Source: an uncultured Desulfomicrobiaceae bacterium
GTDB lineage: Bacteria; Desulfobacterota; Desulfovibrionia; Desulfovibrionales; Desulfomicrobiaceae
Assembly: GCA_937989665.1 (NCBI GenBank)
Contig: CALKRN010000005.1
Coordinates: 1-64,000 of the forward strand
Length of the DNA stretch: 64,000 bases
Direction of reading: 5' to 3'
Under the pieces are notes generated by a model. The model ran no database searches. It was not told the DNA's origin and saw nothing but the letters and a program-made list of their open reading frames with translations. A program made the position numbers and the translations under genes. The stretch's first letter is position 1, and every line of letters starts with the position of its first letter. Of the stretch, positions 1-64,000 are shown piece by piece.

Positions 1-119
1 TAGCCTGCGGAATCATCGGAGCCGAGCGGACGCGCATCCTCCAGAAGCACGGGAACATCGAAATGTCCGGGAAGGGATATCCGATGTCCGATCTGAGATG
101 TGAGCAGACTGCTACCCAT
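1..119 (-). CDS. N-terminal fragment of probable defence-island helicase (runs off left edge)
   Basis: An open frame starts with ATG at 119 and runs out of the window after 39 codons with no stop. Its ATG lies inside the last codons of the upstream HTH gene (ATGGGTAG overlap), the coupling expected of an operon. The residues IGHRISLPGHFDVPV followed by LLEDARPLG resemble the small N-terminal beta domain I associate with large SNF2/DEAD-box helicases carrying DUF3883, found in phage-defence clusters such as DISARM or DUF1156/DUF499 methylase loci. Only the extreme N-terminus is visible, with no helicase motif, so the identity rests on recall of that N-terminal pattern and on the HTH neighbour. 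It could instead be another protein sharing this domain. Confidence 0.45.
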   Translation of the reverse strand, partial: MGSSLLTSQIGHRISLPGHFDVPVLLEDARPLGSDDSAG

Positions 120-390
120 TCCCGCCCCTCTTCCGTAAAGGTTTTCTCGATGTTGATTCATTTGTCCAGGATTTGGAAAGAGGCTTATCTTGGACGGAGT
201 TTGGAACCTTCTCTTGTTCGTTGTCTTGGCGCACCCACTCGTCTATTTCGGATGATTTGAAACGAAAGAGCCGCCCCATACGGTGAGCAGGGAGACCCTG
301 TTCATCGATCCATCTATAAACCGAATCCTTGGCCACCCCAAGGTGGGTGGCCACGTCGTCGAGGCCAACCCAGCGTTCGGAAGCTCCCAT
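112..390 (-). CDS. Small excisionase-type helix-turn-helix DNA-binding protein
   Basis: This 92-aa protein has an N-terminal MerR/excisionase-like winged helix (WVGLDDVATHLGVAKDSVYRW, with the follow-on GLPAHRMGRLFRF and SSEIDEWVR), the pattern of the HTH_17 family. The tail is short, polar and basic. I place the start at the ATG at 390, preceded by AGAGGA at a good distance, rather than at the GTG at 420. The stop overlaps the start of the next gene, so the two are probably co-transcribed. Such small HTH proteins often head restriction, methylase or helicase defence operons, where they may act as local transcription regulators; here that role is inferred from context. Confidence 0.8.
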   Translation of the reverse strand: MGASERWVGLDDVATHLGVAKDSVYRWIDEQGLPAHRMGRLFRFKSSEIDEWVRQDNEQEKVPNSVQDKPLSKSWTNESTSRKPLRKRGGNG

Positions 391-548
391 TTCAATCCTC
401 TCATCAGTTGCCAGAATCACTGCCTATGTATGCCAACCAAACGAAACATACGTACACGCAACCGGTCCATTCCATTCAAGGACAAGCTGCTGGAATACCA
501 GGAATCTGCTGCGCCCATGGCTCCAGGTGGCGACCAGTTACCGGGATT

Positions 549-1007
549 TCAGCTCCGAATTCCGGCGGTTAGCCCTTTGAAGCTCCCAGTCCAGCGATCC
601 CCCACCATATAGAGCCAGGTTGGGAGCATGGTTTCCTTTGTCCAGAGAGGGACCAGGACCCGTCTGTAAAGGCAGGGGCCGCCGGGGTGAAGCCCCTCCA
701 GCCGGTCGATGGCCGGAAGGCGGCTCTCGGGGTCGTCGAAGGTCAGAAGCTCCACGTACACGGGGCCCCAGGGTGCGCCTTCATATTGCGGATTGATGAT
801 TGTGGATTGCGGATTGAAAAGGCGGGCCGTCACGTGCGCTTGTGTGGCCACGTCGGGGAGTGGATTGGTGGTCCCGAGGACAATGACGTCCTCTTCTGGA
901 ACTTCCAGAGCCGGGACTCCGGAGGATGTCTCGAAGAGGCGGCCGCGGACCATAGCGTCCTCCACCGCGAGGGCGCCCCGGCAGAAGCGGTCGGGGTTCC
1001 AGAAACC
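549..1007 (-). pseudogene. Gamma-glutamylcyclotransferase (AIG2-like), 5'-truncated and carrying an inserted repeat
   Basis: The frame reads GFWNPDRFCRG from about 1007, then RGRLFE, ATQ, ELLTFDDPESRLPAIDRLEG, YRRVLVP and LYMVGDRW, a clear match to the bacterial gamma-glutamylcyclotransferase/AIG2 family, which forms 5-oxoproline from gamma-glutamyl amines. The family's N-terminal VYGTL substrate loop is missing: the homology ends at about 1007, exactly where a four-helix-bundle gene begins on the opposite strand. A second scar lies in the middle, where a copy of the ATTGCGGATT-type repeat (785-816) is translated in frame as NPQSTIINPQ. The only start left is GTG at 965, which would omit part of the fold. 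I treat it as a disrupted gene. Confidence 0.7.
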
Positions 1008-1363
1008 GCAACCTTCGCGATCAGGGTAATTCAGTTGGTGGAGGCGCTGCCGAAAAATCAGACCGCAAGTGTGATCGGAAACCAGCTACGCCGATGCGGC
1101 ACCTCGGTTGGTGCAAACTATGGCGCCGCCTGCCGCGCCAAATCTCCCCCCGACTTTGTCGCGAAGATGGCCATCGTCGAAGAGGAATGTGATGAGTCCA
1201 TCTACTGGATGGAACTGATCGTCGAAGCCGGATTGATGGATGAAAAGCGCCTGATCGAGCTGAAAAACGAGGCAATCGAGATCCTTTCCATGGTCGTCGC
1301 CTCCATAAAAACCGCACGCTCCCGCAAATAATCCGCAATCTCCAATCCAAAATCCGCAATTAC
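785..1363. mobile_element. Candidate S23/four-helix-bundle cassette bounded by inverted GGATTGCGGATT repeats
   Basis: The left arm at 785-816 contains ATTGCGGATT units on the plus strand, and the right arm at 1329-1363 contains the same units on the minus strand, so the arms are inverted. They enclose a four-helix-bundle protein remnant and part of a disrupted cyclotransferase gene. Repeats of this kind commonly sit next to S23-type four-helix-bundle genes in other bacteria (my recollection), which suggests a cassette that moves or recombines. No transposase or target duplication is visible, and the left arm lies inside the host gene rather than at the cassette edge, so the exact element limits are unclear. 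Confidence 0.4.
1011..1331 (+). pseudogene. Four helix bundle protein (S23/IVP family), 5'-truncated
   Basis: The translation FAIRVIQLVEALP, SVIGNQLRRCGTSVGANY, AACRAKSPPDFVAKM, IVEEECDESIYWMELI and SIKTARSRK is the S23/four-helix-bundle family found with 23S rRNA intervening sequences and, as Avd, with diversity-generating retroelements. Complete members have about 10-15 residues and a Met before the first helix. Here the frame continues upstream into antisense cyclotransferase sequence and no convincing start with a ribosome-binding site exists before Phe at 1014. The remnant stops at 1331, immediately before the right repeat arm. It might be expressed as a fusion from an upstream start, but truncation is the simpler reading. 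Confidence 0.65.
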
Positions 1364-1485
1364 CCTGCGCCCTTTCTCTCCTGGGCGACGAACTCGAAGG
1401 GCTCCACCGAATACGCGGCCAGGTCACAGCAATGGAACACCACCAGGCTCATGGGCGGGACCGGAAGCCCTGTCCGGGGGCAGTT
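1360..1485 (-). pseudogene. Unrecognised coding remnant ending at the right repeat arm
   Basis: A short minus-strand frame open from 1485 to a TAA at 1360-1362 encodes CPRTGLPVPPMSLVVFHCC and DLAAYSVEPFEFVAQE. It reads like real protein (paired Cys, hydrophobic and acidic segments) and its stop codon lies within the ATTGCGG repeat arm, as if the repeat truncated a longer gene. I do not recognise a family. It may be chance. Confidence 0.25.
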
Positions 1486-1712
1486 CTAAATGTCAATTCG
1501 AGTGTCCGGATGCAGCCGGGCGGTTCAGCAAGGCGACTCGAAAAACGGAGAACGGGAAAATTCGGAAGGAACAGTTTCGGAGAGCGCGCGCGAACCCCAC
1601 GGTTGCACCGGAACCCAAAGCGGTGGGTTTCGAAATGGGCAATGGCAGGAAATGTGGGGCCGGGGGCCTGTCTGTGGCGGGCACGGCAGGCAAGTTAGCC
1701 GCAAACACGCCA
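1486..1712. other. Intergenic stretch without a supported gene
   Basis: Reading frames here are short, lack ribosome-binding sites and show no recognisable motif. It lies between the disrupted cassette region and the tRNA-Asn terminator and may be decayed island DNA. No integrase or attachment-site copy of the tRNA 3' end was seen. Confidence 0.4.
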
Positions 1713-1748
1713 AAAACGACAAAACCCCGGAGAGGGTGCCTCCGGGGT
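1713..1748 (-). terminator. Rho-independent terminator of tRNA-Asn
   Basis: On the minus strand an ACCCCGGAGG...CTCCGGGGT hairpin (1724-1748) is followed by a T-rich tract (TTTTGTCGTTTTT). It lies 35 bp downstream of the tRNA-Asn 3' end. Confidence 0.8.
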
Positions 1749-1783
1749 CGTGCGTGCTTTCGCTGCAATCAGCGGATTGCATT

Positions 1784-1859
1784 TGGCTCCCTGGGACGGA
1801 CTTGAACCGCCAACCTAGTGGTTAACAGCCACCCGCTCTGCCGATTGAGCTACCAGGGA
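1784..1859 (-). tRNA. tRNA-Asn (GTT anticodon)
   Basis: The minus strand folds as a complete tRNA: acceptor TCCCTGG pairs with CCAGGGA, discriminator G, and an encoded CCA end (1784-1786). The D-arm (GCTCAATCGGCAGAGC), anticodon loop CTGTTAACC and T-loop GGTTCAAGTCC are all present. tRNA-Asn genes are common integration sites, and the island-like DNA starts directly beyond the 3' end. Confidence 0.95.
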
Positions 1860-1878
1860 GCACGATTGGCGAAGGCCC

Positions 1879-1907
1879 CTTTAGTGAGGCGAAGGAAGGG
1901 GTGTCAA
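1879..1907 (-). promoter_or_regulatory. Sigma-70-type promoter of tRNA-Asn
   Basis: On the minus strand a perfect TTGACA (-35, 1902-1907) is separated by 17 bp from CTAAAG (weak -10, 1879-1884), about 20 bp before the tRNA 5' end. Confidence 0.55.
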
Positions 1908-2011
1908 GGAAAAAATCAGGAACCGTACAGGGACTAAAGCTTGTGTTGTTGCTTGCCCCAGTCCTCATCCTTGGCTAGAAAGACGATTGCTCGTATTGCT
2001 GAGGAGGCCCC

Positions 2012-4351
2012 ATGGAGATCACCCCAGACTGCCATTTGCTTCGGCTGGCCCTCGACTCGCTGCCTTTTCTGGTAGGCGTTGTGGACAGCGACCACCGCGT
2101 CCTTTTCTACAACGCCGCGGCCCTGCGCCTTTTGGGTAAGACCGAGGCCGAGGTCGTGGGACAGCGGTGTTTCGATATCATTGGCCATAGTGTCCCGTGT
2201 GCCGATTGCCCCATCGAGGCGGCCCTGGCCAGAGGGGAAGCGGTCTCCCTGGCCCGCTATGAGCCGGTCTTGGAGCGGCAATTTCTCTGTCAGGCCATTC
2301 CTGTTGTCGGGGCGTCGGGCAAGACATTGGTGGTGGAGGTTTTACAGGAACTCCTGCCCCCAGAGAGGTCGTGTGCCACCCCCGGAGATTGTGCCAACTG
2401 TACCCAGTATTGTGCCATGCGCGAGCGCCTCGCCAGTTCGGAGGGCCGTTTCCGCACCCTGGTGGAGGTCATGCCGCTTTCGGTCATGCAATTTGACGAG
2501 CATGGCATCGTGCGTTTCGTCAACCGCTGGCACTTGGATCGTTTTGCCGCCGGGAAGTTGCCTGCATCCCATTTTTTGGGGCGGAGCATCGACGAGTTGG
2601 AAGGCATCCGTTCGGCAGGAGTAGGGACGCGTATCCTCAAGGTCCTCTCTGGCGAGCGGGTGGAGTTGGCCGAGGTGTTGGTACCGCGGTTTGCCGATGG
2701 CCGCAGTGGTTACCAGAGCATGTGGGCCGTGCCGTTTGTGCAAGATGGTCGGATTGCGGGCGGTATTTTAATCCGCCAGGACGTCACCGAGCGGGTCCGT
2801 GCCCAGCAGCAGCTCCAGCAAAGCGAAGAGCGGTTGTCCTTGGTGTTGGATGCCGTGGAGGACGGGGTCTGGGATTGGAACTTGGTGACCGGCCAGGCCT
2901 ATTTTAGCCCGCGCTACTATACCATGCTTGGCTATGCGCCGGATGCGTTTCCTGCCTGTTTTGCTTCTTGGCAAAAGCTCGTTCATCCAGAAGACCTGCC
3001 GCAGGCGCAGCAGCGGATTGAGGAGGCCATCAGCCGCGGAGAGGGTTTCCGCATAGAGTTTCGCTGCCGAACGCAAAATGGAGAGTGGAAATGGATCGAA
3101 GGCCGGGGCCGGACAGTGGAGTTTGACGACGGGCGGCCGGTGCGTGCGGTCGGCACGCATACGGACATCACCGAGCGGATACGGAGCCGCCAAGCCCTCA
3201 TTGATGCCCGCAAGGCCGCTGAGGCGGCGAGCCAGGCCAAGAGTCAGTTCCTCGCCAACATGAGCCATGAGATCCGTACCCCACTCAATGGCATGATGGG
3301 CATGTTCCAGCTGTTGCTCATGACCGATCTCGATACCGAGCAGACCGAGTACGTGCGCACGGGCATGGAGTCCTGCCAACGGCTGACGCGCCTCCTCTCG
3401 GATATTTTGGACATCTCCCGCATTGAGGCGGGTGGTTTTACCCTCTTGATGGCGCCCTTTGACCTGCATCAGGCCGTGGATGACGTTTGCCGGCTCTTTG
3501 CCTTTAGTGCCCGCATGAAGGGTCTTGGTTTCCATTGGGAAGTGCATCCCTCGGTACCGCGGTGGGTGGAGGGGGATGGAGTACGGGTACAGCAGATCCT
3601 CTCTAACCTCGTGGGGAATGCGGTGAAGTTTACCGCCCAGGGCAGTGTACGAGTGGTAGTGCGGCGGCTTCCTATCCCCAAAGGCGATGCAGCGCGGATC
3701 TATTTTGCCATCGAGGATACTGGTGTGGGTATAGCCCCAGAGGTGCTTCCTCAACTCTTTGCCCCGTTCGCCCAGGCCGATGCCTCCCTGACGCGACGTT
3801 TTCAGGGGGCAGGCTTGGGATTGGCCATTGTCAAGGAATTGGTGCGCCGCATGGAAGGCGTGCTGAGCGTGGAGAGCGAGCCAGGTGAGGGGACGACGGT
3901 GCACCTTGTGCTTCCGCTTCAGTCCACAACTGGCGTAGAGACCAGCAATGAGGGAATGGTTATCCCAAATGTTTGCTCTGGTCGGGTGCTTGTGGTGGAG
4001 GATGACCCTGTCAACCGCATGGCTGCCACCCAGCTTTTGGGGCGCTTGGGCTATGCGGTCCTGGCGGCGGACAGCGGCATGGCCGCCTTGGCGGTAGAGG
4101 AGAATGAATCCGTGGACCTTGTGCTTCTGGATATCCAACTCCCTGACATCGATGGTGTGGAAGTGACCCGGCGCATCCGGGCCCGCCATGGAGGTCGTGG
4201 TCCACGGATGGTGGCCCTTACAGCCTTTGCCATGACGGGCGATGCAGAGCGCTTTCTTGCTGCCGGCCTGGACGCCTATCTTGCGAAACCTGTGGACTTC
4301 CAAACCCTGGCGGCCACGTTAGAAGAAGTGCTCCAGCGGGGGTGCTCATGA
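2012..4351 (+). CDS. Hybrid sensor histidine kinase with three PAS domains and C-terminal receiver
   Basis: The 779-aa protein has no membrane segment and is probably cytoplasmic. Domains in order are PAS about 12-115, PAS about 148-255, PAS/PAC about 275-390, HisKA with [10 protein letters not shown] (phospho-His near 419), HATPase_c about 525-645 with N box NLVGNAVKF and G boxes DTGVGI and GAGLGLAI, and a receiver from about 660 with LLDIQLPD and a KP near the end. The first PAS has Cys63-x-x-Cys66-Pro, and a Cys cluster follows at 121, 127, 130 and 134, which could bind a metal or sense redox state (inference). GAGGAGG precedes the ATG. Its stop overlaps the next start (ATGA), so it is coupled to the chelatase gene. 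The cognate output is not identifiable here. Confidence 0.93.
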
Positions 4352-4707
4352 AGACGGCGTGGATCTTCGTGGCGCATGGGAGCCGAGAATCCGAAGCGCA
4401 AGCGGCCTTTGGAGATATGATTGCTCAGGTGGCCGCTACCCAACCCCAAGTGCGGGTAGTGCCAGCTTTTTTTTCTTTGGGCGAGCCAGACCTCGTCACG
4501 CAGGTAGCGCGCCTCGTGGAAGATGGCGTGCGCCGCATTGCCATTGTGCCCGTGTTTTTGCTCGATGGCGTTCATGTGCGCCGTGATATCCCGTCGCAGG
4601 TGGAGACCCTGCGCCACCGCTGGCCAGAAGTCGAGTTCCACCTCGAACCAAGCCTTCAAGATGATGCTGGGCTAGTCCGGCTCCTTGCCGCCCGGATAAC
4701 GGCCTGA
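4348..4707 (+). CDS. cbiX: Short CbiX-type sirohydrochlorin chelatase
   Basis: This 119-aa protein has a single chelatase domain, the length of the short CbiX proteins that work as dimers. IFVAHGSRE at the N-terminus supplies the metal-binding His, and [13 protein letters not shown] carries the second conserved His. The family inserts Co2+ (or Fe2+ for siroheme) into sirohydrochlorin, so it serves cobalamin or siroheme/heme synthesis, both heavily used by sulfate reducers. I chose the ATG at 4348, which overlaps the kinase stop codon, over the GTG at 4342. The coupling to a sensor kinase is unusual. The metal used cannot be decided from sequence. Confidence 0.85.
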
Positions 4708-5223
4708 ACACCTACCCCCGGCAGCAGGACCTCTCCGCCCTTCCAGGAACGGCCTAGGCATCTTTTTGCCGCTCATGGGCGACCGGCGCCCTTTCCTTGA
4801 GCAAGAGCCAGGTTTGGGTCGTGCACACAAGTCACCTGGCGTACACACCAATGGCTCTGCCCTTGAGCAATCGGCCCACGAAACCAGCGTCGCCATAACT
4901 CGCACTGCAAGTAGGCACCTTCTCCCGAAGGCCCGAGCCCCTGGAGGAGCTTTTGCCCGAGAGACTTGGGCGAGTGGGGGGCACCGGCACACCCCCTGCC
5001 AGAGCCGATGCCCTGCCTGCGAGGAAAGCCGCTGCACGGATCTTGGCCAGAGATTGGTCTTTCTCCATTACCGTAAGGCGTCGAGGCGGTGGATTCTCTT
5101 CGGCCAGAGAGGGGCTGACAGCGGCGAGCGGGCGTGGTTTGTCACCGTGCTGTTGCACTTTTGCCATCTCGCTGCACCTTTTCTGGAGCACTATGGGTCT
5201 CACGTTACGCGCAAGGAGGGGTC
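4708..5223. other. 516-bp intergenic region with inverted and direct repeats, no supported gene
   Basis: No frame shows recognisable protein. CCTTGAGCAA occurs at 4795-4804 and again at 4861-4870, 66 bp apart, and GAGCCA/TGGCTC and CCAGGT/ACCTGG inverted repeats between them could fold into a compound hairpin. I looked for a cobalamin riboswitch because of the chelatase gene but did not find its conserved core. The promoter of the following operon should lie at its right end. Confidence 0.4.
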
Positions 5224-7518
5224 ATGGACACGGGGGATGCACACGAGATGGTGGGACGGATTCGGACGGCGTTAGCCTATAGCCGCTTGGAAGACCTTCC
5301 TTTTACTTGGGAGGATGCCACAGCGGGCAGTGAGACCGAATTCCAGACAGCAGTAATTGGCCCACGGGGGCAGGTGGATTTGCCGCGGACGGTGCTTGAG
5401 TCGCGCTACGCCAAGGGATTGCGCCGTCGAGCCGCCTGTGGGGAATATCCAGCCCAGGTGTTGGCGGCCTTGGAGAAGGTGCTCGCGTCCGAGCCAGAAG
5501 GGGTGTGGGAAAACAGCTGGGTCCGGGTGCCGGTGGTGCGCCTTTCCCCTACGGCCCGGGAAGTCCTTGAGGAGGACTTGGCCGCGGACAAATCCGTGCC
5601 AGGCAGCCCCCGGCGGGGGGATGGCGAGAGTTTTTTTGTGTACGAGGAGGGGGAACAGTTGTTGCGCATCCCGGTAAGCTACCTCCTCAAATTGGCTTTG
5701 GCCCAGGCCATGGACGGCCCGTTACGCGGCGAAGCGCACTTGGCGCAGCGGTTGCTGCCGCACTTTTCCAATGACAACACCTCTCCAGAGACCTTTTCCT
5801 TTGCGCCCCAATCTTGTGCTGGGGGCGGGATGGCCGTGGCCCGGGAAACGTGCCTGCGCCAGCTCCTCTGTGAAGTCCTCGTGGAGTGGGCTGGGGTTGC
5901 CATGGGCCTGGAAGAGCGAGGCCAGCGGGTCATGGTGTATACTTCCCCGTTGCCGCCATGGAGGCAAAAGGCCCTCAATGCCGTGGTGCCGGATGCCTTT
6001 TACCGGGAACTTTTCATCAATCCGTGTTTGAGCGGCTGGGATCGAGGTGAAGAGAAAAAGGCTTACATGCACCTATGCCATGAAACCCTCTCCCGCAGCC
6101 AGCTCAACACCCTGGGCAAGCTCCGTGAAGCGGGCTTGCTGACACGCAATCTTGTCGTCCTTCCCAACACCTCAAGCACCTGTTTGGCGAATAATGGAAT
6201 CCACGTCTCCTTGGGGAGTCGGGTCCTCACTGGGGCGTTGGCTGCTGGCCTATTGCGTCCGCAGGAGGAAAAATGGGCCGCAGACTTGGTGGTGAAGATC
6301 GTGGAGCACTTTTTGCCGTTGTTTGTGGGTACCTACAGCGCGTCACCGTACCGTCTTGGGTTTGCGGACTTTCATCCTGAAACCGCACTTGGTTTCCTGC
6401 CTCATGAGCTGGACTTTACCCATTTACGCATGCTGTGGCGGCGGTGGAAAAAGAAGGCCAAGCTAAAGGTATTTGGCCGGCCGATTACACCCTTTGGACC
6501 ACCGGCCTTGGACCGAGTCCTGGCGCGCATCTTCCGCCTGCGCGGCGATCATGTCCCGGATTTTCGCCTCCTTGACTACATGACCTGCCTGATGAGCACC
6601 GAGTCAAGTCCGTGCCTCGACGGGACCTTGGGCAATGATGAGCGGCTGAAAGTCGAGCTCGCGGAACACGGCGTGTTCCATGCGGCCATGTCGACGTACC
6701 TCCTCTACAAGCCGCGTTTGTACGAGCGCATGGGGTTTAGCGGGTTTGAGGGCCGTTTTTACAGCCTGTTCCCCTCGTATGGGCACGATATGGCCCAGGC
6801 GGTGGAGCTCCAGCTGGTGGTCACGGCCATGGCCTGGTGGTTGGTGCTCGAAGGTCGTATAACCCACCAGATGATCCCGGATGCCCCACCCTGGGAAAGC
6901 GAACGCCGTCAGGCCTTTTTTGCTGCGGCCTTGGACGTGCCGACGGTGTTCGTTCGCCAGGACAGTGCCAACGCCTTTTTGTTGGGCATCATTGCCCGAA
7001 CCCAGGGCGTGCGCCCCAGCCGGCGCTATAGCGGCTACCTGCGGGTTCGTCTGCCGGATTTACGCCGGGCATTGGTCGATTTCCTCGAAAAAGAGGGGGC
7101 CGCGGTGGTGGAAGCCCTCGGCGCAGCGCCTATCCTCAAAGACCTGCGCATTCGGCTGGAGCATCCACCGGCGCGCGCTGTCCATCGGCTTACTGACTTG
7201 GTGATGCGCCGCTTGGGGGAAGAGAACCCGTTGGCAGTGGAGGCCGATGTGTTCAACCGTGCGGCCGAGGCCTGCTACCGGGAAGAGCTGCGTCTGGCCA
7301 CTCTGATGGAAGGGCTCCATTTTCTTGAATCAAGTTGCCAGCGGCTCGGACTAGGGCTGCCAGATGGCCGCGCCGTGGATTGGCTTGTGGAGCGGGCGTG
7401 TTCTGCCCTGCGCCAAGAAGGCCGTTTGGACATGGAGTCCTGCCGGTTGCTTTTGCCTGCCTTGGTGGCCGTGGCTGTCTGGGGGGCAGATCAAAAGGAG
7501 AGCCGCTATGCAGCATGA
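5224..7518 (+). CDS. Uncharacterised 764-aa protein heading a lipid-enzyme operon
   Basis: I do not recognise a family. The start is the ATG at 5224 behind a strong AAGGAGGGG. The protein lacks a signal peptide and long membrane helices, so it is probably cytoplasmic or peripheral. It has conserved-looking segments: VLPNTSSTCLANNG near 350, GTYSASPYRLGFADFHPE near 405, a basic RRWKKKAKLK stretch near 440, and PSYGHDMAQAVELQL near 550. The C-terminal 200 residues look helical. It overlaps the next gene by 11 bp, and that gene overlaps a third, so the three are almost certainly translated together. The partners are a phosphatidylserine decarboxylase homologue and an Lgt homologue, which suggests a role in phospholipid or lipoprotein chemistry (inference). 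Confidence 0.85.
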   Translation: MDTGDAHEMVGRIRTALAYSRLEDLPFTWEDATAGSETEFQTAVIGPRGQVDLPRTVLESRYAKGLRRRAACGEYPAQVLAALEKVLASEPEGVWENSWVRVPVVRLSPTAREVLEEDLAADKSVPGSPRRGDGESFFVYEEGEQLLRIPVSYLLKLALAQAMDGPLRGEAHLAQRLLPHFSNDNTSPETFSFAPQSCAGGGMAVARETCLRQLLCEVLVEWAGVAMGLEERGQRVMVYTSPLPPWRQKALNAVVPDAFYRELFINPCLSGWDRGEEKKAYMHLCHETLSRSQLNTLGKLREAGLLTRNLVVLPNTSSTCLANNGIHVSLGSRVLTGALAAGLLRPQEEKWAADLVVKIVEHFLPLFVGTYSASPYRLGFADFHPETALGFLPHELDFTHLRMLWRRWKKKAKLKVFGRPITPFGPPALDRVLARIFRLRGDHVPDFRLLDYMTCLMSTESSPCLDGTLGNDERLKVELAEHGVFHAAMSTYLLYKPRLYERMGFSGFEGRFYSLFPSYGHDMAQAVELQLVVTAMAWWLVLEGRITHQMIPDAPPWESERRQAFFAAALDVPTVFVRQDSANAFLLGIIARTQGVRPSRRYSGYLRVRLPDLRRALVDFLEKEGAAVVEALGAAPILKDLRIRLEHPPARAVHRLTDLVMRRLGEENPLAVEADVFNRAAEACYREELRLATLMEGLHFLESSCQRLGLGLPDGRAVDWLVERACSALRQEGRLDMESCRLLLPALVAVAVWGADQKESRYAA

Positions 7519-8533
7519 ATTTGTCTGTGCCACGGATGGGAGTGTGCGCAGCGAAACCCTCTTTTGTGACCGCGTCATCAGCTATCTCTACAACCGAGTC
7601 CGGGAACATGCCCCGAGCGTCATCAAGGCCTTGGCCTCAGGCCGCACAACGGCCTTGCTTGGGTTTTTCAACTACGATTTGCCGCTGGGGGCGCGGCTAT
7701 CGGGGGCGCGGCGGCTGGTAGAACGGTTGGGCATTGATTTGAATGAGTGCGTGGAGTCGCCTGAATTCTACACCACGCCGCGGCGCCTTTTTGAGCGGCA
7801 GATTCGCTATGAGACCTGCCGGCCCATGGATCCGAATCCTCAGGCCGTGGTCTCCCCTGCAGACGCCCGGGTGGTGGTGGGCTCGCTGGCCGAGACTTCC
7901 CACCTGTTTCTGAAAGATAAGTTTTTTTCTCTTGAAGACCTCGTGGGTGGGGTTTGGGCTCCCCGCTTTGCCGGCGGGGAGTTTGCCATCTTTCGCCTCA
8001 CCCCAGAAAAATACCATTACAATCATGTGCCTGTGGAAGGGAGGGTGGTGGACTTTTACGAGCTGGAAGGGGAGTTTCATTCGTGCAATCCAGCAGCGGT
8101 GGTGGCCATGGTGACGCCGTATTCTCGAAATCGGCGGGCGGTGACCATCATCGATACCGATGTGCCTGGGGGCAGCCAATGCGGCAACGTGGCCATGGTG
8201 GAGGTGGTTGCCCTCATGATTGGCCGCATCGAGCAGCGCTATGCGCCGCAGGGCTACCACCCGCACCAGCCGATGGCCCCCGGGGTGTGGCTCCGGCGTG
8301 GCCAGCCCAAGAGCCTGTTTTTGCCAGGCAGTTCGGTGGATGTCCTGCTTTTTGAACCGGGGCGAGTGGCCTTTAGTGAGGAACTCGTCCGCCACCAGCT
8401 GCGAGCCGATGTCCAGAGCCGGTTTTCGGCTTGGCTGGGTCGCCCATGGGTAGAAGTGGATGTACGAGTCCGTTCCACCTTGGGCTGGGCCCAGCCACAG
8501 CCAAAGGCTACGGTGGGAGGAAAAGAGGGATGA
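7508..8533 (+). CDS. Phosphatidylserine decarboxylase-like pyruvoyl enzyme
   Basis: The 341-aa protein shows the PSD pattern: FFNYDLPLG near the N-terminus, SPADARV with the charge-relay Asp, FAIFRLTPEKYHYNHVPVEG with the conserved His, and FLPGSSVDVLLF near the C-terminus. In PSDs the proenzyme cleaves itself before the Ser of an LGST-type motif to make the pyruvoyl group; here the site is GSS, a known variant. It is likely membrane-associated and decarboxylates phosphatidylserine or a related serine lipid. AAGGAG precedes the ATG at 7508. It overlaps the upstream unknown gene by 11 bp and the Lgt-like gene by ATGA, so it may be a dedicated paralogue rather than the housekeeping psd. Confidence 0.88.
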   Translation: MQHEFVCATDGSVRSETLFCDRVISYLYNRVREHAPSVIKALASGRTTALLGFFNYDLPLGARLSGARRLVERLGIDLNECVESPEFYTTPRRLFERQIRYETCRPMDPNPQAVVSPADARVVVGSLAETSHLFLKDKFFSLEDLVGGVWAPRFAGGEFAIFRLTPEKYHYNHVPVEGRVVDFYELEGEFHSCNPAAVVAMVTPYSRNRRAVTIIDTDVPGGSQCGNVAMVEVVALMIGRIEQRYAPQGYHPHQPMAPGVWLRRGQPKSLFLPGSSVDVLLFEPGRVAFSEELVRHQLRADVQSRFSAWLGRPWVEVDVRVRSTLGWAQPQPKATVGGKEG

Positions 8534-9561
8534 ACGCATGGCTTTGGCGGCTTGCCGCCGTGGCGGTGGTGGGGCTCGTGTGGTGGGCGTCGCGGGTCTT
8601 GGCGGGGGCGCGGTGGCAGGTGGCGGCCTGTATCCCGGTGCGTCAGCACGCGGATGGGACGTGGGAGGCAGTGAACCTTACCTGGTATGGGATTCTCAGT
8701 GCTGGGGCCTATACCCTGGCCGTGGCCATTGCCTTGGCCCTCGGTGCGGGGCTTGGGGCGAGCTTGGAGGCTATGCTCGCTATGGCGGCGGTGGTGCTGG
8801 CTGTCTGCATGCCAGCCTCGCGGCTGGTGGCGTGGCTGGTGGAGGGCAAGCGTGCCACCCTCACCGTTGGCGGAGCTGTCTTCGTGGCCTTATGGGTGAC
8901 TCCTGCGGTGGCGTGGATGGCGCAAACGTGGTGGGGTGGGGCCCCATGGCCTTCCACCCTGGCGGCTGTGGCCGTGGCCTACACGGTGGGTGAAGGGTTT
9001 GGACGGTTGGCCTGTTCCAGTTTTGGCTGCTGCTATGGCCGGCCAGTGGCGAGTCTCCCTGCGCCGTGGAACCGCTGGATGGCGCCCATTGCCGTGCGGT
9101 TCTGGGGTCCCACCAAAAAGGTGGCCTATGCCAGCGGTCTGGAAGGGGTGCCTTTGGTGCCTATCCAGGGGATGACCGCTGTGGTGCATGGCCTCGTGGC
9201 GTGGGGAGGCATCGAGGCCTTGGTGGATGGGCATGTGGGTCTTGCCTTGGTATTCGGCGGTGTGCTGCCGCTTTTGTGGCGAGTGGCCTCAGAGTTTCTG
9301 CGGGCCGATTACCGGGGAGAGGCGCGCTTTTCGGCCTACCAGCGCATGGCCTTGGTGGGGGCGGCATGGGTACTGCTGGTCGCCTGGTGGGCGCCGACCA
9401 TTGCGGTGTCTTTTGATGCTGGCACAGCTGGGGAAGCCGTGCGCTCGCCAGCGGGCCTGGCCACACTGGCCCTCGTCTTTGCCGTGAGTTTGATCTATAC
9501 CGGCATCAGCCAAGTGACGGCCGCCCGGGTCTCGTTGTGCGTGCGCCTGGAGCGCATCTAA
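8530..9561 (+). CDS. Lgt-like prolipoprotein diacylglyceryl transferase homologue
   Basis: The 343-aa polytopic membrane protein has an N-terminal TM helix, then LTWYG, matching the YG of the Lgt first helix. GEGFGRLACSSFGCCYGRP is the Lgt-signature region (GRxGN...YG in classical Lgt, GRxGCFxxGCCYG in the variant subfamily), and SEFLRADYRG aligns with the EFFR segment holding an essential Arg. Lgt moves diacylglycerol from phosphatidylglycerol to a lipobox Cys. The double Cys in the signature marks a divergent branch whose acceptor may differ. The start ATG at 8530 overlaps the PSD-like stop by 4 bp. Housekeeping lgt is normally found elsewhere, so this is probably a specialised paralogue (inference). 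Confidence 0.82.
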   Translation: MNAWLWRLAAVAVVGLVWWASRVLAGARWQVAACIPVRQHADGTWEAVNLTWYGILSAGAYTLAVAIALALGAGLGASLEAMLAMAAVVLAVCMPASRLVAWLVEGKRATLTVGGAVFVALWVTPAVAWMAQTWWGGAPWPSTLAAVAVAYTVGEGFGRLACSSFGCCYGRPVASLPAPWNRWMAPIAVRFWGPTKKVAYASGLEGVPLVPIQGMTAVVHGLVAWGGIEALVDGHVGLALVFGGVLPLLWRVASEFLRADYRGEARFSAYQRMALVGAAWVLLVAWWAPTIAVSFDAGTAGEAVRSPAGLATLALVFAVSLIYTGISQVTAARVSLCVRLERI

Positions 9562-9589
9562 CGGCCAGGCAATCTCCTTGGCATTGCCC

Positions 9590-9688
9590 AGGAGAGGAGT
9601 CTTTCCCTCCGCCACACCGAACAACGAAGATGTTCATGAAGATATCGCCTAACGTCCTAGGAGAGGAGTCTCTCCCATGCGCCACACC
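9590..9688. repeat. 69-bp-spaced direct repeat spanning the ilvN ribosome-binding site and start
   Basis: AGGAGAGGAGTCT with the following CGCCACACC occurs at 9590-9618 and again at 9659-9688. The second copy holds the real ribosome-binding site and ATG; the first has TCC in place of ATG and cannot start the gene. A small GGCAAT/ATTGCC hairpin lies just before the first copy. Confidence 0.75.
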
Positions 9689-10159
9689 ATCTCGGCCTTG
9701 GTAGGCAATCAGCCGGGAGTCCTCGCGGCCTTCGCTGCCATCTTGCAACGCCACGGCATCAACATCGCTTCCATCGCCGCCGCAGAAACGGAGCGCGCGG
9801 AGGTCTCGCGCCTTGTCATCTCCATGGAGTTCAATGAAGATACCGTACCTGCCGCGACGCAGGAGCTGGCGGCGCTGCCGTTTGTCCTCGCCATCGAGGA
9901 CCTCGCTGCCCATGAACTCATCGATCGCGAGCTCCTCCTGGTCAAGGTGCGGGTGATGAAAGACACGGTGAGCCAGCTTCTCCAGATTATGGAGGTCTTC
10001 CGCGCCAATGTGGTGGATATGGGCAATAGCACCATGACGGCCGAGCTCGTGGCCACGCCAGGCAAGGTGGCGGGTTTTCTGCGCACCCTTCTTCCTCATG
10101 GCATCGTTGCCGTGAGCCGTACCGGGGTCATTGCCCTCAAGCGGGGAGATGATTTTTGA
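9677..10159 (+). CDS. ilvN: Acetolactate synthase small (regulatory) subunit-like ACT protein
   Basis: The 160-aa protein has an N-terminal ACT domain (HTISALVGNQPGVLAAFAAI, INIASIAAAETE) and a C-terminal ALS_ss_C domain (LLLVKVRV, FRANVVDMG, ELVATPGKVAGFL), the full length of IlvH/IlvN. This subunit binds valine and stimulates the catalytic IlvB subunit in branched-chain amino acid synthesis. No ilvB lies next to it; its stop overlaps the following phosphate acyltransferase gene (TGATG). It may act on an ALS encoded elsewhere, or be an ACT regulator tied to the acyl-phosphate enzyme. AGGAGAGGAG precedes the start and is part of a duplicated leader. Confidence 0.85.
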   Translation: MRHTISALVGNQPGVLAAFAAILQRHGINIASIAAAETERAEVSRLVISMEFNEDTVPAATQELAALPFVLAIEDLAAHELIDRELLLVKVRVMKDTVSQLLQIMEVFRANVVDMGNSTMTAELVATPGKVAGFLRTLLPHGIVAVSRTGVIALKRGDDF

Positions 10160-11070
10160 TGATTCCGCCCCGCTGCCTCGAGGATATCGTCGCGGCTGTC
10201 GTGGCACGAGGGGCGCGGGCGCGGGTGGCCGTGGCCGCTGCAGGGGAACCATCAGCCCTTGGTGCCGCAGTGCATGCACAACGTCTGGGGCTAGCGGAAC
10301 CCATCCTCGTGGGAGACGCCCCGAAAATACGTGATCTGCTCTGCCGTATGGGGATAAGTGACCTGCCGGTGCTTCACGAGCCGGACCCTGCCGGCGCCGT
10401 CGCCCGGTGTCTTGCCCTGCTTCGCAAGGGGCAGGCGGAGTTTGTCATGAAAGGGGCGGTCAAGACCGATATCCTGCTGCGTACTGTGTTGGCCCACAAA
10501 ACGGGCCTCCAGGTGACTGGCGTGCTAAGCCACGTGGCGGTGCTCGACCATCCCTTGGAAAAGCGCCTCCTCCTTATCACCGATGCGGCGGTCAATGTGG
10601 CTCCGAGTCTTCATCGGAAGGTCGATATCATTGCCAATGCTGTGGCCGTAGCTCAGGCTTTGGGTATGGCTGCGCCCAAGGTGGCGGTGCTTTCGGCGAC
10701 AGAGCGTATTGCCTACCAGACCATGCCCTCTACCAAAGATGCCGATGTCCTCGCCAAACTGTGCCGCATGGGGGTGTTTGGTCAGGCGCAGGTGGGCGGC
10801 CCGTATGCCTTGGATATGGCCGTATCCCGCCACAAGGCGCAGCGCAAAGGCGTGGATGATGGGGTGGCCGGGGAAGCCGATATCCTCTGTGCCCCGGATA
10901 TCGAGGCCGGCAATATCCTCTACAAAGCGTTGACAACCCTCATGGGTCGGCCGGTTGCCGGTATCGTCGTGGGAGGGAGCCGGCCTTTGGTGGTTCCGTC
11001 GCGGGCCGATGACGAGGCCTCGAAACTGTATGCTTTAGCCCTGGCCGCGTACGTGGCTGGGCCATCGTGA
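10159..11070 (+). CDS. ptb: Phosphate butyryl/acetyltransferase (PTA_PTB family)
   Basis: At 303 aa it has the size and pattern of phosphate butyryltransferase: PILVGDAPKI, GQAEFVMKGAVKT, LLLITDAAVNVAP, VAVLSATERI and an FGQAQVGGPYALD segment near 215. The family exchanges CoA for phosphate on short acyl-CoAs, giving acyl-phosphate for ATP synthesis by a kinase, or the reverse. No butyrate or acetate kinase is adjacent. The start ATG at 10159 overlaps the stop of the ACT-domain gene, so expression is coupled. The substrate may be a branched-chain acyl-CoA, given the IlvN-like neighbour, but that is a guess; assignment to Pta rather than Ptb is also possible. Confidence 0.87.
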   Translation: MIPPRCLEDIVAAVVARGARARVAVAAAGEPSALGAAVHAQRLGLAEPILVGDAPKIRDLLCRMGISDLPVLHEPDPAGAVARCLALLRKGQAEFVMKGAVKTDILLRTVLAHKTGLQVTGVLSHVAVLDHPLEKRLLLITDAAVNVAPSLHRKVDIIANAVAVAQALGMAAPKVAVLSATERIAYQTMPSTKDADVLAKLCRMGVFGQAQVGGPYALDMAVSRHKAQRKGVDDGVAGEADILCAPDIEAGNILYKALTTLMGRPVAGIVVGGSRPLVVPSRADDEASKLYALALAAYVAGPS

Positions 11071-11191
11071 AATTCAGGGCCTCGGTCCTCAAGACAAGAG
11101 CCGCAGGAGACGTCTGCGCTGGGCGTTTTCGACGCGCTACGAGGCGGCGGGACGCTGCCAGCACGGCTTTGTGGTGTCTGGCGAGGAGCTC

Positions 11192-11220
11192 TTGACAGCT
11201 GGTTCTCCTGATTTATGGAT
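11192..11220 (+). promoter_or_regulatory. Possible promoter of the Hsp20 gene
   Basis: A perfect TTGACA at 11192-11197 is followed 16 bp later by TATGGA, a weak -10. No CIRCE element and no clear sigma-32 -10 (CCCCAT) were seen, so heat control is not demonstrated. Confidence 0.3.
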
Positions 11221-11297
11221 TGCATCGAAAGTCATCTGGAATGCATTAAGGCATTCTGGAGAGACCAAGAAATAGAATGGTGAAGGAGGTGTTCTCT

Positions 11298-11735
11298 ATG
11301 ACGCTTGTCAAATGGGATCCATGGCGTGAAATGGAAGAACTCTTTGATCGGTATGCACGGGTGGCAGGTTTTCCTCGTGGCGGGCAAGAAGCATTGACAG
11401 CCGGGGATTGGTCGCCGCGAGTGGATATTGTAGAAGTGGAAGATGAGTTCCGCATCACCGCCGATATCCCGGGCGTCGACAAGGACAATGTCCACGTCAC
11501 AGTAGAGAATGGTGTGCTGACCTTGAAGGGGGAACGCAAGCGGGAAGTTGAGGAAAAAGGGAAGAAGTTCCATCGAGTGGAGCGGTTTACTGGTGTCTTT
11601 ACCCGCCAGTTCACCTTGCCCGAGAACGTGGATACGGCGGGTATCCGGGCGGTTTTCAAGGATGGTATTCTGACCCTGCATCTGCCGAAGACCGAGAAGG
11701 CCAAACCCAAGGCCATTGATATCCATGTGGAATGA
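11298..11735 (+). CDS. Hsp20/alpha-crystallin small heat shock protein
   Basis: This 145-aa protein begins MTLVKWDPWREMEELFDRY, the usual N-terminal arm, and has a complete alpha-crystallin domain (PRVDIVEVEDEFRITADIPG, GVLTLKGERK, FTRQFTLPENVD and FKDGILTLHLPK) ending in a short KAIDIHVE tail. Such proteins form cytosolic oligomers that hold unfolding proteins for refolding by DnaK/ClpB. The ATG at 11298 is 8 bp after AAGGAGG. It is a single-gene unit closed by a strong terminator. Confidence 0.95.
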   Translation: MTLVKWDPWREMEELFDRYARVAGFPRGGQEALTAGDWSPRVDIVEVEDEFRITADIPGVDKDNVHVTVENGVLTLKGERKREVEEKGKKFHRVERFTGVFTRQFTLPENVDTAGIRAVFKDGILTLHLPKTEKAKPKAIDIHVE

Positions 11736-11761
11736 GCCCCACGCTGCTGGTGGCTCCCACC

Positions 11762-11793
11762 AAAGACCGGCAATCAGCCGGTCTTTCTTTTTT
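11762..11793 (+). terminator. Rho-independent terminator of the Hsp20 gene
   Basis: A perfect 10-bp stem AAAGACCGGC/GCCGGTCTTT with loop AATCA is followed by CTTTTTT. A decayed copy of the hairpin sits 59 bp downstream at 11821-11845. Confidence 0.93.
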
Positions 11794-11820
11794 GAAAACG
11801 AACAAACATCCCAGAATACC

Positions 11821-11845
11821 AAAGATCGGCAATGAGCCAATCTTT
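11821..11845 (+). repeat. Diverged second copy of the Hsp20 terminator hairpin
   Basis: AAAGATCGGCAATGAGCC and the following AATCTTT match the upstream terminator at most positions, including the loop, but the stem has lost several pairs. Confidence 0.7.
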
Positions 11846-12154
11846 TGGTGGTGGTTCTTCTCGCGAACCCAGAATTTGGCGTGCCCACGATGGCCCACTG
11901 CCTGGCGAAGCACTGCTCTTTTTGGGTAATCTGATGTGCAACGACTGATGCCTTGCGTCGGTTGTTGCTGGTGGAGACTCTCTCCTTTTTGGCTCTCTCA
12001 AACAAAGGGCGGTGGCGAGTTTGCGCGCCGATGAGGGCCAGTATCTGGAGCCATTGCCTGGCTCCTCTGCTGGGACATCGCTATCACAAGCAGCCACAAC
12101 CCTCGTGCCGGTAGTTTTCGCTGGGGAGTATCCCTGGTCAGGACAGGCAGGGGG
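11846..12154. other. Intergenic region without a supported gene
   Basis: Nothing coding is convincing between the Hsp20 terminator copies and the 3' end of the response regulator. An imperfect inverted repeat CAACGAC...GTCGGTTG occurs near 11940-11970. Confidence 0.4.
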
Positions 12155-13519
<1,365 letters not shown>

Positions 13520-13521
13520 AG

Positions 13522-14727
13522 CTACTCGTAGGACAGGGGTTGTTCAAGGGGCAAGCGGACACGAAACACGGCGCCGTGGCCAGGCTCGCTGCACACGGTA
13601 ATTTCGCCGCCATGCTGTTGGATGATGCCATAGCAGATGGATAGGCCGATGCCGATGCTATGGCCCTGGGTTTTGGTGGTGAAAAAGGGCAAGAACAGTT
13701 TGTCCATGATACCCGGTGGGATGCCGTGACCGTCGTCTTCCACGGCGAGGATGGCGTGCGCCCCTTCGGCGTAGGCGCGCACGGTGATGGTGCCTTTGGG
13801 CCGTACGGCGTCGAAGGCGTTGAGGACGAGGTTCACAAGTACTTGTTTGAGTTCGCTCGGGTCGCCTGCGATGGGGAGGCGAAGCGGGGCAAGGTCCTGA
13901 ACGAGCTGCACACCAGGTTCTTCTTTGATCTTGTGGCTCAAGATTTTGAGGGTATCGCGGACCAATTGGACGAGGTCGAGCCGCTGACCGGTACAGGCCC
14001 GCTGGCGGCTAAAGGAGAGAAGCCCGAGGACAATGTCACGGCAGCGGCTGCACTCTTCGACAATAATGCCAATATATTCAGTGAGGTCTGTCACCAAAGG
14101 GTCCGCCTCACCCAGGCGTTGCCGCAGTTGGGGGAGCCGGCGTCCTAGGGCCTCGGCAAAGCCGCTGATGGAGGCCAGTGGATTGTTGATTTCATGGGCG
14201 ACACCCGCTGCGAGCATGCCGATAGTCGCCATTTTCTCAGCTTGCGTGTACTTGGCCTGGTATTCCTTTTCTAGGGTGACATCGCGCTTGGTGAGAAGCA
14301 CCCCACAGGTGGTCCCGTGGGGATCGCGGATGGGGGCCGTGACGAGCTCAAAGTGGATGGTGGAGTCGCCGCGACGATCGAGGTAGGTGACTCGGTCTGG
14401 TTTGCCCGTGGCGAGGGTTGTCTGCACCGGGCAGCCGACGCATGGTTCCGGGCTGCGGCGGAAGACGTCGTGACAACGTTTTCCCTGAGGCTGGGGGTCG
14501 TCAAAATAGCGAAAAAAGACCGGGTTGACGTATTGGATACGGAGGTCTGGGGAGATGACGGCAAGCACATCGCTAATTCCGTCGAGAATGCTTTGGATCT
14601 CCTGTTTTTTGCGCTCCAGTTCTTCGGTGTAGGCCTGGAGTTGGGCCATTTTTTCTTGAACATCCCGGAAAAAGCCGAGCTTGGTATATTCCGGGCCAAC
14701 GATGTCCATGAGCGAAGGCGTCATCAC
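13522..14727 (-). CDS. PAS-containing sensor histidine kinase (NtrB/AtoS type)
   Basis: The 401-aa protein has an N-terminal coiled coil (about 20-45), a PAS domain (ILDGISDVLAVISPDLRIQY) with a CVGCP motif near 97, HisKA (GMLAAGVAHEINNPLASISG, phospho-His near 176) and HATPase_c (NLVLNAFDAV, DDGHGIPP, SIGIGLSI). There is no membrane span, so it senses a cytoplasmic signal, perhaps a redox or aldehyde cue through the PAS Cys pair (inference). It lies 2 nt from the regulator gene and overlaps the dehydrogenase gene by 4 bp, making it the obvious partner of the NtrC-type regulator. Its start and the dehydrogenase stop share ATGA. Confidence 0.93.
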   Translation of the reverse strand: MMTPSLMDIVGPEYTKLGFFRDVQEKMAQLQAYTEELERKKQEIQSILDGISDVLAVISPDLRIQYVNPVFFRYFDDPQPQGKRCHDVFRRSPEPCVGCPVQTTLATGKPDRVTYLDRRGDSTIHFELVTAPIRDPHGTTCGVLLTKRDVTLEKEYQAKYTQAEKMATIGMLAAGVAHEINNPLASISGFAEALGRRLPQLRQRLGEADPLVTDLTEYIGIIVEECSRCRDIVLGLLSFSRQRACTGQRLDLVQLVRDTLKILSHKIKEEPGVQLVQDLAPLRLPIAGDPSELKQVLVNLVLNAFDAVRPKGTITVRAYAEGAHAILAVEDDGHGIPPGIMDKLFLPFFTTKTQGHSIGIGLSICYGIIQQHGGEITVCSEPGHGAVFRVRLPLEQPLSYE

Positions 14728-15866
14728 CAGGCCTCCTGGCAGATGGAAAGAAGGTCGTTGGCAGAGGCGGGTCGAGGGTTCGTTAGAAGGCAGGCATCCC
14801 GGGCGGCCATGGCGCAGATCTGCTGGAAGTCTTCGGCTCCGGGCACGATGTCCGAGAGGCGGGAGGCGGTCCCCAGAGTGCGGAAGAAATCTTCCAGCCA
14901 GATGATGCCTGCTTCGGCAGTGGCTTCGTCACTGGCGCGTCGTCCACCGAGAATGACCTCGCCGATGTCGGCCATGCGGGTCGTGCAGGCCGGGAGATTG
15001 AAACGCATGACCCGAGGCAGGATGATGGGATGGACCTCGCCGTGGGGGGTGTCGAAGAATCCCCCCAGCGAATGGGCAATGGCATGGCAGGCGCCGAGAC
15101 TGGCGTTACTGAAGCTGATCCCGGCGGCGGTGCTCGCCAGGGAGAGGCGTTCGAGGTCTTCTGGGTTGCGGGTACGAAGGGCTCGGGGGAGGTGCCGGGT
15201 AATGAGACGAATGGCATTGAGAGCATGGGTCTCGGTGAGGGGGTGGGCAAGGGGCGAAAGGTAGGACTCGACCGCATGGGCGAGGGCGTCCACAGCCGAG
15301 GTGATGAGCAAGTGGTCCTCCACGGTGTCGAGGAGGTCAGGGTCGATAATGGACACGTTGGGGGTGAGGGAGCGGCTGATGATGGACATCTTCACCCGCC
15401 GTTTGGTGTCGGTGATGATGGCAAATTGGGAGACATCGGAGCCACTGCCAGCAGTAGAAGGCAGGAGGATGAGGGGGGGCAAGGGGCGGGTGATGCGGTT
15501 GGCCCCTTCGTAGTCATGGATGGTGCCGCCATTGGCTACCACCGCCGCGATCCCTTTGGCGGTATCCATGGGGCTGCCCCCGCCAAGGGAGACGATGACG
15601 TCCGCGCCGCTTTCACGGTAGAGGGCTACGCCAGCCTCGATGTGGATATCCCGTGGGTTGGAATAGACCTGGTCGAAATAGATTGTTTCTAGGTTGGACT
15701 TTTCTAAAATGTCGAGAAGGAGATCTACCCACCCGCACCGCTCAAGCCCCTGGTCACTGACAACAAGGACTCGTTTCCCACCGAGTTGGAGTGCATAGGA
15801 GCCGGTGTAGCGGATACTGCCGTGACCAAAGATAATTTCAGGGAGAGAGAACTTGCGGATATCCAT
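14724..15866 (-). CDS. Iron-containing alcohol dehydrogenase
   Basis: At 380 aa this is a full group III alcohol dehydrogenase: SLGGGSPMDTAKG (NAD pyrophosphate loop), PSTAGSGSDVS, and iron ligands in SAVDALAHAVE, GACHAIAHSLGG and DTPHGEVH. It interconverts primary alcohols and aldehydes with NAD(H) in the cytosol. A CGAGG precedes the ATG. It is the promoter-proximal gene of the ADH-kinase-regulator operon, about 22 nt from the predicted sigma-54 start site. It is clearly related to, but quite diverged from, the plus-strand dehydrogenase, so the two may differ in substrate. Confidence 0.95.
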   Translation of the reverse strand: MDIRKFSLPEIIFGHGSIRYTGSYALQLGGKRVLVVSDQGLERCGWVDLLLDILEKSNLETIYFDQVYSNPRDIHIEAGVALYRESGADVIVSLGGGSPMDTAKGIAAVVANGGTIHDYEGANRITRPLPPLILLPSTAGSGSDVSQFAIITDTKRRVKMSIISRSLTPNVSIIDPDLLDTVEDHLLITSAVDALAHAVESYLSPLAHPLTETHALNAIRLITRHLPRALRTRNPEDLERLSLASTAAGISFSNASLGACHAIAHSLGGFFDTPHGEVHPIILPRVMRFNLPACTTRMADIGEVILGGRRASDEATAEAGIIWLEDFFRTLGTASRLSDIVPGAEDFQQICAMAARDACLLTNPRPASANDLLSICQEAW

Positions 15867-15898
15867 GGATGCCTCGCAGAAGAGAGTGGAGAGCCTCT

Positions 15899-15915
15899 AG
15901 CAAGGGGTATGCCTT
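15899..15915 (-). promoter_or_regulatory. Sigma-54 (-24/-12) promoter of the ADH-kinase-regulator operon
   Basis: On the minus strand AAGGCATACCCCTTGCT has GG and GC dinucleotides exactly 12 bp apart and fits GGCAC-N5-TTGCW well. The predicted start is near 15888, 22 nt before the ATG. The encoded regulator is sigma-54 dependent, which supports the call. Confidence 0.72.
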
Positions 15916-16003
15916 CATGCTAGAAGTGGCGCTTTTCTTTATGAAGAGGAAAACGTCTTTTCCGGGGATCGTATCAAAAGAATACAGTTGCCTCCCTATG
16001 GAT

Positions 16004-16019
16004 TGGCATGGGTGTGCCA
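16004..16019. promoter_or_regulatory. Palindrome TGGCA-N6-TGCCA, candidate activator binding site
   Basis: A perfect 5+5 inverted repeat lies between the two divergent sigma-54 promoters, about 120 bp upstream of the minus-strand start and about 225 bp upstream of the plus-strand start, distances typical of enhancer sites for NtrC-type activators. Its GG-GC spacing (11) is wrong for a promoter. Confidence 0.5.
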
Positions 16020-16133
16020 TTTTGCCGCAAACGCCTGTGCTTCTTTTAGGTACAGGAGAAGAGGCCGAAAATGTATCTTTATGATTCATATGGGAGCACC
16101 TTGAGGGGAACCGTTAGGGAGATGTTGCTGAGG

Positions 16134-16157
16134 TTTTCAGAAAAATGCTTTTGAAAA
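16134..16157. promoter_or_regulatory. Inverted repeat TTTTCA-N12-TGAAAA upstream of the plus-strand ADH
   Basis: A perfect 6+6 inverted repeat sits about 75 bp upstream of the predicted plus-strand sigma-54 start. It could be a second regulator or IHF-type site; nothing decides between them. Confidence 0.35.
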
Positions 16158-16205
16158 TCAAGCCACTGGTTTGAAGAATCCCCGAAGAAGCGCAGGGAGA
16201 TGGTG

Positions 16206-16222
16206 TTGGCCCAAGCCTTGCC
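16206..16222 (+). promoter_or_regulatory. Sigma-54 (-24/-12) promoter of the ADH-peptide-AOR operon
   Basis: TTGGCCCAAGCCTTGCC has GG (16208) and GC (16220) 12 bp apart and matches TGGC-N8-TTGC. Predicted start is near 16233, giving a leader of about 64 nt with a CGCCGA/TCGGCG hairpin at 16255-16270. Confidence 0.75.
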
Positions 16223-16296
16223 TAAGAAGAGGCATCTCCATCATTGTAACTGTTCGCCGAGCCTTCGGCGGACCCAACCACAAGCGAGGTGTTCTC

Positions 16297-17478
16297 ATGG
16301 CTGTTCAGGAAATGGTGTACGGGTTCTTTATCCCCAGCGTAACCCTTATCGGCGTCGGTGCCTCGAAGTTCATTCCGGAAAAAATTAAGGCACTCGGAGG
16401 CAAGAAGCCTCTGGTGGTGACGGACAAGGGCATTACGGCCTGTGGACTCACCAAACAAATCACCGACCTGTTGGATGCCGCGGGGATGGAGTATGCGGTG
16501 TATGATGAGACTGTACCCAACCCCACTGACCACAACGTCCATCAGGGTGTCGAGGTCTTCAAGAGCAAGGGCTGTGACTCTCTCATTTCGCTCGGTGGCG
16601 GCTCTTCCCATGACTGCGGCAAAGGCATTGGGCTTGTGGTCTCCAATGGTGGAAAGATCCACGATTACGAGGGAATCGATAAGTCCTCCAAGCCCCTGCC
16701 GCCGTATTTGGCCGTTAATACCACCGCAGGCACAGCCTCAGAAATGACCCGGTTCTGCATTATTACGGATACGAGCCGCAAAGTGAAAATGGCCATTGTG
16801 GACTGGCGGGTGACCCCTGGCATGGCTATCGATGACCCCCTGCTCATGGTGGGCATGCCGCCGGCGCTCACTGCGGCCACGGGTATGGATGCCCTCACCC
16901 ATGCGGTAGAGGCCTACGTTTCCACCATCGCCACCCCCATGACCGATGCTTGCGCCCAGAAGGCCATTGAGCTCATCGCCAAGTATCTCCGCAAAGCCGT
17001 GGCGAACGGCAAAGACATCGAAGCCCGTGAGGGGATGTGCTTTGCCCAGTATCTGGCGGGCATGGCGTTCAACAATGCGAGCCTCGGCCACGTCCATGCC
17101 ATGGCCCATCAGCTGGGTGGCTTCTACGACCTGCCCCATGGCGAGTGCAATGCTATCCTCTTGCCGCATGTGTCTCGTGCCAACATGAATGCTAAACTCG
17201 AGCGCTTTGTTGACATCGCCCGTTTCATGGGCGAAGTGGTGGACGGAATGTCGATGCGCGCTGCGGCGGAAAAGGCCATTGCCGCTATCCAGCAGTTGTC
17301 CACTGACGTGGGGATCCCGCCCACCATCACTGAGCTGGCGAAGCGCTATGGCAAGCAGGTGGACCGCAAGGACATTGCCATCATGACAGCCAATGCGCAG
17401 AAGGATGCCTGCGGTCTTACCAATCCCCGCTGCCTGAAGGACGCCGATGTGGCCGCTATTTTCGAGGCCGCTTTCTAG
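16297..17478 (+). CDS. adh: Iron-containing alcohol dehydrogenase
   Basis: The 393-aa protein has SLGGGSSHDCGKG, NTTAGTASEMTRF, and iron-binding TGMDALTHAVEA, GHVHAMAHQLGG and DLPHGECN, all intact group III signatures. It resembles the highly expressed ethanol dehydrogenases of Desulfovibrio (recollection). I chose the ATG at 16297, with GAGGTG upstream, over earlier frame extensions. A sigma-54 promoter and leader hairpin precede it; a 36-codon gene, a hairpin and AOR follow, so alcohol is probably oxidised to aldehyde here and to acid by AOR. Confidence 0.96.
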   Translation: MAVQEMVYGFFIPSVTLIGVGASKFIPEKIKALGGKKPLVVTDKGITACGLTKQITDLLDAAGMEYAVYDETVPNPTDHNVHQGVEVFKSKGCDSLISLGGGSSHDCGKGIGLVVSNGGKIHDYEGIDKSSKPLPPYLAVNTTAGTASEMTRFCIITDTSRKVKMAIVDWRVTPGMAIDDPLLMVGMPPALTAATGMDALTHAVEAYVSTIATPMTDACAQKAIELIAKYLRKAVANGKDIEAREGMCFAQYLAGMAFNNASLGHVHAMAHQLGGFYDLPHGECNAILLPHVSRANMNAKLERFVDIARFMGEVVDGMSMRAAAEKAIAAIQQLSTDVGIPPTITELAKRYGKQVDRKDIAIMTANAQKDACGLTNPRCLKDADVAAIFEAAF

Positions 17479-17488
17479 GAGTTGGGAT

Positions 17489-17599
17489 ATGTGGGACGAT
17501 GATGCTGACCTGCACCTTGAATCCACAGATTTAAGCGCAATAATTGGAGCCGATGAAATGCTGAGAGGCGTTGTGGATGATGTGTGGGATGAAGAGTGA
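17489..17599 (+). CDS. 36-aa strongly acidic small protein between ADH and AOR
   Basis: An ATG at 17489 with AGGAG 7 nt upstream opens a 36-codon frame ending in TGA at 17597-17599. The product starts MWDDDADLHLE and ends VVDDVWDEE, with 13 Asp/Glu, one Arg, one His and two Trp. It begins 10 nt after the dehydrogenase stop and lies before the terminator-like hairpin, so it would be expressed with adh. Placement, ribosome-binding site and biased composition favour a real gene. Function is unknown; a partner or regulator of the dehydrogenase, or a metal-buffering peptide, are possibilities only. Confidence 0.6.
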   Translation: MWDDDADLHLESTDLSAIIGADEMLRGVVDDVWDEE

Positions 17600-17623
17600 T
17601 CATCGCGTTGGAGAGGTAACATT

Positions 17624-17659
17624 CCAACAGGGTCGGGTTCCCCGGCCCTGTTGGTGTTT
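17624..17659 (+). terminator. Hairpin terminator or attenuator between ADH and AOR
   Basis: CCAACAGGG (17624-17632) pairs perfectly with CCCTGTTGG (17646-17654), with extra pairing inside, followed by TGTTTG. The U-tract is poor, so partial read-through into AOR is likely. Confidence 0.75.
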
Positions 17660-17704
17660 GAGGGCCATTATGTACAAAAAGACAGGATAGCCGTGGAGGG
17701 AAGC

Positions 17705-19426
17705 ATGAAGATTTTGCGCATCAATACTCGCTCGCGTACGTATCGCTTTGAAGATTTGGGAGAGTATGCCGGTCTCGGTGGCCGGGCCCTCACTTCCCGC
17801 ATTATCAACCGCGAAGTGCCGGCAGATTGCCATCCGCTGTCGGCGGAAAACAAAATCGTTTTGGCGGCAGGTATCCTCGCCCCCACCACGGCGGCCAACT
17901 CGGGCCGGATGTCTGTTGGGGCCAAGTCGCCGTTGACTGGCGGCATCAAAGAGAGCAACTCAGGTGGTCAGTTTGCCAACACCCTGCCTAAACTTGGCCT
18001 TTTGGCCATTGTGCTCGAAGATAAACCCGAAGCTGGTAGCCCGATGATGGACATTGTCGTGCGTCCGGATCGGGTGGAGTTCCACGACAGCGTGGCTGCT
18101 GGGATGCGCACGTATGCGGCCCAGGAAAAGCTCCTCGCGACCTATGGCAAAGAGATGGTCACGGCGATGGTAGGCCCTGCCGGGGAGCAATGCCTCTCTG
18201 CTGCCACGGTACAGTTCTCGGATCCAGACGGTTTGCCCTCGCGTTCGGCCGGTCGTGGTGGCATGGGCGCGGTCATGGGCTCCAAACGGGTCAAGGCCAT
18301 TCTTCTTGATAGTACGGCGGCTCAGAAAGTGGAATATGCTGATGAAGAAGGGTTCAAGGCCGCTCGCAAAGAGTGGGTGGATATCATGCGCAACCATCCG
18401 GTAACCAGCCAGGGGCTGCCTGGGTTTGGGACCGCAGTCCTCGTGAACGTCATCAATGCCGCCGGGGCCCTGCCCACCAAGAACTTCCGTTTCGGCCAGT
18501 TTGCCGGTGCCGAAAAGATCTCTGGCGAGACCCTTGCCGAGACGATCACCAAGCGGGGCGGCAAGACCAAGCATGGCTGCCACTCGGGCTGCATGATCCA
18601 GTGCTCGCAGGTGTACCATGACAAAGACGGCAAGTACCTCACCACCGGCTTTGAGTACGAAACCATTTGGGGTTTTGGCGCGGACCTCATGGTGGAGGAC
18701 CTCGACGACATCGCCATGATGGACCGCACCTGTGACGAGGTCGGCATGGACACCATTGAGATGGCCAACACCATGGCCATGGCCATGGAGGCGGGCATCA
18801 TCAACTGGGGCGACGGCAAGGCCGTCATCCGCGAGCTCAATAAAGTCGGTACCGATGACCCCTTGGGCCGCATCTACGGTAATGGCACGGCCTACACGGC
18901 CAAGGCCTTTGGCGTGGACCGGGTTCCGGTGGTCAAAAACCAGGCCTTGCCGGCCTATGATCCGCGGGCGGTGAAGGCAGTCGGCGTCACTTATGCCACG
19001 AGCCCCATGGGCGCGGACCACACCGCTGGTTATGGGGTGGCCCAGAACGTCCTCAAGGTGGGCGGCGATGTGGATGGCCACAAGAAAGAGGGCAATGTGG
19101 AGATTTCTAAAAATCTGCAGGTAGCCACGGCGGCCATCGACTCCTTGGGCCTGTGTCTGTTCGTCGCCTTTGCCGTTCTTGATGATGCCCGCGGTGTCCC
19201 GTGCATGGCCAAGATGGTGGAGACGTACACCGGCAAGCCCTTCTCGGTGGATGACCTCATCGCCTTGGGCGCCAATTGCCTCAAGGATGAGCTCGATTTT
19301 AATCGCCGCGCCGGCTTCACCCCAGAGGACGACCAGCTGCCACGCTTCTTCCAGACCGAGACCCTGCCGCCGCACAATGTAGGCTGGGGATATACTGTGG
19401 AAGAACTCCAGGGGGCCAAGGTCTAA
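17705..19426 (+). CDS. aor: Aldehyde:ferredoxin oxidoreductase (tungsten type)
   Basis: The 573-aa protein matches the AOR family from MKILRINTR to the end: GLGGRALTSRI, SPLTGGIKESNSGG (pterin loop), GRGGMGAVMGSK, and the 4Fe-4S ligands CHSGCMIQC with a late fourth Cys in LGANCLKDE. It oxidises aldehydes to carboxylic acids in the cytosol, reducing ferredoxin at a tungsto-bispterin centre. The ATG at 17705 has GGAGG upstream. It lies downstream of the sigma-54-controlled dehydrogenase, giving a two-step alcohol-to-acid route. It is somewhat shorter than archaeal AOR (about 605 aa), and the FOR/GOR-like or WOR5-like branch cannot be excluded. Confidence 0.95.
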   Translation: MKILRINTRSRTYRFEDLGEYAGLGGRALTSRIINREVPADCHPLSAENKIVLAAGILAPTTAANSGRMSVGAKSPLTGGIKESNSGGQFANTLPKLGLLAIVLEDKPEAGSPMMDIVVRPDRVEFHDSVAAGMRTYAAQEKLLATYGKEMVTAMVGPAGEQCLSAATVQFSDPDGLPSRSAGRGGMGAVMGSKRVKAILLDSTAAQKVEYADEEGFKAARKEWVDIMRNHPVTSQGLPGFGTAVLVNVINAAGALPTKNFRFGQFAGAEKISGETLAETITKRGGKTKHGCHSGCMIQCSQVYHDKDGKYLTTGFEYETIWGFGADLMVEDLDDIAMMDRTCDEVGMDTIEMANTMAMAMEAGIINWGDGKAVIRELNKVGTDDPLGRIYGNGTAYTAKAFGVDRVPVVKNQALPAYDPRAVKAVGVTYATSPMGADHTAGYGVAQNVLKVGGDVDGHKKEGNVEISKNLQVATAAIDSLGLCLFVAFAVLDDARGVPCMAKMVETYTGKPFSVDDLIALGANCLKDELDFNRRAGFTPEDDQLPRFFQTETLPPHNVGWGYTVEELQGAKV

Positions 19427-19451
19427 GTCTCCAAGAGATTGTCTTCTATTG

Positions 19452-19479
19452 GCACGCCCCGGGGAAGCCCGGGGTGTGC
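19452..19479 (+). terminator. Strong GC-rich hairpin after AOR
   Basis: GCACGCCCCGGG pairs with CCCGGGGTGTGC around a GAAG loop, with one G-U pair. There is no T-run, so it may stop transcription weakly or protect the mRNA end. Confidence 0.6.
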
Positions 19480-19797
19480 TGTCTCTGGAAGGAGGATGCC
19501 CCCGTCAGCAGGGTTGGGTGGAAGCCCCCTGACAGGAGAAGAAGGGGAAGCGCTGGAGGGAGGCGCTGGCTGTCCCGGCACCTCCAGAAAGGCTCACCGC
19601 ATAGGCACGAGCGTGCGGCAGGAAGGCCCTGACCGTGAGCACGTTGGGGCCAGCCCTCGAGGTCGCAATGGAGGATGCGCTGCTTCAGCTCTGGGGCAGG
19701 GCCGATGTGCGAAAAGCTGGTGCTGTGCATGGCCGTAGAGCAGGCTTCCAGCCACCGGACCATGGACTTTCGGAGACGCCTTGGGCAGAAGAGGGGC
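19480..19797. other. Intergenic region without a supported gene
   Basis: GC-rich sequence with frames lacking motifs. GTCAG/CTGAC flank a small potential hairpin near 19505-19535. The promoter of the YitT gene should lie here. Confidence 0.4.
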
Positions 19798-20658
19798 ATG
19801 GAGTGGCGGCGCATTACCTATTCGCTTCCGTGGAACATCGGGCTTCTGACGGCGGGAGGGCTGGGCATCGCCCTGGCCGTGCAGGGAGCCGCTGTTCCCC
19901 ATGGTTTTTTCACCGGCGGGCTCTCAGGCCTCAGTCTGATTTTGTACTATCTTGGACAGGCCCTTTCTCCAGGAAAATGGTATTTTCTTCTCAATATCCC
20001 GATTGCCTTGGCCGGTTGGTTTTTCGTGAGCCAACGGTTTATCCTCTACACCGGCTATGGCATGCTGGCGACGACCTTTTGGCTCGAACTTTTCCAAAAG
20101 CCTTTTCCCATCCATGAACCGTTGCTGGCGGCCATTGCCGGCGGGGTCCTTTTGGGCGGTGGGGTGGGATTATGTCTGCGCTCCCTCGGCTCTTCTGGGG
20201 GCATCGATATCATCGCGGTCATCCTCCACCAGCGCTGGGGGCTGCGCATGGGACAAGTGGGCTTGGCTTGCAATGCAGTTGTATTTGCTTTGGGGTGGTT
20301 GGTGCTCGGCGACGTGGACCGGCTTTTGTACTCGCTGGTCATGGTCTTTGTCAGCGCCCAGACCATTGACTCTATTTTGGGAATGTTCAACCAGCGCAAG
20401 CTCGTCATCGTCATCTCGGACCAGCACGAAGCCATCACTCGGGCCATCTTGGAGGACATCCATCGGGGCGTCACCCTCCTCGATGGCCATGGCGGTTATA
20501 CAGGGAAGCGCAAACAGGTCCTTTTGACAGTCGTCAATACGGTACAGCAAAAGCGCCTGGAGGAGATCATTTTTTCCATCGACCCCGAGGCCTTTGTCAT
20601 TGTCGAAAATACCCTCAATGTCCTTGGCCGAGGGTTTTCCCAACGCAAGGTGTATTGA
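19798..20658 (+). CDS. YitT family membrane protein (DUF161 + DUF2179)
   Basis: From the ATG at 19798 the protein is 286 aa. The first 200 residues hold about five to six membrane helices with YitT features (PHGFFTGGLSGLSLILYY, GLCLRSLGSSGGIDIIAVI), and the C-terminal DUF2179 domain is cytosolic (VIVISDQHEAITRAI, GVTLLDGHGGYTG, PEAFVIVENTLNVLGRGF). Function is unknown; the DUF2179 domain may bind a small ligand. The start is uncertain because AGAGGGG lies very close to this ATG; an ATG at 19762 is possible. It stands alone. Confidence 0.85.
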   Translation: MEWRRITYSLPWNIGLLTAGGLGIALAVQGAAVPHGFFTGGLSGLSLILYYLGQALSPGKWYFLLNIPIALAGWFFVSQRFILYTGYGMLATTFWLELFQKPFPIHEPLLAAIAGGVLLGGGVGLCLRSLGSSGGIDIIAVILHQRWGLRMGQVGLACNAVVFALGWLVLGDVDRLLYSLVMVFVSAQTIDSILGMFNQRKLVIVISDQHEAITRAILEDIHRGVTLLDGHGGYTGKRKQVLLTVVNTVQQKRLEEIIFSIDPEAFVIVENTLNVLGRGFSQRKVY

Positions 20659-20682
20659 GAGCAGGTCCGCTGTCTCGTCGCC

Positions 20683-20706
20683 GAGAGGGGAGACCATCCC
20701 CCTCTC
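20683..20706 (+). terminator. Hairpin downstream of the YitT gene
   Basis: GAGAGGGG and CCCCTCTC form a strong 8-bp stem 25 bp after the stop codon. No clear T-run follows. Confidence 0.45.
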
Positions 20707-20884
20707 CAGCCGCCTCTTTCCTGCTGAGGGCGAGGGAGGCCCACGTCATGGCTACACGCGGGATAGTCGGTTTGCCCCTGCAGATGGGCCCGCAGCGATG
20801 GCTGTCCGCCTTGTGTGCGCCGCCAGAGGGGCCAGGTATTTTTGTCGAAGAGGGGGGCCAGCGGCGTCCGATGCTGCCCCGCGA

Positions 20885-22093
20885 TTACACCCACCAGCCA
20901 TCGTCATCGAGGATGGTGCGGGCAGCGCTGAGGACCTGGACGCTAGGGCCAAAGCTTCCGCCAACGGGGTTGAAGATATCAAGGTACACGGTTTCTGGCC
21001 CTTCGGGTAGGGTGTCGCCTATAATTTCCACCGGGATAACGGCGCTGGACTCGCCAGGATAGAGCACGAGGCGACCAGCAGTGGGGATGTAGTCTTCGCC
21101 TGCCGTGGCCGTGCCATCCCGGGTGGCGAAGTCCACGCTCACCCAACTCGTGGGGGTCTCGCGGGTGCCTAAAAATTGGACGAGAAAATACACCAGCGAG
21201 GTGCCACTATTTCCCTCAGGGACGGCCTTGACCACCTCCTGTGGGTGAGATGGTGCGTTCTTCAGGGCCGCCCGCAGGGTACGGTCGATCCACTCCTGCT
21301 CGGCGGAGACCCGCTGCCAGCCGCCAATCTCCCCAAAGGTGGCATTGATGATGCCGTCGGGGTCGGGATGGATGTCGCCCCAGAAAAGACTCGTGCCATA
21401 GCTTGCCACCCCCGCGATTTTCCCATGGATGAAGGCCGGCCCGCCGCTATCACCAGGGGTGATCATCCCCTCGGCAGAGCCGAGACCAAGGTCCGGGATG
21501 TTTAGGAGCTGTCCGAAGGCATCGCGTTGGGGACTGCCGTTATCCATGTCGGCTCCTAGCTGCACGCCTGGTTGCGGCTTCCAGGCAAGGAGCCCCAGTG
21601 GGACAAAGGCCGCCATGTCCGCGTCGAAGCGGTTACGGCACCAGAGTTTGTCCGGCCCGCCACTGTGCAGGGTGCCGCTTAAGCCCGTGCCTGGGATGCC
21701 GTAGCCCACGAAGGTGAAGGTTGTACCGATCTCGTCGGCCTCGCGGTAGATGGGATAGCGCTCGGCCCAGCTCGGGGCGGCGCTGGTCAGTTCGATAATG
21801 GCCAGGTCGTGGTTTTCGTTGGTATAATCGTAGTGCGGGTGGAGGGTGACCTTTTTGACGGGAATACTCACGGTCCCCGCAGGGCCGTCCACATAGACCT
21901 GGATGGTGGAAGCAATGACTCCGTCTTGCTCCACCACATGGGCAGCGGTGAGGACATGGCGGCCGGTGGGCAGTAGCGCCCCGGTACCTGCATAGCCGTT
22001 GGCGAAGATCTCCACGACCCCGTCAAAGCCAGTGCCTGGGGTCACGGCATAGTTCCACAGATGGTCGGGCGAAACAATGGCAAGGGAGGGCAT
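20885..22093 (-). CDS. Trypsin-like serine protease with C-terminal Calx-beta domain
   Basis: The 402-aa protein has an S1 protease domain with catalytic His in LTAAHVV, Asp in HDLAIIEL and Ser in GDSGGPAF, so the triad is complete. From about residue 300 a Calx-beta domain follows (VSVDFATRDGTATAGEDYIP, LYPGESSAVIPVEI, DTLPEGPETVYLDI), a Ca2+-binding adhesion-type fold, ending DDDGWWV. The protein would be expected outside the cell, yet no signal peptide follows the ATG at 22093 and no better upstream start is visible. It may be exported by a type I-like route, or its N-terminus may be damaged. RNase R lies 24 bp upstream on the same strand. Confidence 0.85.
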   Translation of the reverse strand: MPSLAIVSPDHLWNYAVTPGTGFDGVVEIFANGYAGTGALLPTGRHVLTAAHVVEQDGVIASTIQVYVDGPAGTVSIPVKKVTLHPHYDYTNENHDLAIIELTSAAPSWAERYPIYREADEIGTTFTFVGYGIPGTGLSGTLHSGGPDKLWCRNRFDADMAAFVPLGLLAWKPQPGVQLGADMDNGSPQRDAFGQLLNIPDLGLGSAEGMITPGDSGGPAFIHGKIAGVASYGTSLFWGDIHPDPDGIINATFGEIGGWQRVSAEQEWIDRTLRAALKNAPSHPQEVVKAVPEGNSGTSLVYFLVQFLGTRETPTSWVSVDFATRDGTATAGEDYIPTAGRLVLYPGESSAVIPVEIIGDTLPEGPETVYLDIFNPVGGSFGPSVQVLSAARTILDDDGWWV

Positions 22094-22117
22094 GGCGGTC
22101 TCTTTGGGGCGGAAGGG

Positions 22118-24298
22118 TTATCGTGGGCTGCGGCGCCGGCGGCTTGGGGTCGAACGTTTGCGCTTTGCCATCTGCGGGCTAGGTGGGCTTGCCCTCTTGG
22201 GCTGGCGCTGGCTTTGGGCAAGGGTAAAATTGAGCTCGCCACGGGCGAGGCTCGCTTCCAGGAGCACGACTTCGACCCGATCCCCGAGGGCCAGGCGGCT
22301 ACCGGAGCGGGTGCCAAGGAGCTCGTGGCGTTGGGGGTCAAAACTCCAGTATTCATCGAGACTGGCGAGCCGCACCAGACCGTCGGCGGGTATGGCGCTC
22401 AGCTCAACCCAGAAGCCAAATTCTGCCACACCAGAGACGACAGCCGTGAAGGTTTCGCCCTCGCGGCCCTGGAGGGCAAGGATGGCGGCGCGTCGGATCA
22501 TATCACGCTCTGCCTCCACGGCTCGGCGCTCGCAGCTATTGATCGCCTCGCATTGTGCGGTCAGGGTTGCCAAGGAGAATGGTTCCGGGTCGCGGTGCAT
22601 CAGGGCCTTGAGGGCACGGTGGGTGAGGAGGTCCGCATAGCGCCGGATGGGAGAGGTAAAGTGGCAATAGGCCGCTGAAGCGAGGCCAAAGTGGCCTTCA
22701 TTGGTGGGGGCATAGGCCGCTTGCATGAGGGATCGCAGCACCAGGCGGTGGACGAGGTCTTCGTGGGCGGTCCCTGCGGCGTGGGTGAGCACCCTTTGGA
22801 GGGCGCGCAGGTCGAGGGTGGCCGGGACTTCGGTGATCATCCCGCTGGCCGCGAGGTGGCGGAAGAGGGCTTCCAGCTTGGCAGGATCTGGGGCTGGATG
22901 GATGCGGTAGGGAAAGAGGCGGCCAGCGCCCTCAAGGAGACTGGCGACGGCCTCATTGGCGGCGATCATGCACTCTTCGACGATGCGATGGGCAAAAAGG
23001 CGTGGTCGGGTGCTCAGCGATACGGTGCCATCGGCGGTCTCGCGCACCGTGGCTTCAGGGATGTCTAAGTCCAGAGTGCCCCGAGACAGACGGGCCTGCC
23101 AGAGAACCTCGGTGAGGCGGGCAGTGGTTTGGATCATGGGGACAAGGGACGCCGGCACCGTGTGGGGGGCGCCGTCGAGCAGCTGCTGCACCGCAGTGTA
23201 GGTGAGGCGGGCATGGCTTTGGATGACCGCTTCCAGGGGATGGGCGGCCAGCAGCCTGCCATCTTGGCTGATGGCAAGGTCCACGGCCATGGCGAGGCGG
23301 GGGACTCCCGGGCGCAAGGAACACAGCCCATTGGAGAGGTGTTCGGGGAGCATGGGTTCGACGGAGAGCGGGAAGTAGTAGGAATTGCCGCGCTCGTGGG
23401 CTTCGGCATCCAGGGCCGAGCCTGGTGCGACATAGTGGGCCACATCCGCAATGGCGACCACGAGCCGAAATCCTGTTGCTGTGGCTTCCACGAAGATGGC
23501 GTCGTCAAAGTCCCGGGCGCGTTCGTCGTCGATGGTGACGAGGGCAAGGCCACGCAGGTCGGTGCGGCCCTCCCAGGAGCTCGGGTCTTCGGGGAGGGCC
23601 GCGGCCTCGGCGAGGGCGGCCTCGGGAAAGACCTGGGGGATGGCGTGCAGGAGCTTGACCATCGCCTCTTGGGTGGCCAGGCGGGCTTCGGCCCCGAGGA
23701 GCTGGGTGGCGGTGAAGCGGTAGAGTTTGGGGCCAATGGCCGCAGGTTGGGTGCCGAGGACCATATCGCCGACGCTTGCCGCCATGCCCTGGAGACAGAC
23801 GTGGGCCACAAACGGCATGCGGGGGTCCGTGGGCCGAGCGAGCCATCCACCTTCTGGCAGCGCTCGCTCAAGGACGAGCGGGATTTCGGTGCGGCGGCGC
23901 TCAAGGACGCGGTGGACGCGGCCCCGCAGTTCGCGGCGCTCCGCCACAAGGAGGACTTCCACGAGGTCGCCCGGCCAGGCATCGGCCAGGTCTTCGGGCG
24001 CGATGGGGATGGGGCCATGCTCGGGATGTCGAACCAGACCATGCCCGCTGCGGCGTACCTCTAAAAGGGCTTGGAATTTGGGGACGGTGTCAGCGCTGGC
24101 ATAGGTGCGGCCAAGGCGGACGACGCGCCCTTCTTCGCATAATTGGGTGAGCAGCGCGCGCAGGAGTTCCTTGCGGCTTGCCGCTGCTTTGCCGGTGAGG
24201 CCGAGGGCGAAGTGTTCAGCGAGCTCTCGGCGGCGAACGGGGTGGCCTTGGGCGGCGATCCAGGCCTGGAGGGTCGTTTTGGTCAGTTTTGTGGGCAT
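22118..24298 (-). CDS. rnr: Ribonuclease R family 3'-5' exoribonuclease
   Basis: The 726-aa protein has an N-terminal winged-helix/cold-shock region, a long RNB domain (LVTIDDERARDFDDAIFVE with the catalytic Asp cluster, IADVAHYV, GNSYYF, CSLRPGVPRLAM, YCHFTSPIRRYADLLTHR) and a C-terminal S1 domain (GFWVELSAIPADGLVRL) ending in a basic tail. RNase R degrades structured RNA and defective rRNA in the cytosol. I use the ATG at 24298, 5-6 nt after GGAG, rather than the longer frame. It overlaps lpxK by 16 bp and is in the BI-1-lpxK-rnr operon. Confidence 0.93.
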   Translation of the reverse strand: MPTKLTKTTLQAWIAAQGHPVRRRELAEHFALGLTGKAAASRKELLRALLTQLCEEGRVVRLGRTYASADTVPKFQALLEVRRSGHGLVRHPEHGPIPIAPEDLADAWPGDLVEVLLVAERRELRGRVHRVLERRRTEIPLVLERALPEGGWLARPTDPRMPFVAHVCLQGMAASVGDMVLGTQPAAIGPKLYRFTATQLLGAEARLATQEAMVKLLHAIPQVFPEAALAEAAALPEDPSSWEGRTDLRGLALVTIDDERARDFDDAIFVEATATGFRLVVAIADVAHYVAPGSALDAEAHERGNSYYFPLSVEPMLPEHLSNGLCSLRPGVPRLAMAVDLAISQDGRLLAAHPLEAVIQSHARLTYTAVQQLLDGAPHTVPASLVPMIQTTARLTEVLWQARLSRGTLDLDIPEATVRETADGTVSLSTRPRLFAHRIVEECMIAANEAVASLLEGAGRLFPYRIHPAPDPAKLEALFRHLAASGMITEVPATLDLRALQRVLTHAAGTAHEDLVHRLVLRSLMQAAYAPTNEGHFGLASAAYCHFTSPIRRYADLLTHRALKALMHRDPEPFSLATLTAQCEAINSCERRAVEAERDMIRRAAILALQGREGETFTAVVSGVAEFGFWVELSAIPADGLVRLASLDEYWSFDPQRHELLGTRSGSRLALGDRVEVVLLEASLARGELNFTLAQSQRQPKRASPPSPQMAKRKRSTPSRRRRSPR

Positions 24299-25347
24299 GA
24301 AGTCTCCAAAGGAGAGAGTCGTTCCTCCAGCCAGATGGCTAGAGGCGGATGGGCGGTAAGAGGAGAAAACTCGAGGGTTAGATCCAGCACCCACAGGCGC
24401 TCGTCGGCGAGGGGAGTGAGCTTGACGGCATCTTTACCGGTGGCGAGGACGATATCGGCGCGCAGGTGGTTGGCGGTGGCGGTAATGTGCTGCCAGTCTG
24501 CTCGCGAGTAGGGGTGGTGATCTGGATAGGTGAGATGACCGAGGGGTTGGATCCCCAAATCGCGTTGGAGCAAGCGCCAGATCCGTTGGGGCCGAGCAAC
24601 TCCTGTGACAAGTAGGCTGCGAACACCGTGGGGGCTGGTGAGCGGCTCGGCGCTATGGGCTTGGCGAATCGCCGGGATACGGGCATCCATGCGGTAGATA
24701 GGGTGCTCGGTGCCAAGGCGGAGCCGGGCGAGGACATCGAGCATCTCTTCGTCCAGGGCCTCACAGCCCACCAGATAGGCATGGGCCCGGGCAAGGGCAG
24801 AGGCGTCCTCCCGCCATGGTCCGGCCGGGAGGACCCGATCCCAGTCCTCATCGAGGTCTTCTGGGGCGAGGAGGCAGAGGTCGATGTCCCTCGCAACGCG
24901 AAGGTGCTGGAATCCATCGTCCAAGACGATGAGACCAGGTCGTTCTTCGGCTACGGCCTTGCGACCGGCCCGAACTCGATGGGGATCGACCATGATACGG
25001 GCCCAGGGAGCAGTTTGGGCAAGAAGCAGCGGCTCGTCACCGGCTTCCGCGGCAGGGCTGTGGGGAAAGACGGGATAGGGCCGAAAGGGCGGACGTCCAC
25101 GGTACCCGCGGCTCAGCACTAACGGCGAGAGCCCCCGTTCTTTGGCCCAGGCAAGGAGCCAAGCCGTGACCGGGGTTTTGCCCGTGCCGCCGAGGCGAAT
25201 GTTTCCGACACTGATACAAGGGACCGGCGGCCGCCAAGAGCGCAGCAGGCCCTGGCGGTAGGCCCGGGCCCGCAGACGCATGAGCGACGCATAGAGACGG
25301 CTTGCTGGCTCGGCAACCGGGGCGAGCAGCTGCTGGAAACGATGCAT
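24283..25347 (-). CDS. lpxK: Tetraacyldisaccharide 4'-kinase
   Basis: The 354-aa protein has the LpxK P-loop (GNIRLGGTGKTPVTAWL), SRGYRG, GDEPLLLA, and the DDGFQHLRV motif with the catalytic Asp. It phosphorylates the 4' position of the lipid A disaccharide at the inner face of the cytoplasmic membrane, so this organism makes LPS. A short hydrophobic N-terminal region probably anchors it. The start shares one base with the upstream BI-1 stop (TGATG), and the 3' end overlaps rnr, so the three genes are one unit. Confidence 0.95.
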   Translation of the reverse strand: MHRFQQLLAPVAEPASRLYASLMRLRARAYRQGLLRSWRPPVPCISVGNIRLGGTGKTPVTAWLLAWAKERGLSPLVLSRGYRGRPPFRPYPVFPHSPAAEAGDEPLLLAQTAPWARIMVDPHRVRAGRKAVAEERPGLIVLDDGFQHLRVARDIDLCLLAPEDLDEDWDRVLPAGPWREDASALARAHAYLVGCEALDEEMLDVLARLRLGTEHPIYRMDARIPAIRQAHSAEPLTSPHGVRSLLVTGVARPQRIWRLLQRDLGIQPLGHLTYPDHHPYSRADWQHITATANHLRADIVLATGKDAVKLTPLADERLWVLDLTLEFSPLTAHPPLAIWLEERLSPLETSCPQN

Positions 25348-26048
25348 CAGTCGCGAGAACCACCAAAGAAGCGGAGCAGCATGAGGAAGAGATTGATGAA
25401 GTCGAGATAGAGACGCAAAGCGCCAAGGATAGTGCCGCGGCGGATGGCGAGGGCATCATCCATGGGGGCGGACTCACCCATCTGGCGCAGCATCTGGGTG
25501 TCGTAGGCCGTAAGACCCGTAAACACGAGGACGCCGACCGCACTGATGACAAAGTCCACCGCCGGACTGGCCATGAAGATGTTGACCACTGAAGCGAGAA
25601 TAATCCCCACGAGTCCCATGAAGAGGAAACTGCCCAGGCCCGAAAGGTCCCGGCTCGTGCTCGCGCCGTAGATGCTCATCACCCCGAAGGTCCCGGCGGT
25701 GACAAGGAAGGCCTTGAACACGGCAGCCCCGGAGTAGACGAGTAACACCGCCGAAAGGGTAGCGCCGTTGAGGGCACTATAGAGGAGGAACAGACCGGTG
25801 GCGGTGCCGGCACTCATGCGGTGGACGGCCCCGGAGATGGCGATGACAAGGCCAAGCTCCCCGAGCACGAGGCCCCAAAAGACAAAGGGCGAGCCAAAAA
25901 TGAGACTGGCGATGGTGGGGGAATGGGCCACGCCATAGGCCACAGCGGCGGTTACCAGGAGACCAGCGGTCATCCAATGGTACACGCCGCGTAAAAAGGC
26001 ATTCGTCGTGGCAATAGAGCGTGAAGAGGCAACGGTGCGGTATTCCAT
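25347..26048 (-). CDS. Bax inhibitor-1/YccA family membrane protein
   Basis: The 233-aa protein has seven predicted membrane helices after a short polar N-terminus. Diagnostic features are FLRGVYHWMTAGLLVTAAVA at the start, YSALNGATLSAVLLVY, and LTAYDTQMLRQM with the Asp of the BI-1 channel region, ending RLYLDFINLFLMLLRFFGG. Bacterial homologues (YccA/YetJ) act as pH-sensitive Ca2+ leak channels or FtsH modulators. AAGGAG lies 9 nt before the ATG at 26048. It starts the operon with lpxK and rnr. Confidence 0.93.
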   Translation of the reverse strand: MEYRTVASSRSIATTNAFLRGVYHWMTAGLLVTAAVAYGVAHSPTIASLIFGSPFVFWGLVLGELGLVIAISGAVHRMSAGTATGLFLLYSALNGATLSAVLLVYSGAAVFKAFLVTAGTFGVMSIYGASTSRDLSGLGSFLFMGLVGIILASVVNIFMASPAVDFVISAVGVLVFTGLTAYDTQMLRQMGESAPMDDALAIRRGTILGALRLYLDFINLFLMLLRFFGGSRD

Positions 26049-26517
26049 CGTCGTTTTCTCCTTGAGTTTTGTGGGTGAAATATTCCTGAGGGGCATACTT
26101 CCCGCGTCCATGGTGTTGTAGGGGATAGGACGAGGAAGTCAAGGCAATAGCCCGTATCGAAGGGAGGATGTTGGACCGGTTTCGGTGCAGCGATTGCCTC
26201 GGGGCGCAGCGAGGCTTGCCTGAAGAGGTGGATAGAGCTACGGGAGAGGCCTTTGGAACCATGCGAGGAGATCTTGGGGCAGCAGGAGGGTGCGCCTTCG
26301 GGGGATGGGCGCGCGACGATGGGGGCATGGGGTGGCACTCTTTGCGTAGGGCTCAGGCAGGTACAACACGGCGCATGTTCCTATCCCATTGGAGGTATGG
26401 AGGATGGAGCCGGAATCTCTAGGGTCGAGAACCTGTTGTTGAATGCGGAAAGCAATTGATTTGTTGTCAATGCGAGGTAGAAATAGAGGATTGCTAAGAA
26501 TGCGTTGTTGAGGTGGT
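26049..26517. other. Divergent intergenic region between BI-1 and DUF401 genes
   Basis: No frame is convincing. AT-richer sequence near 26430-26517 (TTGTTGTCAATGCGAGG and beyond) probably holds the DUF401 gene promoter, but no clean -35/-10 pair is evident. Confidence 0.4.
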
Positions 26518-27771
26518 ATGCCAGCGTCGCTTTCCATTGTTCTCGTCCTGGGCGTTATCGTTGTCGGCATGCGCGTAGGTCTTGGTCTCGCGCCATCGGT
26601 ACTCGGGGCCAGCTGGGTGCTGGCCCTTGTTCGTGGCCTTAGTTTCGAGGATTGGCTTGGCGCCATCCTTGCGGCCGTAACCGCCGAGCAAACCGTGCTC
26701 CTTTTGGCCATGGTGGTCGTCATTCTCGCTTTGAGCGCCGTATATACCGCCTCGGGACAATCGCTTCGGTTCTTGTCCGCGGTGCGAGGTGTGCTGCGCT
26801 CCCGCACGGTGGTGCTCGTGTTGTTTCCTGCCCTCATTGGACTTTTGCCCATGCCCGGAGGGGCGGTCTTTTCTGCCCCCATGGTGGCCCAGACTGCTCA
26901 CGATCTCAAGCTGACTCCCGAAGACCAAAGCCTCATCAACTATTGGTTCCGTCATGTGTGGGAGTTGGCGTGGCCGCTGTATCCTGGGATTATCTTGGCG
27001 GCTTCCCTCGCCAACATGCCGGTCACTCGTGTGATGGCGATTATGTGGCCGGCACCGCTTTTGGCGATAGCCTTGGGATGGGGGTGGATTTTGCGTCCGA
27101 TGGTGCGTCAGGCCCCGCAGCAAAGTGCCGCGGCAGAGGTCCCGCAGGAAGCGCACCTGCGCGATGGGCTCCCTTTGGCCGTGGCCATTGGTGGGGCCAT
27201 TGTGGGAGAGTGGGGTTGTGCCCACTTTTTCCCTGGGGTGGCCATGGAGTGGGGAGTGGTGCTCGCCATGCTGACTGCTTTGGGAGTGAGTCTTCTGCTG
27301 TCCCGCACCAATTGGCGTGCCACCGTGGCTGAAGCCGCCAAGGAGAATACCGTGGGGCTGATGGCCGTAGTGGCAGCGGTATTCGTGTTCAAAGAGGTCC
27401 TTCTCCGCGGCCAGGTGGTGCAGGGCGTGGCCCTGGAGCTCGGCGGTGGAGCGGCTTTGGTCGTTTTAGCGGTCGTTCTCCCGTTTGTGGTAGGATTCGT
27501 GTCCGGGGTGACCGTGGCTTTTGTGGGGGCGACGTTCCCACTTCTCTTTGGCGTAGCCGCGGCAAGTGGTGCGGATGGACATATTCCGGCCGTGCTTTGC
27601 CTTGGCCTGTGCAGCGGCTTTGCTGGTCTTATGGCCTCGCCGCTGCATACCTGCTATTTGATGACCTGCCGCTATTTTCGCGTGGACCTCGTGCGCCTTT
27701 GGCCGAGGGTGGCGGTGCCAAGCTTACTTTTTATTCCTGCGGGGGGGCTGGGGTATTGGCTTCTTCGCTAG
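26518..27771 (+). CDS. DUF401 family integral membrane protein
   Basis: The 417-aa protein is polytopic (about ten helices) and shows the DUF401 pattern: FPALIGLLPMPGGAVFSAPM, NYWFRHVWELAWPLYPGIIL, a PFVVGFVSGVTVAFVGATFP repeat-like loop and FAGLMASPLHTCYLMT near the end. The family belongs to the ion-transporter superfamily related to Na+/H+ and carboxylate carriers; its substrate is unknown. GAGGTGGT precedes the ATG. Its 3' end overlaps the convergent phosphatase gene by 41 bp. Confidence 0.9.
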   Translation: MPASLSIVLVLGVIVVGMRVGLGLAPSVLGASWVLALVRGLSFEDWLGAILAAVTAEQTVLLLAMVVVILALSAVYTASGQSLRFLSAVRGVLRSRTVVLVLFPALIGLLPMPGGAVFSAPMVAQTAHDLKLTPEDQSLINYWFRHVWELAWPLYPGIILAASLANMPVTRVMAIMWPAPLLAIALGWGWILRPMVRQAPQQSAAAEVPQEAHLRDGLPLAVAIGGAIVGEWGCAHFFPGVAMEWGVVLAMLTALGVSLLLSRTNWRATVAEAAKENTVGLMAVVAAVFVFKEVLLRGQVVQGVALELGGGAALVVLAVVLPFVVGFVSGVTVAFVGATFPLLFGVAAASGADGHIPAVLCLGLCSGFAGLMASPLHTCYLMTCRYFRVDLVRLWPRVAVPSLLFIPAGGLGYWLLR

Positions 27772-28432
27772 GCAGCAGAGGGGCTTCCAGCAAAGAGGCG
27801 GCCTCGTGCGGGTGGTGGATGATGGCGTTCGCCCCAGCAGCGACGAGTTCTGCTTCGGGTCGAAACCCCCATGTGACGCCAACCGCGAACATGCCCACCT
27901 CTCGGGCGGTGGACATATCCACGTCGGTATCTCCGAGATAGAGAAAGGCTGTGGCGGGAAGCCCGAGGTGGCTCATGATCCGTTGCGGTCCGGCGGGATG
28001 GGGTTTGGGAGGGGTGACCCCATCGAGACCGAGGACGAGTTGAAAGGGCCAATGGGCGAGGTAGGCGGCCATGCAGCGCTCGGCGAACTCTTGGGGTTTG
28101 TTGGTGAGGACCGCGAGATGCAGGCCGCGGGCGATGAGTAGGTCGAGGAGTTCGGGGATGCCCGGATAGAGGCGGGTGTGGATGTTCCATGTCTCGCGGT
28201 AGCGGGCAAGAAAATCGGCGAGGATGTGCTGGCGAATGGTTTCTGGGGTATCTGGTGGCAGGACCCGGCGGGTAAGCTCGCTGGCGCCACTGCCTACAAA
28301 GTGCCGGTAGGCGGCGATGGGATACAGGGGGAGACCATGGCGGGCCAGAGTATGGTTCATAGCGAGGGCAATATCCTCGAGGGTATCGAGAAGGGTGCCA
28401 TCCATGTCGAAAATAACGGCCTTAAAGCGCAT
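27731..28432 (-). CDS. gph: Phosphoglycolate phosphatase-like HAD hydrolase
   Basis: From the ATG at 28432 (GAGG upstream) the protein is 233 aa. HAD motifs are complete: I AVIFDMDGTLLDT, II AVLTNKP, III KPHP, IV LYLGDTDVDMSTA. The cap is the helical C1 type with HFVGSGASEL, as in Gph. It likely dephosphorylates 2-phosphoglycolate formed during DNA repair, though PPase-type PpaX activity is also possible. The C-terminal tail (PSEEANTPAPPQE) lies in the overlap with DUF401 and may be dispensable. Confidence 0.88.
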   Translation of the reverse strand: MRFKAVIFDMDGTLLDTLEDIALAMNHTLARHGLPLYPIAAYRHFVGSGASELTRRVLPPDTPETIRQHILADFLARYRETWNIHTRLYPGIPELLDLLIARGLHLAVLTNKPQEFAERCMAAYLAHWPFQLVLGLDGVTPPKPHPAGPQRIMSHLGLPATAFLYLGDTDVDMSTAREVGMFAVGVTWGFRPEAELVAAGANAIIHHPHEAASLLEAPLLPSEEANTPAPPQE

Positions 28433-28529
28433 AGGGTACCTCGGCCTGAAACGGTTTCTGGGGAAAAATGGTCCATGGCTGGCTATCAGGAGGGGATAGC
28501 GCTGTCGAGACACACGCAATGGAGCCTAT

Positions 28530-29210
28530 ATGGAGTGCTACGCAACGATTCTCCAATCCGCATTGTTTCGAGAATTCCCCGAGACTGCGGCTCGGAATCT
28601 GGCGGCAGTAGGGAGCATGCGGCAGTATGCCAAAGGCGAGCGTTTGTTTCACGAGGGAGACCTGGCTGAGGGCTTTTTTGTGGTGGCTTCGGGCCGGGTG
28701 CGGGTCTTCAAGATGGCATGGGATGGTCGGGAGCAAACACTCCATATCCTCGGTCCAGGAGAGCCGGTGGGTGAGGTGCCGGTATTTGCCGGTACCCAGT
28801 TTCCGGCTTCGGCCGAGGCCTTGGATTCGGTAACGGCCTGTTTTTTTCCTCGGGAAGCGCTTCTTGCCGCCTATACCCACCATCCCGACCTCGCTTTGGC
28901 CATGCTGGCGGTGCTTGCTCGTCGGCTGCGGGAATTTACTCGCCTTATTGAAAACTTATCCCTCAAAGAGATGCCCCAGCGCTTGGCGGCCTACCTCGTG
29001 CATCGTGTCGAGGGGCAAGGCGGGGTCGTACGCCTTGATATCAGCAAGGGGACGCTGGCGACCATCCTCGGGGCAAGCCAAGAGACCCTTTCTCGTAGCT
29101 TGTCTCGCCTTGCTGAGGCCGGGTTGATCCGTGTCGAAGGCCGCACCATCGTGCTCTTAGAGAGAGCGCGGCTTGAGGCACTGGCTGAGGGACGGCAGCG
29201 GCTGGGATAA
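28530..29210 (+). CDS. Crp/Fnr family transcription regulator
   Basis: The 226-aa protein has an N-terminal cyclic-nucleotide-binding beta roll (MRQYAKGERLFHEGDLAEGF, VVASGRVRVFK, LGPGEPVGEVPVFAG), a dimerisation helix (LARRLREFTRLIENLSLKEM) and a winged HTH (ISKGTLATILGASQETLSRSLSRL). The Arg and Ser that contact cAMP in E. coli CRP are not evident, and there is no N-terminal Cys cluster, so neither cAMP nor FeS sensing is supported. The ATG is 5 nt after GGAG. It is divergent from gph. Confidence 0.92.
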   Translation: MECYATILQSALFREFPETAARNLAAVGSMRQYAKGERLFHEGDLAEGFFVVASGRVRVFKMAWDGREQTLHILGPGEPVGEVPVFAGTQFPASAEALDSVTACFFPREALLAAYTHHPDLALAMLAVLARRLREFTRLIENLSLKEMPQRLAAYLVHRVEGQGGVVRLDISKGTLATILGASQETLSRSLSRLAEAGLIRVEGRTIVLLERARLEALAEGRQRLG

Positions 29211-29279
29211 GCTGCGGGAGTATACGCGAGCGAGGAACAGGGGATGTGGGGACAGGAGCGGCGGCGAGAAGCGGAAGGT

Positions 29280-29379
29280 TCGCAATCAAAAGCCGCGCCG
29301 GAAGGCTCGTGCTGCGTGCCCGTCTTGCCCGGAGAGTGCGATGGTGCAAGCATCGCGAACAAAAACCGCGCCGGAGGGC
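29280..29379. repeat. 73-bp-spaced imperfect direct repeat, second copy forming a terminator
   Basis: A 27-bp sequence at 29280-29306 recurs at 29353-29379 with 4 mismatches. The core CCGCGCCGGA is shared, and only the second copy has the full inverted partner. Confidence 0.7.
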
Positions 29380-29388
29380 CGGCGCGGT
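29359..29388 (-). terminator. Rho-independent terminator of the minor pilin operon
   Basis: ACCGCGCCGG/CCGGCGCGGT (29365-29388) forms a 10-bp stem with a 4-nt loop, followed on the minus strand by TTTTTGTT. It lies 40 bp after the pilY1 stop. Confidence 0.85.
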
Positions 29389-29428
29389 GGGCGCTGTAGG
29401 CGCTGTAGGTGGGGCGGCACGGCGAGGA

Positions 29429-32400
29429 TTAATCAGAACTGCGTTCGAGCCAGTAGAAAACGCCACTCTTGAAGGGCAGGGGCATGGCGAGTTCCACCGT
29501 GGCGATGGCGCCGGTGCTGGTTTGGATAAAAGCCGTGCCTTTGCTTTTTTCTCCCACATGGATGTTCGGCGTCAGGGCAAGTCCTTTGCCGAGGTCCACA
29601 GCGACTGCGAAGGGATCTTCGGCATTGCTTAAGATGGGGATGTAGTAGGGGGTCCCGGTCGTGTAGTATACGGCATAGAGTCGGCTTCTTCCTTCAATCT
29701 CGCACGGGTCTTCGCTGGGGATATAGCTTGTAAAGAGGACAGTCCCTCCTAAGACTGCGGCTTGGCCGAGGACCCGCTCCAATGGCTGGCCCGGAAAACT
29801 GCGTTCCCAACCGGGTTTGGAGTTCGCCAGGGTGACCATTGCGTCCCACGTGAGGGTGGTGTTCGTACTCCCTTCTGTTTTGATGACCTGAACGCAGGAC
29901 TTGGTAAATTGGCTCCCGCATGTGGCATTGGCGAGGGTGATTTGCGTGCTGTTGAATAGGTCGAGGGGATTAACGCTTTCCCAGGTTGTTGTGGCACTGG
30001 CTTTGGGTTCTTTGATGCCATAAAACGACATGCTTTGGGTCTGTTGGATGTCGTTACGGGTAAAGAAACGTCCACTGCCTGCATATACCCAGATGTTCTG
30101 CTCCGCATCCAAGGCTACGGAGGCGGCTGCTGCAAATGGTTTGCCCGCACTAAGAAGCGTCGCATTGCCGATCCAGGTCACCAGATTCGATGTCTCTTGG
30201 GTGTTGTTGGTGACGAGGCGATAGAGTTTTCCTGTGGCGTTGTTTGGGTCGCCAGCGATCGTTCCATAATAGATGACATCGGCCTTGAATTCTTTGGTGG
30301 GATCATTGGTGCCGACATCGAGATCAATGGCGATGGGATCACCTATAAAGGACCCAGGCTCGGTTCTGGCAAAAAATGACGTGGCATTGGAGAAAAACGA
30401 CCCGGTGTTGTCGAGGACCCGGAGAGATTTGCGGCTGACAAGTTCTTTGAGGTCCACGACAAAGAGGGCTCCCGGTTGATCGCTCGTCGCGAGATTGATT
30501 GTTGCTGGATCGGGCTCCCCGGCGGCGTTGGCAGGGCCGGAACCAAAGACGAGATACCAATTGTTGTCCGCGGAGGAGTTGGCGTTGGGGGTGGTCATGG
30601 GCATGACGGTGGGATAGCTCGTCGTAAATCCCATGTTGGGGAGGCGGATCTCGGCCAGGGGTTTGGGGCCCTGCTCGGGGTCGGTGACGTCGAAAACGAC
30701 ATAGGCCGAGCCCATAATGCGGTCTGTGGCATTGTCGAAGGAGGGCGTCCCTGTCTTGTCGAGGTCGGCCCGGATCGTGCCGCCGCCAAAACGCATACCG
30801 GCGACGAGGACGGTTCCCCAGCCGTCCGGATGGGTGGCGTTATCGTCAGGGGTGATCCCATCAGGTTGGAAAAAGATGCGAGCATCGAAGACACGTGGCT
30901 TGAGATCCATGTAGGAGACGTGGAGTTGGCGGCCATAGGAGGGATCCATGAGCCAATACAAGTGGGGAAGGAGATTGTAGGGGATGTAGGCCCAAAGCTC
31001 GGCCCCGAGGTCAAATTGGGCCTTGTCTGCCCAGGAGGTATCAAAGCCTTTGCGGGTACTGTTGTAAAACCCGGCGTTGAAGGCGTGGAACATGCCATCA
31101 TTGGCACCAACATAGACGACGTTGCGCCGATTTTTGTATTGTTCCACAAAACGCTGGTAGGTTTTATCTTTGTAGATTACGTGGTAGTTTTCCGCAGGCC
31201 TTCCCACGACAGTGGGGGTTGAGAAGACAACATCCCCAAGACGCCAGGTTAATGCAGTAGCATTTTCTACGTATCTTCGGCTGCGGGATGCGTTGACCGC
31301 AATTCCAGCAATTGTGCCGGCGTGTTGATCTGCTCCCCGAATAAAATCGACTTGGCGTTGGGCGAGGCCTTCCAGGAGGGAGGCAAAAGTACTTGGGTTG
31401 CTTGTGCGCAAGGTATTATACGCTGTGGGAGTGTGTTCAAAAGAGGGGTATAGCGTGAGATACGCATAGAAATCGGTCGAATTGGTAAGGCCTGGAGAAT
31501 AAGAATTGTCTGGTGGCCATTTAAAGTGTTGCAGTTCTCCGGAATCAACAATCCCATTGGCATTTTTATCGGCGAACGTGACAATATAACGATTGGGTGT
31601 TGTTGCATTGTAAAATGAACGCTGGGCAACCACAGAAGAGTCATCGATGGTGTTGAACCATGCCGTGGATGTCCAAATATAGCGAACATCAAATGGATTG
31701 TTGAGTAACTCTATGGTTGCATTCTGTTCGTCCGGGTCAAGTTTCCCATTGCCATTGCTATCTGTATAGCGAAAGATATTGAGTTCTTGATAGCGAATGA
31801 TTTTATCGTGCTGCAAATCAAGTTGTTGATTGCCGTTGGTATCCTCCCGGATGTTACCCTGTGGATCGACGAGAAGGGCGTGGACTTGTCCCGCCCAATT
31901 GATCGTGTTGCCCGCTTCATCGCGGAACTCTGGGAAAAAGATGGATTGATAGACCGCTCCTTCGCCTTCTCTGGATTGCGAAATAACGGAGGCTGCAGAT
32001 CCTGATGCAGTCCTGCGGAGAATATCGGCAAAAGCTTTATTGAGCTGTTCTTCGAGTCTTGTTGGATTGGCCACATAAAAGTAGGTATCCGGAATTCCAT
32101 CGTTGTTTTTGTCCCATTCCGTCGTTGCGTCTGGTATATTGTTATTATTGCTATCTTCGAACCCACCCCATTTGGCTGCGTACCAAAGAGGCGTTTTGAG
32201 GAGGCTCGCCCCCGCCGTTGCCCCAGGCGTAAAGAAGTGGGTTGCGGTCAGCGGCAATGGCCCTGGGTCATTCGGGACGTCGAGGTAGTAGTTCGGATCG
32301 CTGCCTTCCGGCGTATCTTTATCGCGAACAACGAGATACGTGCCATCAGCCGTTGTTCCGGAGATGATGTACCCCATATGTTGGATGATGCTTCCAGCTG

Positions 32401-34816
32401 CATATTCTGAAGTGAGCGTGATTTGGACAGTATTATTGGCAAGGACCTCATATCGGTAGCGGACGATAGCGTCCATATCGTGGTCTGCACCTTGTTCCAC
32501 ATCTTCAAAGTTAACGCGGAACGTACCACTGGTGGCGTTGATCTCCTCTACAAAGAAATCAACAATAGTATTCGTTGGTTGGAAGGCGCCTTGTGCTGCG
32601 CTGATGCCAGCACCACCGACTGATTTGGCAAAGGGGACCATGGTGATAGTGCTATTTCCTACCGGAATTTTGATTTCTGGAAGCGGAGAGGAAAGGGCAA
32701 CGATATAGGAGAGCATGCTTTGGTTGCCCGTTATTGGATTGAGGTCATGGGTGGCGGCGTAGTGGGTGATAGCACTACTATAGAATGACCCCTGTTTGGT
32801 TGGTTCTTCTGGGCAGAGACCGCGAATCGCTCCAAATCCACCGACGGTCTTGGGCGTGCAGGCCCCATTATAGCTGCCCGACTCTCCGATAAAGTAGGTC
32901 CCCGGGATGGCCTCGGCAGTGGAGATGGTCTGTGACCCTGTCTGGACGTTGAGTCCAGGGAGAGTGGAAGGAAACGTGCTGTTCCAGGCACTCCCGGGGA
33001 GTTGATCCGAATCGTACGAAGGAAAGATATCCGATATGGCGATCATGACAGGTTTGGCGCAGTAGTTGGAACTATTGTAGGGGTTGTTCCACGTCGCAAG
33101 AGGGAGGCCAAGTTGGTTATCGTCTAAATTCATGTCTGTTTTGCTATAGACAAATGCTGGTGTTGCGTTGCCCGCACCAGCAAAATAACGGACTGTTTCA
33201 TACATCATTTCTGCCATGGGATTGCCCCACATCCGGCATTTTCCTTCACTCAGCGGTGCCGTAGTTATCCATCCACAATTTTCATTGTAATAAAAATTTG
33301 CATTATTATCAAACCCATGGATGCGAAGTTTGTCGAGCGTTGCAATAATACCGCCTACGGCACTATTATCAAGGTATAAAAATTCACCTGATGTACTATT
33401 GATTTCTCGGCTAATACTGCCGATCGTCTGGCGGAGGACTCCACCGGAAAGGTTTTTGGTGTAGGAACCCGTCAGGAGTCCAAAGAGCATTTTGTCCGAT
33501 TCTCCATGCCGTTGCAGGATGCCAATCGGTTTGTAGGTCCCATTGGGATAGAGCTTGCAGTTAGACTCTGGCATGGATGCAACGCCGACTTGGACGCGAA
33601 GAATATAATCGGTAATGATGGCATTATCTACTAGGTTATAGGTAGCGTGCGTCATGTTAGAGAGACCAAGCGTTGTACTTGCTGGGACAATCTGCCATTG
33701 ATCTTTTTTTGTCACATTGTACCAATATAAGTAATAATTAGCAGATCCAGTCCCTTCTTCATGGCGAAACTCTATCGTGTGTTGTCCAGAAGTAAGATAT
33801 ATTGTCCCGGTGTTGGAATAACAACTACATTTTCCATGGCCACCATACCATCCTACAACAACTTGACCATCGATAATGAGCTCAATAGCATCATCTCCAT
33901 CAATAGCAAATGTATAATTTTTACTTGCATTCACATTGAGTGTTCCAGAAAAAATAGTGAGAAAATTATCATCATTGCCAAATGGATTGTCGCTCCCATT
34001 GATAGTAATTGTATTCCCCGTATTGTTGCCAAATTGTCGTGATGGGGTGGCATAGGTAGCGACCATTGCATTGAATTGATCATGATTTTGCGGATGCCCT
34101 GGATGGGCTGTACTTCCACCGAAGTTACTTTTGACCACCGGACGTTCCGTCGCTACCCATTCCCAGATACGTGCGCTGCTGTTGGGCAGTACCCGCAAAA
34201 GCGGGGCGCCGTCTGTCCCCAGCGCAGTGGTGGCGATGAGATGGCGGCGGTTGGGATACGGCAAATCCAATGGGGTATAGTCACGAATGTCATAGCCATC
34301 CCGTTCGATGCTCTCATATTCTTTGCCAAAGGAGTGGGCATCTTGAGGGATGTAAGCACGTTCTAGTACAGTTTCTGTGGCGGTATCTATGGATCGATAG
34401 CCTCCGTAGAGTACTTTGCGGAGACAATCCATGCGCGTCATGCTGACATAGTTGAGAAAATCTCCACTCCAGTATGGTCCGTTAGGTGCTTTTTTATCTG
34501 TAGTCACACCCCGTGGCTCAAATCTCCCTGTGGAAGTATTGTACTCATAGTATTTGAACGAGTCAAAGTATCCATAATAATTAATAGATGACTTATACCG
34601 GATATCAAGAACGCCATCACCATCGATATCCGAAGCATCATTATAGGCTTCGTAATACAGTCGATGATCTCGGGCCATGGTAAGCATGACAAGCGGTGGC
34701 AGGTTGTTGGTAAGAAAAGGAGGTATATAATTGTACTGTGAAGCAACCTCGGCAAAGGTTATCTGAGAAGTTAGGCAAAGGATTGCCCCAATAACCAATA
34801 CAATAAGGCGGTGCAT
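29429..34816 (-). CDS. pilY1: PilY1/PilC-type type IV pilus tip adhesin
   Basis: The 1795-aa protein starts at the ATG at 34816, behind GGGAGGTGAG, with a Sec signal peptide (LIVLVIGAILCLTSQITFA). A PA14-like module lies at about 285-375 (TFAIDGDDAIELIIDGQVV). Two EF-hand-like Ca2+ loops occur near 892 (DKNNDGIPD) and 1025 (DSNGNGKLDPDE). The C-terminal PilY1 beta-propeller spans about 1190-1650, with VVYVGANDGMFHAFNAG, AYIPYNLLPHL and GWGTVLVAGMRFGGG. PilY1 sits at the pilus tip, controls retraction and binds surfaces with Ca2+. It ends the fimT-pilW-pilV-pilX operon. The first 500 codons are AT-rich compared with neighbours. Confidence 0.93.
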   Translation of the reverse strand: MHRLIVLVIGAILCLTSQITFAEVASQYNYIPPFLTNNLPPLVMLTMARDHRLYYEAYNDASDIDGDGVLDIRYKSSINYYGYFDSFKYYEYNTSTGRFEPRGVTTDKKAPNGPYWSGDFLNYVSMTRMDCLRKVLYGGYRSIDTATETVLERAYIPQDAHSFGKEYESIERDGYDIRDYTPLDLPYPNRRHLIATTALGTDGAPLLRVLPNSSARIWEWVATERPVVKSNFGGSTAHPGHPQNHDQFNAMVATYATPSRQFGNNTGNTITINGSDNPFGNDDNFLTIFSGTLNVNASKNYTFAIDGDDAIELIIDGQVVVGWYGGHGKCSCYSNTGTIYLTSGQHTIEFRHEEGTGSANYYLYWYNVTKKDQWQIVPASTTLGLSNMTHATYNLVDNAIITDYILRVQVGVASMPESNCKLYPNGTYKPIGILQRHGESDKMLFGLLTGSYTKNLSGGVLRQTIGSISREINSTSGEFLYLDNSAVGGIIATLDKLRIHGFDNNANFYYNENCGWITTAPLSEGKCRMWGNPMAEMMYETVRYFAGAGNATPAFVYSKTDMNLDDNQLGLPLATWNNPYNSSNYCAKPVMIAISDIFPSYDSDQLPGSAWNSTFPSTLPGLNVQTGSQTISTAEAIPGTYFIGESGSYNGACTPKTVGGFGAIRGLCPEEPTKQGSFYSSAITHYAATHDLNPITGNQSMLSYIVALSSPLPEIKIPVGNSTITMVPFAKSVGGAGISAAQGAFQPTNTIVDFFVEEINATSGTFRVNFEDVEQGADHDMDAIVRYRYEVLANNTVQITLTSEYAAGSIIQHMGYIISGTTADGTYLVVRDKDTPEGSDPNYYLDVPNDPGPLPLTATHFFTPGATAGASLLKTPLWYAAKWGGFEDSNNNNIPDATTEWDKNNDGIPDTYFYVANPTRLEEQLNKAFADILRRTASGSAASVISQSREGEGAVYQSIFFPEFRDEAGNTINWAGQVHALLVDPQGNIREDTNGNQQLDLQHDKIIRYQELNIFRYTDSNGNGKLDPDEQNATIELLNNPFDVRYIWTSTAWFNTIDDSSVVAQRSFYNATTPNRYIVTFADKNANGIVDSGELQHFKWPPDNSYSPGLTNSTDFYAYLTLYPSFEHTPTAYNTLRTSNPSTFASLLEGLAQRQVDFIRGADQHAGTIAGIAVNASRSRRYVENATALTWRLGDVVFSTPTVVGRPAENYHVIYKDKTYQRFVEQYKNRRNVVYVGANDGMFHAFNAGFYNSTRKGFDTSWADKAQFDLGAELWAYIPYNLLPHLYWLMDPSYGRQLHVSYMDLKPRVFDARIFFQPDGITPDDNATHPDGWGTVLVAGMRFGGGTIRADLDKTGTPSFDNATDRIMGSAYVVFDVTDPEQGPKPLAEIRLPNMGFTTSYPTVMPMTTPNANSSADNNWYLVFGSGPANAAGEPDPATINLATSDQPGALFVVDLKELVSRKSLRVLDNTGSFFSNATSFFARTEPGSFIGDPIAIDLDVGTNDPTKEFKADVIYYGTIAGDPNNATGKLYRLVTNNTQETSNLVTWIGNATLLSAGKPFAAAASVALDAEQNIWVYAGSGRFFTRNDIQQTQSMSFYGIKEPKASATTTWESVNPLDLFNSTQITLANATCGSQFTKSCVQVIKTEGSTNTTLTWDAMVTLANSKPGWERSFPGQPLERVLGQAAVLGGTVLFTSYIPSEDPCEIEGRSRLYAVYYTTGTPYYIPILSNAEDPFAVAVDLGKGLALTPNIHVGEKSKGTAFIQTSTGAIATVELAMPLPFKSGVFYWLERSSD

Positions 34817-34820
34817 GGAC

Positions 34821-35105
34821 TCACCTCCCTTCGATTTCCAAAGCATAAATACGAAATCCTTCTTTTTGAATACGAACCCGCGTTTTTGGAGTGAGTAAAT
34901 AGACTCGATCCGGGACCTCGTGCCATCCGTTGTCGTGTTTGATTCGGGCTGTTTGCACAAAGACATAGCGTATCCCGTCCACTTCTATCTGGTGGCCTCC
35001 CAGATCATGCCAGGCAGATTTGGTTACCGTCCCTTGGCTCCACGATATCGCCCCAAGGGGACTGCTCAGGAGCAGGAGCAGTACGATGACGGAAAGAATC
35101 TTCAT
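34821..35105 (-). CDS. Small exported protein between pilX and pilY1
   Basis: This 94-aa frame begins at the ATG at 35105 with an obvious signal peptide (MKILSVIVLLLLLSSPLGA) and continues as a small beta-rich protein (ISWSQG, HQIEVDGIRYVFVQTARI, VYLLTPKTRVRIQKEG). Its stop is 4 nt before pilY1, and the pilY1 ribosome-binding site lies within its last codons. Pseudomonas has a small pilY2 next to pilY1; by position this may be a functional analogue, but I see no sequence similarity I can name. A longer start at 35147 would bury the signal peptide. Confidence 0.75.
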   Translation of the reverse strand: MKILSVIVLLLLLSSPLGAISWSQGTVTKSAWHDLGGHQIEVDGIRYVFVQTARIKHDNGWHEVPDRVYLLTPKTRVRIQKEGFRIYALEIEGR

Positions 35106-35133
35106 GACATCGCTCTCTTGGCGTTGAGGTGGT

Positions 35134-35703
35134 TTAGTAATTGACATGCCGCCAACCGAGGTCGATCTCGGCGCGAGATTGGCGTTCTCGTTCGGCATGC
35201 GAGCGGACAAGATAGAGGACAAAAGAACCTCCTTTGGCTGCACTCTTGCCCACACCTTCATACCCAGCGCCCATTTGGATGGCGCCGCCAACAACGAGCC
35301 CTTGGGAAAGTTGGCCCGCGCGGACAAAAATCCCTGTTGTTCCATTGGTGTCGGTGTACAACGCAATCGGCCACGAGGCATTGTCGCTGCTGTTGAAACT
35401 GGCGATGGTCGTGTTGGCCCAGCATTGGGCGTCGCAGGTCCCACTTGCACAAGATGTCACGTATTCATTGCATAATGAGAGCGGTCGATTATTTTCGAGA
35501 TCTGCTTCGAGGATCTCATGCCCTGTGTTGGCCCCCGCATCCGCATGGATGAGGGCATTTTTGGTGTCGCGATCATTGGCGGCGATCATGATATTGATGT
35601 CGTTGACGTCAACTACCATAAGGCCAAGAGCCGTGAGCACGAGTAAGACCACCAGTGCAATGACCAGCGCAGAGCCTTGTTCAGTATTTTGGCGAGAGAA
35701 CAT
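35134..35703 (-). CDS. pilX: PilX-type minor pilin assembly protein
   Basis: The 189-aa protein has an N-terminal membrane helix of the PilX_N type (GSALVIALVVLLVLTALGLM) preceded by a short polar leader MFSRQNTEQ. The body has four Cys (LCNEYVTSCASGTCDAQC) that could form disulfides in the periplasm. PilX helps prime pilus assembly with the other minor pilins and carries PilY1. The classical prepilin cleavage site G-F is degenerate (QGS), as usual for PilX. Its 5' end overlaps pilV by 23 bp. Confidence 0.85.
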   Translation of the reverse strand: MFSRQNTEQGSALVIALVVLLVLTALGLMVVDVNDINIMIAANDRDTKNALIHADAGANTGHEILEADLENNRPLSLCNEYVTSCASGTCDAQCWANTTIASFNSSDNASWPIALYTDTNGTTGIFVRAGQLSQGLVVGGAIQMGAGYEGVGKSAAKGGSFVLYLVRSHAERERQSRAEIDLGWRHVNY

Positions 35704-36070
35704 ATGTTGTCCGTATGATTCCTGAATTTCCTAAAAATTGCCACGATATACTGCAGTTCATTTCTTTGGAATTTTGTATAGGTGTGTTGTTTGTAACGTT
35801 GCATATTATTGAGTATACCGAGTTGTCTATTGTAATGTTATAGTTTATAGAAGATATGTTTTTATACATATCTTCGGCATATTGGTTTCTCGATGCGTTT
35901 TCTATCAGTTCTTCTAAGATAAAATTAGCTTGGGTTGCGTGGTATGCCCTGCTGTCTTGTCGAGAACCTTGAGAAAAAAGGCTTGCCACTCCCAGAAGGC
36001 CAACGGCAATGATCGCCGAGACGACGAGGAGCTCTACGAGAGAAAAGCCGGCAGAGGATGTTGTGTTCAT
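35681..36070 (-). CDS. pilV: PilV-type minor prepilin
   Basis: The 129-aa protein has a type IV prepilin leader and cleavage site (SSAGFSLVELLVVSAIIAVG, with Glu at +5 of the mature protein) followed by LLGVASLFSQGSRQ. The C-terminal body is Asn-rich and encoded by AT-rich codons. It should be cut by PilD and join the minor pilin tip complex. It overlaps both neighbours (pilW by 4 bp, pilX by 23 bp). Confidence 0.88.
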   Translation of the reverse strand: MNTTSSAGFSLVELLVVSAIIAVGLLGVASLFSQGSRQDSRAYHATQANFILEELIENASRNQYAEDMYKNISSINYNITIDNSVYSIICNVTNNTPIQNSKEMNCSISWQFLGNSGIIRTTYVLSPKY

Positions 36071-36696
36071 GGCTGGTTCATGGGGATGTTTCGGATATGA
36101 ACAGTGGTAGTCATGGTCCGGTTGCGAATCCCGAGATTTGCGCGATTCACCGATGGAACCGCGGTGGCATTAATTTGGACACTCCGGATAGATCCAAGAT
36201 TGGAATTTGGGTCTGTCAATATGTTATCATCGCTGTCAAAATAGGTAAATTGTAAATTGCCGATATTAAGAGCTAACGGTTGCCATTGTGTTATGCCTGT
36301 ATTGGCAACTTGAGCAATCCGAATAGTATTTTCTGTGGAGTTAAACATAAAACCTATAGTTTCTTCATTTGTACCATCAAAAGTCCCATTCCTATCTGTA
36401 TCTCTTGTGCAATTGATATGAGTGGCATTTGTTGGAGATTGGAATCCAAATCTATCTTTTGGATTAGTATTTGGAGAATAGCCGCACATGCGGATTGCAT
36501 CGGCCATGATGACCATGGCCGATAATAGCTCTTGCTGCATGAGTGCTGTTTCTTCTTGAATCAGAGATTGGCGGTTATGTGTTTGAAATAAGTTATAAAT
36601 AGCTGATCCAAGAATTCCCATCAGGGCAAGGACAACAAGCAGCTCTACGAGCGTTAATCCCAGAGAGGTGTTTTTTTGAAAATTTAAGGAACCCAT
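36067..36696 (-). CDS. pilW: PilW-type minor prepilin
   Basis: At 209 aa it has the PilW layout: leader MGSLNFQKNTSLG, cleavage at LG-LTLVE, a hydrophobic helix (LTLVELLVVLALMGILGSAI), then a domain with RMCGYSPNTNP and a distal Cys (INCTRDTDRNG) likely to pair. I use the ATG at 36696 with AGAGG upstream rather than 36711, which has none. The gene is AT-rich. It follows fimT with a 13-bp overlap and overlaps pilV at ATGA. Confidence 0.88.
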   Translation of the reverse strand: MGSLNFQKNTSLGLTLVELLVVLALMGILGSAIYNLFQTHNRQSLIQEETALMQQELLSAMVIMADAIRMCGYSPNTNPKDRFGFQSPTNATHINCTRDTDRNGTFDGTNEETIGFMFNSTENTIRIAQVANTGITQWQPLALNIGNLQFTYFDSDDNILTDPNSNLGSIRSVQINATAVPSVNRANLGIRNRTMTTTVHIRNIPMNQP

Positions 36697-37265
36697 TGTG
36701 TTCCTCTCCATTGGCGAACGATGAGAGAACCGGAAAGGGTTCGGACAGTAATGGCCATGGATTCCCCATTGCCATCTTGGAGATACACCGTTCCAAGAGA
36801 ACCAGAGATGCCTCCCCGAGAATTAAAAACAAACCGATTCCCCGGAGGAAGATTGGAGCTATTGGCAGAAAAAGGAACATTGGATATGTTTTTTGTTGCC
36901 AGGCCATGACCAAAATCTATATTTCCTCGCAATTCGTTGAGAGAGAATCGCCGAAAGAGTTCATTATCCTGTTCTGTGGCCCAATTATTGTCAGGGCCAT
37001 CTTCTGTGTACACACTACAGGTGCGGTTGGCCGGATTGAAGACCACGGCCACCCGGGTATTGCGCTTGATGGCCTCACTGCGGGCTTCTTGGCAGAGGCT
37101 GACGATGGTGCGCGCTGCGCGTTTGAGGTTACTGAACGGCAGGTACGTGGATAGGGCCATGGCCGATAGACCCATGAGGATGCCGATAATGGCAAGGACC
37201 ACGAGGACTTCTGTAAGCGTGAAGCCGCGATGGCGTTGGAAATAAGGGGCGCAGAAGGCGACCAT
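36684..37265 (-). CDS. fimT: FimT/GspH-type minor prepilin
   Basis: The 193-aa protein has a prepilin motif (RHRGFTLTEVLVVLAIIGIL) and the GspH/FimT domain (RAARTIVSLCQEARSEAIKR, TRVAVVF, NRFVFNSRGGISG, TVRTLSGSLIVRQW). It is the first gene of the minor pilin operon and would nucleate the pilus tip with PilV, PilW and PilX. GAGAGG precedes the ATG. Confidence 0.9.
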   Translation of the reverse strand: MVAFCAPYFQRHRGFTLTEVLVVLAIIGILMGLSAMALSTYLPFSNLKRAARTIVSLCQEARSEAIKRNTRVAVVFNPANRTCSVYTEDGPDNNWATEQDNELFRRFSLNELRGNIDFGHGLATKNISNVPFSANSSNLPPGNRFVFNSRGGISGSLGTVYLQDGNGESMAITVRTLSGSLIVRQWRGTQWVP

Positions 37266-37566
37266 GTGGGCCTCTCGGGGTATTCTTATGGTTAACTTCG
37301 TTCATATCTCCTTCTCCGGCAAAAGACAAGAAGGAATTTGAAGAATGTACCTTTGTGGCAATTGCGAGACAAGGGCAAGCTCATTTGAAGATAAGTAACG
37401 TGGAACGTACGTTTGGTGGTATTTATGGTTTAGGAGGACCCAATGCGCCTTGAAGTGGCAGCGGGAGGGACAATTTTTTGTTGTGAGGAAGAGAGCCTCA
37501 TTCAACAAAATCTGAGGGATGCCCACTTTCCTGTGTGTCTTGCAGGAAAAGAATGCCACACTTGCG
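37266..37566. other. Upstream region of the minor pilin operon, no supported gene
   Basis: AT-richer sequence that should hold the fimT promoter on the minus strand. I searched for a sigma-54 -24/-12 element, common for pilus genes, and found none. Confidence 0.4.
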
Positions 37567-37800
37567 TCAAAAAAGATTGATTGTGCGCTGGCAGACGTGA
37601 TCCAAAAGAAGCCGGTCGTGGCTGATCACCAAAAGTCCCAAGTTTCGAGAGCAGGCAAGCTTGAGCGCGGCGCTCCAAATGGCGGCCTGGATAAGCGGGT
37701 CAAGCAAGTTTTGAGCGCGGCTCAGGGTAAGGAGACAGCGGGCCAGAGCTGGCTCTCGAGCGAACTCCACCAGCGGCAATCTGGTGGCCCGTATTGGCAA
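37567..37800 (-). pseudogene. Remnant of an ABC transporter ATPase (peptide/nickel type)
   Basis: The minus-strand frame ends with REPALARCLLT, NLLDPLIQAAIW and GLLVISHDRLLLDHVCQRT, which follow the order of the C-terminal half of Opp/Nik-type ATPases (ALARALL, LDxxxQ, LLxISHD with the H-loop His, CDR). The signature LSGGQ and Walker B DEP are eroded, no Walker A is found upstream, and no permease is near. It looks like a decayed fragment; chance similarity cannot be ruled out. Confidence 0.45.
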
Positions 37801-38151
37801 TGAGGGGCTTTTCGTACCGCGGGACAGGAGCGGCGCTCCACGACTTTGTCCGGGCGCTCCGTGAGGAGTGAGAAGGCTCTGGTGGTGGCCACCAGCTTCA
37901 GGGTGCCTCCATTCGCAGGGCCATCACCAACGTGTTGTGTGGCCATAGCGTCTTGGCCAGGGTGAGGGGGCCGCCATCAAGGATGAGGTTTGAGGTTGCG
38001 GCTGTGCCGCGTTTGGCGGCGGAGAATAGGACCGAGGAGGGAGCGTCTCGTTTGGCACTGCGGGTAGCCCTCCTTTGGCAAGGGCCTCGATGCCTTGGGG
38101 TGACGAGGTCGGGGGGTGCGTGCCGAGGCGAAGACTGGAGTCCGGTCCCCT
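37801..38151. other. Intergenic region upstream of the ABC remnant, no supported gene
   Basis: GC-rich sequence between the ABC remnant and mnmE. It may contain decayed 5' parts of the same ATPase gene, but no frame carries a recognisable Walker A. Confidence 0.35.
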
Positions 38152-39540
38152 TCATTTCCCGATGCACAACCGGGCAAAGACCGCGTCGAGGACTTCGTCG
38201 GGAGTTGTTCTCCCCAGGATTGCTTCGAGCTCCTGGACCGCCGCGTCGAGATGGATGGCCAGGATATCGGGGGGCAGGTGGGTGGCTCCCTGGGCGAGGT
38301 GCTGCAGCTCCTTACGGGCCGCCGCAAGATGTCGGGCCTGGCGTTCGTTGGGGGTCAGGGTCCCGTGGGTTGGCGAGGATACCTCCAACAGGCGGGCTAT
38401 TTCCGCCAAAAGTTCCTCAAGACCTGTGCCGGTGACGGCAGATATCCCGACGACAGGGTGGGCAGACCACGGCAACTCCTTTGCCCACGGGGGAAGTGTG
38501 GGGACGAGGTCCATCTTGTTGACCACCACGATGACTGGTTTGCCGTGGGCACAGATACTTCGGTCGTGTTCATCGGGGACGCTGGTGGCATCAAGGACAA
38601 GAAGCATAAGGTGGGCGGCTTCGTAGGCGGCGCAGGCACGGGCGATGCCTTCAGCCTCGATGGGATCGGCGCTCTCGCGCAAGCCGGCAGTGTCCACGAG
38701 GCGCACCGGGAGGCCGGCGACAAGAATCGTCTCCTCGATCGTGTCGCGGGTGGTGCCGGCCAGGGGGCTGACGATGGCACGCTCTCGTCCCACGAGGGCA
38801 TTGAGCAGACTCGATTTGCCGGCATTAACCCGTCCAGCCAAGGGGACCACCGCTCCCTCTCGGGCGAGGGTGCCGCGATGGGCAGCCGCCAAGAGCGTTT
38901 CCACGGGGTCAAGGACGGCCGCGAGGCGGCGGTGGATGGCCTCGGGGGTAAGCTCTGGCAGGTCTTCTTCAGGGAAATCGACGGCGACGAGGAGTTCGGC
39001 GCGCAAGGCAAGGAGGGCTTCCCGCAACTGTTCGATGGCTGAAGCCAGTTGGCCGTGGAGCCGTTCGCTGGCTTGGGAGAGGGCCAGGGGAGAGGTTGCG
39101 GCGATGACCTCGGCAATGGCCTCGGCTTGAGTGAGGTCGAGTTTGCCATGGAGGAAGGCGCGGCGGGAGAATTCGCCCGCAGGCGCGGGCTCAGCGCCGA
39201 GGGCAAAACAGACCTGAAGGATTTGGCGCAGCAGCAAGGGACTGCCGTGGGCATGGATTTCGAGGACGTCTTCGCCGGTAAAGGAATGGGGAGCGGGGAA
39301 GAGGACGACCAATGCTTGGTCGAGGATGGCGCCTGTTTCTGGGTTGCGGATAGCGCCCAGGTGCATCCGTGCTGGCTCAAAGCCACGAAAGTGCGGGCTC
39401 TGGGGCAGGAAGAGGAGCTCACCAATGGCTCGGGCCCGGGGGCCAGAGATGCGAACAATACCAATAGCCCCAGGGCCCGAGGCCGTGGCAACGGCCGCCA
39501 CAGTGCTTAGGGCGTGCGGCGTGGGCCTTTGACCGGGCAT
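38152..39540 (-). CDS. mnmE: tRNA uridine-5-carboxymethylaminomethyl modification GTPase
   Basis: The 462-aa protein has the N-terminal tetrahydrofolate-binding domain (GAIGIVRISGPRA, FTGEDVLEIHAHG), the helical domain, the inserted G domain (G1 GRVNAGKSSLLN, G2 AGTTRDT, G3 DTAG, G4 NKMD) and the C-terminal CIGK. With MnmG it modifies U34 of several tRNAs. G1 has Val where GRPNAGKS is usual. The start ATG overlaps jag by 34 bp, so translation is probably coupled; no ribosome-binding site is evident. Confidence 0.96.
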   Translation of the reverse strand: MPGQRPTPHALSTVAAVATASGPGAIGIVRISGPRARAIGELLFLPQSPHFRGFEPARMHLGAIRNPETGAILDQALVVLFPAPHSFTGEDVLEIHAHGSPLLLRQILQVCFALGAEPAPAGEFSRRAFLHGKLDLTQAEAIAEVIAATSPLALSQASERLHGQLASAIEQLREALLALRAELLVAVDFPEEDLPELTPEAIHRRLAAVLDPVETLLAAAHRGTLAREGAVVPLAGRVNAGKSSLLNALVGRERAIVSPLAGTTRDTIEETILVAGLPVRLVDTAGLRESADPIEAEGIARACAAYEAAHLMLLVLDATSVPDEHDRSICAHGKPVIVVVNKMDLVPTLPPWAKELPWSAHPVVGISAVTGTGLEELLAEIARLLEVSSPTHGTLTPNERQARHLAAARKELQHLAQGATHLPPDILAIHLDAAVQELEAILGRTTPDEVLDAVFARLCIGK

Positions 39541-40310
39541 ACGAGCACACGTTTGAGGGCGCCGGTGCCCTTGCTGACGGTGCGCACCTCGGTGTCGTCG
39601 CGAAGGGCAAGATGCACCACGCGGCGGTGGAAGGAGGAAAGGGGGCCGGTAGCCTGCACCCTGCCCGAGCGTTTGGCCCGTACAGCCAGACTATGGGCTA
39701 GGGCTTGGAGGCGTTGGATTTGGCGACTGCGGAAGTCACCGGCATCCAGTTGAACCCGCGGCGCCTCTCGCCAAGCCTTGGCCAGCATTCGGTTGAGGAG
39801 ATACTGTAAGGCAAGGATGGTCTGACCTTCTCGGCCGATGAGGAGCCCTTGGTGCTGTTCGTCCTCGATGCGGACGATGATGCCGTCGGGCTCTTGCTGG
39901 ATGCGCAGTGTCGGCGCCTGGCCGCAGAGGGGAGTCGTCAAGGGGAGGAGGAAGCGGTGCACCAGCGAGGTGAGGTGCTCCATGGCCTCTGGCGGGAGAG
40001 GAGAAAGCGCGGCGTCGGGTATATCTTCTTCTGAGTCATCCTCGTCGCTTAGCGCAGAGGGGATGTCGTCGCGTTTTTCGGCGGTGGTCTCTTCGTTAGG
40101 AGACACATCGTCCATCGTGGCATCGATGGTAACCGGTGGCCGCAACCGGGCAAGGATGGTCGCCTTTTTAGCGCCGAGGCCGAAGAATCCCGGAGACCCC
40201 ATGCTGATGATGTCGATTTCCAATTCCTCGCGCTCTACCGCAAAGGCCTGGCACGCGAGGTGGATGGCCTCGTCAACGGTTTTTGCTCGAAACTCGCGGA
40301 AGGGATCCAT
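39507..40310 (-). CDS. jag: Jag (SpoIIIJ-associated) RNA-binding protein
   Basis: The 267-aa protein has a Jag_N domain (REFRAKTVDEAIHLACQAF, GSPGFFGLGAKKA), an acidic linker, a KH domain (GLLIGREGQTILALQYLLNR) and a C-terminal R3H domain (FHRRVVHLALRDD). It binds RNA and is almost always encoded after yidC. GGAG precedes the ATG at 40310. The spacing to yidC is 9 nt and it overlaps mnmE. Confidence 0.94.
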   Translation of the reverse strand: MDPFREFRAKTVDEAIHLACQAFAVEREELEIDIISMGSPGFFGLGAKKATILARLRPPVTIDATMDDVSPNEETTAEKRDDIPSALSDEDDSEEDIPDAALSPLPPEAMEHLTSLVHRFLLPLTTPLCGQAPTLRIQQEPDGIIVRIEDEQHQGLLIGREGQTILALQYLLNRMLAKAWREAPRVQLDAGDFRSRQIQRLQALAHSLAVRAKRSGRVQATGPLSSFHRRVVHLALRDDTEVRTVSKGTGALKRVLVCPVKGPRRTP

Positions 40311-40319
40311 GGTGGCTCC

Positions 40320-41909
40320 TTAGCGGGCAGATTGGCTCGAGCGGCTCAGTAGCCATTGTTGGAAGATAGAGAGGATGTTGTTCACGAGCCAGTAGAGGAC
40401 GAGCCCTGAGGGGAAGCTTAGGAAGAGAAAGGTGAAGATTACGGGCATGGCGAGCATGATTTTGGCTTGTGTTGGGTCGGCGGCTGTAGGGGTCATGCGT
40501 TGCTGGAGGAACATGGTCGCCCCCATAATGATGGGTGTGATGTACAAGGGGTCCTTGTCCGACAGGTCGGCAAGCCACACGAGGTCTGTGCCCGGCAGGT
40601 AGGGAATAAAAGGAGCGTGGCGCAGCTCAATGGCCCCCAAAAGGGCCTGGTAGAGGGCAAAGAAGACCGGGATTTGGAGGAGCATCGGTAAGCAGCCGCC
40701 CGCAGGATTGACCTTGTAGGTCTTGTAGAGCTGCATGATTTCGGCATTCATTTTCTCGCGATCATCGGCATATTTTTCCCGAATTTTGGCCATGAGCGGC
40801 TGGATACGCTTCATCTGCTCCATGGATTTGTAGCTTTTATAGGAAAGGGGCCAGAAAAGGATTTTGATAATCACGGTTAGGATAATGATGGCGACACCAT
40901 AATTGCCGCCCGTATGGTTTGCGAGAAAGACGAGAAAGCGCTTGAGGGGTTTGGCGATGATATCGAAGAAGCCATAATGAATGGCCTGAACGAGTTCTTT
41001 GGGCAGGGTAGCGAGGTCCGCTTCAGTCTTGGGGCCGAGGTAGTAGGATAGCGTGCGCACTTGGCTGATACCTGGGTCCAGGATGACGGTATCGGCCAAG
41101 GCCAGGCGATAGACCCCATCTTCTACCTTCGCACGCAAGGTCATATCCCCGCTCGTCGGGACAATGGCGAGGAGAAAGTAGTGGCTGTCGATGCCTCCCC
41201 AGCGAGCGGGTTTGTCAGACTCAATCCCATTTTGGAGGTCTTTAATATCACTTTCGTGCTCGAGGCCTTGCGTCCAGTAGGCGATTTGGGTGGGGTTGTA
41301 TTTGTCGTCGGGGGCACTGAGGCCGGCACTGGCCAAAGTGGCGGCGATCTGGCCCTTAATTTGATTTTTGCCGCGGTTGGTGAGGCGCACTTCTTCCTGG
41401 ATTTCGTAGCTATTGCCCCGGAAGTGGAGGATGCGCGTTAGTCCCAGGTCGCCCATGTGGCTTACGAGCTGGATGGTGCCGGTCTGGTCCGCCTCCAAGA
41501 GGAGGTTGGTGCCGTTGACCTGCCACGCTCCAGTCCATGTGGGCGTTGTATTCCACAAAAGGCCCAGCGGTGCTTTGCCTAAGGATTGTGGGGAAATAAG
41601 GTCGATGGCCGGGGCGTTCGATTGGATGGAGGTGGCGTAGTCCTTGAGGGTGAAGCTTTCTAACACCCCGCCAGCAGTATTGAGCACGGCGCGGTAGCGG
41701 GGCGTTTCCACCGTGATGCGAGACCCCGAGGCCGTAAAGGCCGGCGTCATGGTTGGGGCCAGTTGGGACTCGGTGGGATGCGTTGCTGGTGTCTGGTTGG
41801 TTGGTGTGGCCTCCTCCGTGTGTGGTCGTACGGGCGGAAAGAGAACGTTCCAACCCACGAGCACGGCGAGGGAAAGGGCGACAGCGAGAATGACGCGGGG
41901 AGTATCCAT
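40320..41909 (-). CDS. yidC: Membrane protein insertase YidC
   Basis: The 529-aa length is that of Gram-negative YidC: an N-terminal TM (VILAVALSLAVLVGWNVLF), a large periplasmic beta-sandwich domain (about 60-330), and the five-helix insertase core with ANHTGGNYGVAIIILTVIIK, the cytosolic hairpin MEQMKRIQPLMAKI, and GGCLPMLLQIPVFFALY. It inserts small membrane proteins alone or with SecYEG. It lies 5 nt after yidD in the conserved rpmH block. Confidence 0.96.
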   Translation of the reverse strand: MDTPRVILAVALSLAVLVGWNVLFPPVRPHTEEATPTNQTPATHPTESQLAPTMTPAFTASGSRITVETPRYRAVLNTAGGVLESFTLKDYATSIQSNAPAIDLISPQSLGKAPLGLLWNTTPTWTGAWQVNGTNLLLEADQTGTIQLVSHMGDLGLTRILHFRGNSYEIQEEVRLTNRGKNQIKGQIAATLASAGLSAPDDKYNPTQIAYWTQGLEHESDIKDLQNGIESDKPARWGGIDSHYFLLAIVPTSGDMTLRAKVEDGVYRLALADTVILDPGISQVRTLSYYLGPKTEADLATLPKELVQAIHYGFFDIIAKPLKRFLVFLANHTGGNYGVAIIILTVIIKILFWPLSYKSYKSMEQMKRIQPLMAKIREKYADDREKMNAEIMQLYKTYKVNPAGGCLPMLLQIPVFFALYQALLGAIELRHAPFIPYLPGTDLVWLADLSDKDPLYITPIIMGATMFLQQRMTPTAADPTQAKIMLAMPVIFTFLFLSFPSGLVLYWLVNNILSIFQQWLLSRSSQSAR

Positions 41910-41914
41910 AACGA

Positions 41915-42148
41915 TTACACTCTCTTTTGGGGTAGTGGGACGGGGTCAACGCCGCCGGCGCAAAACGGGTGGCAGCGCAAAAGACGCCAGAGGGTGAGCA
42001 GGCTGCCGCGCCCTAAGCCATGGAGTTCAAAGGCTTGGCGGGCGTACTCAGAACACGACGGGAGAAAGCGGCAGCAGGGCACGTACAGCGGTGAGATCAC
42101 GCGCTGGTAGGCGGCGAGGATGAGGGCAACGGCGCGACCAAGGTGCAT
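41915..42148 (-). CDS. yidD: Membrane protein insertion efficiency factor YidD
   Basis: The 77-aa protein has the YidD pattern: an amphipathic N-terminus ([20 protein letters not shown]), [17 protein letters not shown], and [16 protein letters not shown] with conserved Cys residues. It is an inner-membrane-associated helper for YidC. It overlaps the 3' end of rnpA by 52 bp. Confidence 0.93.
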
Positions 42149-42516
42149 GGAGATGGTTCCTGTGGGGTGAGGGAGCGGTGGAGGCGTTGGATGATGGGCA
42201 TAAGTTCTTCACGGACGCCTGCCAGGGCGAGGCTGCGAATGTCTGCTCCCTTGCGGGCCACGACGATAACGTCAAGGCCTGGAGGCAAGAGGTGTGCCTG
42301 CTGGCGGAAGAACTCCCGCACGACCCGTTTAGCACGATTGCGGATGGCAGCGCTGCCACATTTGCGGCTGATGGACAACCCCAGGCGCCACGGCCCGATA
42401 TCATCTCGTTGAAACACGACGACCACCCACCGCGGCGTCACGAAGCGACGGCCGTGCGCATAGCATCGGGCAAAATCCGGCCGCCGCCTGAGACGAAAAC
42501 GGGTTGGGAGACTCAA
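42097..42516 (-). CDS. rnpA: Ribonuclease P protein component
   Basis: Read from a TTG at 42516 the protein is 139 aa, beginning [21 protein letters not shown] and carrying the RNR motif [17 protein letters not shown]. It binds the M1 RNA to mature tRNA 5' ends. The TTG overlaps the rpmH stop (TTGA), a coupling that explains the missing ribosome-binding site; no ATG exists in the proper place. The C-terminal tail of about 20 residues ([15 protein letters not shown]) lies in the yidD overlap. Confidence 0.9.
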
Positions 42517-42647
42517 ACGGCCAGGCGCTTGCGGCCTTTGGCCCGCCGGCGGTTGATGACGGCCCGGCCGTTTTTGGTGCGCATCCGCACGAGAAAACCA
42601 TGGGTCCGTTTTCGGCGTGTCGTACTGGGTTGGTATGTCCTTTTCAC
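42513..42647 (-). CDS. rpmH: 50S ribosomal protein L34
   Basis: The 44-aa product is a complete L34: [44 protein letters not shown]. It starts with GTG at 42647, 8 nt after AAGGAG. A nearer ATG in the same leader (ATGCCGTGA) is out of frame and stops after two codons. It heads the rpmH-rnpA-yidD-yidC-jag-mnmE operon. Confidence 0.96.
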
Positions 42648-43159
42648 GGCATGACTCCTTCAAAAAAAGTAAAGAAGAAAATTATCCAGAAATATTCAAT
42701 GCGTCAAGAAAAGGACTCCCTGTGTTGCTGGATAATGGTTGAATTTGGCTCCAGGAGCGGAGCCCAAGCCTTTCGGGCGGTTTTCTGGGGCCCAATCCCA
42801 CGGGGGCTAGCTTGGCCTTCGAAAGACAAGGTGCTGGCGAAGGCCGACAGCTTCAGGTTCCGCTCTCGGATTTTTCCCAAATGGTGCGGGAGGCTCTCGG
42901 GAGTATCCGGATGCCATGGCCATGCAGCGCAAACCAAGGGCGAAGAGGATCCCCGTCACTGGAGGTATCGAGACGAGGCGCACGGCACGCCCTTGGGTGG
43001 ACAGAACCCGCTGGATCGGCAAAAAGAGCTCGGCGTGGTCGTGTGGTGCATGGTTATCCTTGGTGAAGCGGCGTATTCACCTTGGGGAGTAGTGGAGAAC
43101 CCTTGCAATGGAACATGCCGTGCAAACACGGTGACGGGTCAGCCCTTGGGAGAGTGTCG
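42648..43159. other. 512-bp region upstream of rpmH and the PAP2 gene, no supported gene
   Basis: The AT-rich part next to rpmH (42661-42735) should contain its promoter. TTATCCAGA occurs at 42679-42687 and its counterpart TTATCCAGC on the minus strand near 42729-42737, each one mismatch from a DnaA box. No dnaA or dnaN is adjacent. The rest is GC-rich and has no recognisable coding pattern. Confidence 0.4.
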
Positions 43160-43735
43160 ATGTTTGCTTCTGCCCCCTGGGATCAGGCGCTGTTTCGTAT
43201 CCTTAATGGGTGGCACCATCCCCTTTTGGATATGCTGCTCCCCCTCTTTTCGGTGAACGCTGCACTTTGGGGTATGGTGGGGGGCGCCGTAATCTTTGCG
43301 GTGTTGCGGCAGGGATGGCGGGCGTTATTGCTTGGGGTGGTCGTGGCTGGGACCGTAGCCGCGAGCGAGAGTTCGTGTGCAGTGGTCAAACGCCTTGCGG
43401 CTCGGCCCCGGCCTTTGGCCGTGGAGCACGGGGTATGGGCCTATGACCGTGGCTGGCGTCAGTGGGCCGAGCCGTTGGGTGGAGGGCGTTCGTCCTTTCC
43501 TTCCGCCCATGTGGCCAATGCCATGGCGGCGGTCGTCGTGTTGATCACCTGGGGGCGGTGGTCCCGCGGATGGTTCCTTTTCCCGCTCGTGGTGGCCTAT
43601 TCGCGCATCTATGTGGGCAAGCACTACCCCGCCGATGTCCTTGCAGGTCTGATTCTTGGTTTGGCTGTGGGTTTGGTTGCCGTTGCCGTGGGGCGATGGC
43701 TTAGAGACCAAGGCGGCGTCGTTCCCGGTGGATGA
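43160..43735 (+). CDS. PAP2-superfamily membrane phosphatase
   Basis: The 191-aa protein has several TM helices and the three PAP2 motifs: KRLAARPRP, GGGRSSFPSAHVANAM and SRIYVGKHYPADVLAG. Such enzymes remove phosphate from undecaprenyl pyrophosphate, lipid A or phosphatidate at the outer face of the inner membrane. GGGAG precedes the ATG at 43160. Its 3' end overlaps the convergent LAB_N gene by 35 bp, and that gene sits with a GT2, so a lipid A or undecaprenyl-phosphate role fits. Confidence 0.92.
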   Translation: MFASAPWDQALFRILNGWHHPLLDMLLPLFSVNAALWGMVGGAVIFAVLRQGWRALLLGVVVAGTVAASESSCAVVKRLAARPRPLAVEHGVWAYDRGWRQWAEPLGGGRSSFPSAHVANAMAAVVVLITWGRWSRGWFLFPLVVAYSRIYVGKHYPADVLAGLILGLAVGLVAVAVGRWLRDQGGVVPGG

Positions 43736-43988
43736 GGACGAGGTTGCGGATATAGATGAGAAATCCTGTGGACTGGCCCACGATGAAGACGATGTCTGCC
43801 CGGATGCTGGCGTAGATGAGGAGCAAGAGGCTTCCGGCAAGAGAAAGGTACCAGAAGGCGATGGGGATGGTGCTTTTTTGTTGGCGTTCCGATACCAGCC
43901 ATTGCCAGAAAAAACGAAGAAAGAAGCAGGCCTGACCAGCAAAGCCGATGGTCAAGACCCACCAGTCGGTGGAGGTTAGGGTCATCAT
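43701..43988 (-). CDS. Small lipid-A-biosynthesis N-terminal-domain (LAB_N) membrane protein
   Basis: The 95-aa protein has three membrane helices and the LAB_N pattern (GFAGQACFFLRFFWQWLVSE, TIPIAFWYLSLAGSLLLLIY, ADIVFIVGQSTGFLIYIRNL). These proteins commonly follow a dolichol-phosphate mannose synthase-like GT2 and may help flip or process the lipid-linked sugar. The start ATGATG overlaps the GT2 stop, so it is coupled. Confidence 0.88.
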   Translation of the reverse strand: MMTLTSTDWWVLTIGFAGQACFFLRFFWQWLVSERQQKSTIPIAFWYLSLAGSLLLLIYASIRADIVFIVGQSTGFLIYIRNLVLIHRERRRLGL

Positions 43989-44728
43989 GGTGCTGGAGGA
44001 AGGTTGGTTTCGCGAATATGAAAGGCCACATGGCGGCGCTGCATCCAGCGCACGGCCAAAAGGTCCCACCAGGCGGTCCAGGCGCGGTCCCAAAGGCCAT
44101 ACTTGGACACCCCGCGGGTGCGGGGCCGGTGGTGCACCGGGAGCTCTGCGACGCGGGCGCCATGCATCTTCATCAATGTGGGCAGAAAGCGGTGCATCCC
44201 TGAGAATACAGGAAGGCGGCGTGCCAAGTCGGCGCGCATGACCTTGAGAGAACAACCCGTATCGCGCACGGTCTCGCCGGTGAGGGCATTGCGAATGGCA
44301 TTGGCAATGCGCGAAGCCACCCGCCGCCCCCACGTATCCTGGCGCTTCTGCCGCCACCCAATTACCATGTCCACATCGCCTTCGGCATACCGCGCAAGGA
44401 GTCGAGGGATGTCCGCGGGGTCATTTTGGAGGTCTGCATCCAAAGTGACGATGGCATCGCCTCGCGCATGGGCAAAGCCTGCAGCAAAGGCCGCTGATTG
44501 GCCGTGGTTGCGGTCAAAGGCAAGGTAGTGCACTCGGGCATCGGCTGCGGCGAGGGCCTTGATGCAGGCGAGGCTGCCATCTGTACTGCCGTCGTCCACC
44601 AAAAGGATCTCCCACTTCCATGGGAGAGACTCGAGGGCTGCCCGGCATTGGGCGTAGAGTTCATCGAGGTTGGCCTCTTCGTTGTATACCGGGATGACCA
44701 GAGAGATGAAGTGAATTTCATTGCGCAT
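43985..44728 (-). CDS. GT2 glycosyltransferase, polyprenyl-phosphate sugar synthase type
   Basis: From the ATG at 44728 this is 247 aa: SLVIPVYNEEANLDELY, ILLVDDGSTDGSL, GDAIVTLDADLQNDPADIP and the acceptor region DTGCSLKVMRADLARRL. It lacks the long C-terminal TM region of ArnC/GtrB but matches the DPM1-like core that loads a sugar onto undecaprenyl phosphate. With the coupled LAB_N protein it probably supplies sugar for lipid A or a surface glycan. The convergent PAP2 phosphatase lies just beyond. Confidence 0.92.
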   Translation of the reverse strand: MRNEIHFISLVIPVYNEEANLDELYAQCRAALESLPWKWEILLVDDGSTDGSLACIKALAAADARVHYLAFDRNHGQSAAFAAGFAHARGDAIVTLDADLQNDPADIPRLLARYAEGDVDMVIGWRQKRQDTWGRRVASRIANAIRNALTGETVRDTGCSLKVMRADLARRLPVFSGMHRFLPTLMKMHGARVAELPVHHRPRTRGVSKYGLWDRAWTAWWDLLAVRWMQRRHVAFHIRETNLPPAP

Positions 44729-44749
44729 GACCAAATCGGTCTAAAGAGT

Positions 44750-44778
44750 TTGACATTCCCTGTAAACATGTTTAGAAA
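44750..44778 (+). promoter_or_regulatory. Sigma-70 promoter of tRNA-fMet
   Basis: TTGACA (44750-44755), a 17-bp spacer and TAGAAA (44773-44778) lie about 12 bp before the tRNA 5' end. Confidence 0.7.
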
Positions 44779-44790
44779 GGTTTTTCGTGA

Positions 44791-44867
44791 CGCGGGGTGG
44801 AGCAGCATGGTAGCTCGTCGGGCTCATAACCCGAAGGCCGGAGGTTCAAATCCTCTCCCCGCAACCA
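44791..44867 (+). tRNA. Initiator tRNA-fMet (CAT anticodon)
   Basis: A 77-nt tRNA with encoded CCA. The first base C is opposite A (C1:A72 mismatch), and the anticodon stem has three G-C pairs (GGG CTCATAA CCC), both hallmarks of initiator tRNA. The anticodon CAT is at 44825-44827. Confidence 0.96.
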
Positions 44868-44876
44868 GAGAGCACA

Positions 44877-44908
44877 CCCGAAGTCCCCTCAAGGGCTTCG
44901 GGTTTTTT
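44877..44908 (+). terminator. Rho-independent terminator of tRNA-fMet
   Basis: CCCGAAG/CTTCGGG with an inner CCC/GGG stem is followed by TTTTTTCTTT. A diverged copy of its left arm recurs 65 bp downstream at 44942. Confidence 0.93.
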
Positions 44909-45247
44909 CTTTACAGCACCTTGAGCTAGGGGCCCTGGTAGCCCGAGGTTCCTTCAAGGATTTTCTGTTGGTTCGTTGCTCCACCCGGCTTTTTCCACGT
45001 GCTTGGGTACTCCCTAATGCCGGGCCGTGTCTTTGTTGCTGCCAATCTGTCTTGCCACCCGCAGGAGAACGCCTTCGGTTGGTGCTGCTGCCCACGCCCT
45101 TGGGGTTGGTTCGGGAGCTTTGTCGGGTCCGCCCCTGGCCAACTTCTTGGCATCCCACGAAAGAGCATGGGGGCTTGGTCGCGGCCTTTTTCTATTTTTT
45201 AGGCAGAGCCCCCCTTGGGAGTGGCGTGCCGAGGCTGAGGTGATGCC
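44909..45247. other. Intergenic region after tRNA-fMet, no supported gene
   Basis: It contains the diverged terminator copy (CCCGAGGTTCCTTCAAGGA at 44942-44960). The rest has no coding signal I trust. Confidence 0.4.
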
Positions 45248-46330
45248 TTAGCGCTGGTCCCACTGGGGGCGTTCGAGCCACAAAGGATCGCCGACGCCCT
45301 GACGAAAGGCATCCAAGGCAGCACGAGAAGAGTTCGCCCGTAGGTTGGAGTGCCGGCCATCGGCATTTTCCCAACGTTCATGCCAAAAGACTGCCCCCAT
45401 GAGCCGGGGGTATTCCCGTGGCAAGAGGAAGAGGGCCTCGCGCAGATAGGCTGCTTTGTCTCCAGACTTTGGGAATTCCCCCACCCCCCATTCGGCGAGG
45501 AGGACTGGTTTGTCGGGGTGGATGGCTGCTAGCGGGCCGTAGAAGGGGTCGATGGTCTTTCGGAAAGGCACCCACCCGCCGGGACCAGGGTATTGTTTGC
45601 CGTAGGCGCTCATGGCGAGGACATCGACGTAGGCGCTGCCTGGGTCATAGGCAGCAGGTTGGTTCCAGGGTTCGTCGGGGTTCGAGGTGTTGTTGACGTG
45701 GAAGACCCAGCGGATGTTGGTCGCCCCGCACGCCCGGGCGAGGTCTACTACGTGGCGGTAGGCGCGGATAAAGGCGTCTGGGCCCGCCCAAGCAGACAGG
45801 GCATCAGGGCGGGCACACGGTGTGCCAGCGCCATGGAAGAGGCCAGACCAAGGGAACCATTCTCCATTCATCTCGATGCCAAAGGCCACCAGCAGGGGAC
45901 GGCGGGTGGCAGCAGCGGCGGTGGCCCAGCGGCGGATATAGTCGTCGTGCTGGCCAGCGATGATGGCATGCAGAGTATACGGGTTGGCGGCCTGAAGGCC
46001 CGGGAAAGGGTATTCCCATGGCGACCAGTAGATGAGGGGCACGGAGCCCCGGGCATGGGCCACGCGCACTTGATCTGTGGGGAAGGTCTTCTTCCCCCAG
46101 TAGCTTGAGAAGGCAAGGATAGCCACGCGCTTGCCCACCATGGTTTCAAAGGCCTCGACTCCTTCGTGGGAGACATCGTCTTCTGCTGGGCCAGCGTCGA
46201 TATACGCGCCAAAATAGATCCCCTGGGAGGGGATGGCCAAGGAGACCCCTTCGGGGATCGGTTCTGCCATGAGCGCTTTGGCGATCACAAGCGCAGCTGC
46301 GCAGGTGAGGAGACGAAGAGAGAGGCTCAT
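45248..46330 (-). CDS. Exported GH26-like beta-mannanase-type glycoside hydrolase
   Basis: The 360-aa protein has a signal peptide (LRLLTCAAALVIAKALMA) and a TIM-barrel of the GH26 type. FGIEMNGEWFPW holds the acid/base Glu of the usual HEMNGxWxxW motif, although the preceding His is Ile, and PVLLAEWGVGEFP supplies the nucleophile Glu. GH26 enzymes cut mannans and related beta-glycans. Its start overlaps the upstream synthase stop (ATGA), so it may trim or release the polysaccharide that this synthase makes. Confidence 0.83.
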   Translation of the reverse strand: MSLSLRLLTCAAALVIAKALMAEPIPEGVSLAIPSQGIYFGAYIDAGPAEDDVSHEGVEAFETMVGKRVAILAFSSYWGKKTFPTDQVRVAHARGSVPLIYWSPWEYPFPGLQAANPYTLHAIIAGQHDDYIRRWATAAAATRRPLLVAFGIEMNGEWFPWSGLFHGAGTPCARPDALSAWAGPDAFIRAYRHVVDLARACGATNIRWVFHVNNTSNPDEPWNQPAAYDPGSAYVDVLAMSAYGKQYPGPGGWVPFRKTIDPFYGPLAAIHPDKPVLLAEWGVGEFPKSGDKAAYLREALFLLPREYPRLMGAVFWHERWENADGRHSNLRANSSRAALDAFRQGVGDPLWLERPQWDQR

Positions 46331-48363
46331 GCTGTACCCTCTGCGGTGGGAGTGGGAATAGCGCTGCGGGTGGCTCGGCTCCATCCATGCCAAACTCCTT
46401 GAGCCACGGCGAGGGCCGCTTTCCAGGCAGCCCAGGCGAGCAGGGGACGGTAGAGGAGGCGCATGGCCACGGTCTGCCAGGCGTGGCGTAGCGGCGCACC
46501 TTCTACGGCGAGGGCAAAAACGGCCAAGGCCATATCCCAGCCAAGAAAGATGGCCAGTGCGATGCCTGCCTCCAGGGCAAGCCCGGAAGTCGTGGCGACA
46601 AGGAGACTGAGGTCGAACAAAGGCCCAGCGAGCACGAGGAAGACCTGGAAGAACCAAGCCCCGGGCATGGTGAAGAGGCCAAGTCCACGCAGGTGTGGGG
46701 CACCCACGGCCGCGCGGTGCTTCCAGAGGGCCTGCATGGTGCCAAAGGTCCAGCGGAAGCGTTGGCGGATGAAGGAGGCAAGGTCGGCAGGCACCTGGGT
46801 CCAGGCTACGGCGCGGCCCTCATGGCAGACCTGCCAGCCGGCGCGCTGCAGGGCGATGGTGGCGTCGGTGTCTTCGGCTAAGGTGTCGGTGGCAAAGCCG
46901 CCAAGATCCAGCAGTGCTGATTTGCGCCAGGCGCCGATGGCCCCTGGCACGACGAGGATGCCGTGGATGAGGTGGCAGGCGCGGCGCTCCAAGTTGAACC
47001 CGCAAAGGTATTCGAGGTCCTGCCAGCGGGGCAACCATCCCTGACGGTTGGCGGCGCGGGCCGTGCCGGAAACGGCACCGAGACGAGGGTTATGGAAGGC
47101 AGCGGCAAGCAGCCCCACGGCATCGGGGGCAAGCTGGGTGTCGGCGTCCAGCATGACGATGACTTCGTGGCGTGCCACGGCAATCCCATGGTTGAGGGCT
47201 GCGGCTTTCCCACCATGGGGAAGTGTGAGGACACGTACCCGTGGGTCGCCTGCGGCGGCGGTCGCGGCGACCGCCGCTGTGCCGTCCGTACTGCCATCGT
47301 CGAGGATGAGGATTTCGAGGCCGGGGTCGTGGCGTTGGGCGAGGAGGCTATGGATGGTGGCAGCAATGGTGAGTGCCTCGTTATGCGCGGGCACGAGGAT
47401 GGATACTGGGTGTGGCCATGGGGAAAGGGGGCGTTCTTGGCGCACCTGCCTGGCGGCCAAGATGAGGAGAAAAAGCGTGCGCAGCAAGACTAGGGTGGTG
47501 CATAAAACGATAGCCCACCACAGACTGGTCTCGACAGCATGCCAGAGGGAAAAGCCAAGCCCGGCCACGATGGTTTCCGGGGATGGGGCGATGGGAGGCG
47601 CAAAGGTCTGGGGCGTGCCACCCGTCAGCTCCCAGAGAGGGACAATGCGCTCGCCACGCTCGGCCAACAGGTCGAGGATACGGGGTAAGGCGGCCACGGT
47701 TTGGCTGCGGTCGCCACCGCCGTCGTGAAGGAGGAGCACCGAACCTTGGCGGCGTTGTTCAGCGACTCGGGCCACGAGTTCTTCCACACCAGGACGTTCG
47801 TAGTCGCGCGGGTCGATACTGTGCCCAAGGACGATCATCCCTTGCGCTTGGGCACGAAGCAGGGCCGTGAGCTCGTCTCGGTTCGTTGGCATGGAGTCGC
47901 GGAGATAGGGTGGACGGAAGAGCCGGGGCGAGGTGCCGGTGAGGGATTCGAGGAGGCGGGTGGTGGAGAGCAGCTCCAGGGTCGCATGCGGGACGCTCAC
48001 CGCGGCGATGTTGGGGTGGAAGAAGCTGTGGTTGGCCACCAAATGGCCTTCGGCATGCATGCGCTCGATGAGCTCAGGAGCCCGCTCGGCGTTGCGGCCG
48101 GTGACAAAAAAGATCGCCGAGATCCCCCGCGCCTTGAGGATATCGAGAATGGCTGGGGTCCAACGAGGGTCGGGGCCATCGTCGAAAGTCAAAACGATGC
48201 CTGCATCCTTTGAGGGCCCCCCGCTATGGAGGACCGTAGCAAAACGCGGCCACGTGATGATGCGAGCGCGCCATGGCCCTGAAGCGTGGCGTTCGAGGTG
48301 GCGTGTGCCCGGGGCTTCCTCGGCTTCGGTGAGGAGGATGTCCCCATGGCCCACGTGGGCCAC
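46327..48363 (-). CDS. NodB deacetylase-GT2 synthase part of a frameshifted GH18-NodB-GT2 gene
   Basis: This frame carries a polysaccharide deacetylase domain (VLTFDDGPDPRWTP, NHSFFHPN, RPPYL) then TM helices (AVETSLWWAIVLCTTLVLL) and a processive GT2 domain (SILVPAHNE, LILDDGSTDGT, VIVMLDADTQ, LAEDTDA, RQRFRW) with C-terminal helices. This resembles PgaC/chitin-synthase-like enzymes making beta-linked amino-sugar polymers. In known homologues the module is fused behind a GH18-like domain, which here lies upstream in another frame. The nearest in-frame start is GTG at 48363 after GGGAAGA, but coding similarity extends farther to about 48425, so a single -1 frameshift joins the parts. Confidence 0.8.
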   Translation of the reverse strand: MAHVGHGDILLTEAEEAPGTRHLERHASGPWRARIITWPRFATVLHSGGPSKDAGIVLTFDDGPDPRWTPAILDILKARGISAIFFVTGRNAERAPELIERMHAEGHLVANHSFFHPNIAAVSVPHATLELLSTTRLLESLTGTSPRLFRPPYLRDSMPTNRDELTALLRAQAQGMIVLGHSIDPRDYERPGVEELVARVAEQRRQGSVLLLHDGGGDRSQTVAALPRILDLLAERGERIVPLWELTGGTPQTFAPPIAPSPETIVAGLGFSLWHAVETSLWWAIVLCTTLVLLRTLFLLILAARQVRQERPLSPWPHPVSILVPAHNEALTIAATIHSLLAQRHDPGLEILILDDGSTDGTAAVAATAAAGDPRVRVLTLPHGGKAAALNHGIAVARHEVIVMLDADTQLAPDAVGLLAAAFHNPRLGAVSGTARAANRQGWLPRWQDLEYLCGFNLERRACHLIHGILVVPGAIGAWRKSALLDLGGFATDTLAEDTDATIALQRAGWQVCHEGRAVAWTQVPADLASFIRQRFRWTFGTMQALWKHRAAVGAPHLRGLGLFTMPGAWFFQVFLVLAGPLFDLSLLVATTSGLALEAGIALAIFLGWDMALAVFALAVEGAPLRHAWQTVAMRLLYRPLLAWAAWKAALAVAQGVWHGWSRATRSAIPTPTAEGTA

Positions 48364-49631
48364 GGTCTTCCCTGAGGGAGGATGGCTGTGGGCGGAGTCG
48401 GCGATCGGTCCCAGGGCATGGCCCACACCCCCGGGTCCTCGAGCCCGAGGCGGTAGAGGACGATGCCGCCGACCCCTTGGCGTAACGCCGCATCCACGTG
48501 GTTGGCGAAGGTAACGGCATCCTGAAACCAGATCGTGCGCGTTCGCCCTTCGGCGTCGTAGGTGAAGCCGGGTTGGAACAGCGGGACATCGACGGAGAGA
48601 TCGAGGATACCGGCCCGACGGGCTCGTTCCATCGCATCCGCAAAGGGAATCTCTTGGCCAGGGCGGCCTTCTGTCCACTCCATGCCATGGTTGCCGATGG
48701 CGGCAAGCCATTGTCCGGGACGAGCGGTGTGCACTAGGGCCGCGAGCCAGCCTTCGAACCAGGCTTGGGAGGCCATTGGGCCGGGAGACTCGTCGCTCGA
48801 TGTCTCGGTATGGAGTAGGGCGACGAAGTGGTCCACATGGGGAGCCAAGGCCGTGGTGTCGAGGGCGTTAGCTTCTCGGGAGGCGGGCACAGCGAGCCAG
48901 AGTTCTCGGCCTTGGGCGTGGAGTTCTTCTGCCATGTACTGCAGAAGGGCGGTTGTCTCTGTCCGGAGTTCAGGATCGAGCCCTTCGAAGTGGACAAAGA
49001 GGCCACGGGCATCGAGGTGCTCTACTTCCGCCCATACCTTGGCGAGGACTTCCTCCTGGTGAGCGCGGGGGCTGCGCGCGAGTTCTTCCACGGCCTCCGG
49101 TTGCCATTGGCTCCCCGAAAGGTTGTTGAGGACGAGGTAGAAGGGCGGCGCTTCGTCGAGGGAGGCGAGTTCTTCGAGATGCGGGTCTGGTTCGAGGCGC
49201 AGATGCCCTTTTACGTCGGTGAGGCTCATCCATTCCACGATAACGGCATCGAGTTGGGCAGCGTGATGGCGCAAGGAGTGCCAGGAGCGCGGATCCCATG
49301 GGGCGTGCCAGGCGACGCGCAGAATGGAGGCAGGATTCCGGGGCTGGAGGAGGGGGATGGTGGTGGGGGCTGTTGGCCAGTCCGGACGCAGGGGGCAGGT
49401 GGCAAGGGGAGTCCCATGGCCGAGGCGGGGCGAGGAGATAGGGGCCGCCGGCGGTGGGGGGCCTTGGCGTACCACGGCGTGGGCAAAGAGGATAATCCCG
49501 GCGAGGGCTAGTACGAACGAAATGAAGAATCCCAGGCAGATGCGACGCCAGCGCCGGCCTGCAGGGTCCCAAAAGACGAACGGCCCGGGACGCGGGCCGT
49601 GGGAAGGAGAGGGTACCATCTGGTGGGGCAT
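48189..49631 (-). CDS. GH18-like N-terminal part of a frameshifted GH18-NodB-GT2 gene
   Basis: The frame encodes a cytoplasmic leader, one TM helix at about 31-52 (FFISFVLALAGIILFAHAVV) and an extracytoplasmic GH18-like barrel (GLFVHFEGLDPELRTETTAL, ELWLAVPASREANALD, AIGNHGMEWT, LYRLGLEDPGVW). After about 48415 the frame gives low-complexity residues that are the shadow of the NodB frame, so the true protein should shift by -1 there. In the GH18 DxDxE motif the Asp positions are Val and His (FVHFE), so it may bind rather than cut glycan. It starts 8 nt after the nitroreductase gene. Confidence 0.75.
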   Translation of the reverse strand: MPHQMVPSPSHGPRPGPFVFWDPAGRRWRRICLGFFISFVLALAGIILFAHAVVRQGPPPPAAPISSPRLGHGTPLATCPLRPDWPTAPTTIPLLQPRNPASILRVAWHAPWDPRSWHSLRHHAAQLDAVIVEWMSLTDVKGHLRLEPDPHLEELASLDEAPPFYLVLNNLSGSQWQPEAVEELARSPRAHQEEVLAKVWAEVEHLDARGLFVHFEGLDPELRTETTALLQYMAEELHAQGRELWLAVPASREANALDTTALAPHVDHFVALLHTETSSDESPGPMASQAWFEGWLAALVHTARPGQWLAAIGNHGMEWTEGRPGQEIPFADAMERARRAGILDLSVDVPLFQPGFTYDAEGRTRTIWFQDAVTFANHVDAALRQGVGGIVLYRLGLEDPGVWAMPWDRSPTPPTAILPQGRPWPTWAMGTSSSPKPRKPRAHATSNATLQGHGALASSRGRVLLRSSIAGGPQRMQASF

Positions 49632-49639
49632 GGGGGTGC

Positions 49640-50164
49640 CTAACTCCAGGGGCTATTCCAGGTGTTATGGTGGATTCGGGAAGGATCAAATCGCTCCGGA
49701 GTCGGGGGATGTTGGGCAGGATGGCCGACAGGGATAAAGGCCAAGGGGATAATGGAGGTGGGGAGGTGGAACAGCTCGCGGAAGCGCGCTTCGCGATCTC
49801 GGTCCGGATAGATGCCGGTCCATACCGCGCCAAGGCCAAGGCCATGGGCGGCAAGCAGGAGGTTTTGGACGGCAGCCGCGCAGTCTTGCACCCAAAAGCC
49901 AGGATATTTTTCCCGCGAAAGGTCACCGCACACGAGGATGCCGACGCTCGCCTCTCGGCTCATGGCAGCATAGGGGTGGATGCTTGGGATGCGTTCGAGG
50001 AGACGGCGATCGTCCACGACGAGAAATTGCCAGGGTTGGGCGTTGCCGGCGCTGGGGGCCATCATGGCCGCTTGAAGGAGAATTCGAACTTGATCTGGAC
50101 TTACTGGTTCAGGGGTGAATTTGCGGATACTGCGCCGGGTCCGGATGGCATCAAAAACGTTCAT
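49640..50164 (-). CDS. Nitroreductase family FMN protein
   Basis: The 174-aa protein matches the small nitroreductase family: FDAIRTRRSIRKFTPEPV (phosphate-binding Arg pair), MMAPSAGNAQPWQFLVV, VQNLLLAAHGLGLGAVWTG and LAFIPVGHPAQ. It is an FMN-dependent NAD(P)H oxidoreductase of unknown substrate. AGAGG precedes the ATG at 50164. It is the first gene upstream of the polysaccharide synthase, possibly by chance. Confidence 0.92.
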   Translation of the reverse strand: MNVFDAIRTRRSIRKFTPEPVSPDQVRILLQAAMMAPSAGNAQPWQFLVVDDRRLLERIPSIHPYAAMSREASVGILVCGDLSREKYPGFWVQDCAAAVQNLLLAAHGLGLGAVWTGIYPDRDREARFRELFHLPTSIIPLAFIPVGHPAQHPPTPERFDPSRIHHNTWNSPWS

Positions 50165-50472
50165 AGAAACCTCTTCGTCGTTATGTGGAAGCAGTCCGTG
50201 GGACACATTGAGAGATCTTCGAGATCTTCTCTTCTCCTTCGTGTCAGCCTATACGTCAGGCCAGAGTCAAGAGCAGCTCTCTTTCCTTTTTTCTTCGCGT
50301 CAGCCTCCATGGTGGTATCTGGGGGAGGCCAACGCCTGCCGCGAAGGCGAGAACCGAAGGGCAATCTCAGCGTGGTGGGGCTATGTTTGGTCCTTTGCGT
50401 GGGAAGTCAAGATCGGAAAGGTGACAAGATTGGCTGGGTTGGGGGCGAAGATCAAGGTAAGGGAGGATATCC
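50165..50472. other. Divergent intergenic region with a short direct repeat
   Basis: CTTCGTGTCAGCCT (50237-50250) recurs as CTTCGCGTCAGCCT (50293-50306), 56 bp apart. The palindrome AGATCT-TCG-AGATCT lies near 50215-50229. No gene is supported. Confidence 0.45.
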
Positions 50473-50967
50473 ATGGACAATCGAGAGGTTGTGGTGTTGG
50501 CCGCCCGCGTCGGGGAGCTCGCCGAGATGCGGAGAGTGCTCCTTGCCACCGCTGAGTCGTGTACCGGTGGTTTGGTGGCCGGGGCATTGACCGCGGTGGC
50601 TGGCAGTTCGGCGTGGTTTGTGGGCGGGGTGGTGGCCTATGCCAATGCGGTTAAGGAGCAGCTTTTGGGGGTGTCACCGGCAATTCTTGCCGCCCATGGG
50701 GCGGTGAGTGCCCCTTGTGTGGAGGCCATGGTCGTGGGGGTCTGCCGGCTCCTTGGGGCATCGGCCGCGCTTGCGGTATCGGGCATTGCTGGCCCGGGAG
50801 GAGGCAGTATCGCTAAGCCGGTGGGATTGGTATGGATAGCTTGGTGGCTCGCGGGCAGGTCCGTGGTGCGTTCGTTTTACTTCTCCGGGGATCGAGCCGC
50901 TGTGCGTTATGCCGCGACCACCGCGGCCTTGGTCGGGCTTATCGAGCTCCTTCAAGACTCGAGGTAA
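50473..50967 (+). CDS. pncC: CinA C-terminal domain protein (nicotinamide-nucleotide amidase)
   Basis: The 164-aa protein consists only of the CinA-C domain: [46 protein letters not shown] and a final [13 protein letters not shown] helix. The family deamidates NMN to NaMN for NAD salvage. GGGAGG precedes the ATG. Its 3' end overlaps the convergent unknown gene by 16 bp. Confidence 0.93.
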
Positions 50968-51383
50968 TCGCCGCGGCGCAGCTTGATTTCTTCGGCTGCG
51001 CCGAGCACTTCCATTTCCTCCACGACGGCTCGCAAGCGCTCATCGAACCCGGGCGTGGAGGCGACGGTGTCGTGGACTGCAGTCAGGCGTTGGCGGATGG
51101 TGCCGAGAATGGTATGCCCTCGCTTGAGATCCGCTTGGTCCACGGAGGCCGCATAGGTGTCCCAGGCGTCCATGAGTCCGGTAATCTGTTCCATGACGGT
51201 GCGTTCTGTCTGCTGGAGGAGGGCTGCTTGGACCCCGAGAACGGATGGCGGCACGGCCGGTGTCTCGGCAGTAGTGGGAGCCGCGAGCTGCTGGGCGAGT
51301 AGGGTGGCGAAGTCGGTGGTTGTCTTGGTGGTGGTAGCGGAAGTCGTCTGGTTTGGGGCGTGGATGGTGGGATCGATTTTCAT
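50952..51383 (-). CDS. Uncharacterised 143-aa protein with disordered N-terminus and helical C-terminus
   Basis: I do not recognise the family. Residues 1-35 are Thr/Ala/Gln-rich and probably disordered ([20 protein letters not shown]), and the remainder is predicted helical ([40 protein letters not shown]) and may form a coiled coil. AAGGAGA lies before the ATG at 51383. There is no signal peptide or TM segment. The FATLLAQQL segment recalls small flagellar or export-related proteins, but this is not strong enough to name. Confidence 0.7.
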
Positions 51384-51536
51384 AGCCGTGTCTCCTTGGG
51401 AAGGTACTCGCTCTGAAGCAAAGGGCTTGCCAAGAGAAGAAGGTTGGCGTTTGCTGGGCTTGTTGTTCGCAATTTTTCATAACCAGGTACCAGAGGCGGT
51501 AATTTTTGCCGCTATCCTTGGCAAGGTGGAGATCGC

Positions 51537-52148
51537 ATGCGCTGGTGGTCGTCCGTAACGCAGGCCGTGGAGTGGCTCCGCCAAGGAGGGATGCTCATCT
51601 ATCCCACCGAGACCCTCTATGCCCTGGGCTGTCTGGCCACGGATGTCGGGGCTTGTCAGGCGGTGGCGCAGCGCAAAGGCCGGCCGGCGCATAAGCCGTT
51701 TCCGGTCATTGTGGCCGATTGGGAGATGGTTCAAGAATTTTTTTTCCTCACCGAGCCTCTTCTCGCCCTTGTCCGGCGCTTTTGGCCTGGGCCGCTGACG
51801 GTGCTGGTGTCGTGCCGTCGCCCCCTTGCTCCCTTGGTTCAGGATAGCGCTGGATGGGCCGCTGTGCGGATGACCCCGCACCCTGTGGCTGCGGCGCTGT
51901 GCCAGGGCGTTGGGGAGCCGCTTGTGGCGACGAGCGCCAATGTGAGTGGTCAGCCCGCCGCAGCGCGGCTGGAAGCGGTGGACCGAGCGGTGGCGGGTGA
52001 GGATATCCCGCTACTTGGCCTGCCGCCATGGCCGGCAGGTGGGGCGCCGTCCACGGTAGTGGCCCTCGAACAAGGGCAGTTGCGGGTGGTGCGAGAGGGG
52101 GCCATTAGCCGCGCGGCCCTGGCCGCTGCGGGGTGGAGTGTGGGGTAA
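51537..52148 (+). CDS. tsaC: L-threonylcarbamoyladenylate synthase (Sua5/YrdC/TsaC family)
   Basis: The 203-aa protein has the YrdC fold: GGMLIYPTETLYALGCLAT, RKGRPAHKPFPVIVAD, FWPGPLTVLV, and LVATSANVSGQPAA with the conserved SANxSG. It makes threonylcarbamoyl-AMP for the t6A37 tRNA modification. It lacks the Sua5 C-terminal domain, so TsaC type. AAGGTGGAG precedes the ATG. Confidence 0.93.
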   Translation: MRWWSSVTQAVEWLRQGGMLIYPTETLYALGCLATDVGACQAVAQRKGRPAHKPFPVIVADWEMVQEFFFLTEPLLALVRRFWPGPLTVLVSCRRPLAPLVQDSAGWAAVRMTPHPVAAALCQGVGEPLVATSANVSGQPAAARLEAVDRAVAGEDIPLLGLPPWPAGGAPSTVVALEQGQLRVVREGAISRAALAAAGWSVG

Positions 52149-52283
52149 TCGCTTCGTTTGAGGGATGGCAGGCAGAGGGCGGCCCCTCTTTACGGCGCAG
52201 CCTGCGGTGGTCTCGCGGTGTTCTCCCTTTACTGGCCCGTGAAGGCAGCGGGGAGTTGTTGGACGACGACGCATTTGTCCCCT

Positions 52284-52380
52284 GTTCAAACTTTTTTGAC
52301 AGGCCTTTGCGAGGCCGCCGTTGAGAAACCATTATAGGGCAGCTGACGTTCAAACTTTTTGATGATGACAGGCCCTTGCG
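52284..52380. repeat. 64-bp-spaced imperfect direct repeat
   Basis: GTTCAAACTTTTTTGACAGG plus CCTTTGCG (52284-52311) recurs at 52348-52380 with a 6-bp ATGATG-type insertion and CCCTTGCG. A third partial copy starts at GTTCAATATTTTGAAT (52390). Confidence 0.75.
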
Positions 52381-52515
52381 GGGGGTGCTGTTCAATATTT
52401 TGAATCCTAGGCTCGCTCTGCCAAGAGTGTCGAGGGCCGTGTTTCCTGGGCTGGCTGAGCTCGAGGCTTTTGGCCTAGCCCTTGCTTAGATGAAGATTGA
52501 ACTTCCTCCTTTTGC

Positions 52516-52558
52516 CAAAGTCGGCCTGTGCGTCTCTCGAGTGCACAGGCCGACTTTG
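52516..52558. repeat. 16-bp perfect inverted repeat (long hairpin)
   Basis: CAAAGTCGGCCTGTGC (52516-52531) pairs perfectly with GCACAGGCCGACTTTG (52543-52558) around an 11-nt loop containing CTCGAG. Neither side has a proper T-run, though TTTGCTTT follows on the plus strand. It could end the tsaC transcript, or be a structured RNA or protein-binding site. Confidence 0.8.
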
Positions 52559-52672
52559 CTTTGGCAGGCGCTGTACCTACGCATTGGTGTATGGCAAATT
52601 GGTGAAGAAATTTTTGCATGAGCTTGCTTTTTGGTGAAGTTTGGGTAGCACAGGATCAAAAGGAGGTCACTG

Positions 52673-53134
52673 ATGCCAGTATGTCCCCATTGTGGCCAGG
52701 TTATCTCTCCACGCAATCCCTACCCAACGGTGGATATCATTATCATTCATCCGGATAAAGGGGTAGTGCTTGTGGAGCGACGCAATCCGCCCCATGGGTG
52801 GGCCCTGCCAGGTGGCTTTGTGGACTATGGCGAGTCGGTGGAGAGTGCTGCCCGGCGGGAGGCGCTGGAAGAAACAGGCCTGGAGGTGGGGGATCTTCGT
52901 CTTCTTGGGGTGTATTCTGACCCGCAGCGTGATCCGCGCTTCCACACGATGAGTACAGTCTTCGTGGCACGCCCCCTCTCCGACGCCCTGCCTTGTGGGG
53001 GGGACGATGCCAAAAATGCCCAGTTTTTTCCGCTCCACGCCCTCCCTCCTTTGGCTTTTGATCACCGGCAGATCCTCGAGGACTTTATCCGTAACTTAAG
53101 GTCTGGAGTCTATGCTTCCCTCTCCGCCGCATGA
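52673..53134 (+). CDS. Nudix hydrolase with N-terminal zinc-ribbon-like motif
   Basis: The 153-aa protein starts [15 protein letters not shown], a half zinc ribbon typical of ADP-ribose/NADH-pyrophosphatase-like Nudix proteins, then [20 protein letters not shown] and a complete Nudix box ([23 protein letters not shown]). It probably cleaves a nucleoside diphosphate derivative such as ADP-ribose or an ADP-sugar. A perfect AAGGAGGT precedes the ATG. It overlaps glgA by 23 bp, so a link to ADP-glucose turnover is plausible. Confidence 0.92.
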
Positions 53135-54611
53135 CGTTGTTCTGATCACCTCGGAAATCTTTCCCTTTTCCAAAAGTGGCGGCCTGGCCGACGTCATGGG
53201 CGCCTTGCCGGTGGCCCTCCGACAATTGGGACTGCGCGTGGCGGTGGTGACCCCGCTCTATGGCCGCATGTGCACTGCGAAGTATCCGGTGCGTCTCGTT
53301 TATGAGAATTGTCCGGTAGGCTTTCCCTGGCCGGAGACAACGTTTGATGTCTACGCCGCCAACTACCAAGGGGTTCCGGTATATTTTATTGATCGGCCAG
53401 AATATTTCGATCGGCGAGGCTATTACTGTACCTCCAAGGGCGATTACTTTGATAATGGCGAGCGTTTTATCTTCTTTTGCCGAGCCACACTTTCTCTCAT
53501 GCGGCATCTCAGTTTCAATCCCCGCATTGTTCACGCCCATGATTGGCACGCGGCCCTGACCATGGCGTATCTCTATTTTGCACGGGAAGAAGAGCCCTTC
53601 TGGCAAGAGGTGAAGACCGTTTTTACTATCCACAATCTTGCCTATCAGGGACGGTTTTCCTATCGACTGTTTGAACTCTCAGGCCTCCCTTTGGAGGCCT
53701 GGAGTATGGATGGTGTCGAATTCTACAGTAGCTTCAATTACCTCAAAGCAGGTATCGCTTATGCAGATTGGGTGACGACAGTTAGCCCAAGTTATGCTCA
53801 GGAAATCCTGACACCTGCATTTGGCTGTGGCCTGGAGGGCATCTTGCAGCACCGCCAGGATCGGGTGATTGGTATCCTCAATGGCATGGATACAGCGGTG
53901 TGGAATCCTTCCCAAGATTCCTTTTTACCCTGCAGTTATAGCTGCGACGATTTGCGCGGCAAAGCAGAGTGCAAGTTGCGGATGCTCGATCGGGTCGGCC
54001 TTTCTCACTATTTTGTCGATCGGCCGGTGCTAGGCTTCGTGGGACGGCTGCGGGGACAAAAGGGCATTGATATGGTCCTTGATGCCTTGCCTGGGCTCAT
54101 GGCCCTCGATGCCGGGCTCGTGGTCCTTGGGGAAGGCAACCCTGCCCATGAAGCCCGGCTGTTTCAGGCCGTGGAAGACTACCCGGGCCAAGTGGCGGCA
54201 GTTGTGGGTTACACGGAAGAGATGGCCCACGTCATTCAGGCTGGCACGGATATTTTTCTCATGCCATCGCGCTACGAGCCCTGTGGGCTGACCCAAATGT
54301 ATAGCCTGCGCTATGGAACCCTGCCAGTGGCCACGGCTGTGGGCGGGCTGCGGGATACGATTATCCCCTATCCCTTGGCCAATGCCACGGGATTTATGTT
54401 TGCCCCCGCCACTGCCGATCGGCTGGTGGAAACGGTGCGCCAGGCGATAGCCGTCTGGGAGGAGCAAGAGACATGGCAAGAGATGCAACGTCGGGCCATG
54501 AGGAGCGATTTTTCGTGGGAGCGGTCGGCGCGGGAGTATGCGCGGCTCTACCGTTCCTTGGATCCCCATCTGGAGTGCCCGGTATTCGAAGCACGTGCAG
54601 ACAATCCATGA
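53112..54611 (+). CDS. glgA: Glycogen synthase (ADP-glucose, GT5)
   Basis: The 499-aa protein is a GT-B glycogen/starch synthase: [15 protein letters not shown] carries the KxGGL ADP-glucose motif, [39 protein letters not shown] and [18 protein letters not shown] (catalytic Glu). It extends alpha-1,4-glucan in the cytosol. No glgB, glgC or glgP is adjacent; the Nudix gene upstream and the small CBM48 gene 9 nt downstream form its operon. Confidence 0.95.
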
Positions 54612-54620
54612 GGAGACGCC

Positions 54621-54944
54621 ATGGCTATTACCAAAAAGTACATCAAGTCCAAAAAGAAGTTCAAGGTAACGTTCACGCTGTCTGCCGAGGAAAGCGGCGG
54701 GGCGCAAACAGCTGCCCTTGTGGGGGAATTTACCCGGTGGACGGATGGGGCCTTGCCCATGGAGCGGGACAAACAGGGCAACTTTCGGGCGGTTGTGGAG
54801 CTCCCCGGCGGTCGGCGGTATGCCTTCCGCTATCTTTTGGATGGGCAGCGCTGGGAAAACGATTGGAACGCCGATACGTACCGCTACTGTTCCTATGCGG
54901 CTGCAGATAACTCCATCCTCGATTTGACGGAAATCCCCGCTTAG
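54621..54944 (+). CDS. Stand-alone CBM48/E-set glycogen-binding domain protein
   Basis: The 107-aa protein has a basic N-terminus (KKYIKSKKKFKVTFTLS) and a CBM48/AMPK-beta-type fold (AALVGEFTRWTDGALPMERD, NFRAVVELPGGRRYAFRYLL, DGQRWENDWNAD). Such free domains bind glycogen and may target or regulate the synthase; there is no catalytic domain. It lies 9 nt after glgA. An almost identical layout of free CBM48 next to glycogen genes is common in Desulfovibrio relatives (recollection). Confidence 0.88.
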   Translation: MAITKKYIKSKKKFKVTFTLSAEESGGAQTAALVGEFTRWTDGALPMERDKQGNFRAVVELPGGRRYAFRYLLDGQRWENDWNADTYRYCSYAAADNSILDLTEIPA

Positions 54945-54947
54945 TCG

Positions 54948-56375
54948 TCAATTCACCCAGGCCGGGGACGGGGCCTCGGTCTGGGAAGAGACGCAGACGA
55001 CATTCCGGCCACTGTTTTTGGCGCGGTAAAGGGCCTGATCAGCCTCTTGGAGGAGGACTTCCGGGGGGGTAAGGGCCCCGGGCCGCATCCCAGCGACTCC
55101 AATGGAGGCCGTAACCCGAAACTGTCGACCCTCGAACGAAAATCGTTCCTTGGCAATGCGGGCGCGCAGGCGCTCGGCGAGGGCCCAGGCTTGTTCTTCG
55201 TCGGTTTGGGGCAAGAGGACGACAAATTCTTCACCGCCGAAGCGGGCCGGGAAGTCGGACTCCCGCAGGCTGTGCCGCAACAGATCGCCTACACGGCAAA
55301 GCACCATGTCCCCGGTCAAGTGGCCATAGGTGTCGTTGATGGATTTGAAGAAATCGAGGTCAAGGAGCAGCACGCTGAGATGGTGCCCATGGCGTTGGTG
55401 GCGTTTCATCTCTTCGCGGAGGCGGGCATCAAAGGCTTGACGGTTGGCAATACGCGTCAGTCCGTCGTGATCCGCAAGGCTTTTGACGCGGCGGAAATGG
55501 AGGGCGTTGCGCAGGGCCAGGGCCGCATGGTTAGTGGCTGCTTGGAGGATGTGGAGCCGATCCCGGCCGAGCCGATCAGCTCCCTCGGTGCAGAGGACTA
55601 AAGCACCGAAGATTTCCTTTTCCACCTGCAGCGGTTGGGTGAGGAGCTCCGCGGCCTCGGGAGGGCCGGCGAGGGCTTGCCCCCAGGGGAGGATCGTGCG
55701 GCGGAAGGCTTGGGCCGTACCAGCGCCATAGCGCTGCATGACGTGGCTTAAGTGGTTGATCCAGCGCTCCTGAAGTTCAGCGGGACCGGGAGGGAGGAGG
55801 AAATCTGCCTCCAGACCGGAGTCTGTGGCCTCCCAGAAGACGGCCGCGGCCTGGCGCACCGAAACAAGAGTGGTGACGGCATCGAGATAGGCGGTGAGGA
55901 CGCGATCCACATGCAGGCAGGTGGAAGTTCGGCGCAGGACATCATTGAGAAAGGCCAGCTCTTCGTTTTTGCGCACTAAGAGCTCGCGCTCGAGGGCAAT
56001 CTCCCGGGCCATGGCGCGCATATCGCTTCGCACCTGGAACATCTCTTCCAGATGGACGTGGAGGGCGGCGATTTTTTCCGGGGTGAGGGGCAAGGGTAAG
56101 ACTGCCACAAAACGTCCGTTGGCAAAAAGCTCCAAGGTGCGCTCGGGTGTGGTGTCCGCAACTAAGATGAGCGCTGCCCCGCACCGCTCTATGGCTTGAC
56201 GGGCGGACAGCTGCAGGCCATCCCAGGCCGAGGCCGCGACAAAGAGGACGGTTTCTTCCTGCTGGCCGAGCTGGTTCGCATCGCAGGCCGTGATTGGAGT
56301 GCCAAGGAGGGCGGTCAGGGCCTGAAGGAGGGGCTGGGAGAGCCCGAGGTGCTGGTGGGGATACCGTGATGCCAT
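54948..56375 (-). CDS. GAF-GGDEF diguanylate cyclase
   Basis: The 475-aa protein has a degenerate receiver-like N-terminal domain (about 1-110), a coiled coil (VRSDMRAMAREIALERELLV), a GAF domain (about 145-295) and a C-terminal GGDEF domain with signature RFGGEEFVVLL. An RESD five residues before the signature is a canonical RxxD inhibitory site, so product feedback is expected. It makes cyclic di-GMP in the cytosol. Its 3' end almost touches the CBM48 gene (convergent). Because polysaccharide and pilus genes occur nearby, they are possible downstream processes, but no direct link is visible. Confidence 0.94.
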   Translation of the reverse strand: MASRYPHQHLGLSQPLLQALTALLGTPITACDANQLGQQEETVLFVAASAWDGLQLSARQAIERCGAALILVADTTPERTLELFANGRFVAVLPLPLTPEKIAALHVHLEEMFQVRSDMRAMAREIALERELLVRKNEELAFLNDVLRRTSTCLHVDRVLTAYLDAVTTLVSVRQAAAVFWEATDSGLEADFLLPPGPAELQERWINHLSHVMQRYGAGTAQAFRRTILPWGQALAGPPEAAELLTQPLQVEKEIFGALVLCTEGADRLGRDRLHILQAATNHAALALRNALHFRRVKSLADHDGLTRIANRQAFDARLREEMKRHQRHGHHLSVLLLDLDFFKSINDTYGHLTGDMVLCRVGDLLRHSLRESDFPARFGGEEFVVLLPQTDEEQAWALAERLRARIAKERFSFEGRQFRVTASIGVAGMRPGALTPPEVLLQEADQALYRAKNSGRNVVCVSSQTEAPSPAWVN

Positions 56376-56501
56376 GGGAAACCTCCTGGCCGAAAGTTCT
56401 GCAAAAAAACTGCCATATGAAAAAACAAGTTGGTTTTTCTGGATGTTGTCGCGACGGTTCCTCCCCGCTTCCCCCAGACATGTCAGGGATATGACGGAGC
56501 A

Positions 56502-58133
56502 ATGACGCGTATTTTTGCCACGTTAGACCCTTTTGTGGAGCCAGGGATGGTGCTTGGCCGTACTGTGGCTAATGGGGGATTCCTTGCGGCCTTATTTCGG
56601 GCAGATCCGCTTGATGCCTACCATTTTTTTCTCCTCGACCCTGGTCTTGGGGAGGCCATTGCCGCCTTGGCCGAAGAGCAAGGTCTGCCACTCTCGCGTT
56701 TGCGTATCCGTCCGCGGCGCGATCTCGGCGCTGCCCTGCGCCAGGAGGAGTTCTTTTGCTTCCATCTCTCCGATTGCCTCACGAGTCTGCCGTCGCTGGC
56801 CGCAGCCCAGGCCCGCATTGCGCCCCGGCCAGCGGCAATAACCGGAGTGACGCACTCGCTTTCCTATGCCCGCTTTGGCCTCCAGATAGCGGCCCTCGTG
56901 GGGCACTGGACTGGGCGAGAGGCAGTTGTGGCCACTTCGCAGGCAGGGGCCAAGGCCATCTCCCAGGCCATGGCCCGGGTGGCCGCAGCTATGCCTGGCC
57001 TTGACCCCATGGCCGTGCAGGTCATCCCCTTGGGGATTGCGGAGGATCGCTTTGTTGCCAAGGAGAGCGCTTGTCCGCTGGAGCTCCCCGCAGAGCGGCT
57101 CATGGTCCTTGTGCCGGGGCGGGTGAGCCCCTACTCCAAGATGGACCTTATGCCCCTCTTGCGGGCTGTGCAGGCCCTGCCTCCAGGGTTGCGGGAGCGC
57201 ACAACAGTGGTTGCCGCCGGGAGCTTGGCGGAGAGTCACGACCTCATGCCCCATCTGGCGGCATTAGCGGCCAATGCCGGCCTTGACCTGCGGTTTGTGG
57301 ATAGCCCGACGGACGCTGAGATGCGGGGACTCTTGCACCGTGCCCAAGTTGTGGTCAGCGTGGCGGATAATGTCCAGGAGACCTTTGGCCTTGTCCTTCT
57401 CGAGGCTCAGGCCGCTGGCGTGCCGGTCATTGCCTCGGACTGGGATGGTTACCGCGATCTTGTGCGCCACGGAGAAACAGGCCTGCTGGTCCCGACCCTT
57501 GGCGGGACGGTGGATGCCGCCGATGCCCTCCTTGCCCCGCTCCTTTTCGATACCGATACCCACCTCTGGCTGGCGCAGGCTGTGGCCGTACACCTCCCGG
57601 CCCTGACCGCAGCCTTGGAGCAGCTCCTCAGTGATGACCGCCTCCGCCATACCATGGGGCAGGCCGCCCAGCGCCATGGAGCTTCGTTTGCATGGCCACG
57701 CATCCTGGAGCGCTATCTCGAGCTCTGGGAAGGGCTTGCCCGGGCGCCGCTTGTGTCGCGGCCTGGGAGCATCCCTCCCTGGGTCCTCGATTATGAGATG
57801 ATGTTCGCGGGCTATCCTCGCCAGCGTTTGGAGGCAGCTACGGTGCTTTCTGTCACGCCTCTTGGCGAGGCCGTGCGCCGAGGGGCGGACTTCCCTACCT
57901 TTTATGCCACGATGGAAGATCGCCTCGACCTCTCCTTTGTGCGACCGGTTCTCACCTGGGCGCGGCAGGGAGCGCGATGGGGCCAGCTTGTGGAGCGGAT
58001 AACACCAGCGCAGGAGCCCGCCTTGCGGCGCACCGTCCTTTGGATGGCCAAAAATGGCCTCTTGGAGTGGAACGAAGAGGTTGCGGCTGCAATGCAAAAG
58101 GAGGCCGCAGAACAGGCGCATCTGCTGCCCTAA
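56502..58133 (+). CDS. GT-B (GT4-like) glycosyltransferase
   Basis: The 543-aa protein has a GT-B C-terminal half with LMVLVPGRVSPYSKMDLMPL, DAEMRGLLHRAQVVVSVAD, NVQETFGLVLLEAQAAGVPV and HGETGLLVP, the GT4 E-x7-E region. The N-terminal half contains GVTHSLSYARFGLQIAAL. A C-terminal extension of about 120 residues after the GT domain is unusual and unrecognised. The start at 56502 is close behind GGAGC, and an ATG at 56491 opens only a 4-codon frame overlapping it. It is divergent from the diguanylate cyclase. Confidence 0.88.
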   Translation: MTRIFATLDPFVEPGMVLGRTVANGGFLAALFRADPLDAYHFFLLDPGLGEAIAALAEEQGLPLSRLRIRPRRDLGAALRQEEFFCFHLSDCLTSLPSLAAAQARIAPRPAAITGVTHSLSYARFGLQIAALVGHWTGREAVVATSQAGAKAISQAMARVAAAMPGLDPMAVQVIPLGIAEDRFVAKESACPLELPAERLMVLVPGRVSPYSKMDLMPLLRAVQALPPGLRERTTVVAAGSLAESHDLMPHLAALAANAGLDLRFVDSPTDAEMRGLLHRAQVVVSVADNVQETFGLVLLEAQAAGVPVIASDWDGYRDLVRHGETGLLVPTLGGTVDAADALLAPLLFDTDTHLWLAQAVAVHLPALTAALEQLLSDDRLRHTMGQAAQRHGASFAWPRILERYLELWEGLARAPLVSRPGSIPPWVLDYEMMFAGYPRQRLEAATVLSVTPLGEAVRRGADFPTFYATMEDRLDLSFVRPVLTWARQGARWGQLVERITPAQEPALRRTVLWMAKNGLLEWNEEVAAAMQKEAAEQAHLLP

Positions 58134-58247
58134 CGACTGGCTCCTGGGCCCTGGGAAGGCGCTGTCCCCTCGGTGGGCGGGGCCATGGGCCTTGGGGGAA
58201 CGACCGAGAAACTGGCGAGCAAGAGCGCTCCAAGGCAGGCCAACGGC

Positions 58248-58347
58248 GGCGAAAGCGCACGACCTTGGAGGAGGAGGTTTGAGACAACCGGCGCTCGGAT
58301 TATAAACAAGGCGAAAGCGCGCGACCTTGGCTAGGAGGAGGTTCGAG
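58248..58347. repeat. 62-bp-spaced duplication of the mutY 3' end
   Basis: A sequence of about 36 bp at 58310-58347, which includes the last codons of mutY, recurs at 58248-58283 with few changes. Shared blocks are GGCGAAAGCGC, CGACCTTGG and AGGAGGAGGTT. Confidence 0.8.
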
Positions 58348-59416
58348 GGCCCGGCCAGCGGGAGAGGGTTGCCACCAATTGGCGATGGCCTGCGGGAAAG
58401 GGCAGTTGGCAGACTTCTTCCCAGGTGGCCCAGCGGGCCGCTTGGGCCTCGGTGAGACGGAGGTCAGCAGGGGAACTTACAAGGCGCACCTCAAAGGCAT
58501 GCAGGGTGACGCGATAATGCATGTAGCTGTGCCGGAAGACCCCCAGCGGTTGGGGATCGGTCACCATAAGCCCCGTTTCCTCGGCGATTTCTCGGCATAC
58601 AGTGGACGATGGGGATTCCCCAGGCTCCACTACTCCACCAGGAAACTCCCACAGCCCACCCCACACGTCGTCGGCGCGGCGCTGCTGCACGAAGACCCGA
58701 TTCCCCTCCCAAATGAGGCCCGTGGCCATGGGGATGCGCACGACTTCTCGGCGAGGAGGACGCACGGGCAGGGACTCCACCAGGCCTTGGGCCCTGGCTT
58801 GGCATAGGCTCCCCAGTGGACAGGCTAAGCAGCGCGGGGCCTTAGGCGTGCAGATCAATGCCCCGAGTTCCATGAGCCCTTGGTTGAAGGCTCGGGCTTG
58901 GCCCGGAGGAAGATGGGCCCGGCAGAACTCGGTTACCGTTTGTCGGGTGGTCGGTGCCGTAATGGGGGTGGCGAGGGCGAGGAAGCGGGTGGCAACACGT
59001 AGGACATTGGCGTCCACGACAGGGACGTCCACCTCGTAGGCGATGCTGGCGATTGCTGCGGCCACGTAAGGACCAATGCCGGGAAGTTGCGCCAGCACCG
59101 CGGGGTCGGCCGGGAGTTGGCAGCCAAAATCCTGGCAGAGCACCCGGGCGCAGGCCATGAGGTGGTGGGCGCGGCGGTAGTAGCCAAGGCCCTCCCAGAG
59201 TTTGAGGACAAGGGAGGCCTGCGCCGCGGCCAGGGCAGGGATGTGGGGGATTGCCTCAATAAAGCGCGTCCAATAGGCCACGACCCGCTCCATTTGGGTT
59301 TGTTGGGCCATGATCTCGGCAAGCCATACGTGGTAGGGGTGGTAGGAAGCCCGCCAGGGAAGGGGGCGGGCAGCGAGGGCAAACCAATGGAGGAGTTCTC
59401 GGGCTAGAGGCGTCAT
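58331..59416 (-). CDS. mutY: A/G-specific adenine DNA glycosylase
   Basis: The 361-aa protein has the HhH-GPD fold (LAEIMAQQTQMERVVAYW, LPGIGPYVAAAIASIAYE, VDANVLRV with the catalytic Asp), a 4Fe-4S loop C-x6-C-x2-C-x5-C (CTPKAPRCLACPLGSLC), and a C-terminal Nudix-fold recognition domain with a complete Nudix box (GGVVEPGESPSSTVCREIAE, ETGL). It removes adenine paired with 8-oxoG. It stands alone, and its last codons lie in a duplicated sequence. Confidence 0.96.
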   Translation of the reverse strand: MTPLARELLHWFALAARPLPWRASYHPYHVWLAEIMAQQTQMERVVAYWTRFIEAIPHIPALAAAQASLVLKLWEGLGYYRRAHHLMACARVLCQDFGCQLPADPAVLAQLPGIGPYVAAAIASIAYEVDVPVVDANVLRVATRFLALATPITAPTTRQTVTEFCRAHLPPGQARAFNQGLMELGALICTPKAPRCLACPLGSLCQARAQGLVESLPVRPPRREVVRIPMATGLIWEGNRVFVQQRRADDVWGGLWEFPGGVVEPGESPSSTVCREIAEETGLMVTDPQPLGVFRHSYMHYRVTLHAFEVRLVSSPADLRLTEAQAARWATWEEVCQLPFPAGHRQLVATLSRWPGPRTSS

Positions 59417-59460
59417 GGCCCTGACCAGACACGAGAGATGGTTGCTTGTAAAGGAGCTTT

Positions 59461-60474
59461 ATGGCTGTCCCGCGCGTTTCCGTTGTGCTGCCATGCTACC
59501 AGGCCGCCGATACCTTACCCGCCTGTCTCGAAAGTCTCCTTGGCCAGAGCTTCGGCGACATGGAGATCCTTGCCCTGGACGATGGGTCCACGGATGCCAC
59601 AGCCGAAGTCCTGCGGCACTTTGCCCGCCTCGATACCCGCGTGCGGCCGGTGTGGCGTCCCCATGCGGGGTTTGTGGCCACGGTCAATGAGGGACTAGCC
59701 CAGGCGCGCGGCGAATTCATCGCCCGCATGGATGCCGATGACCTCTGCCTGCCCGAGCGCTTCACCGAGCAAGTGCGGTTTTTGGATGCCCATCCTGCGG
59801 TAGGCCTGGTGGGATGTTTGGTGCGTTTTGGCGGAGACCCGGTGAGGGCTGCAGGATATAAGGCTTACGTAGATTGGATAAATACGCTTGGAGACGAAGA
59901 AGCCATTGCCCTGGCGCGGTTTGTCGAATCCCCTTTTGCCCATCCTAGCCTTATGTGGCGTCGCGCCCTTGCCAGCCGATTCGGTGCCTTCTATGAAGGC
60001 CCCTTCCCCGAGGATTACGAGCTCATTTTGCGTTGGCTGGATGCCGGTGTCCGCATGGCCAAGGTCCTGCAGACCTTGCTCGTGTGGAATGACCCGCCGA
60101 CACGGCTGTCACGCACCGACCCGCGCTATGCCACTGATGCCTTCTATGCCATCAAGGCGCGGTACCTTGCGCGCTGGCTTCTTGCCCGAGGCCTTCGCGC
60201 GGTGGCAGTCGCCGGTGCGGGACGGCGGGCCCGGCAGCGCGCCCTTCATTTGGAGCGCTATGGCGTGCACATCAGCCGGTGGTACGACGTGGATCCTCGC
60301 AAAATCGGTACCGTCCTCTCGGCAAAGCCGGTGTCATCATGGTCCCAATTGCCTGCACCTGGGCAGGAGTTTGTGGTCTCGTATGTCGGCGGTCGCGGTG
60401 GTCGGGAACGGGTGGCGGCAGCGCTGGATGCGCGGGGGTATGTGGTGGGGCAAGATTATATTTTGGCAGCTTAA
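59461..60474 (+). CDS. GT2 glycosyltransferase fused to a Rossmann-like C-terminal domain
   Basis: The 337-aa protein has a GT-A domain (VSVVLPCYQAADTLPACLES, LALDDGSTDATAEV, ARMDADDLCLPERF, HPSLMWRR, FPEDYELILRW). From about 240 a second module begins with AVAVAGAGRRARQRALHLER, then YDVDPRKIG and FVVSYVGGRGGRERVAAAL, which reads like a nucleotide-binding Rossmann half-domain and is seen in other bacterial GT2 proteins (recollection). Donor and acceptor are unknown. AAGGAG precedes the ATG. It is followed by an unknown gene and an ABC-F gene in the same direction. Confidence 0.9.
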   Translation: MAVPRVSVVLPCYQAADTLPACLESLLGQSFGDMEILALDDGSTDATAEVLRHFARLDTRVRPVWRPHAGFVATVNEGLAQARGEFIARMDADDLCLPERFTEQVRFLDAHPAVGLVGCLVRFGGDPVRAAGYKAYVDWINTLGDEEAIALARFVESPFAHPSLMWRRALASRFGAFYEGPFPEDYELILRWLDAGVRMAKVLQTLLVWNDPPTRLSRTDPRYATDAFYAIKARYLARWLLARGLRAVAVAGAGRRARQRALHLERYGVHISRWYDVDPRKIGTVLSAKPVSSWSQLPAPGQEFVVSYVGGRGGRERVAAALDARGYVVGQDYILAA

Positions 60475-60490
60475 CCCTAGGGAACATCTT

Positions 60491-60931
60491 ATGAAGCCTA
60501 ACATGCATGAATGTATCGAAGCCATCGAAGCGGTATTGCCACGGGTAGTGACAGAGTGGGAGATGCTTGGGGACCCCACGGAAGAAGGGGCGGTATGGGG
60601 ATTTGACCTCGAAGAAGATGATGCCAGTGGCTTTGTGGTTCTTGAGTCGAACCAAGGGACGTATGACGTGCCAACAGTGAGCGTGGCCTTGTCGTTGGGG
60701 CCGGTGAGCGAGGCCGACCGCGATGAGGTCCTCGATATGCTGGCGGTAAGTGCCCAACTCCTCGATGCCTGCATGACCATCACGCCCCCCATTGGCGAGG
60801 AGGGCGAGGAGTATTTCCTCATCCAGACCAAGTTCCTGGCCAAGGATTTTTCCGAAGCGCGGATGATTGCGGCCATCAACTCCCTCGTGACCCAGCTCGA
60901 GATGTTTTTTGGCGGCAGGAGCGACGCCTAG
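60491..60931 (+). CDS. Uncharacterised acidic 146-aa protein
   Basis: I do not recognise it with confidence. The sequence (CIEAIEAVLPRVVTEWEML, WGFDLEEDDASGFVVLES, VALSLGPVSEADRDEVLDML, QTKFLAKDFSEARMIAAINS) alternates helix-strand-helix and has the feel of the YbjN/type III secretion chaperone-like fold, a tentative comparison only. No signal peptide or TM helix is present. It starts 16 nt after the GT2 gene and ends 4 nt before the ABC-F gene, so it belongs to this operon. Confidence 0.8.
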   Translation: MKPNMHECIEAIEAVLPRVVTEWEMLGDPTEEGAVWGFDLEEDDASGFVVLESNQGTYDVPTVSVALSLGPVSEADRDEVLDMLAVSAQLLDACMTITPPIGEEGEEYFLIQTKFLAKDFSEARMIAAINSLVTQLEMFFGGRSDA

Positions 60932-60935
60932 GTCC

Positions 60936-62918
60936 ATGGCACGCATCACGGTTCAGGGGGTCTCCAAGGCCTATGGCGGCCGCGATCTCTTCTTAGGTCT
61001 CTCTTTTGAGATCCATGCCGGGACCCGTCTTGCCTTGGTGGGCCCCAATGGGTGTGGCAAGTCCACACTTCTTAAAATCCTTGCCGGCCAGGTGGATCCA
61101 GATGCTGGGATGGTGTCCATTCCCCGGGGCAGCCGCATCGGTTTTGTGGAGCAGGAGCTCTCGGCCGCCCAACTGGCCATGCCGCTGGAAGAGTTTGTCC
61201 TGGAGGTGATCCCGTCGTGGAGCGCCTTTTGGCACCAATGGCGCGCGGCTGTGGAGGCAGATGACCGTTTGGCCCTAGAGCGCCTGGCGCACCGCCAGGC
61301 GGAATTGGAGGCCCAGTTTGGCTATAATCCCGAACACCGCGCCCATGCCATCCTCTCGGGCCTGGGCTTTGTGCCGAGGCTTTTTTCCCGACCCTTGGAG
61401 ACCCTAAGTGGAGGGTGGCGGGAGCGGGCCAAGCTCGCGCGGGTCTTGGTGGCCGGGGCAGACATCCTTTTTCTTGATGAGCCTACGAACCATCTCGATC
61501 TGGATGCGGTGGAGTGGCTGGAGCGCTATGTCATGGAGTTCCCTGGTGTCGTGGTGTTCGTGGCCCATGATCGCTATTTTCTCGATCGGGTGGCGACGAA
61601 GACGCTCTTTTTGGGCGGTGGTCGGCCCATCCTACGGGATGGCAATTTCAGCCAATTTGTCGAGTGGTTTGAGGAGCGCGCTGCCCAGGCCCGTCGGGAA
61701 GCGGCCAAACTGCGCGAGGAAATCGCCCGCAAGCAGGCCTTTGTAGACCGGTTTCGCTACAAGGCCACCAAGGCGCGCCAGGCCCAAACCCGCCTCGGCC
61801 AGATCGAGCGTCTCAAAGGCCAACTCCAGACCGTGGAACCAGAGCGCCGCACCAAATCCCTCACCTTTTCTTGGCCTGAGCCCGAGCCGGGCAACCACAC
61901 GGTGCTCTCGGCAGTCGATCTCGGCTTTGCCTTTAGCGATGCCCCCCTTTTTGCTGGCCTGCACTTCAATCTGTACCGCGGTCAAAAAGTGGCCCTGGTG
62001 GGGCCCAATGGCCGTGGGAAGTCCACGCTCCTGAAGATCATCACCGGCCATCTTCGGCCAACCCAAGGTTCGGTGACGCTGGGGTCCTCGGTCACGGTGG
62101 GCTATTTCAGCCAGCATCAAACTGAGATCTTGCGGCCGCATTTTCAGGTCCTCGCCGAGCTCAAGCGCCTTGCCCCAGGGGCTACAGACTTCCAAATCAA
62201 ATCCGTGCTCGGACTCTTTTTGCTGGGCGAAAGCTATTGGGAAAAGCCGGTAGAGGCCCTCTCTGGCGGAGAAAAGAATCGCCTTGTCCTTGCCCATTTG
62301 TTTTTGAAGCGCGCCAATTTTTTGGTGCTGGATGAGCCGACGAACCACCTGGACATGGAAAGCCGCGAGGCCTTGGTGGAGGCCTTGGATGCGTATAATG
62401 GCACAGTCCTCGTGGTGGCCCATGACCGCTATCTCCTCTCTCAGGTCACGGACGAGATTTGGGAGCTTACCCCCACCGGGATTGGGGTCCACCGCTTTGG
62501 CTTTGACGAGTACCTTGCGCGCAAGGCCGAGGGAGGTGGACGTCTTCCGGAGCAAACCAGGAAAATCGAGACCTCCTCTCGGGAGACTTCATCCCACGGC
62601 CGACCTGCCAACCGTCAGGAACAGCAGGCCCAGCGCCGCCAGCGTGCCGAGGCGCGCAACCGCATCGCCCGACAGCTCAAGCCGCTCCGGGAGCAATTTG
62701 CCACCCTCGAGGCCCAGCTCGATGCAGTACTCACGGAACAAGGGGCACTGGAGATGGAGTTGGCCGACCCAGCGACCTATGCGAACCCAACCCGCTCTGC
62801 CCAATTGGGGCGGCGTTGTGCGGAGCTCTCCCGCCAAGCCGAAGAACTGATGACCGAGCTCGCCTACTTGGAGCGTGAAATTCAAGAATGGGAGCAGCTC
62901 GCGGCAGCGGAGGGGTAG
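60936..62918 (+). CDS. ABC-F family ATPase (Uup/YheS type translation factor)
   Basis: The 660-aa protein has two ABC domains and no membrane span. First domain: Walker A GPNGCGKST, signature LSGGWRERAKLA, Walker B LFLDEPTNHLD. Second: GPNGRGKST, LSGGEKNRLVLA, LVLDEPTNHLD. The interdomain linker (FVDRFRYKATKARQAQTRLG) is the ribosome-contacting P-site motif of ABC-F proteins, and a C-terminal coiled coil (about 565-655) resembles YheS/Uup. These proteins rescue or regulate stalled ribosomes. The ATG at 60936 lies 4 nt after the preceding stop; the Nudix ATG follows its own stop directly. Confidence 0.94.
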   Translation: MARITVQGVSKAYGGRDLFLGLSFEIHAGTRLALVGPNGCGKSTLLKILAGQVDPDAGMVSIPRGSRIGFVEQELSAAQLAMPLEEFVLEVIPSWSAFWHQWRAAVEADDRLALERLAHRQAELEAQFGYNPEHRAHAILSGLGFVPRLFSRPLETLSGGWRERAKLARVLVAGADILFLDEPTNHLDLDAVEWLERYVMEFPGVVVFVAHDRYFLDRVATKTLFLGGGRPILRDGNFSQFVEWFEERAAQARREAAKLREEIARKQAFVDRFRYKATKARQAQTRLGQIERLKGQLQTVEPERRTKSLTFSWPEPEPGNHTVLSAVDLGFAFSDAPLFAGLHFNLYRGQKVALVGPNGRGKSTLLKIITGHLRPTQGSVTLGSSVTVGYFSQHQTEILRPHFQVLAELKRLAPGATDFQIKSVLGLFLLGESYWEKPVEALSGGEKNRLVLAHLFLKRANFLVLDEPTNHLDMESREALVEALDAYNGTVLVVAHDRYLLSQVTDEIWELTPTGIGVHRFGFDEYLARKAEGGGRLPEQTRKIETSSRETSSHGRPANRQEQQAQRRQRAEARNRIARQLKPLREQFATLEAQLDAVLTEQGALEMELADPATYANPTRSAQLGRRCAELSRQAEELMTELAYLEREIQEWEQLAAAEG

Positions 62919-63365
62919 ATGCTTGCGGTCGTGGCTGGACTGCTCCTGCGTGACCGACGGGTCCTCCTTGCCCGCCGCCCGTGGCATAAGCCGCATGGGG
63001 GGCTGTGGGAATTGCCAGGGGGGAAAGTGGAGCCAGGCGAAACCGTGGCGGCGGCCTTGCGACGCGAATTGGTGGAGGAATTGGGGATTGTGGTCCGTGC
63101 GTCCTCCCTCTGGAAAATGGTGGAAGAACAGGGTAGAGGGGCTGGCATCCGACTTTGGGTCTTGTGGGTACGGACGTGGGACGGTGAGCCCGCTTCTCGG
63201 GAGGGTCAGGAGGTGGCATGGGTGGATATCCAGACCGCCATGGATATGCCCTTGGTGGCGTTGGATCGGCAACTCATGCAAGAGCTTGCGCAGGGCAATG
63301 TGCTGCCTTTTGCCGGTGGTAGCGAATGTGAGCCGCGAACCGGTACTGGCACGCTACGCTCCTGA
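62919..63365 (+). CDS. mutT: MutT-type Nudix hydrolase
   Basis: The 148-aa protein has [40 protein letters not shown] and ELVEELGI, a full Nudix box in the 8-oxo-dGTPase (MutT) style. It probably sanitises oxidised nucleotides, complementing MutY upstream. The ATG directly follows the ABC-F stop. The last dozen residues ([12 protein letters not shown]) are encoded by the first unit of a 64-bp tandem repeat, so the C-terminus was probably extended by that repeat. Confidence 0.9.
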
Positions 63366-63485
63366 TGGCCTTCCAGGCCTTGGAGGCTAGTGCGAGTCGC
63401 GAATTGGTACTGGTGCGCTACGCCTCTGATGGTCTTCCAGACGTTGGAGGCTAGTGCGAGTCGCGAATTGGTACGGGTACTACTG
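63328..63485. repeat. 64-bp tandem repeat, about 2.4 copies
   Basis: Units start at 63328, 63392 and 63456 (last one partial). Each begins G-[CT]-GAG-[CT]-CGCGAA and contains GGTAC, GCTACGC, TGATGG and TTGGAGGCTAGT. The first unit overlaps the mutT 3' end; the array lies upstream of the pilC gene. Confidence 0.88.
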
Positions 63486-63568
63486 TCCCCGGCGAGGATG
63501 CACTGCCAGCGGTGCCTGTGGTGGTGATTGCGAGGGACTTGTGTAGGAGCAAACTCGGGAGAGGATAT

Positions 63569-64000
63569 ATGGCCATTTTTATATATCGGGTCAAAACCCG
63601 CGGGGGACGGACGATCAAAGGCGAGATGGATGCCCCGTCGGCCGACATCGTCGAAACTGCCCTGCGGCGGAAGGGTTATCAGGACATCAAGATCAAGCCC
63701 AAACCCAAGGACCTTTTAGAGGGGACCTTTCTCGAGGGTGGGATCAAAGATCGCGACATGGTGGTCTTCAGCCGCCAGTTCGCTACCATGATCAACGCTG
63801 GTGTCCCCATCCTCCAGTCGTTGCAGATCTTAAGTGAGCAGACCGAGAACCCCAAACTGCGGCGCCGGCTCTACACCATCCGCACGGACATCGAAGGCGG
63901 TAGCTCGCTCTATGATGCCTTGAAGAAATTTCCCGACATCTTTGACTCGCTCTACGTCAACATGGTCAACGCCGGTGAGGCCGGAGGTATCCTCGACCAG
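63569..64000 (+). CDS. pilC: Type IV pilus/type II secretion inner-membrane platform protein (partial)
   Basis: The frame opens with ATG at 63569 after GGGAGAGG and runs to the window end (144 codons). MAIFIYRVKTRGGRTIKGEM, the basic loop KIKPKPKD and the first GspF domain (DRDMVVFSRQFATMINAGVP, ILQSLQILSEQTENP, EGGSSLYDALKKFPDIFD, NAGEAGGILDQ) identify PilC/GspF, the membrane platform that couples the PilB/PilT motors to the pilus. Together with the minor pilin operon this supports a working type IV pilus. The rest lies beyond the window. Confidence 0.93.
   Translation, partial: MAIFIYRVKTRGGRTIKGEMDAPSADIVETALRRKGYQDIKIKPKPKDLLEGTFLEGGIKDRDMVVFSRQFATMINAGVPILQSLQILSEQTENPKLRRRLYTIRTDIEGGSSLYDALKKFPDIFDSLYVNMVNAGEAGGILDQ

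Follow-up and report, generated by a model that had tools for sequence, protein, structure and literature searches.

Three overlapping genes (A, B, and C) in a 64,000-nucleotide stretch of DNA from an uncultured Desulfomicrobiaceae bacterium, referred to here in its entirety as the window, form a conserved operon to which we give an even chance of encoding a dedicated membrane-lipid head-group pathway, probably for conditions of phosphate scarcity and with a phosphorus-free aminolipid as its product. Our computational analysis established the conservation of the operon, the families and conserved residues of its three proteins, and an enrichment of Pho and glycolipid genes in its neighbourhood. 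The suggestion that the trio, whose genes always occur together in certain anaerobic bacteria, probably builds an undescribed phosphorus-saving membrane lipid follows from the enzyme types of A, B, and C, together with the frequent occurrence of phosphate-starvation genes nearby.

A conserved operon beside housekeeping psd and lgt

The ORF coordinates confirmed the three genes and the two short overlaps described in the initial annotation, and a purine-rich, Shine-Dalgarno-like stretch was read directly 5' of each ORF. The features of the operon, in positions of the window, are as follows.

5224-9561, + strand: overlapping trio of genes A-B-C (A/B overlap, 11 bp; B/C overlap, 4 bp; ORF reading)
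5213-5219, + strand: Shine-Dalgarno of gene A, AAGGAGG (direct sequence reading)
5224-7518, + strand: gene A, 764-aa soluble protein of a new family with a modelled GS fold, predicted ATP-dependent amide ligase (no sequence-family match; family model)
5326-5340, + strand: A residues 35-39, GxExE motif, superfamily strand 1 (G35, E37, and E39 invariant in 58 sequences; strand 22-29 in the L009 model)
5773-5790, + strand: A residues 184-189, DNTSPE, acidic residues on a strand (no variation at D184 or E189 among 58 sequences)
6202-6210, + strand: A residues 327-329, H-x-S, superfamily strand-4 motif (H327 invariant; S329 in 55 of 58)
6352-6354, + strand: A Arg377, candidate strand-5 arginine (invariant in 58; the L009 equivalent, R375, on model strand 374-376)
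6748-6756, + strand: A residues 509-511, E-x-R, motif of superfamily strand 6 (no variation at E509 or R511 among 58 sequences; L009 model strand 505-511)
7508-8533, + strand: gene B, 341-aa pyruvoyl-dependent phosphatidylserine-decarboxylase-like enzyme (PS_Dcarbxylase match; E. coli PSD alignment)
8324-8335, + strand: B residues 273-276, PGSS, self-cleavage/pyruvoyl site (invariant in 28 sequences)
8530-9561, + strand: gene C, 343-aa membrane protein with an Lgt-like core (LGT match; hhalign motif pairing; charge distribution)
9001-9039, + strand: C residues 158-170, GRLACSSFGCCYG, equivalent to the signature GRLGNFINGELWG of Lgt (alignment; R159 = R143, C162 = N146, C167 = E151)
9280-9303, + strand: C residues 251-258, R-x3-E-x2-R, equivalent to R239, E243, and R246 of Lgt (alignment; invariant in 26)

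The A-B-C order was intact in all 58 loci whose sequence continued for over 3.5 kb downstream of A, a set that includes a few repeat copies of one genome, and C-type proteins were present in 32 of 297 Desulfobacterota genomes, comprising the 31 with full-length A and one more. Because the order is kept throughout and the C-type proteins co-occur with A across the 297 genomes, the association of the three genes is far beyond chance. The trio was found in about 11% of the sampled Desulfobacterota, as well as in some Nitrospinota and Verrucomicrobiota, and its cultured carriers include Desulfosarcina widdelii, Desulfatibacillum alkenivorans, Desulfocarbo indianensis, and a Desulforhabdus sp. It was not found in the 10 other sampled genomes of the window's order, a plasmid search did not recover A, and no conserved small substrate gene accompanied the trio in the loci examined. 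The open papers searched, a set outside which most subscription journals lie, held no description of the trio.

The initial annotation had held that B and C would be the housekeeping enzymes if the genome had no other psd or lgt. The genome of the window carries additional psd and lgt genes (3.4e-46 and 1.1e-58, respectively), both away from the trio, and among 29 trio genomes a further psd was present in 27 and a separate strong lgt in 28. Identity of B and C with the housekeeping enzymes, which homology alone would favor, was thus rejected for the window's own genome and is almost certainly wrong. The earlier proposal of a dedicated lipid pathway is instead supported by these separate copies and by the conservation of the trio across phyla.

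Families and conserved residues of the three proteins

Protein A had no match in Pfam or NCBIfam and no significant sequence match in the PDB, and the first AF2 model of the window's protein (27 rows) gave a pLDDT of 69 and no clear fold. A family model from 58 rows reached a pLDDT of 90.7, and gshA/PafA structures were its leading Foldseek matches (probability, 0.84-0.99), with glutamate-cysteine ligases at 0.72-0.99 (top, 0.98-0.99) and PafA at 0.87-0.89, at E-values of 0.02-0.22 and with low TM-scores. A search of a viral structure library yielded no match, and comparing A with GCS2 profiles by hhalign gave no significant result, despite a pairing of TAGSETEFQ with TLGIEIEVQ at the right place. 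Motifs of the carboxylate-amine/ammonia ligase superfamily, including GhExE on core strand 1, have been defined previously (PMC2588565). The GxExE, acidic, His, Arg, and ExR positions of A occur in the same order as in GshA/GCS and PafA, the 'h' position of GhExE being often Ser/Thr. A differs from these enzymes in its length (about 790 aa versus about 500), in the lack of detectable sequence similarity, and in the Ser residues found at two superfamily positions, S329 in place of Asn/His on strand 4 ([HD]x[NH]) and S514 in place of Asp on strand 6 (Ex[RK]x2D). Fold and motifs, most of the active-site motifs being invariant, together place the 764-aa protein, left unassigned in the initial annotation, in the glutamate-cysteine ligase/PafA superfamily.

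Protein B matched Pfam PS_Dcarbxylase (1.3e-38; 133 bits versus a curated cut-off of 22), and its family profile aligned to E. coli PSD (1e-17). It shares with the E. coli enzyme (6l06/7cnw) the domain, the Asp of SPAD, both His residues of YHxxH (one in 27 of 28), and the GSS site, and the invariance of the catalytic residues D119, H173, and G274-S275-S276 in 28 sequences bears out its annotation as a PSD homologue with intact GSS and relay residues. B departs from E. coli PSD in having YHYNH rather than YHRVH, falls below the cut-offs of all NCBIfam PSD equivalog models, and is a long-type enzyme, whereas the housekeeping psd genes of trio genomes are mostly of the shorter type. The tree of B, in which it forms one broad family, says little about its origin because only one distant psd was included.

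Protein C, with nine predicted membrane segments, matched Pfam LGT marginally (5.8e-5, just under the cut-off), and its relatives exceeded that cut-off, down to 2.6e-12. The signature residues R159, C162, C167, C168, and G170 were invariant in 26 sequences, as were R251 and E255, which together with R159 are the counterparts of R143, R239, and E243, the phosphatidylglycerol (PG)-binding residues of Lgt. C resembles E. coli Lgt in its signature-region glycines and in its counterparts of R143, R239, E243, and R246. C is unlike E. coli Lgt in having no His103 of the HGGL motif (position 119 was never His in the 26 sequences), no Asn146 or Glu151 (replaced by C162 and C167 in 26 of 26), three invariant Cys residues within the signature, one additional hydrophobic segment at either terminus, and a reversed charge pattern. 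His103 of Lgt is critical and has been proposed to be located at the lipobox acceptor site, and E. coli Lgt mutants of H103 and E151 are inactive (PMC4728403). The loop charges of C suggest an orientation opposite to that of canonical Lgt, and its active site is predicted from hydropathy and the positive-inside rule to face the cytoplasm.

Phosphate-related genes around the trio

Genes for pst/phoU adjoined the trio in 16 of 49 loci, compared with 1 of 40 control loci (p = 2.5e-4; neighbourhood p-values are optimistic because the neighbour classes were picked after inspection of the trio loci), and were absent near two thirds of the trio loci, the window's own included. GT4 glycosyltransferases adjoined the trio in 10 of 49 loci and in none of the 40 control loci, and in locus L147 a GT4 gene lies inside the trio. 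In three of the seven trio genomes that bear olsF, this gene is located 3-12 kb from the trio. The presence of the trio is independent of olsF (7 of 31 trio genomes versus 47 of 266 others; p = 0.47), and the idea of olsF as a mutually exclusive substitute was rejected, as no anticorrelation was observed. A pho-box scan upstream of A revealed no enrichment of the E. coli-type box, and the PstS positive control was also weak. Gamma-glutamyl cyclotransferase genes were seen near the trio in loci L144 and L148, 2 of 68 loci. The phosphate link had not been foreseen in the initial annotation.

In Desulfovibrio alaskensis G20, a phosphate-limited sulfate reducer, Agt and OlsF make phosphorus-free lipids (PMC5193443). 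The trio is comparable to these glycolipid and ornithine-lipid systems in occurring in similar organisms and in the Pst/PhoU, GT4, and olsF genes carried at its loci, whereas its enzymes are unrelated to the Agt and OlsF enzymes.

Proposed pathway and alternatives

We infer the activities, substrates, order of steps, product, and regulation proposed for the trio, as well as the orientation of C, from these data. With its Lgt fold, C would take PG as the donor and, facing the cytoplasm and without a lipobox site, would move the diacylglyceryl group to an amino-acid-derived acceptor with release of glycerol phosphate. B, a pyruvoyl enzyme, may decarboxylate the amino-acid head, as PSD does in converting phosphatidylserine (PS) to phosphatidylethanolamine (PE), and A may form an amide bond with ATP by glutamate-cysteine-ligase-type chemistry, building or extending the head group. 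These reactions would yield a phosphorus-free aminolipid that replaces phospholipid. A more specific version, tentative and somewhat unlikely as it stands, envisages a new class of phosphorus-free lipids, in which an inverted Lgt would join PG diacylglycerol to a cytoplasmic amino acid (e.g., cysteine or serine, yielding a thioether or ether PS analogue), PSD-like decarboxylation would give a phosphorus-free PE analogue, and A would build or cap the head group.

The resemblance of A to peptide-forming ligases, the cyclotransferase genes in L144 and L148, and GT4 neighbours that could serve polysaccharide synthesis would also fit a trio that modifies a soluble metabolite, cofactor, or envelope polymer by gamma-glutamyl-type chemistry, with C merely anchoring the product and no bulk lipid formed. 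This is unlikely, however, since two of the three trio enzymes are lipid enzymes, the Pst/PhoU and olsF neighbours suggest phosphate and lipids, and the cyclotransferase accompanies so few loci. Extra phospholipid turnover, with C freeing PG diacylglycerol for glycolipid synthases and B making PE from PS under special conditions, appears quite improbable: it leaves no role for A, the best conserved and least separable member of the trio, and most trio loci have no GT4 gene nearby, although GT4 enzymes do adjoin or, in L147, interrupt the trio and slow hydrolysis of PG to diacylglycerol by Lgt has been seen in crystals (PMC4728403).

The lipoprotein modification raised in the initial annotation was unsupported, given the residues missing from C and its predicted orientation. 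A second pathway of this kind, in which C would lipidate special proteins, could draw on the Lgt-like character of C and on PafA, a fold relative of A that ligates a protein tag, but we regard it as very doubtful because C lacks residues whose mutation inactivates E. coli Lgt, its active site is predicted to lie in the cytoplasm, where lipoprotein signal peptides are unprocessed, and no conserved small substrate gene travels with the trio.

Phosphorus-free lipids are common in phosphate-poor anoxic settings, and their origin is often unexplained. Placed by fold and motifs, protein A represents a new family within the glutamate-cysteine ligase superfamily, one that goes unrecognised in sequence databases. 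The pathway idea is directly testable because cultured carriers exist. If true, the lipoprotein-transferase fold would have been inverted in the membrane to serve the synthesis of small-molecule lipids, and the trio would represent an added lipid pathway for anaerobes of phosphate-poor anoxic settings.

The trio and its housekeeping counterparts

The three overlapping genes, all on the + strand, were placed as in the initial annotation, with overlaps of 11 bp (A/B) and 4 bp (B/C):

5224-7518, + strand: gene A, 764-aa protein
7508-8533, + strand: gene B, phosphatidylserine decarboxylase (PSD)-like protein, 341 aa
8530-9561, + strand: gene C, Lgt-like protein, 343 aa

B is assigned clearly to PS_Dcarbxylase. 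C from this genome gave a marginal LGT match (23.0 bits against a cut-off of 24.9), and most of its relatives passed the cut-off. No match to A was found in Pfam or NCBIfam, and none of significance among PDB sequences.

One scan returned 37 A-encoding loci (Desulfobacterota, Nitrospinae, Victivallales, and others; 48-75% identity). B and then C followed A, with order and strand kept, in 58/58 loci having more than 3.5 kb downstream of A, a set combining the scan loci with further ones from whole-genome searches, a few being repeat copies of one genome. A small number of loci have acquired insertions within the operon. In Syntrophaceae and near relatives, a DksA/TraR-type zinc-finger gene separates B from C (locus L016, 3611-4042; locus L018, 4780-5187) and might couple the operon to the stringent response; in locus L147, the insert is 4.8 kb and includes a GT4 enzyme. 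Among 297 Desulfobacterota genomes, 32 encode A (one as a fragment only), as do 5 of 77 from the Nitrospina phylum and 3 of 195 from the Victivallales phylum; A was absent from all 10 other genomes sampled in the window's own order. Every one of the 31 genomes in which A is full length has a C-type protein, as does one further genome. The trio is thus patchy in distribution but inseparable.

The initial annotation, which proposed a dedicated lipid or lipoprotein pathway, had named two grounds for abandoning it: lack of conservation in relatives, which the 58 intact loci contradict, and absence of any other psd or lgt from the genome. The latter is countered by the separate psd (contig C16) and lgt (contig C15) in this 2.13-Mb, 86% complete assembly, both outscoring the trio copies, and by separate copies in nearly all of the 29 trio genomes examined. 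The trio PSD was present in 29/29 of these and a further psd in 27/29, missing from G297 and G302, whose assemblies measure 1.8 and 2.4 Mb; a separate strong lgt was found in 28/29, all except G302. Two genomes also have a third PSD-family gene, about 8 kb or less from the trio (G276:C47:102753-103370, at locus L091, and G308:C221:12371-12988).

Predicted chemistry of the three proteins

The family model of A (pLDDT, 90.7; pTM, 0.93) was built from 58 homologues headed by the L009 protein, the window protein among them being 51% identical to it. Its leading PDB structure matches belonged to one superfamily: glutamate-cysteine ligases of Francisella and E. coli (prob 0.98, 0.99, 0.84-0.94, and 0.72), PafA (0.87-0.89), and, more weakly, yeast GCL (0.21). 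With E-values of just 0.02-1.1 and query TM-scores of 0.28-0.33, the match is remote, and profile comparison alone was not significant. The superfamily motifs comprise GhExE on strand 1, acidic residues on strands 2 and 3, [HD]x[NH] on strand 4, Arg on strand 5, and Ex[RK]x2D on strand 6 (Iyer et al. 2008, PMC2588565). Invariant in all 58 A sequences, in the right order, are G35-E37-E39, D184/E189, H327, R377, and E509-x-R511; counterparts of E37/E39, E189, H327, R377, and E509/R511 lie on model strands, although which core strands D184/E189 and R377 belong to is our reading. Two positions deviate from the motifs (S329, S514). We conclude that A most likely represents a new, divergent branch of this superfamily and would act as an ATP-dependent amide ligase.

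The B profile aligned with E. coli PSD (1e-17). Invariant residues include the SPAD Asp, the second His of YHxxH, and the GSS site, and B is accordingly expected to cleave itself into a pyruvoyl enzyme. B has YHYNH where E. coli PSD has YHRVH and reaches no NCBIfam PSD equivalog cut-off; its substrate may therefore be other than phosphatidylserine.

C was aligned to the canonical Lgt of trio genomes with a weak score and well-paired motifs. C has counterparts of R143, R239, E243, and R246, and in the E. coli Lgt structure, R143 and R239 line the phosphatidylglycerol-activating pocket (PMC4728403). In contrast, H103, N146, and E151 are replaced in all 26 C members; H103 has been proposed as part of the lipobox peptide site, and H103 and E151 mutants of E. 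coli Lgt were inactive (PMC4728403). By sequence, C retains the donor half of Lgt with an altered acceptor half. It also carries an additional hydrophobic segment at either end, and its loop K+R lie almost entirely on the active-site side (~22 vs ~2), whereas the basic clusters of canonical Lgt (RRRK, YARRF, LARRF, KKK tail) lie on the opposite side. The positive-inside rule thus predicts a cytoplasm-facing active site for C, and this would place C on the same side as soluble A and PSD-like B.

Phosphate and glycolipid genes around the trio

Control loci (n = 40) were the surroundings of canonical psd and lgt in trio genomes. Since the neighbor classes were picked after seeing the trio loci, the following p-values are optimistic: pst or phoU occurred in 16/49 trio loci (≥12 kb) versus 1/40 controls (Fisher p = 2.5e-4); two types of GT4 glycosyltransferase in 10/49 versus 0/40 (p = 0.002); Pst/PhoU, restricted to the 20 trio loci from control genomes, in 5/20 versus 1/40 (p = 0.013); and any of Pst/PhoU, GT4, and olsF in 11/20 of the latter versus 1/40 (p = 5e-6), control olsF not being scored systematically at genome level. 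The Pst link recurred across distant lineages (Syntrophaceae, L021, Desulforhabdus L142, and L138 of the Victivallales phylum). olsF was present in 7/31 trio genomes, three of which have it at a distance of 3-12 kb from the trio; Agt and OlsF are the enzymes that Desulfovibrio alaskensis uses to replace phospholipids when phosphate is limiting (PMC5193443). A pho box scan upstream of A found no signal, its PstS control also being weak, and no pst/phoU gene adjoins the window's own trio.

Two other gene types were observed beside the trio. Recurring proteins of ~820 aa, PHP-like in the N-terminal half and resembling a GT4 glycosyltransferase in the C-terminal half (L147, 12541-14991, locus reverse-complemented with A on +; L007, 4906-7401, - strand), are possibly an unstudied glycolipid synthase. 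Gamma-glutamyl cyclotransferase (GGACT/AIG2) genes lie within 5 kb in L144 (5273-5722, -) and L148 (5919-6392, - in the reverse-complemented locus) and could be relevant to the kind of ligation that A performs.

Elsewhere in the window, the following were noted by eye:

687-1331, + strand: C-terminal part like a four-helix-bundle 'S23 ribosomal intervening' protein
12155-19426: apparent alcohol-oxidation unit, with two iron-type alcohol dehydrogenase-like genes plus one like aldehyde:ferredoxin oxidoreductase, next to genes for a sigma-54-type response regulator and a histidine kinase
29429-34966, - strand: 1845-aa protein, PilY1-type pilus tip protein in appearance
45248-49631, - strand: clustered polysaccharide-deacetylase/glycosyltransferase fusion and glycosidase-like protein, suggesting an exopolysaccharide system

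A candidate aminolipid pathway

In the simplest pathway using all three enzymes, C would take diacylglycerol off phosphatidylglycerol and attach it to an amino-acid-type acceptor in the cytoplasm, B would decarboxylate the head group, and A would add or build an amide-linked unit, yielding a phosphorus-free aminolipid with recovery of glycerol phosphate. Cysteine is the residue on which Lgt forms its thioether and is also a substrate of glutamate-cysteine ligase; by this analogy, a cysteine-based head is an attractive candidate. Each protein is assignable to a known superfamily. To our knowledge, no described pathway combines these three enzymes, and none was found in the open literature searched. 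As a phosphorus-sparing lipid system, it would be a variant of those already described, and more than that if its product is a new lipid class.
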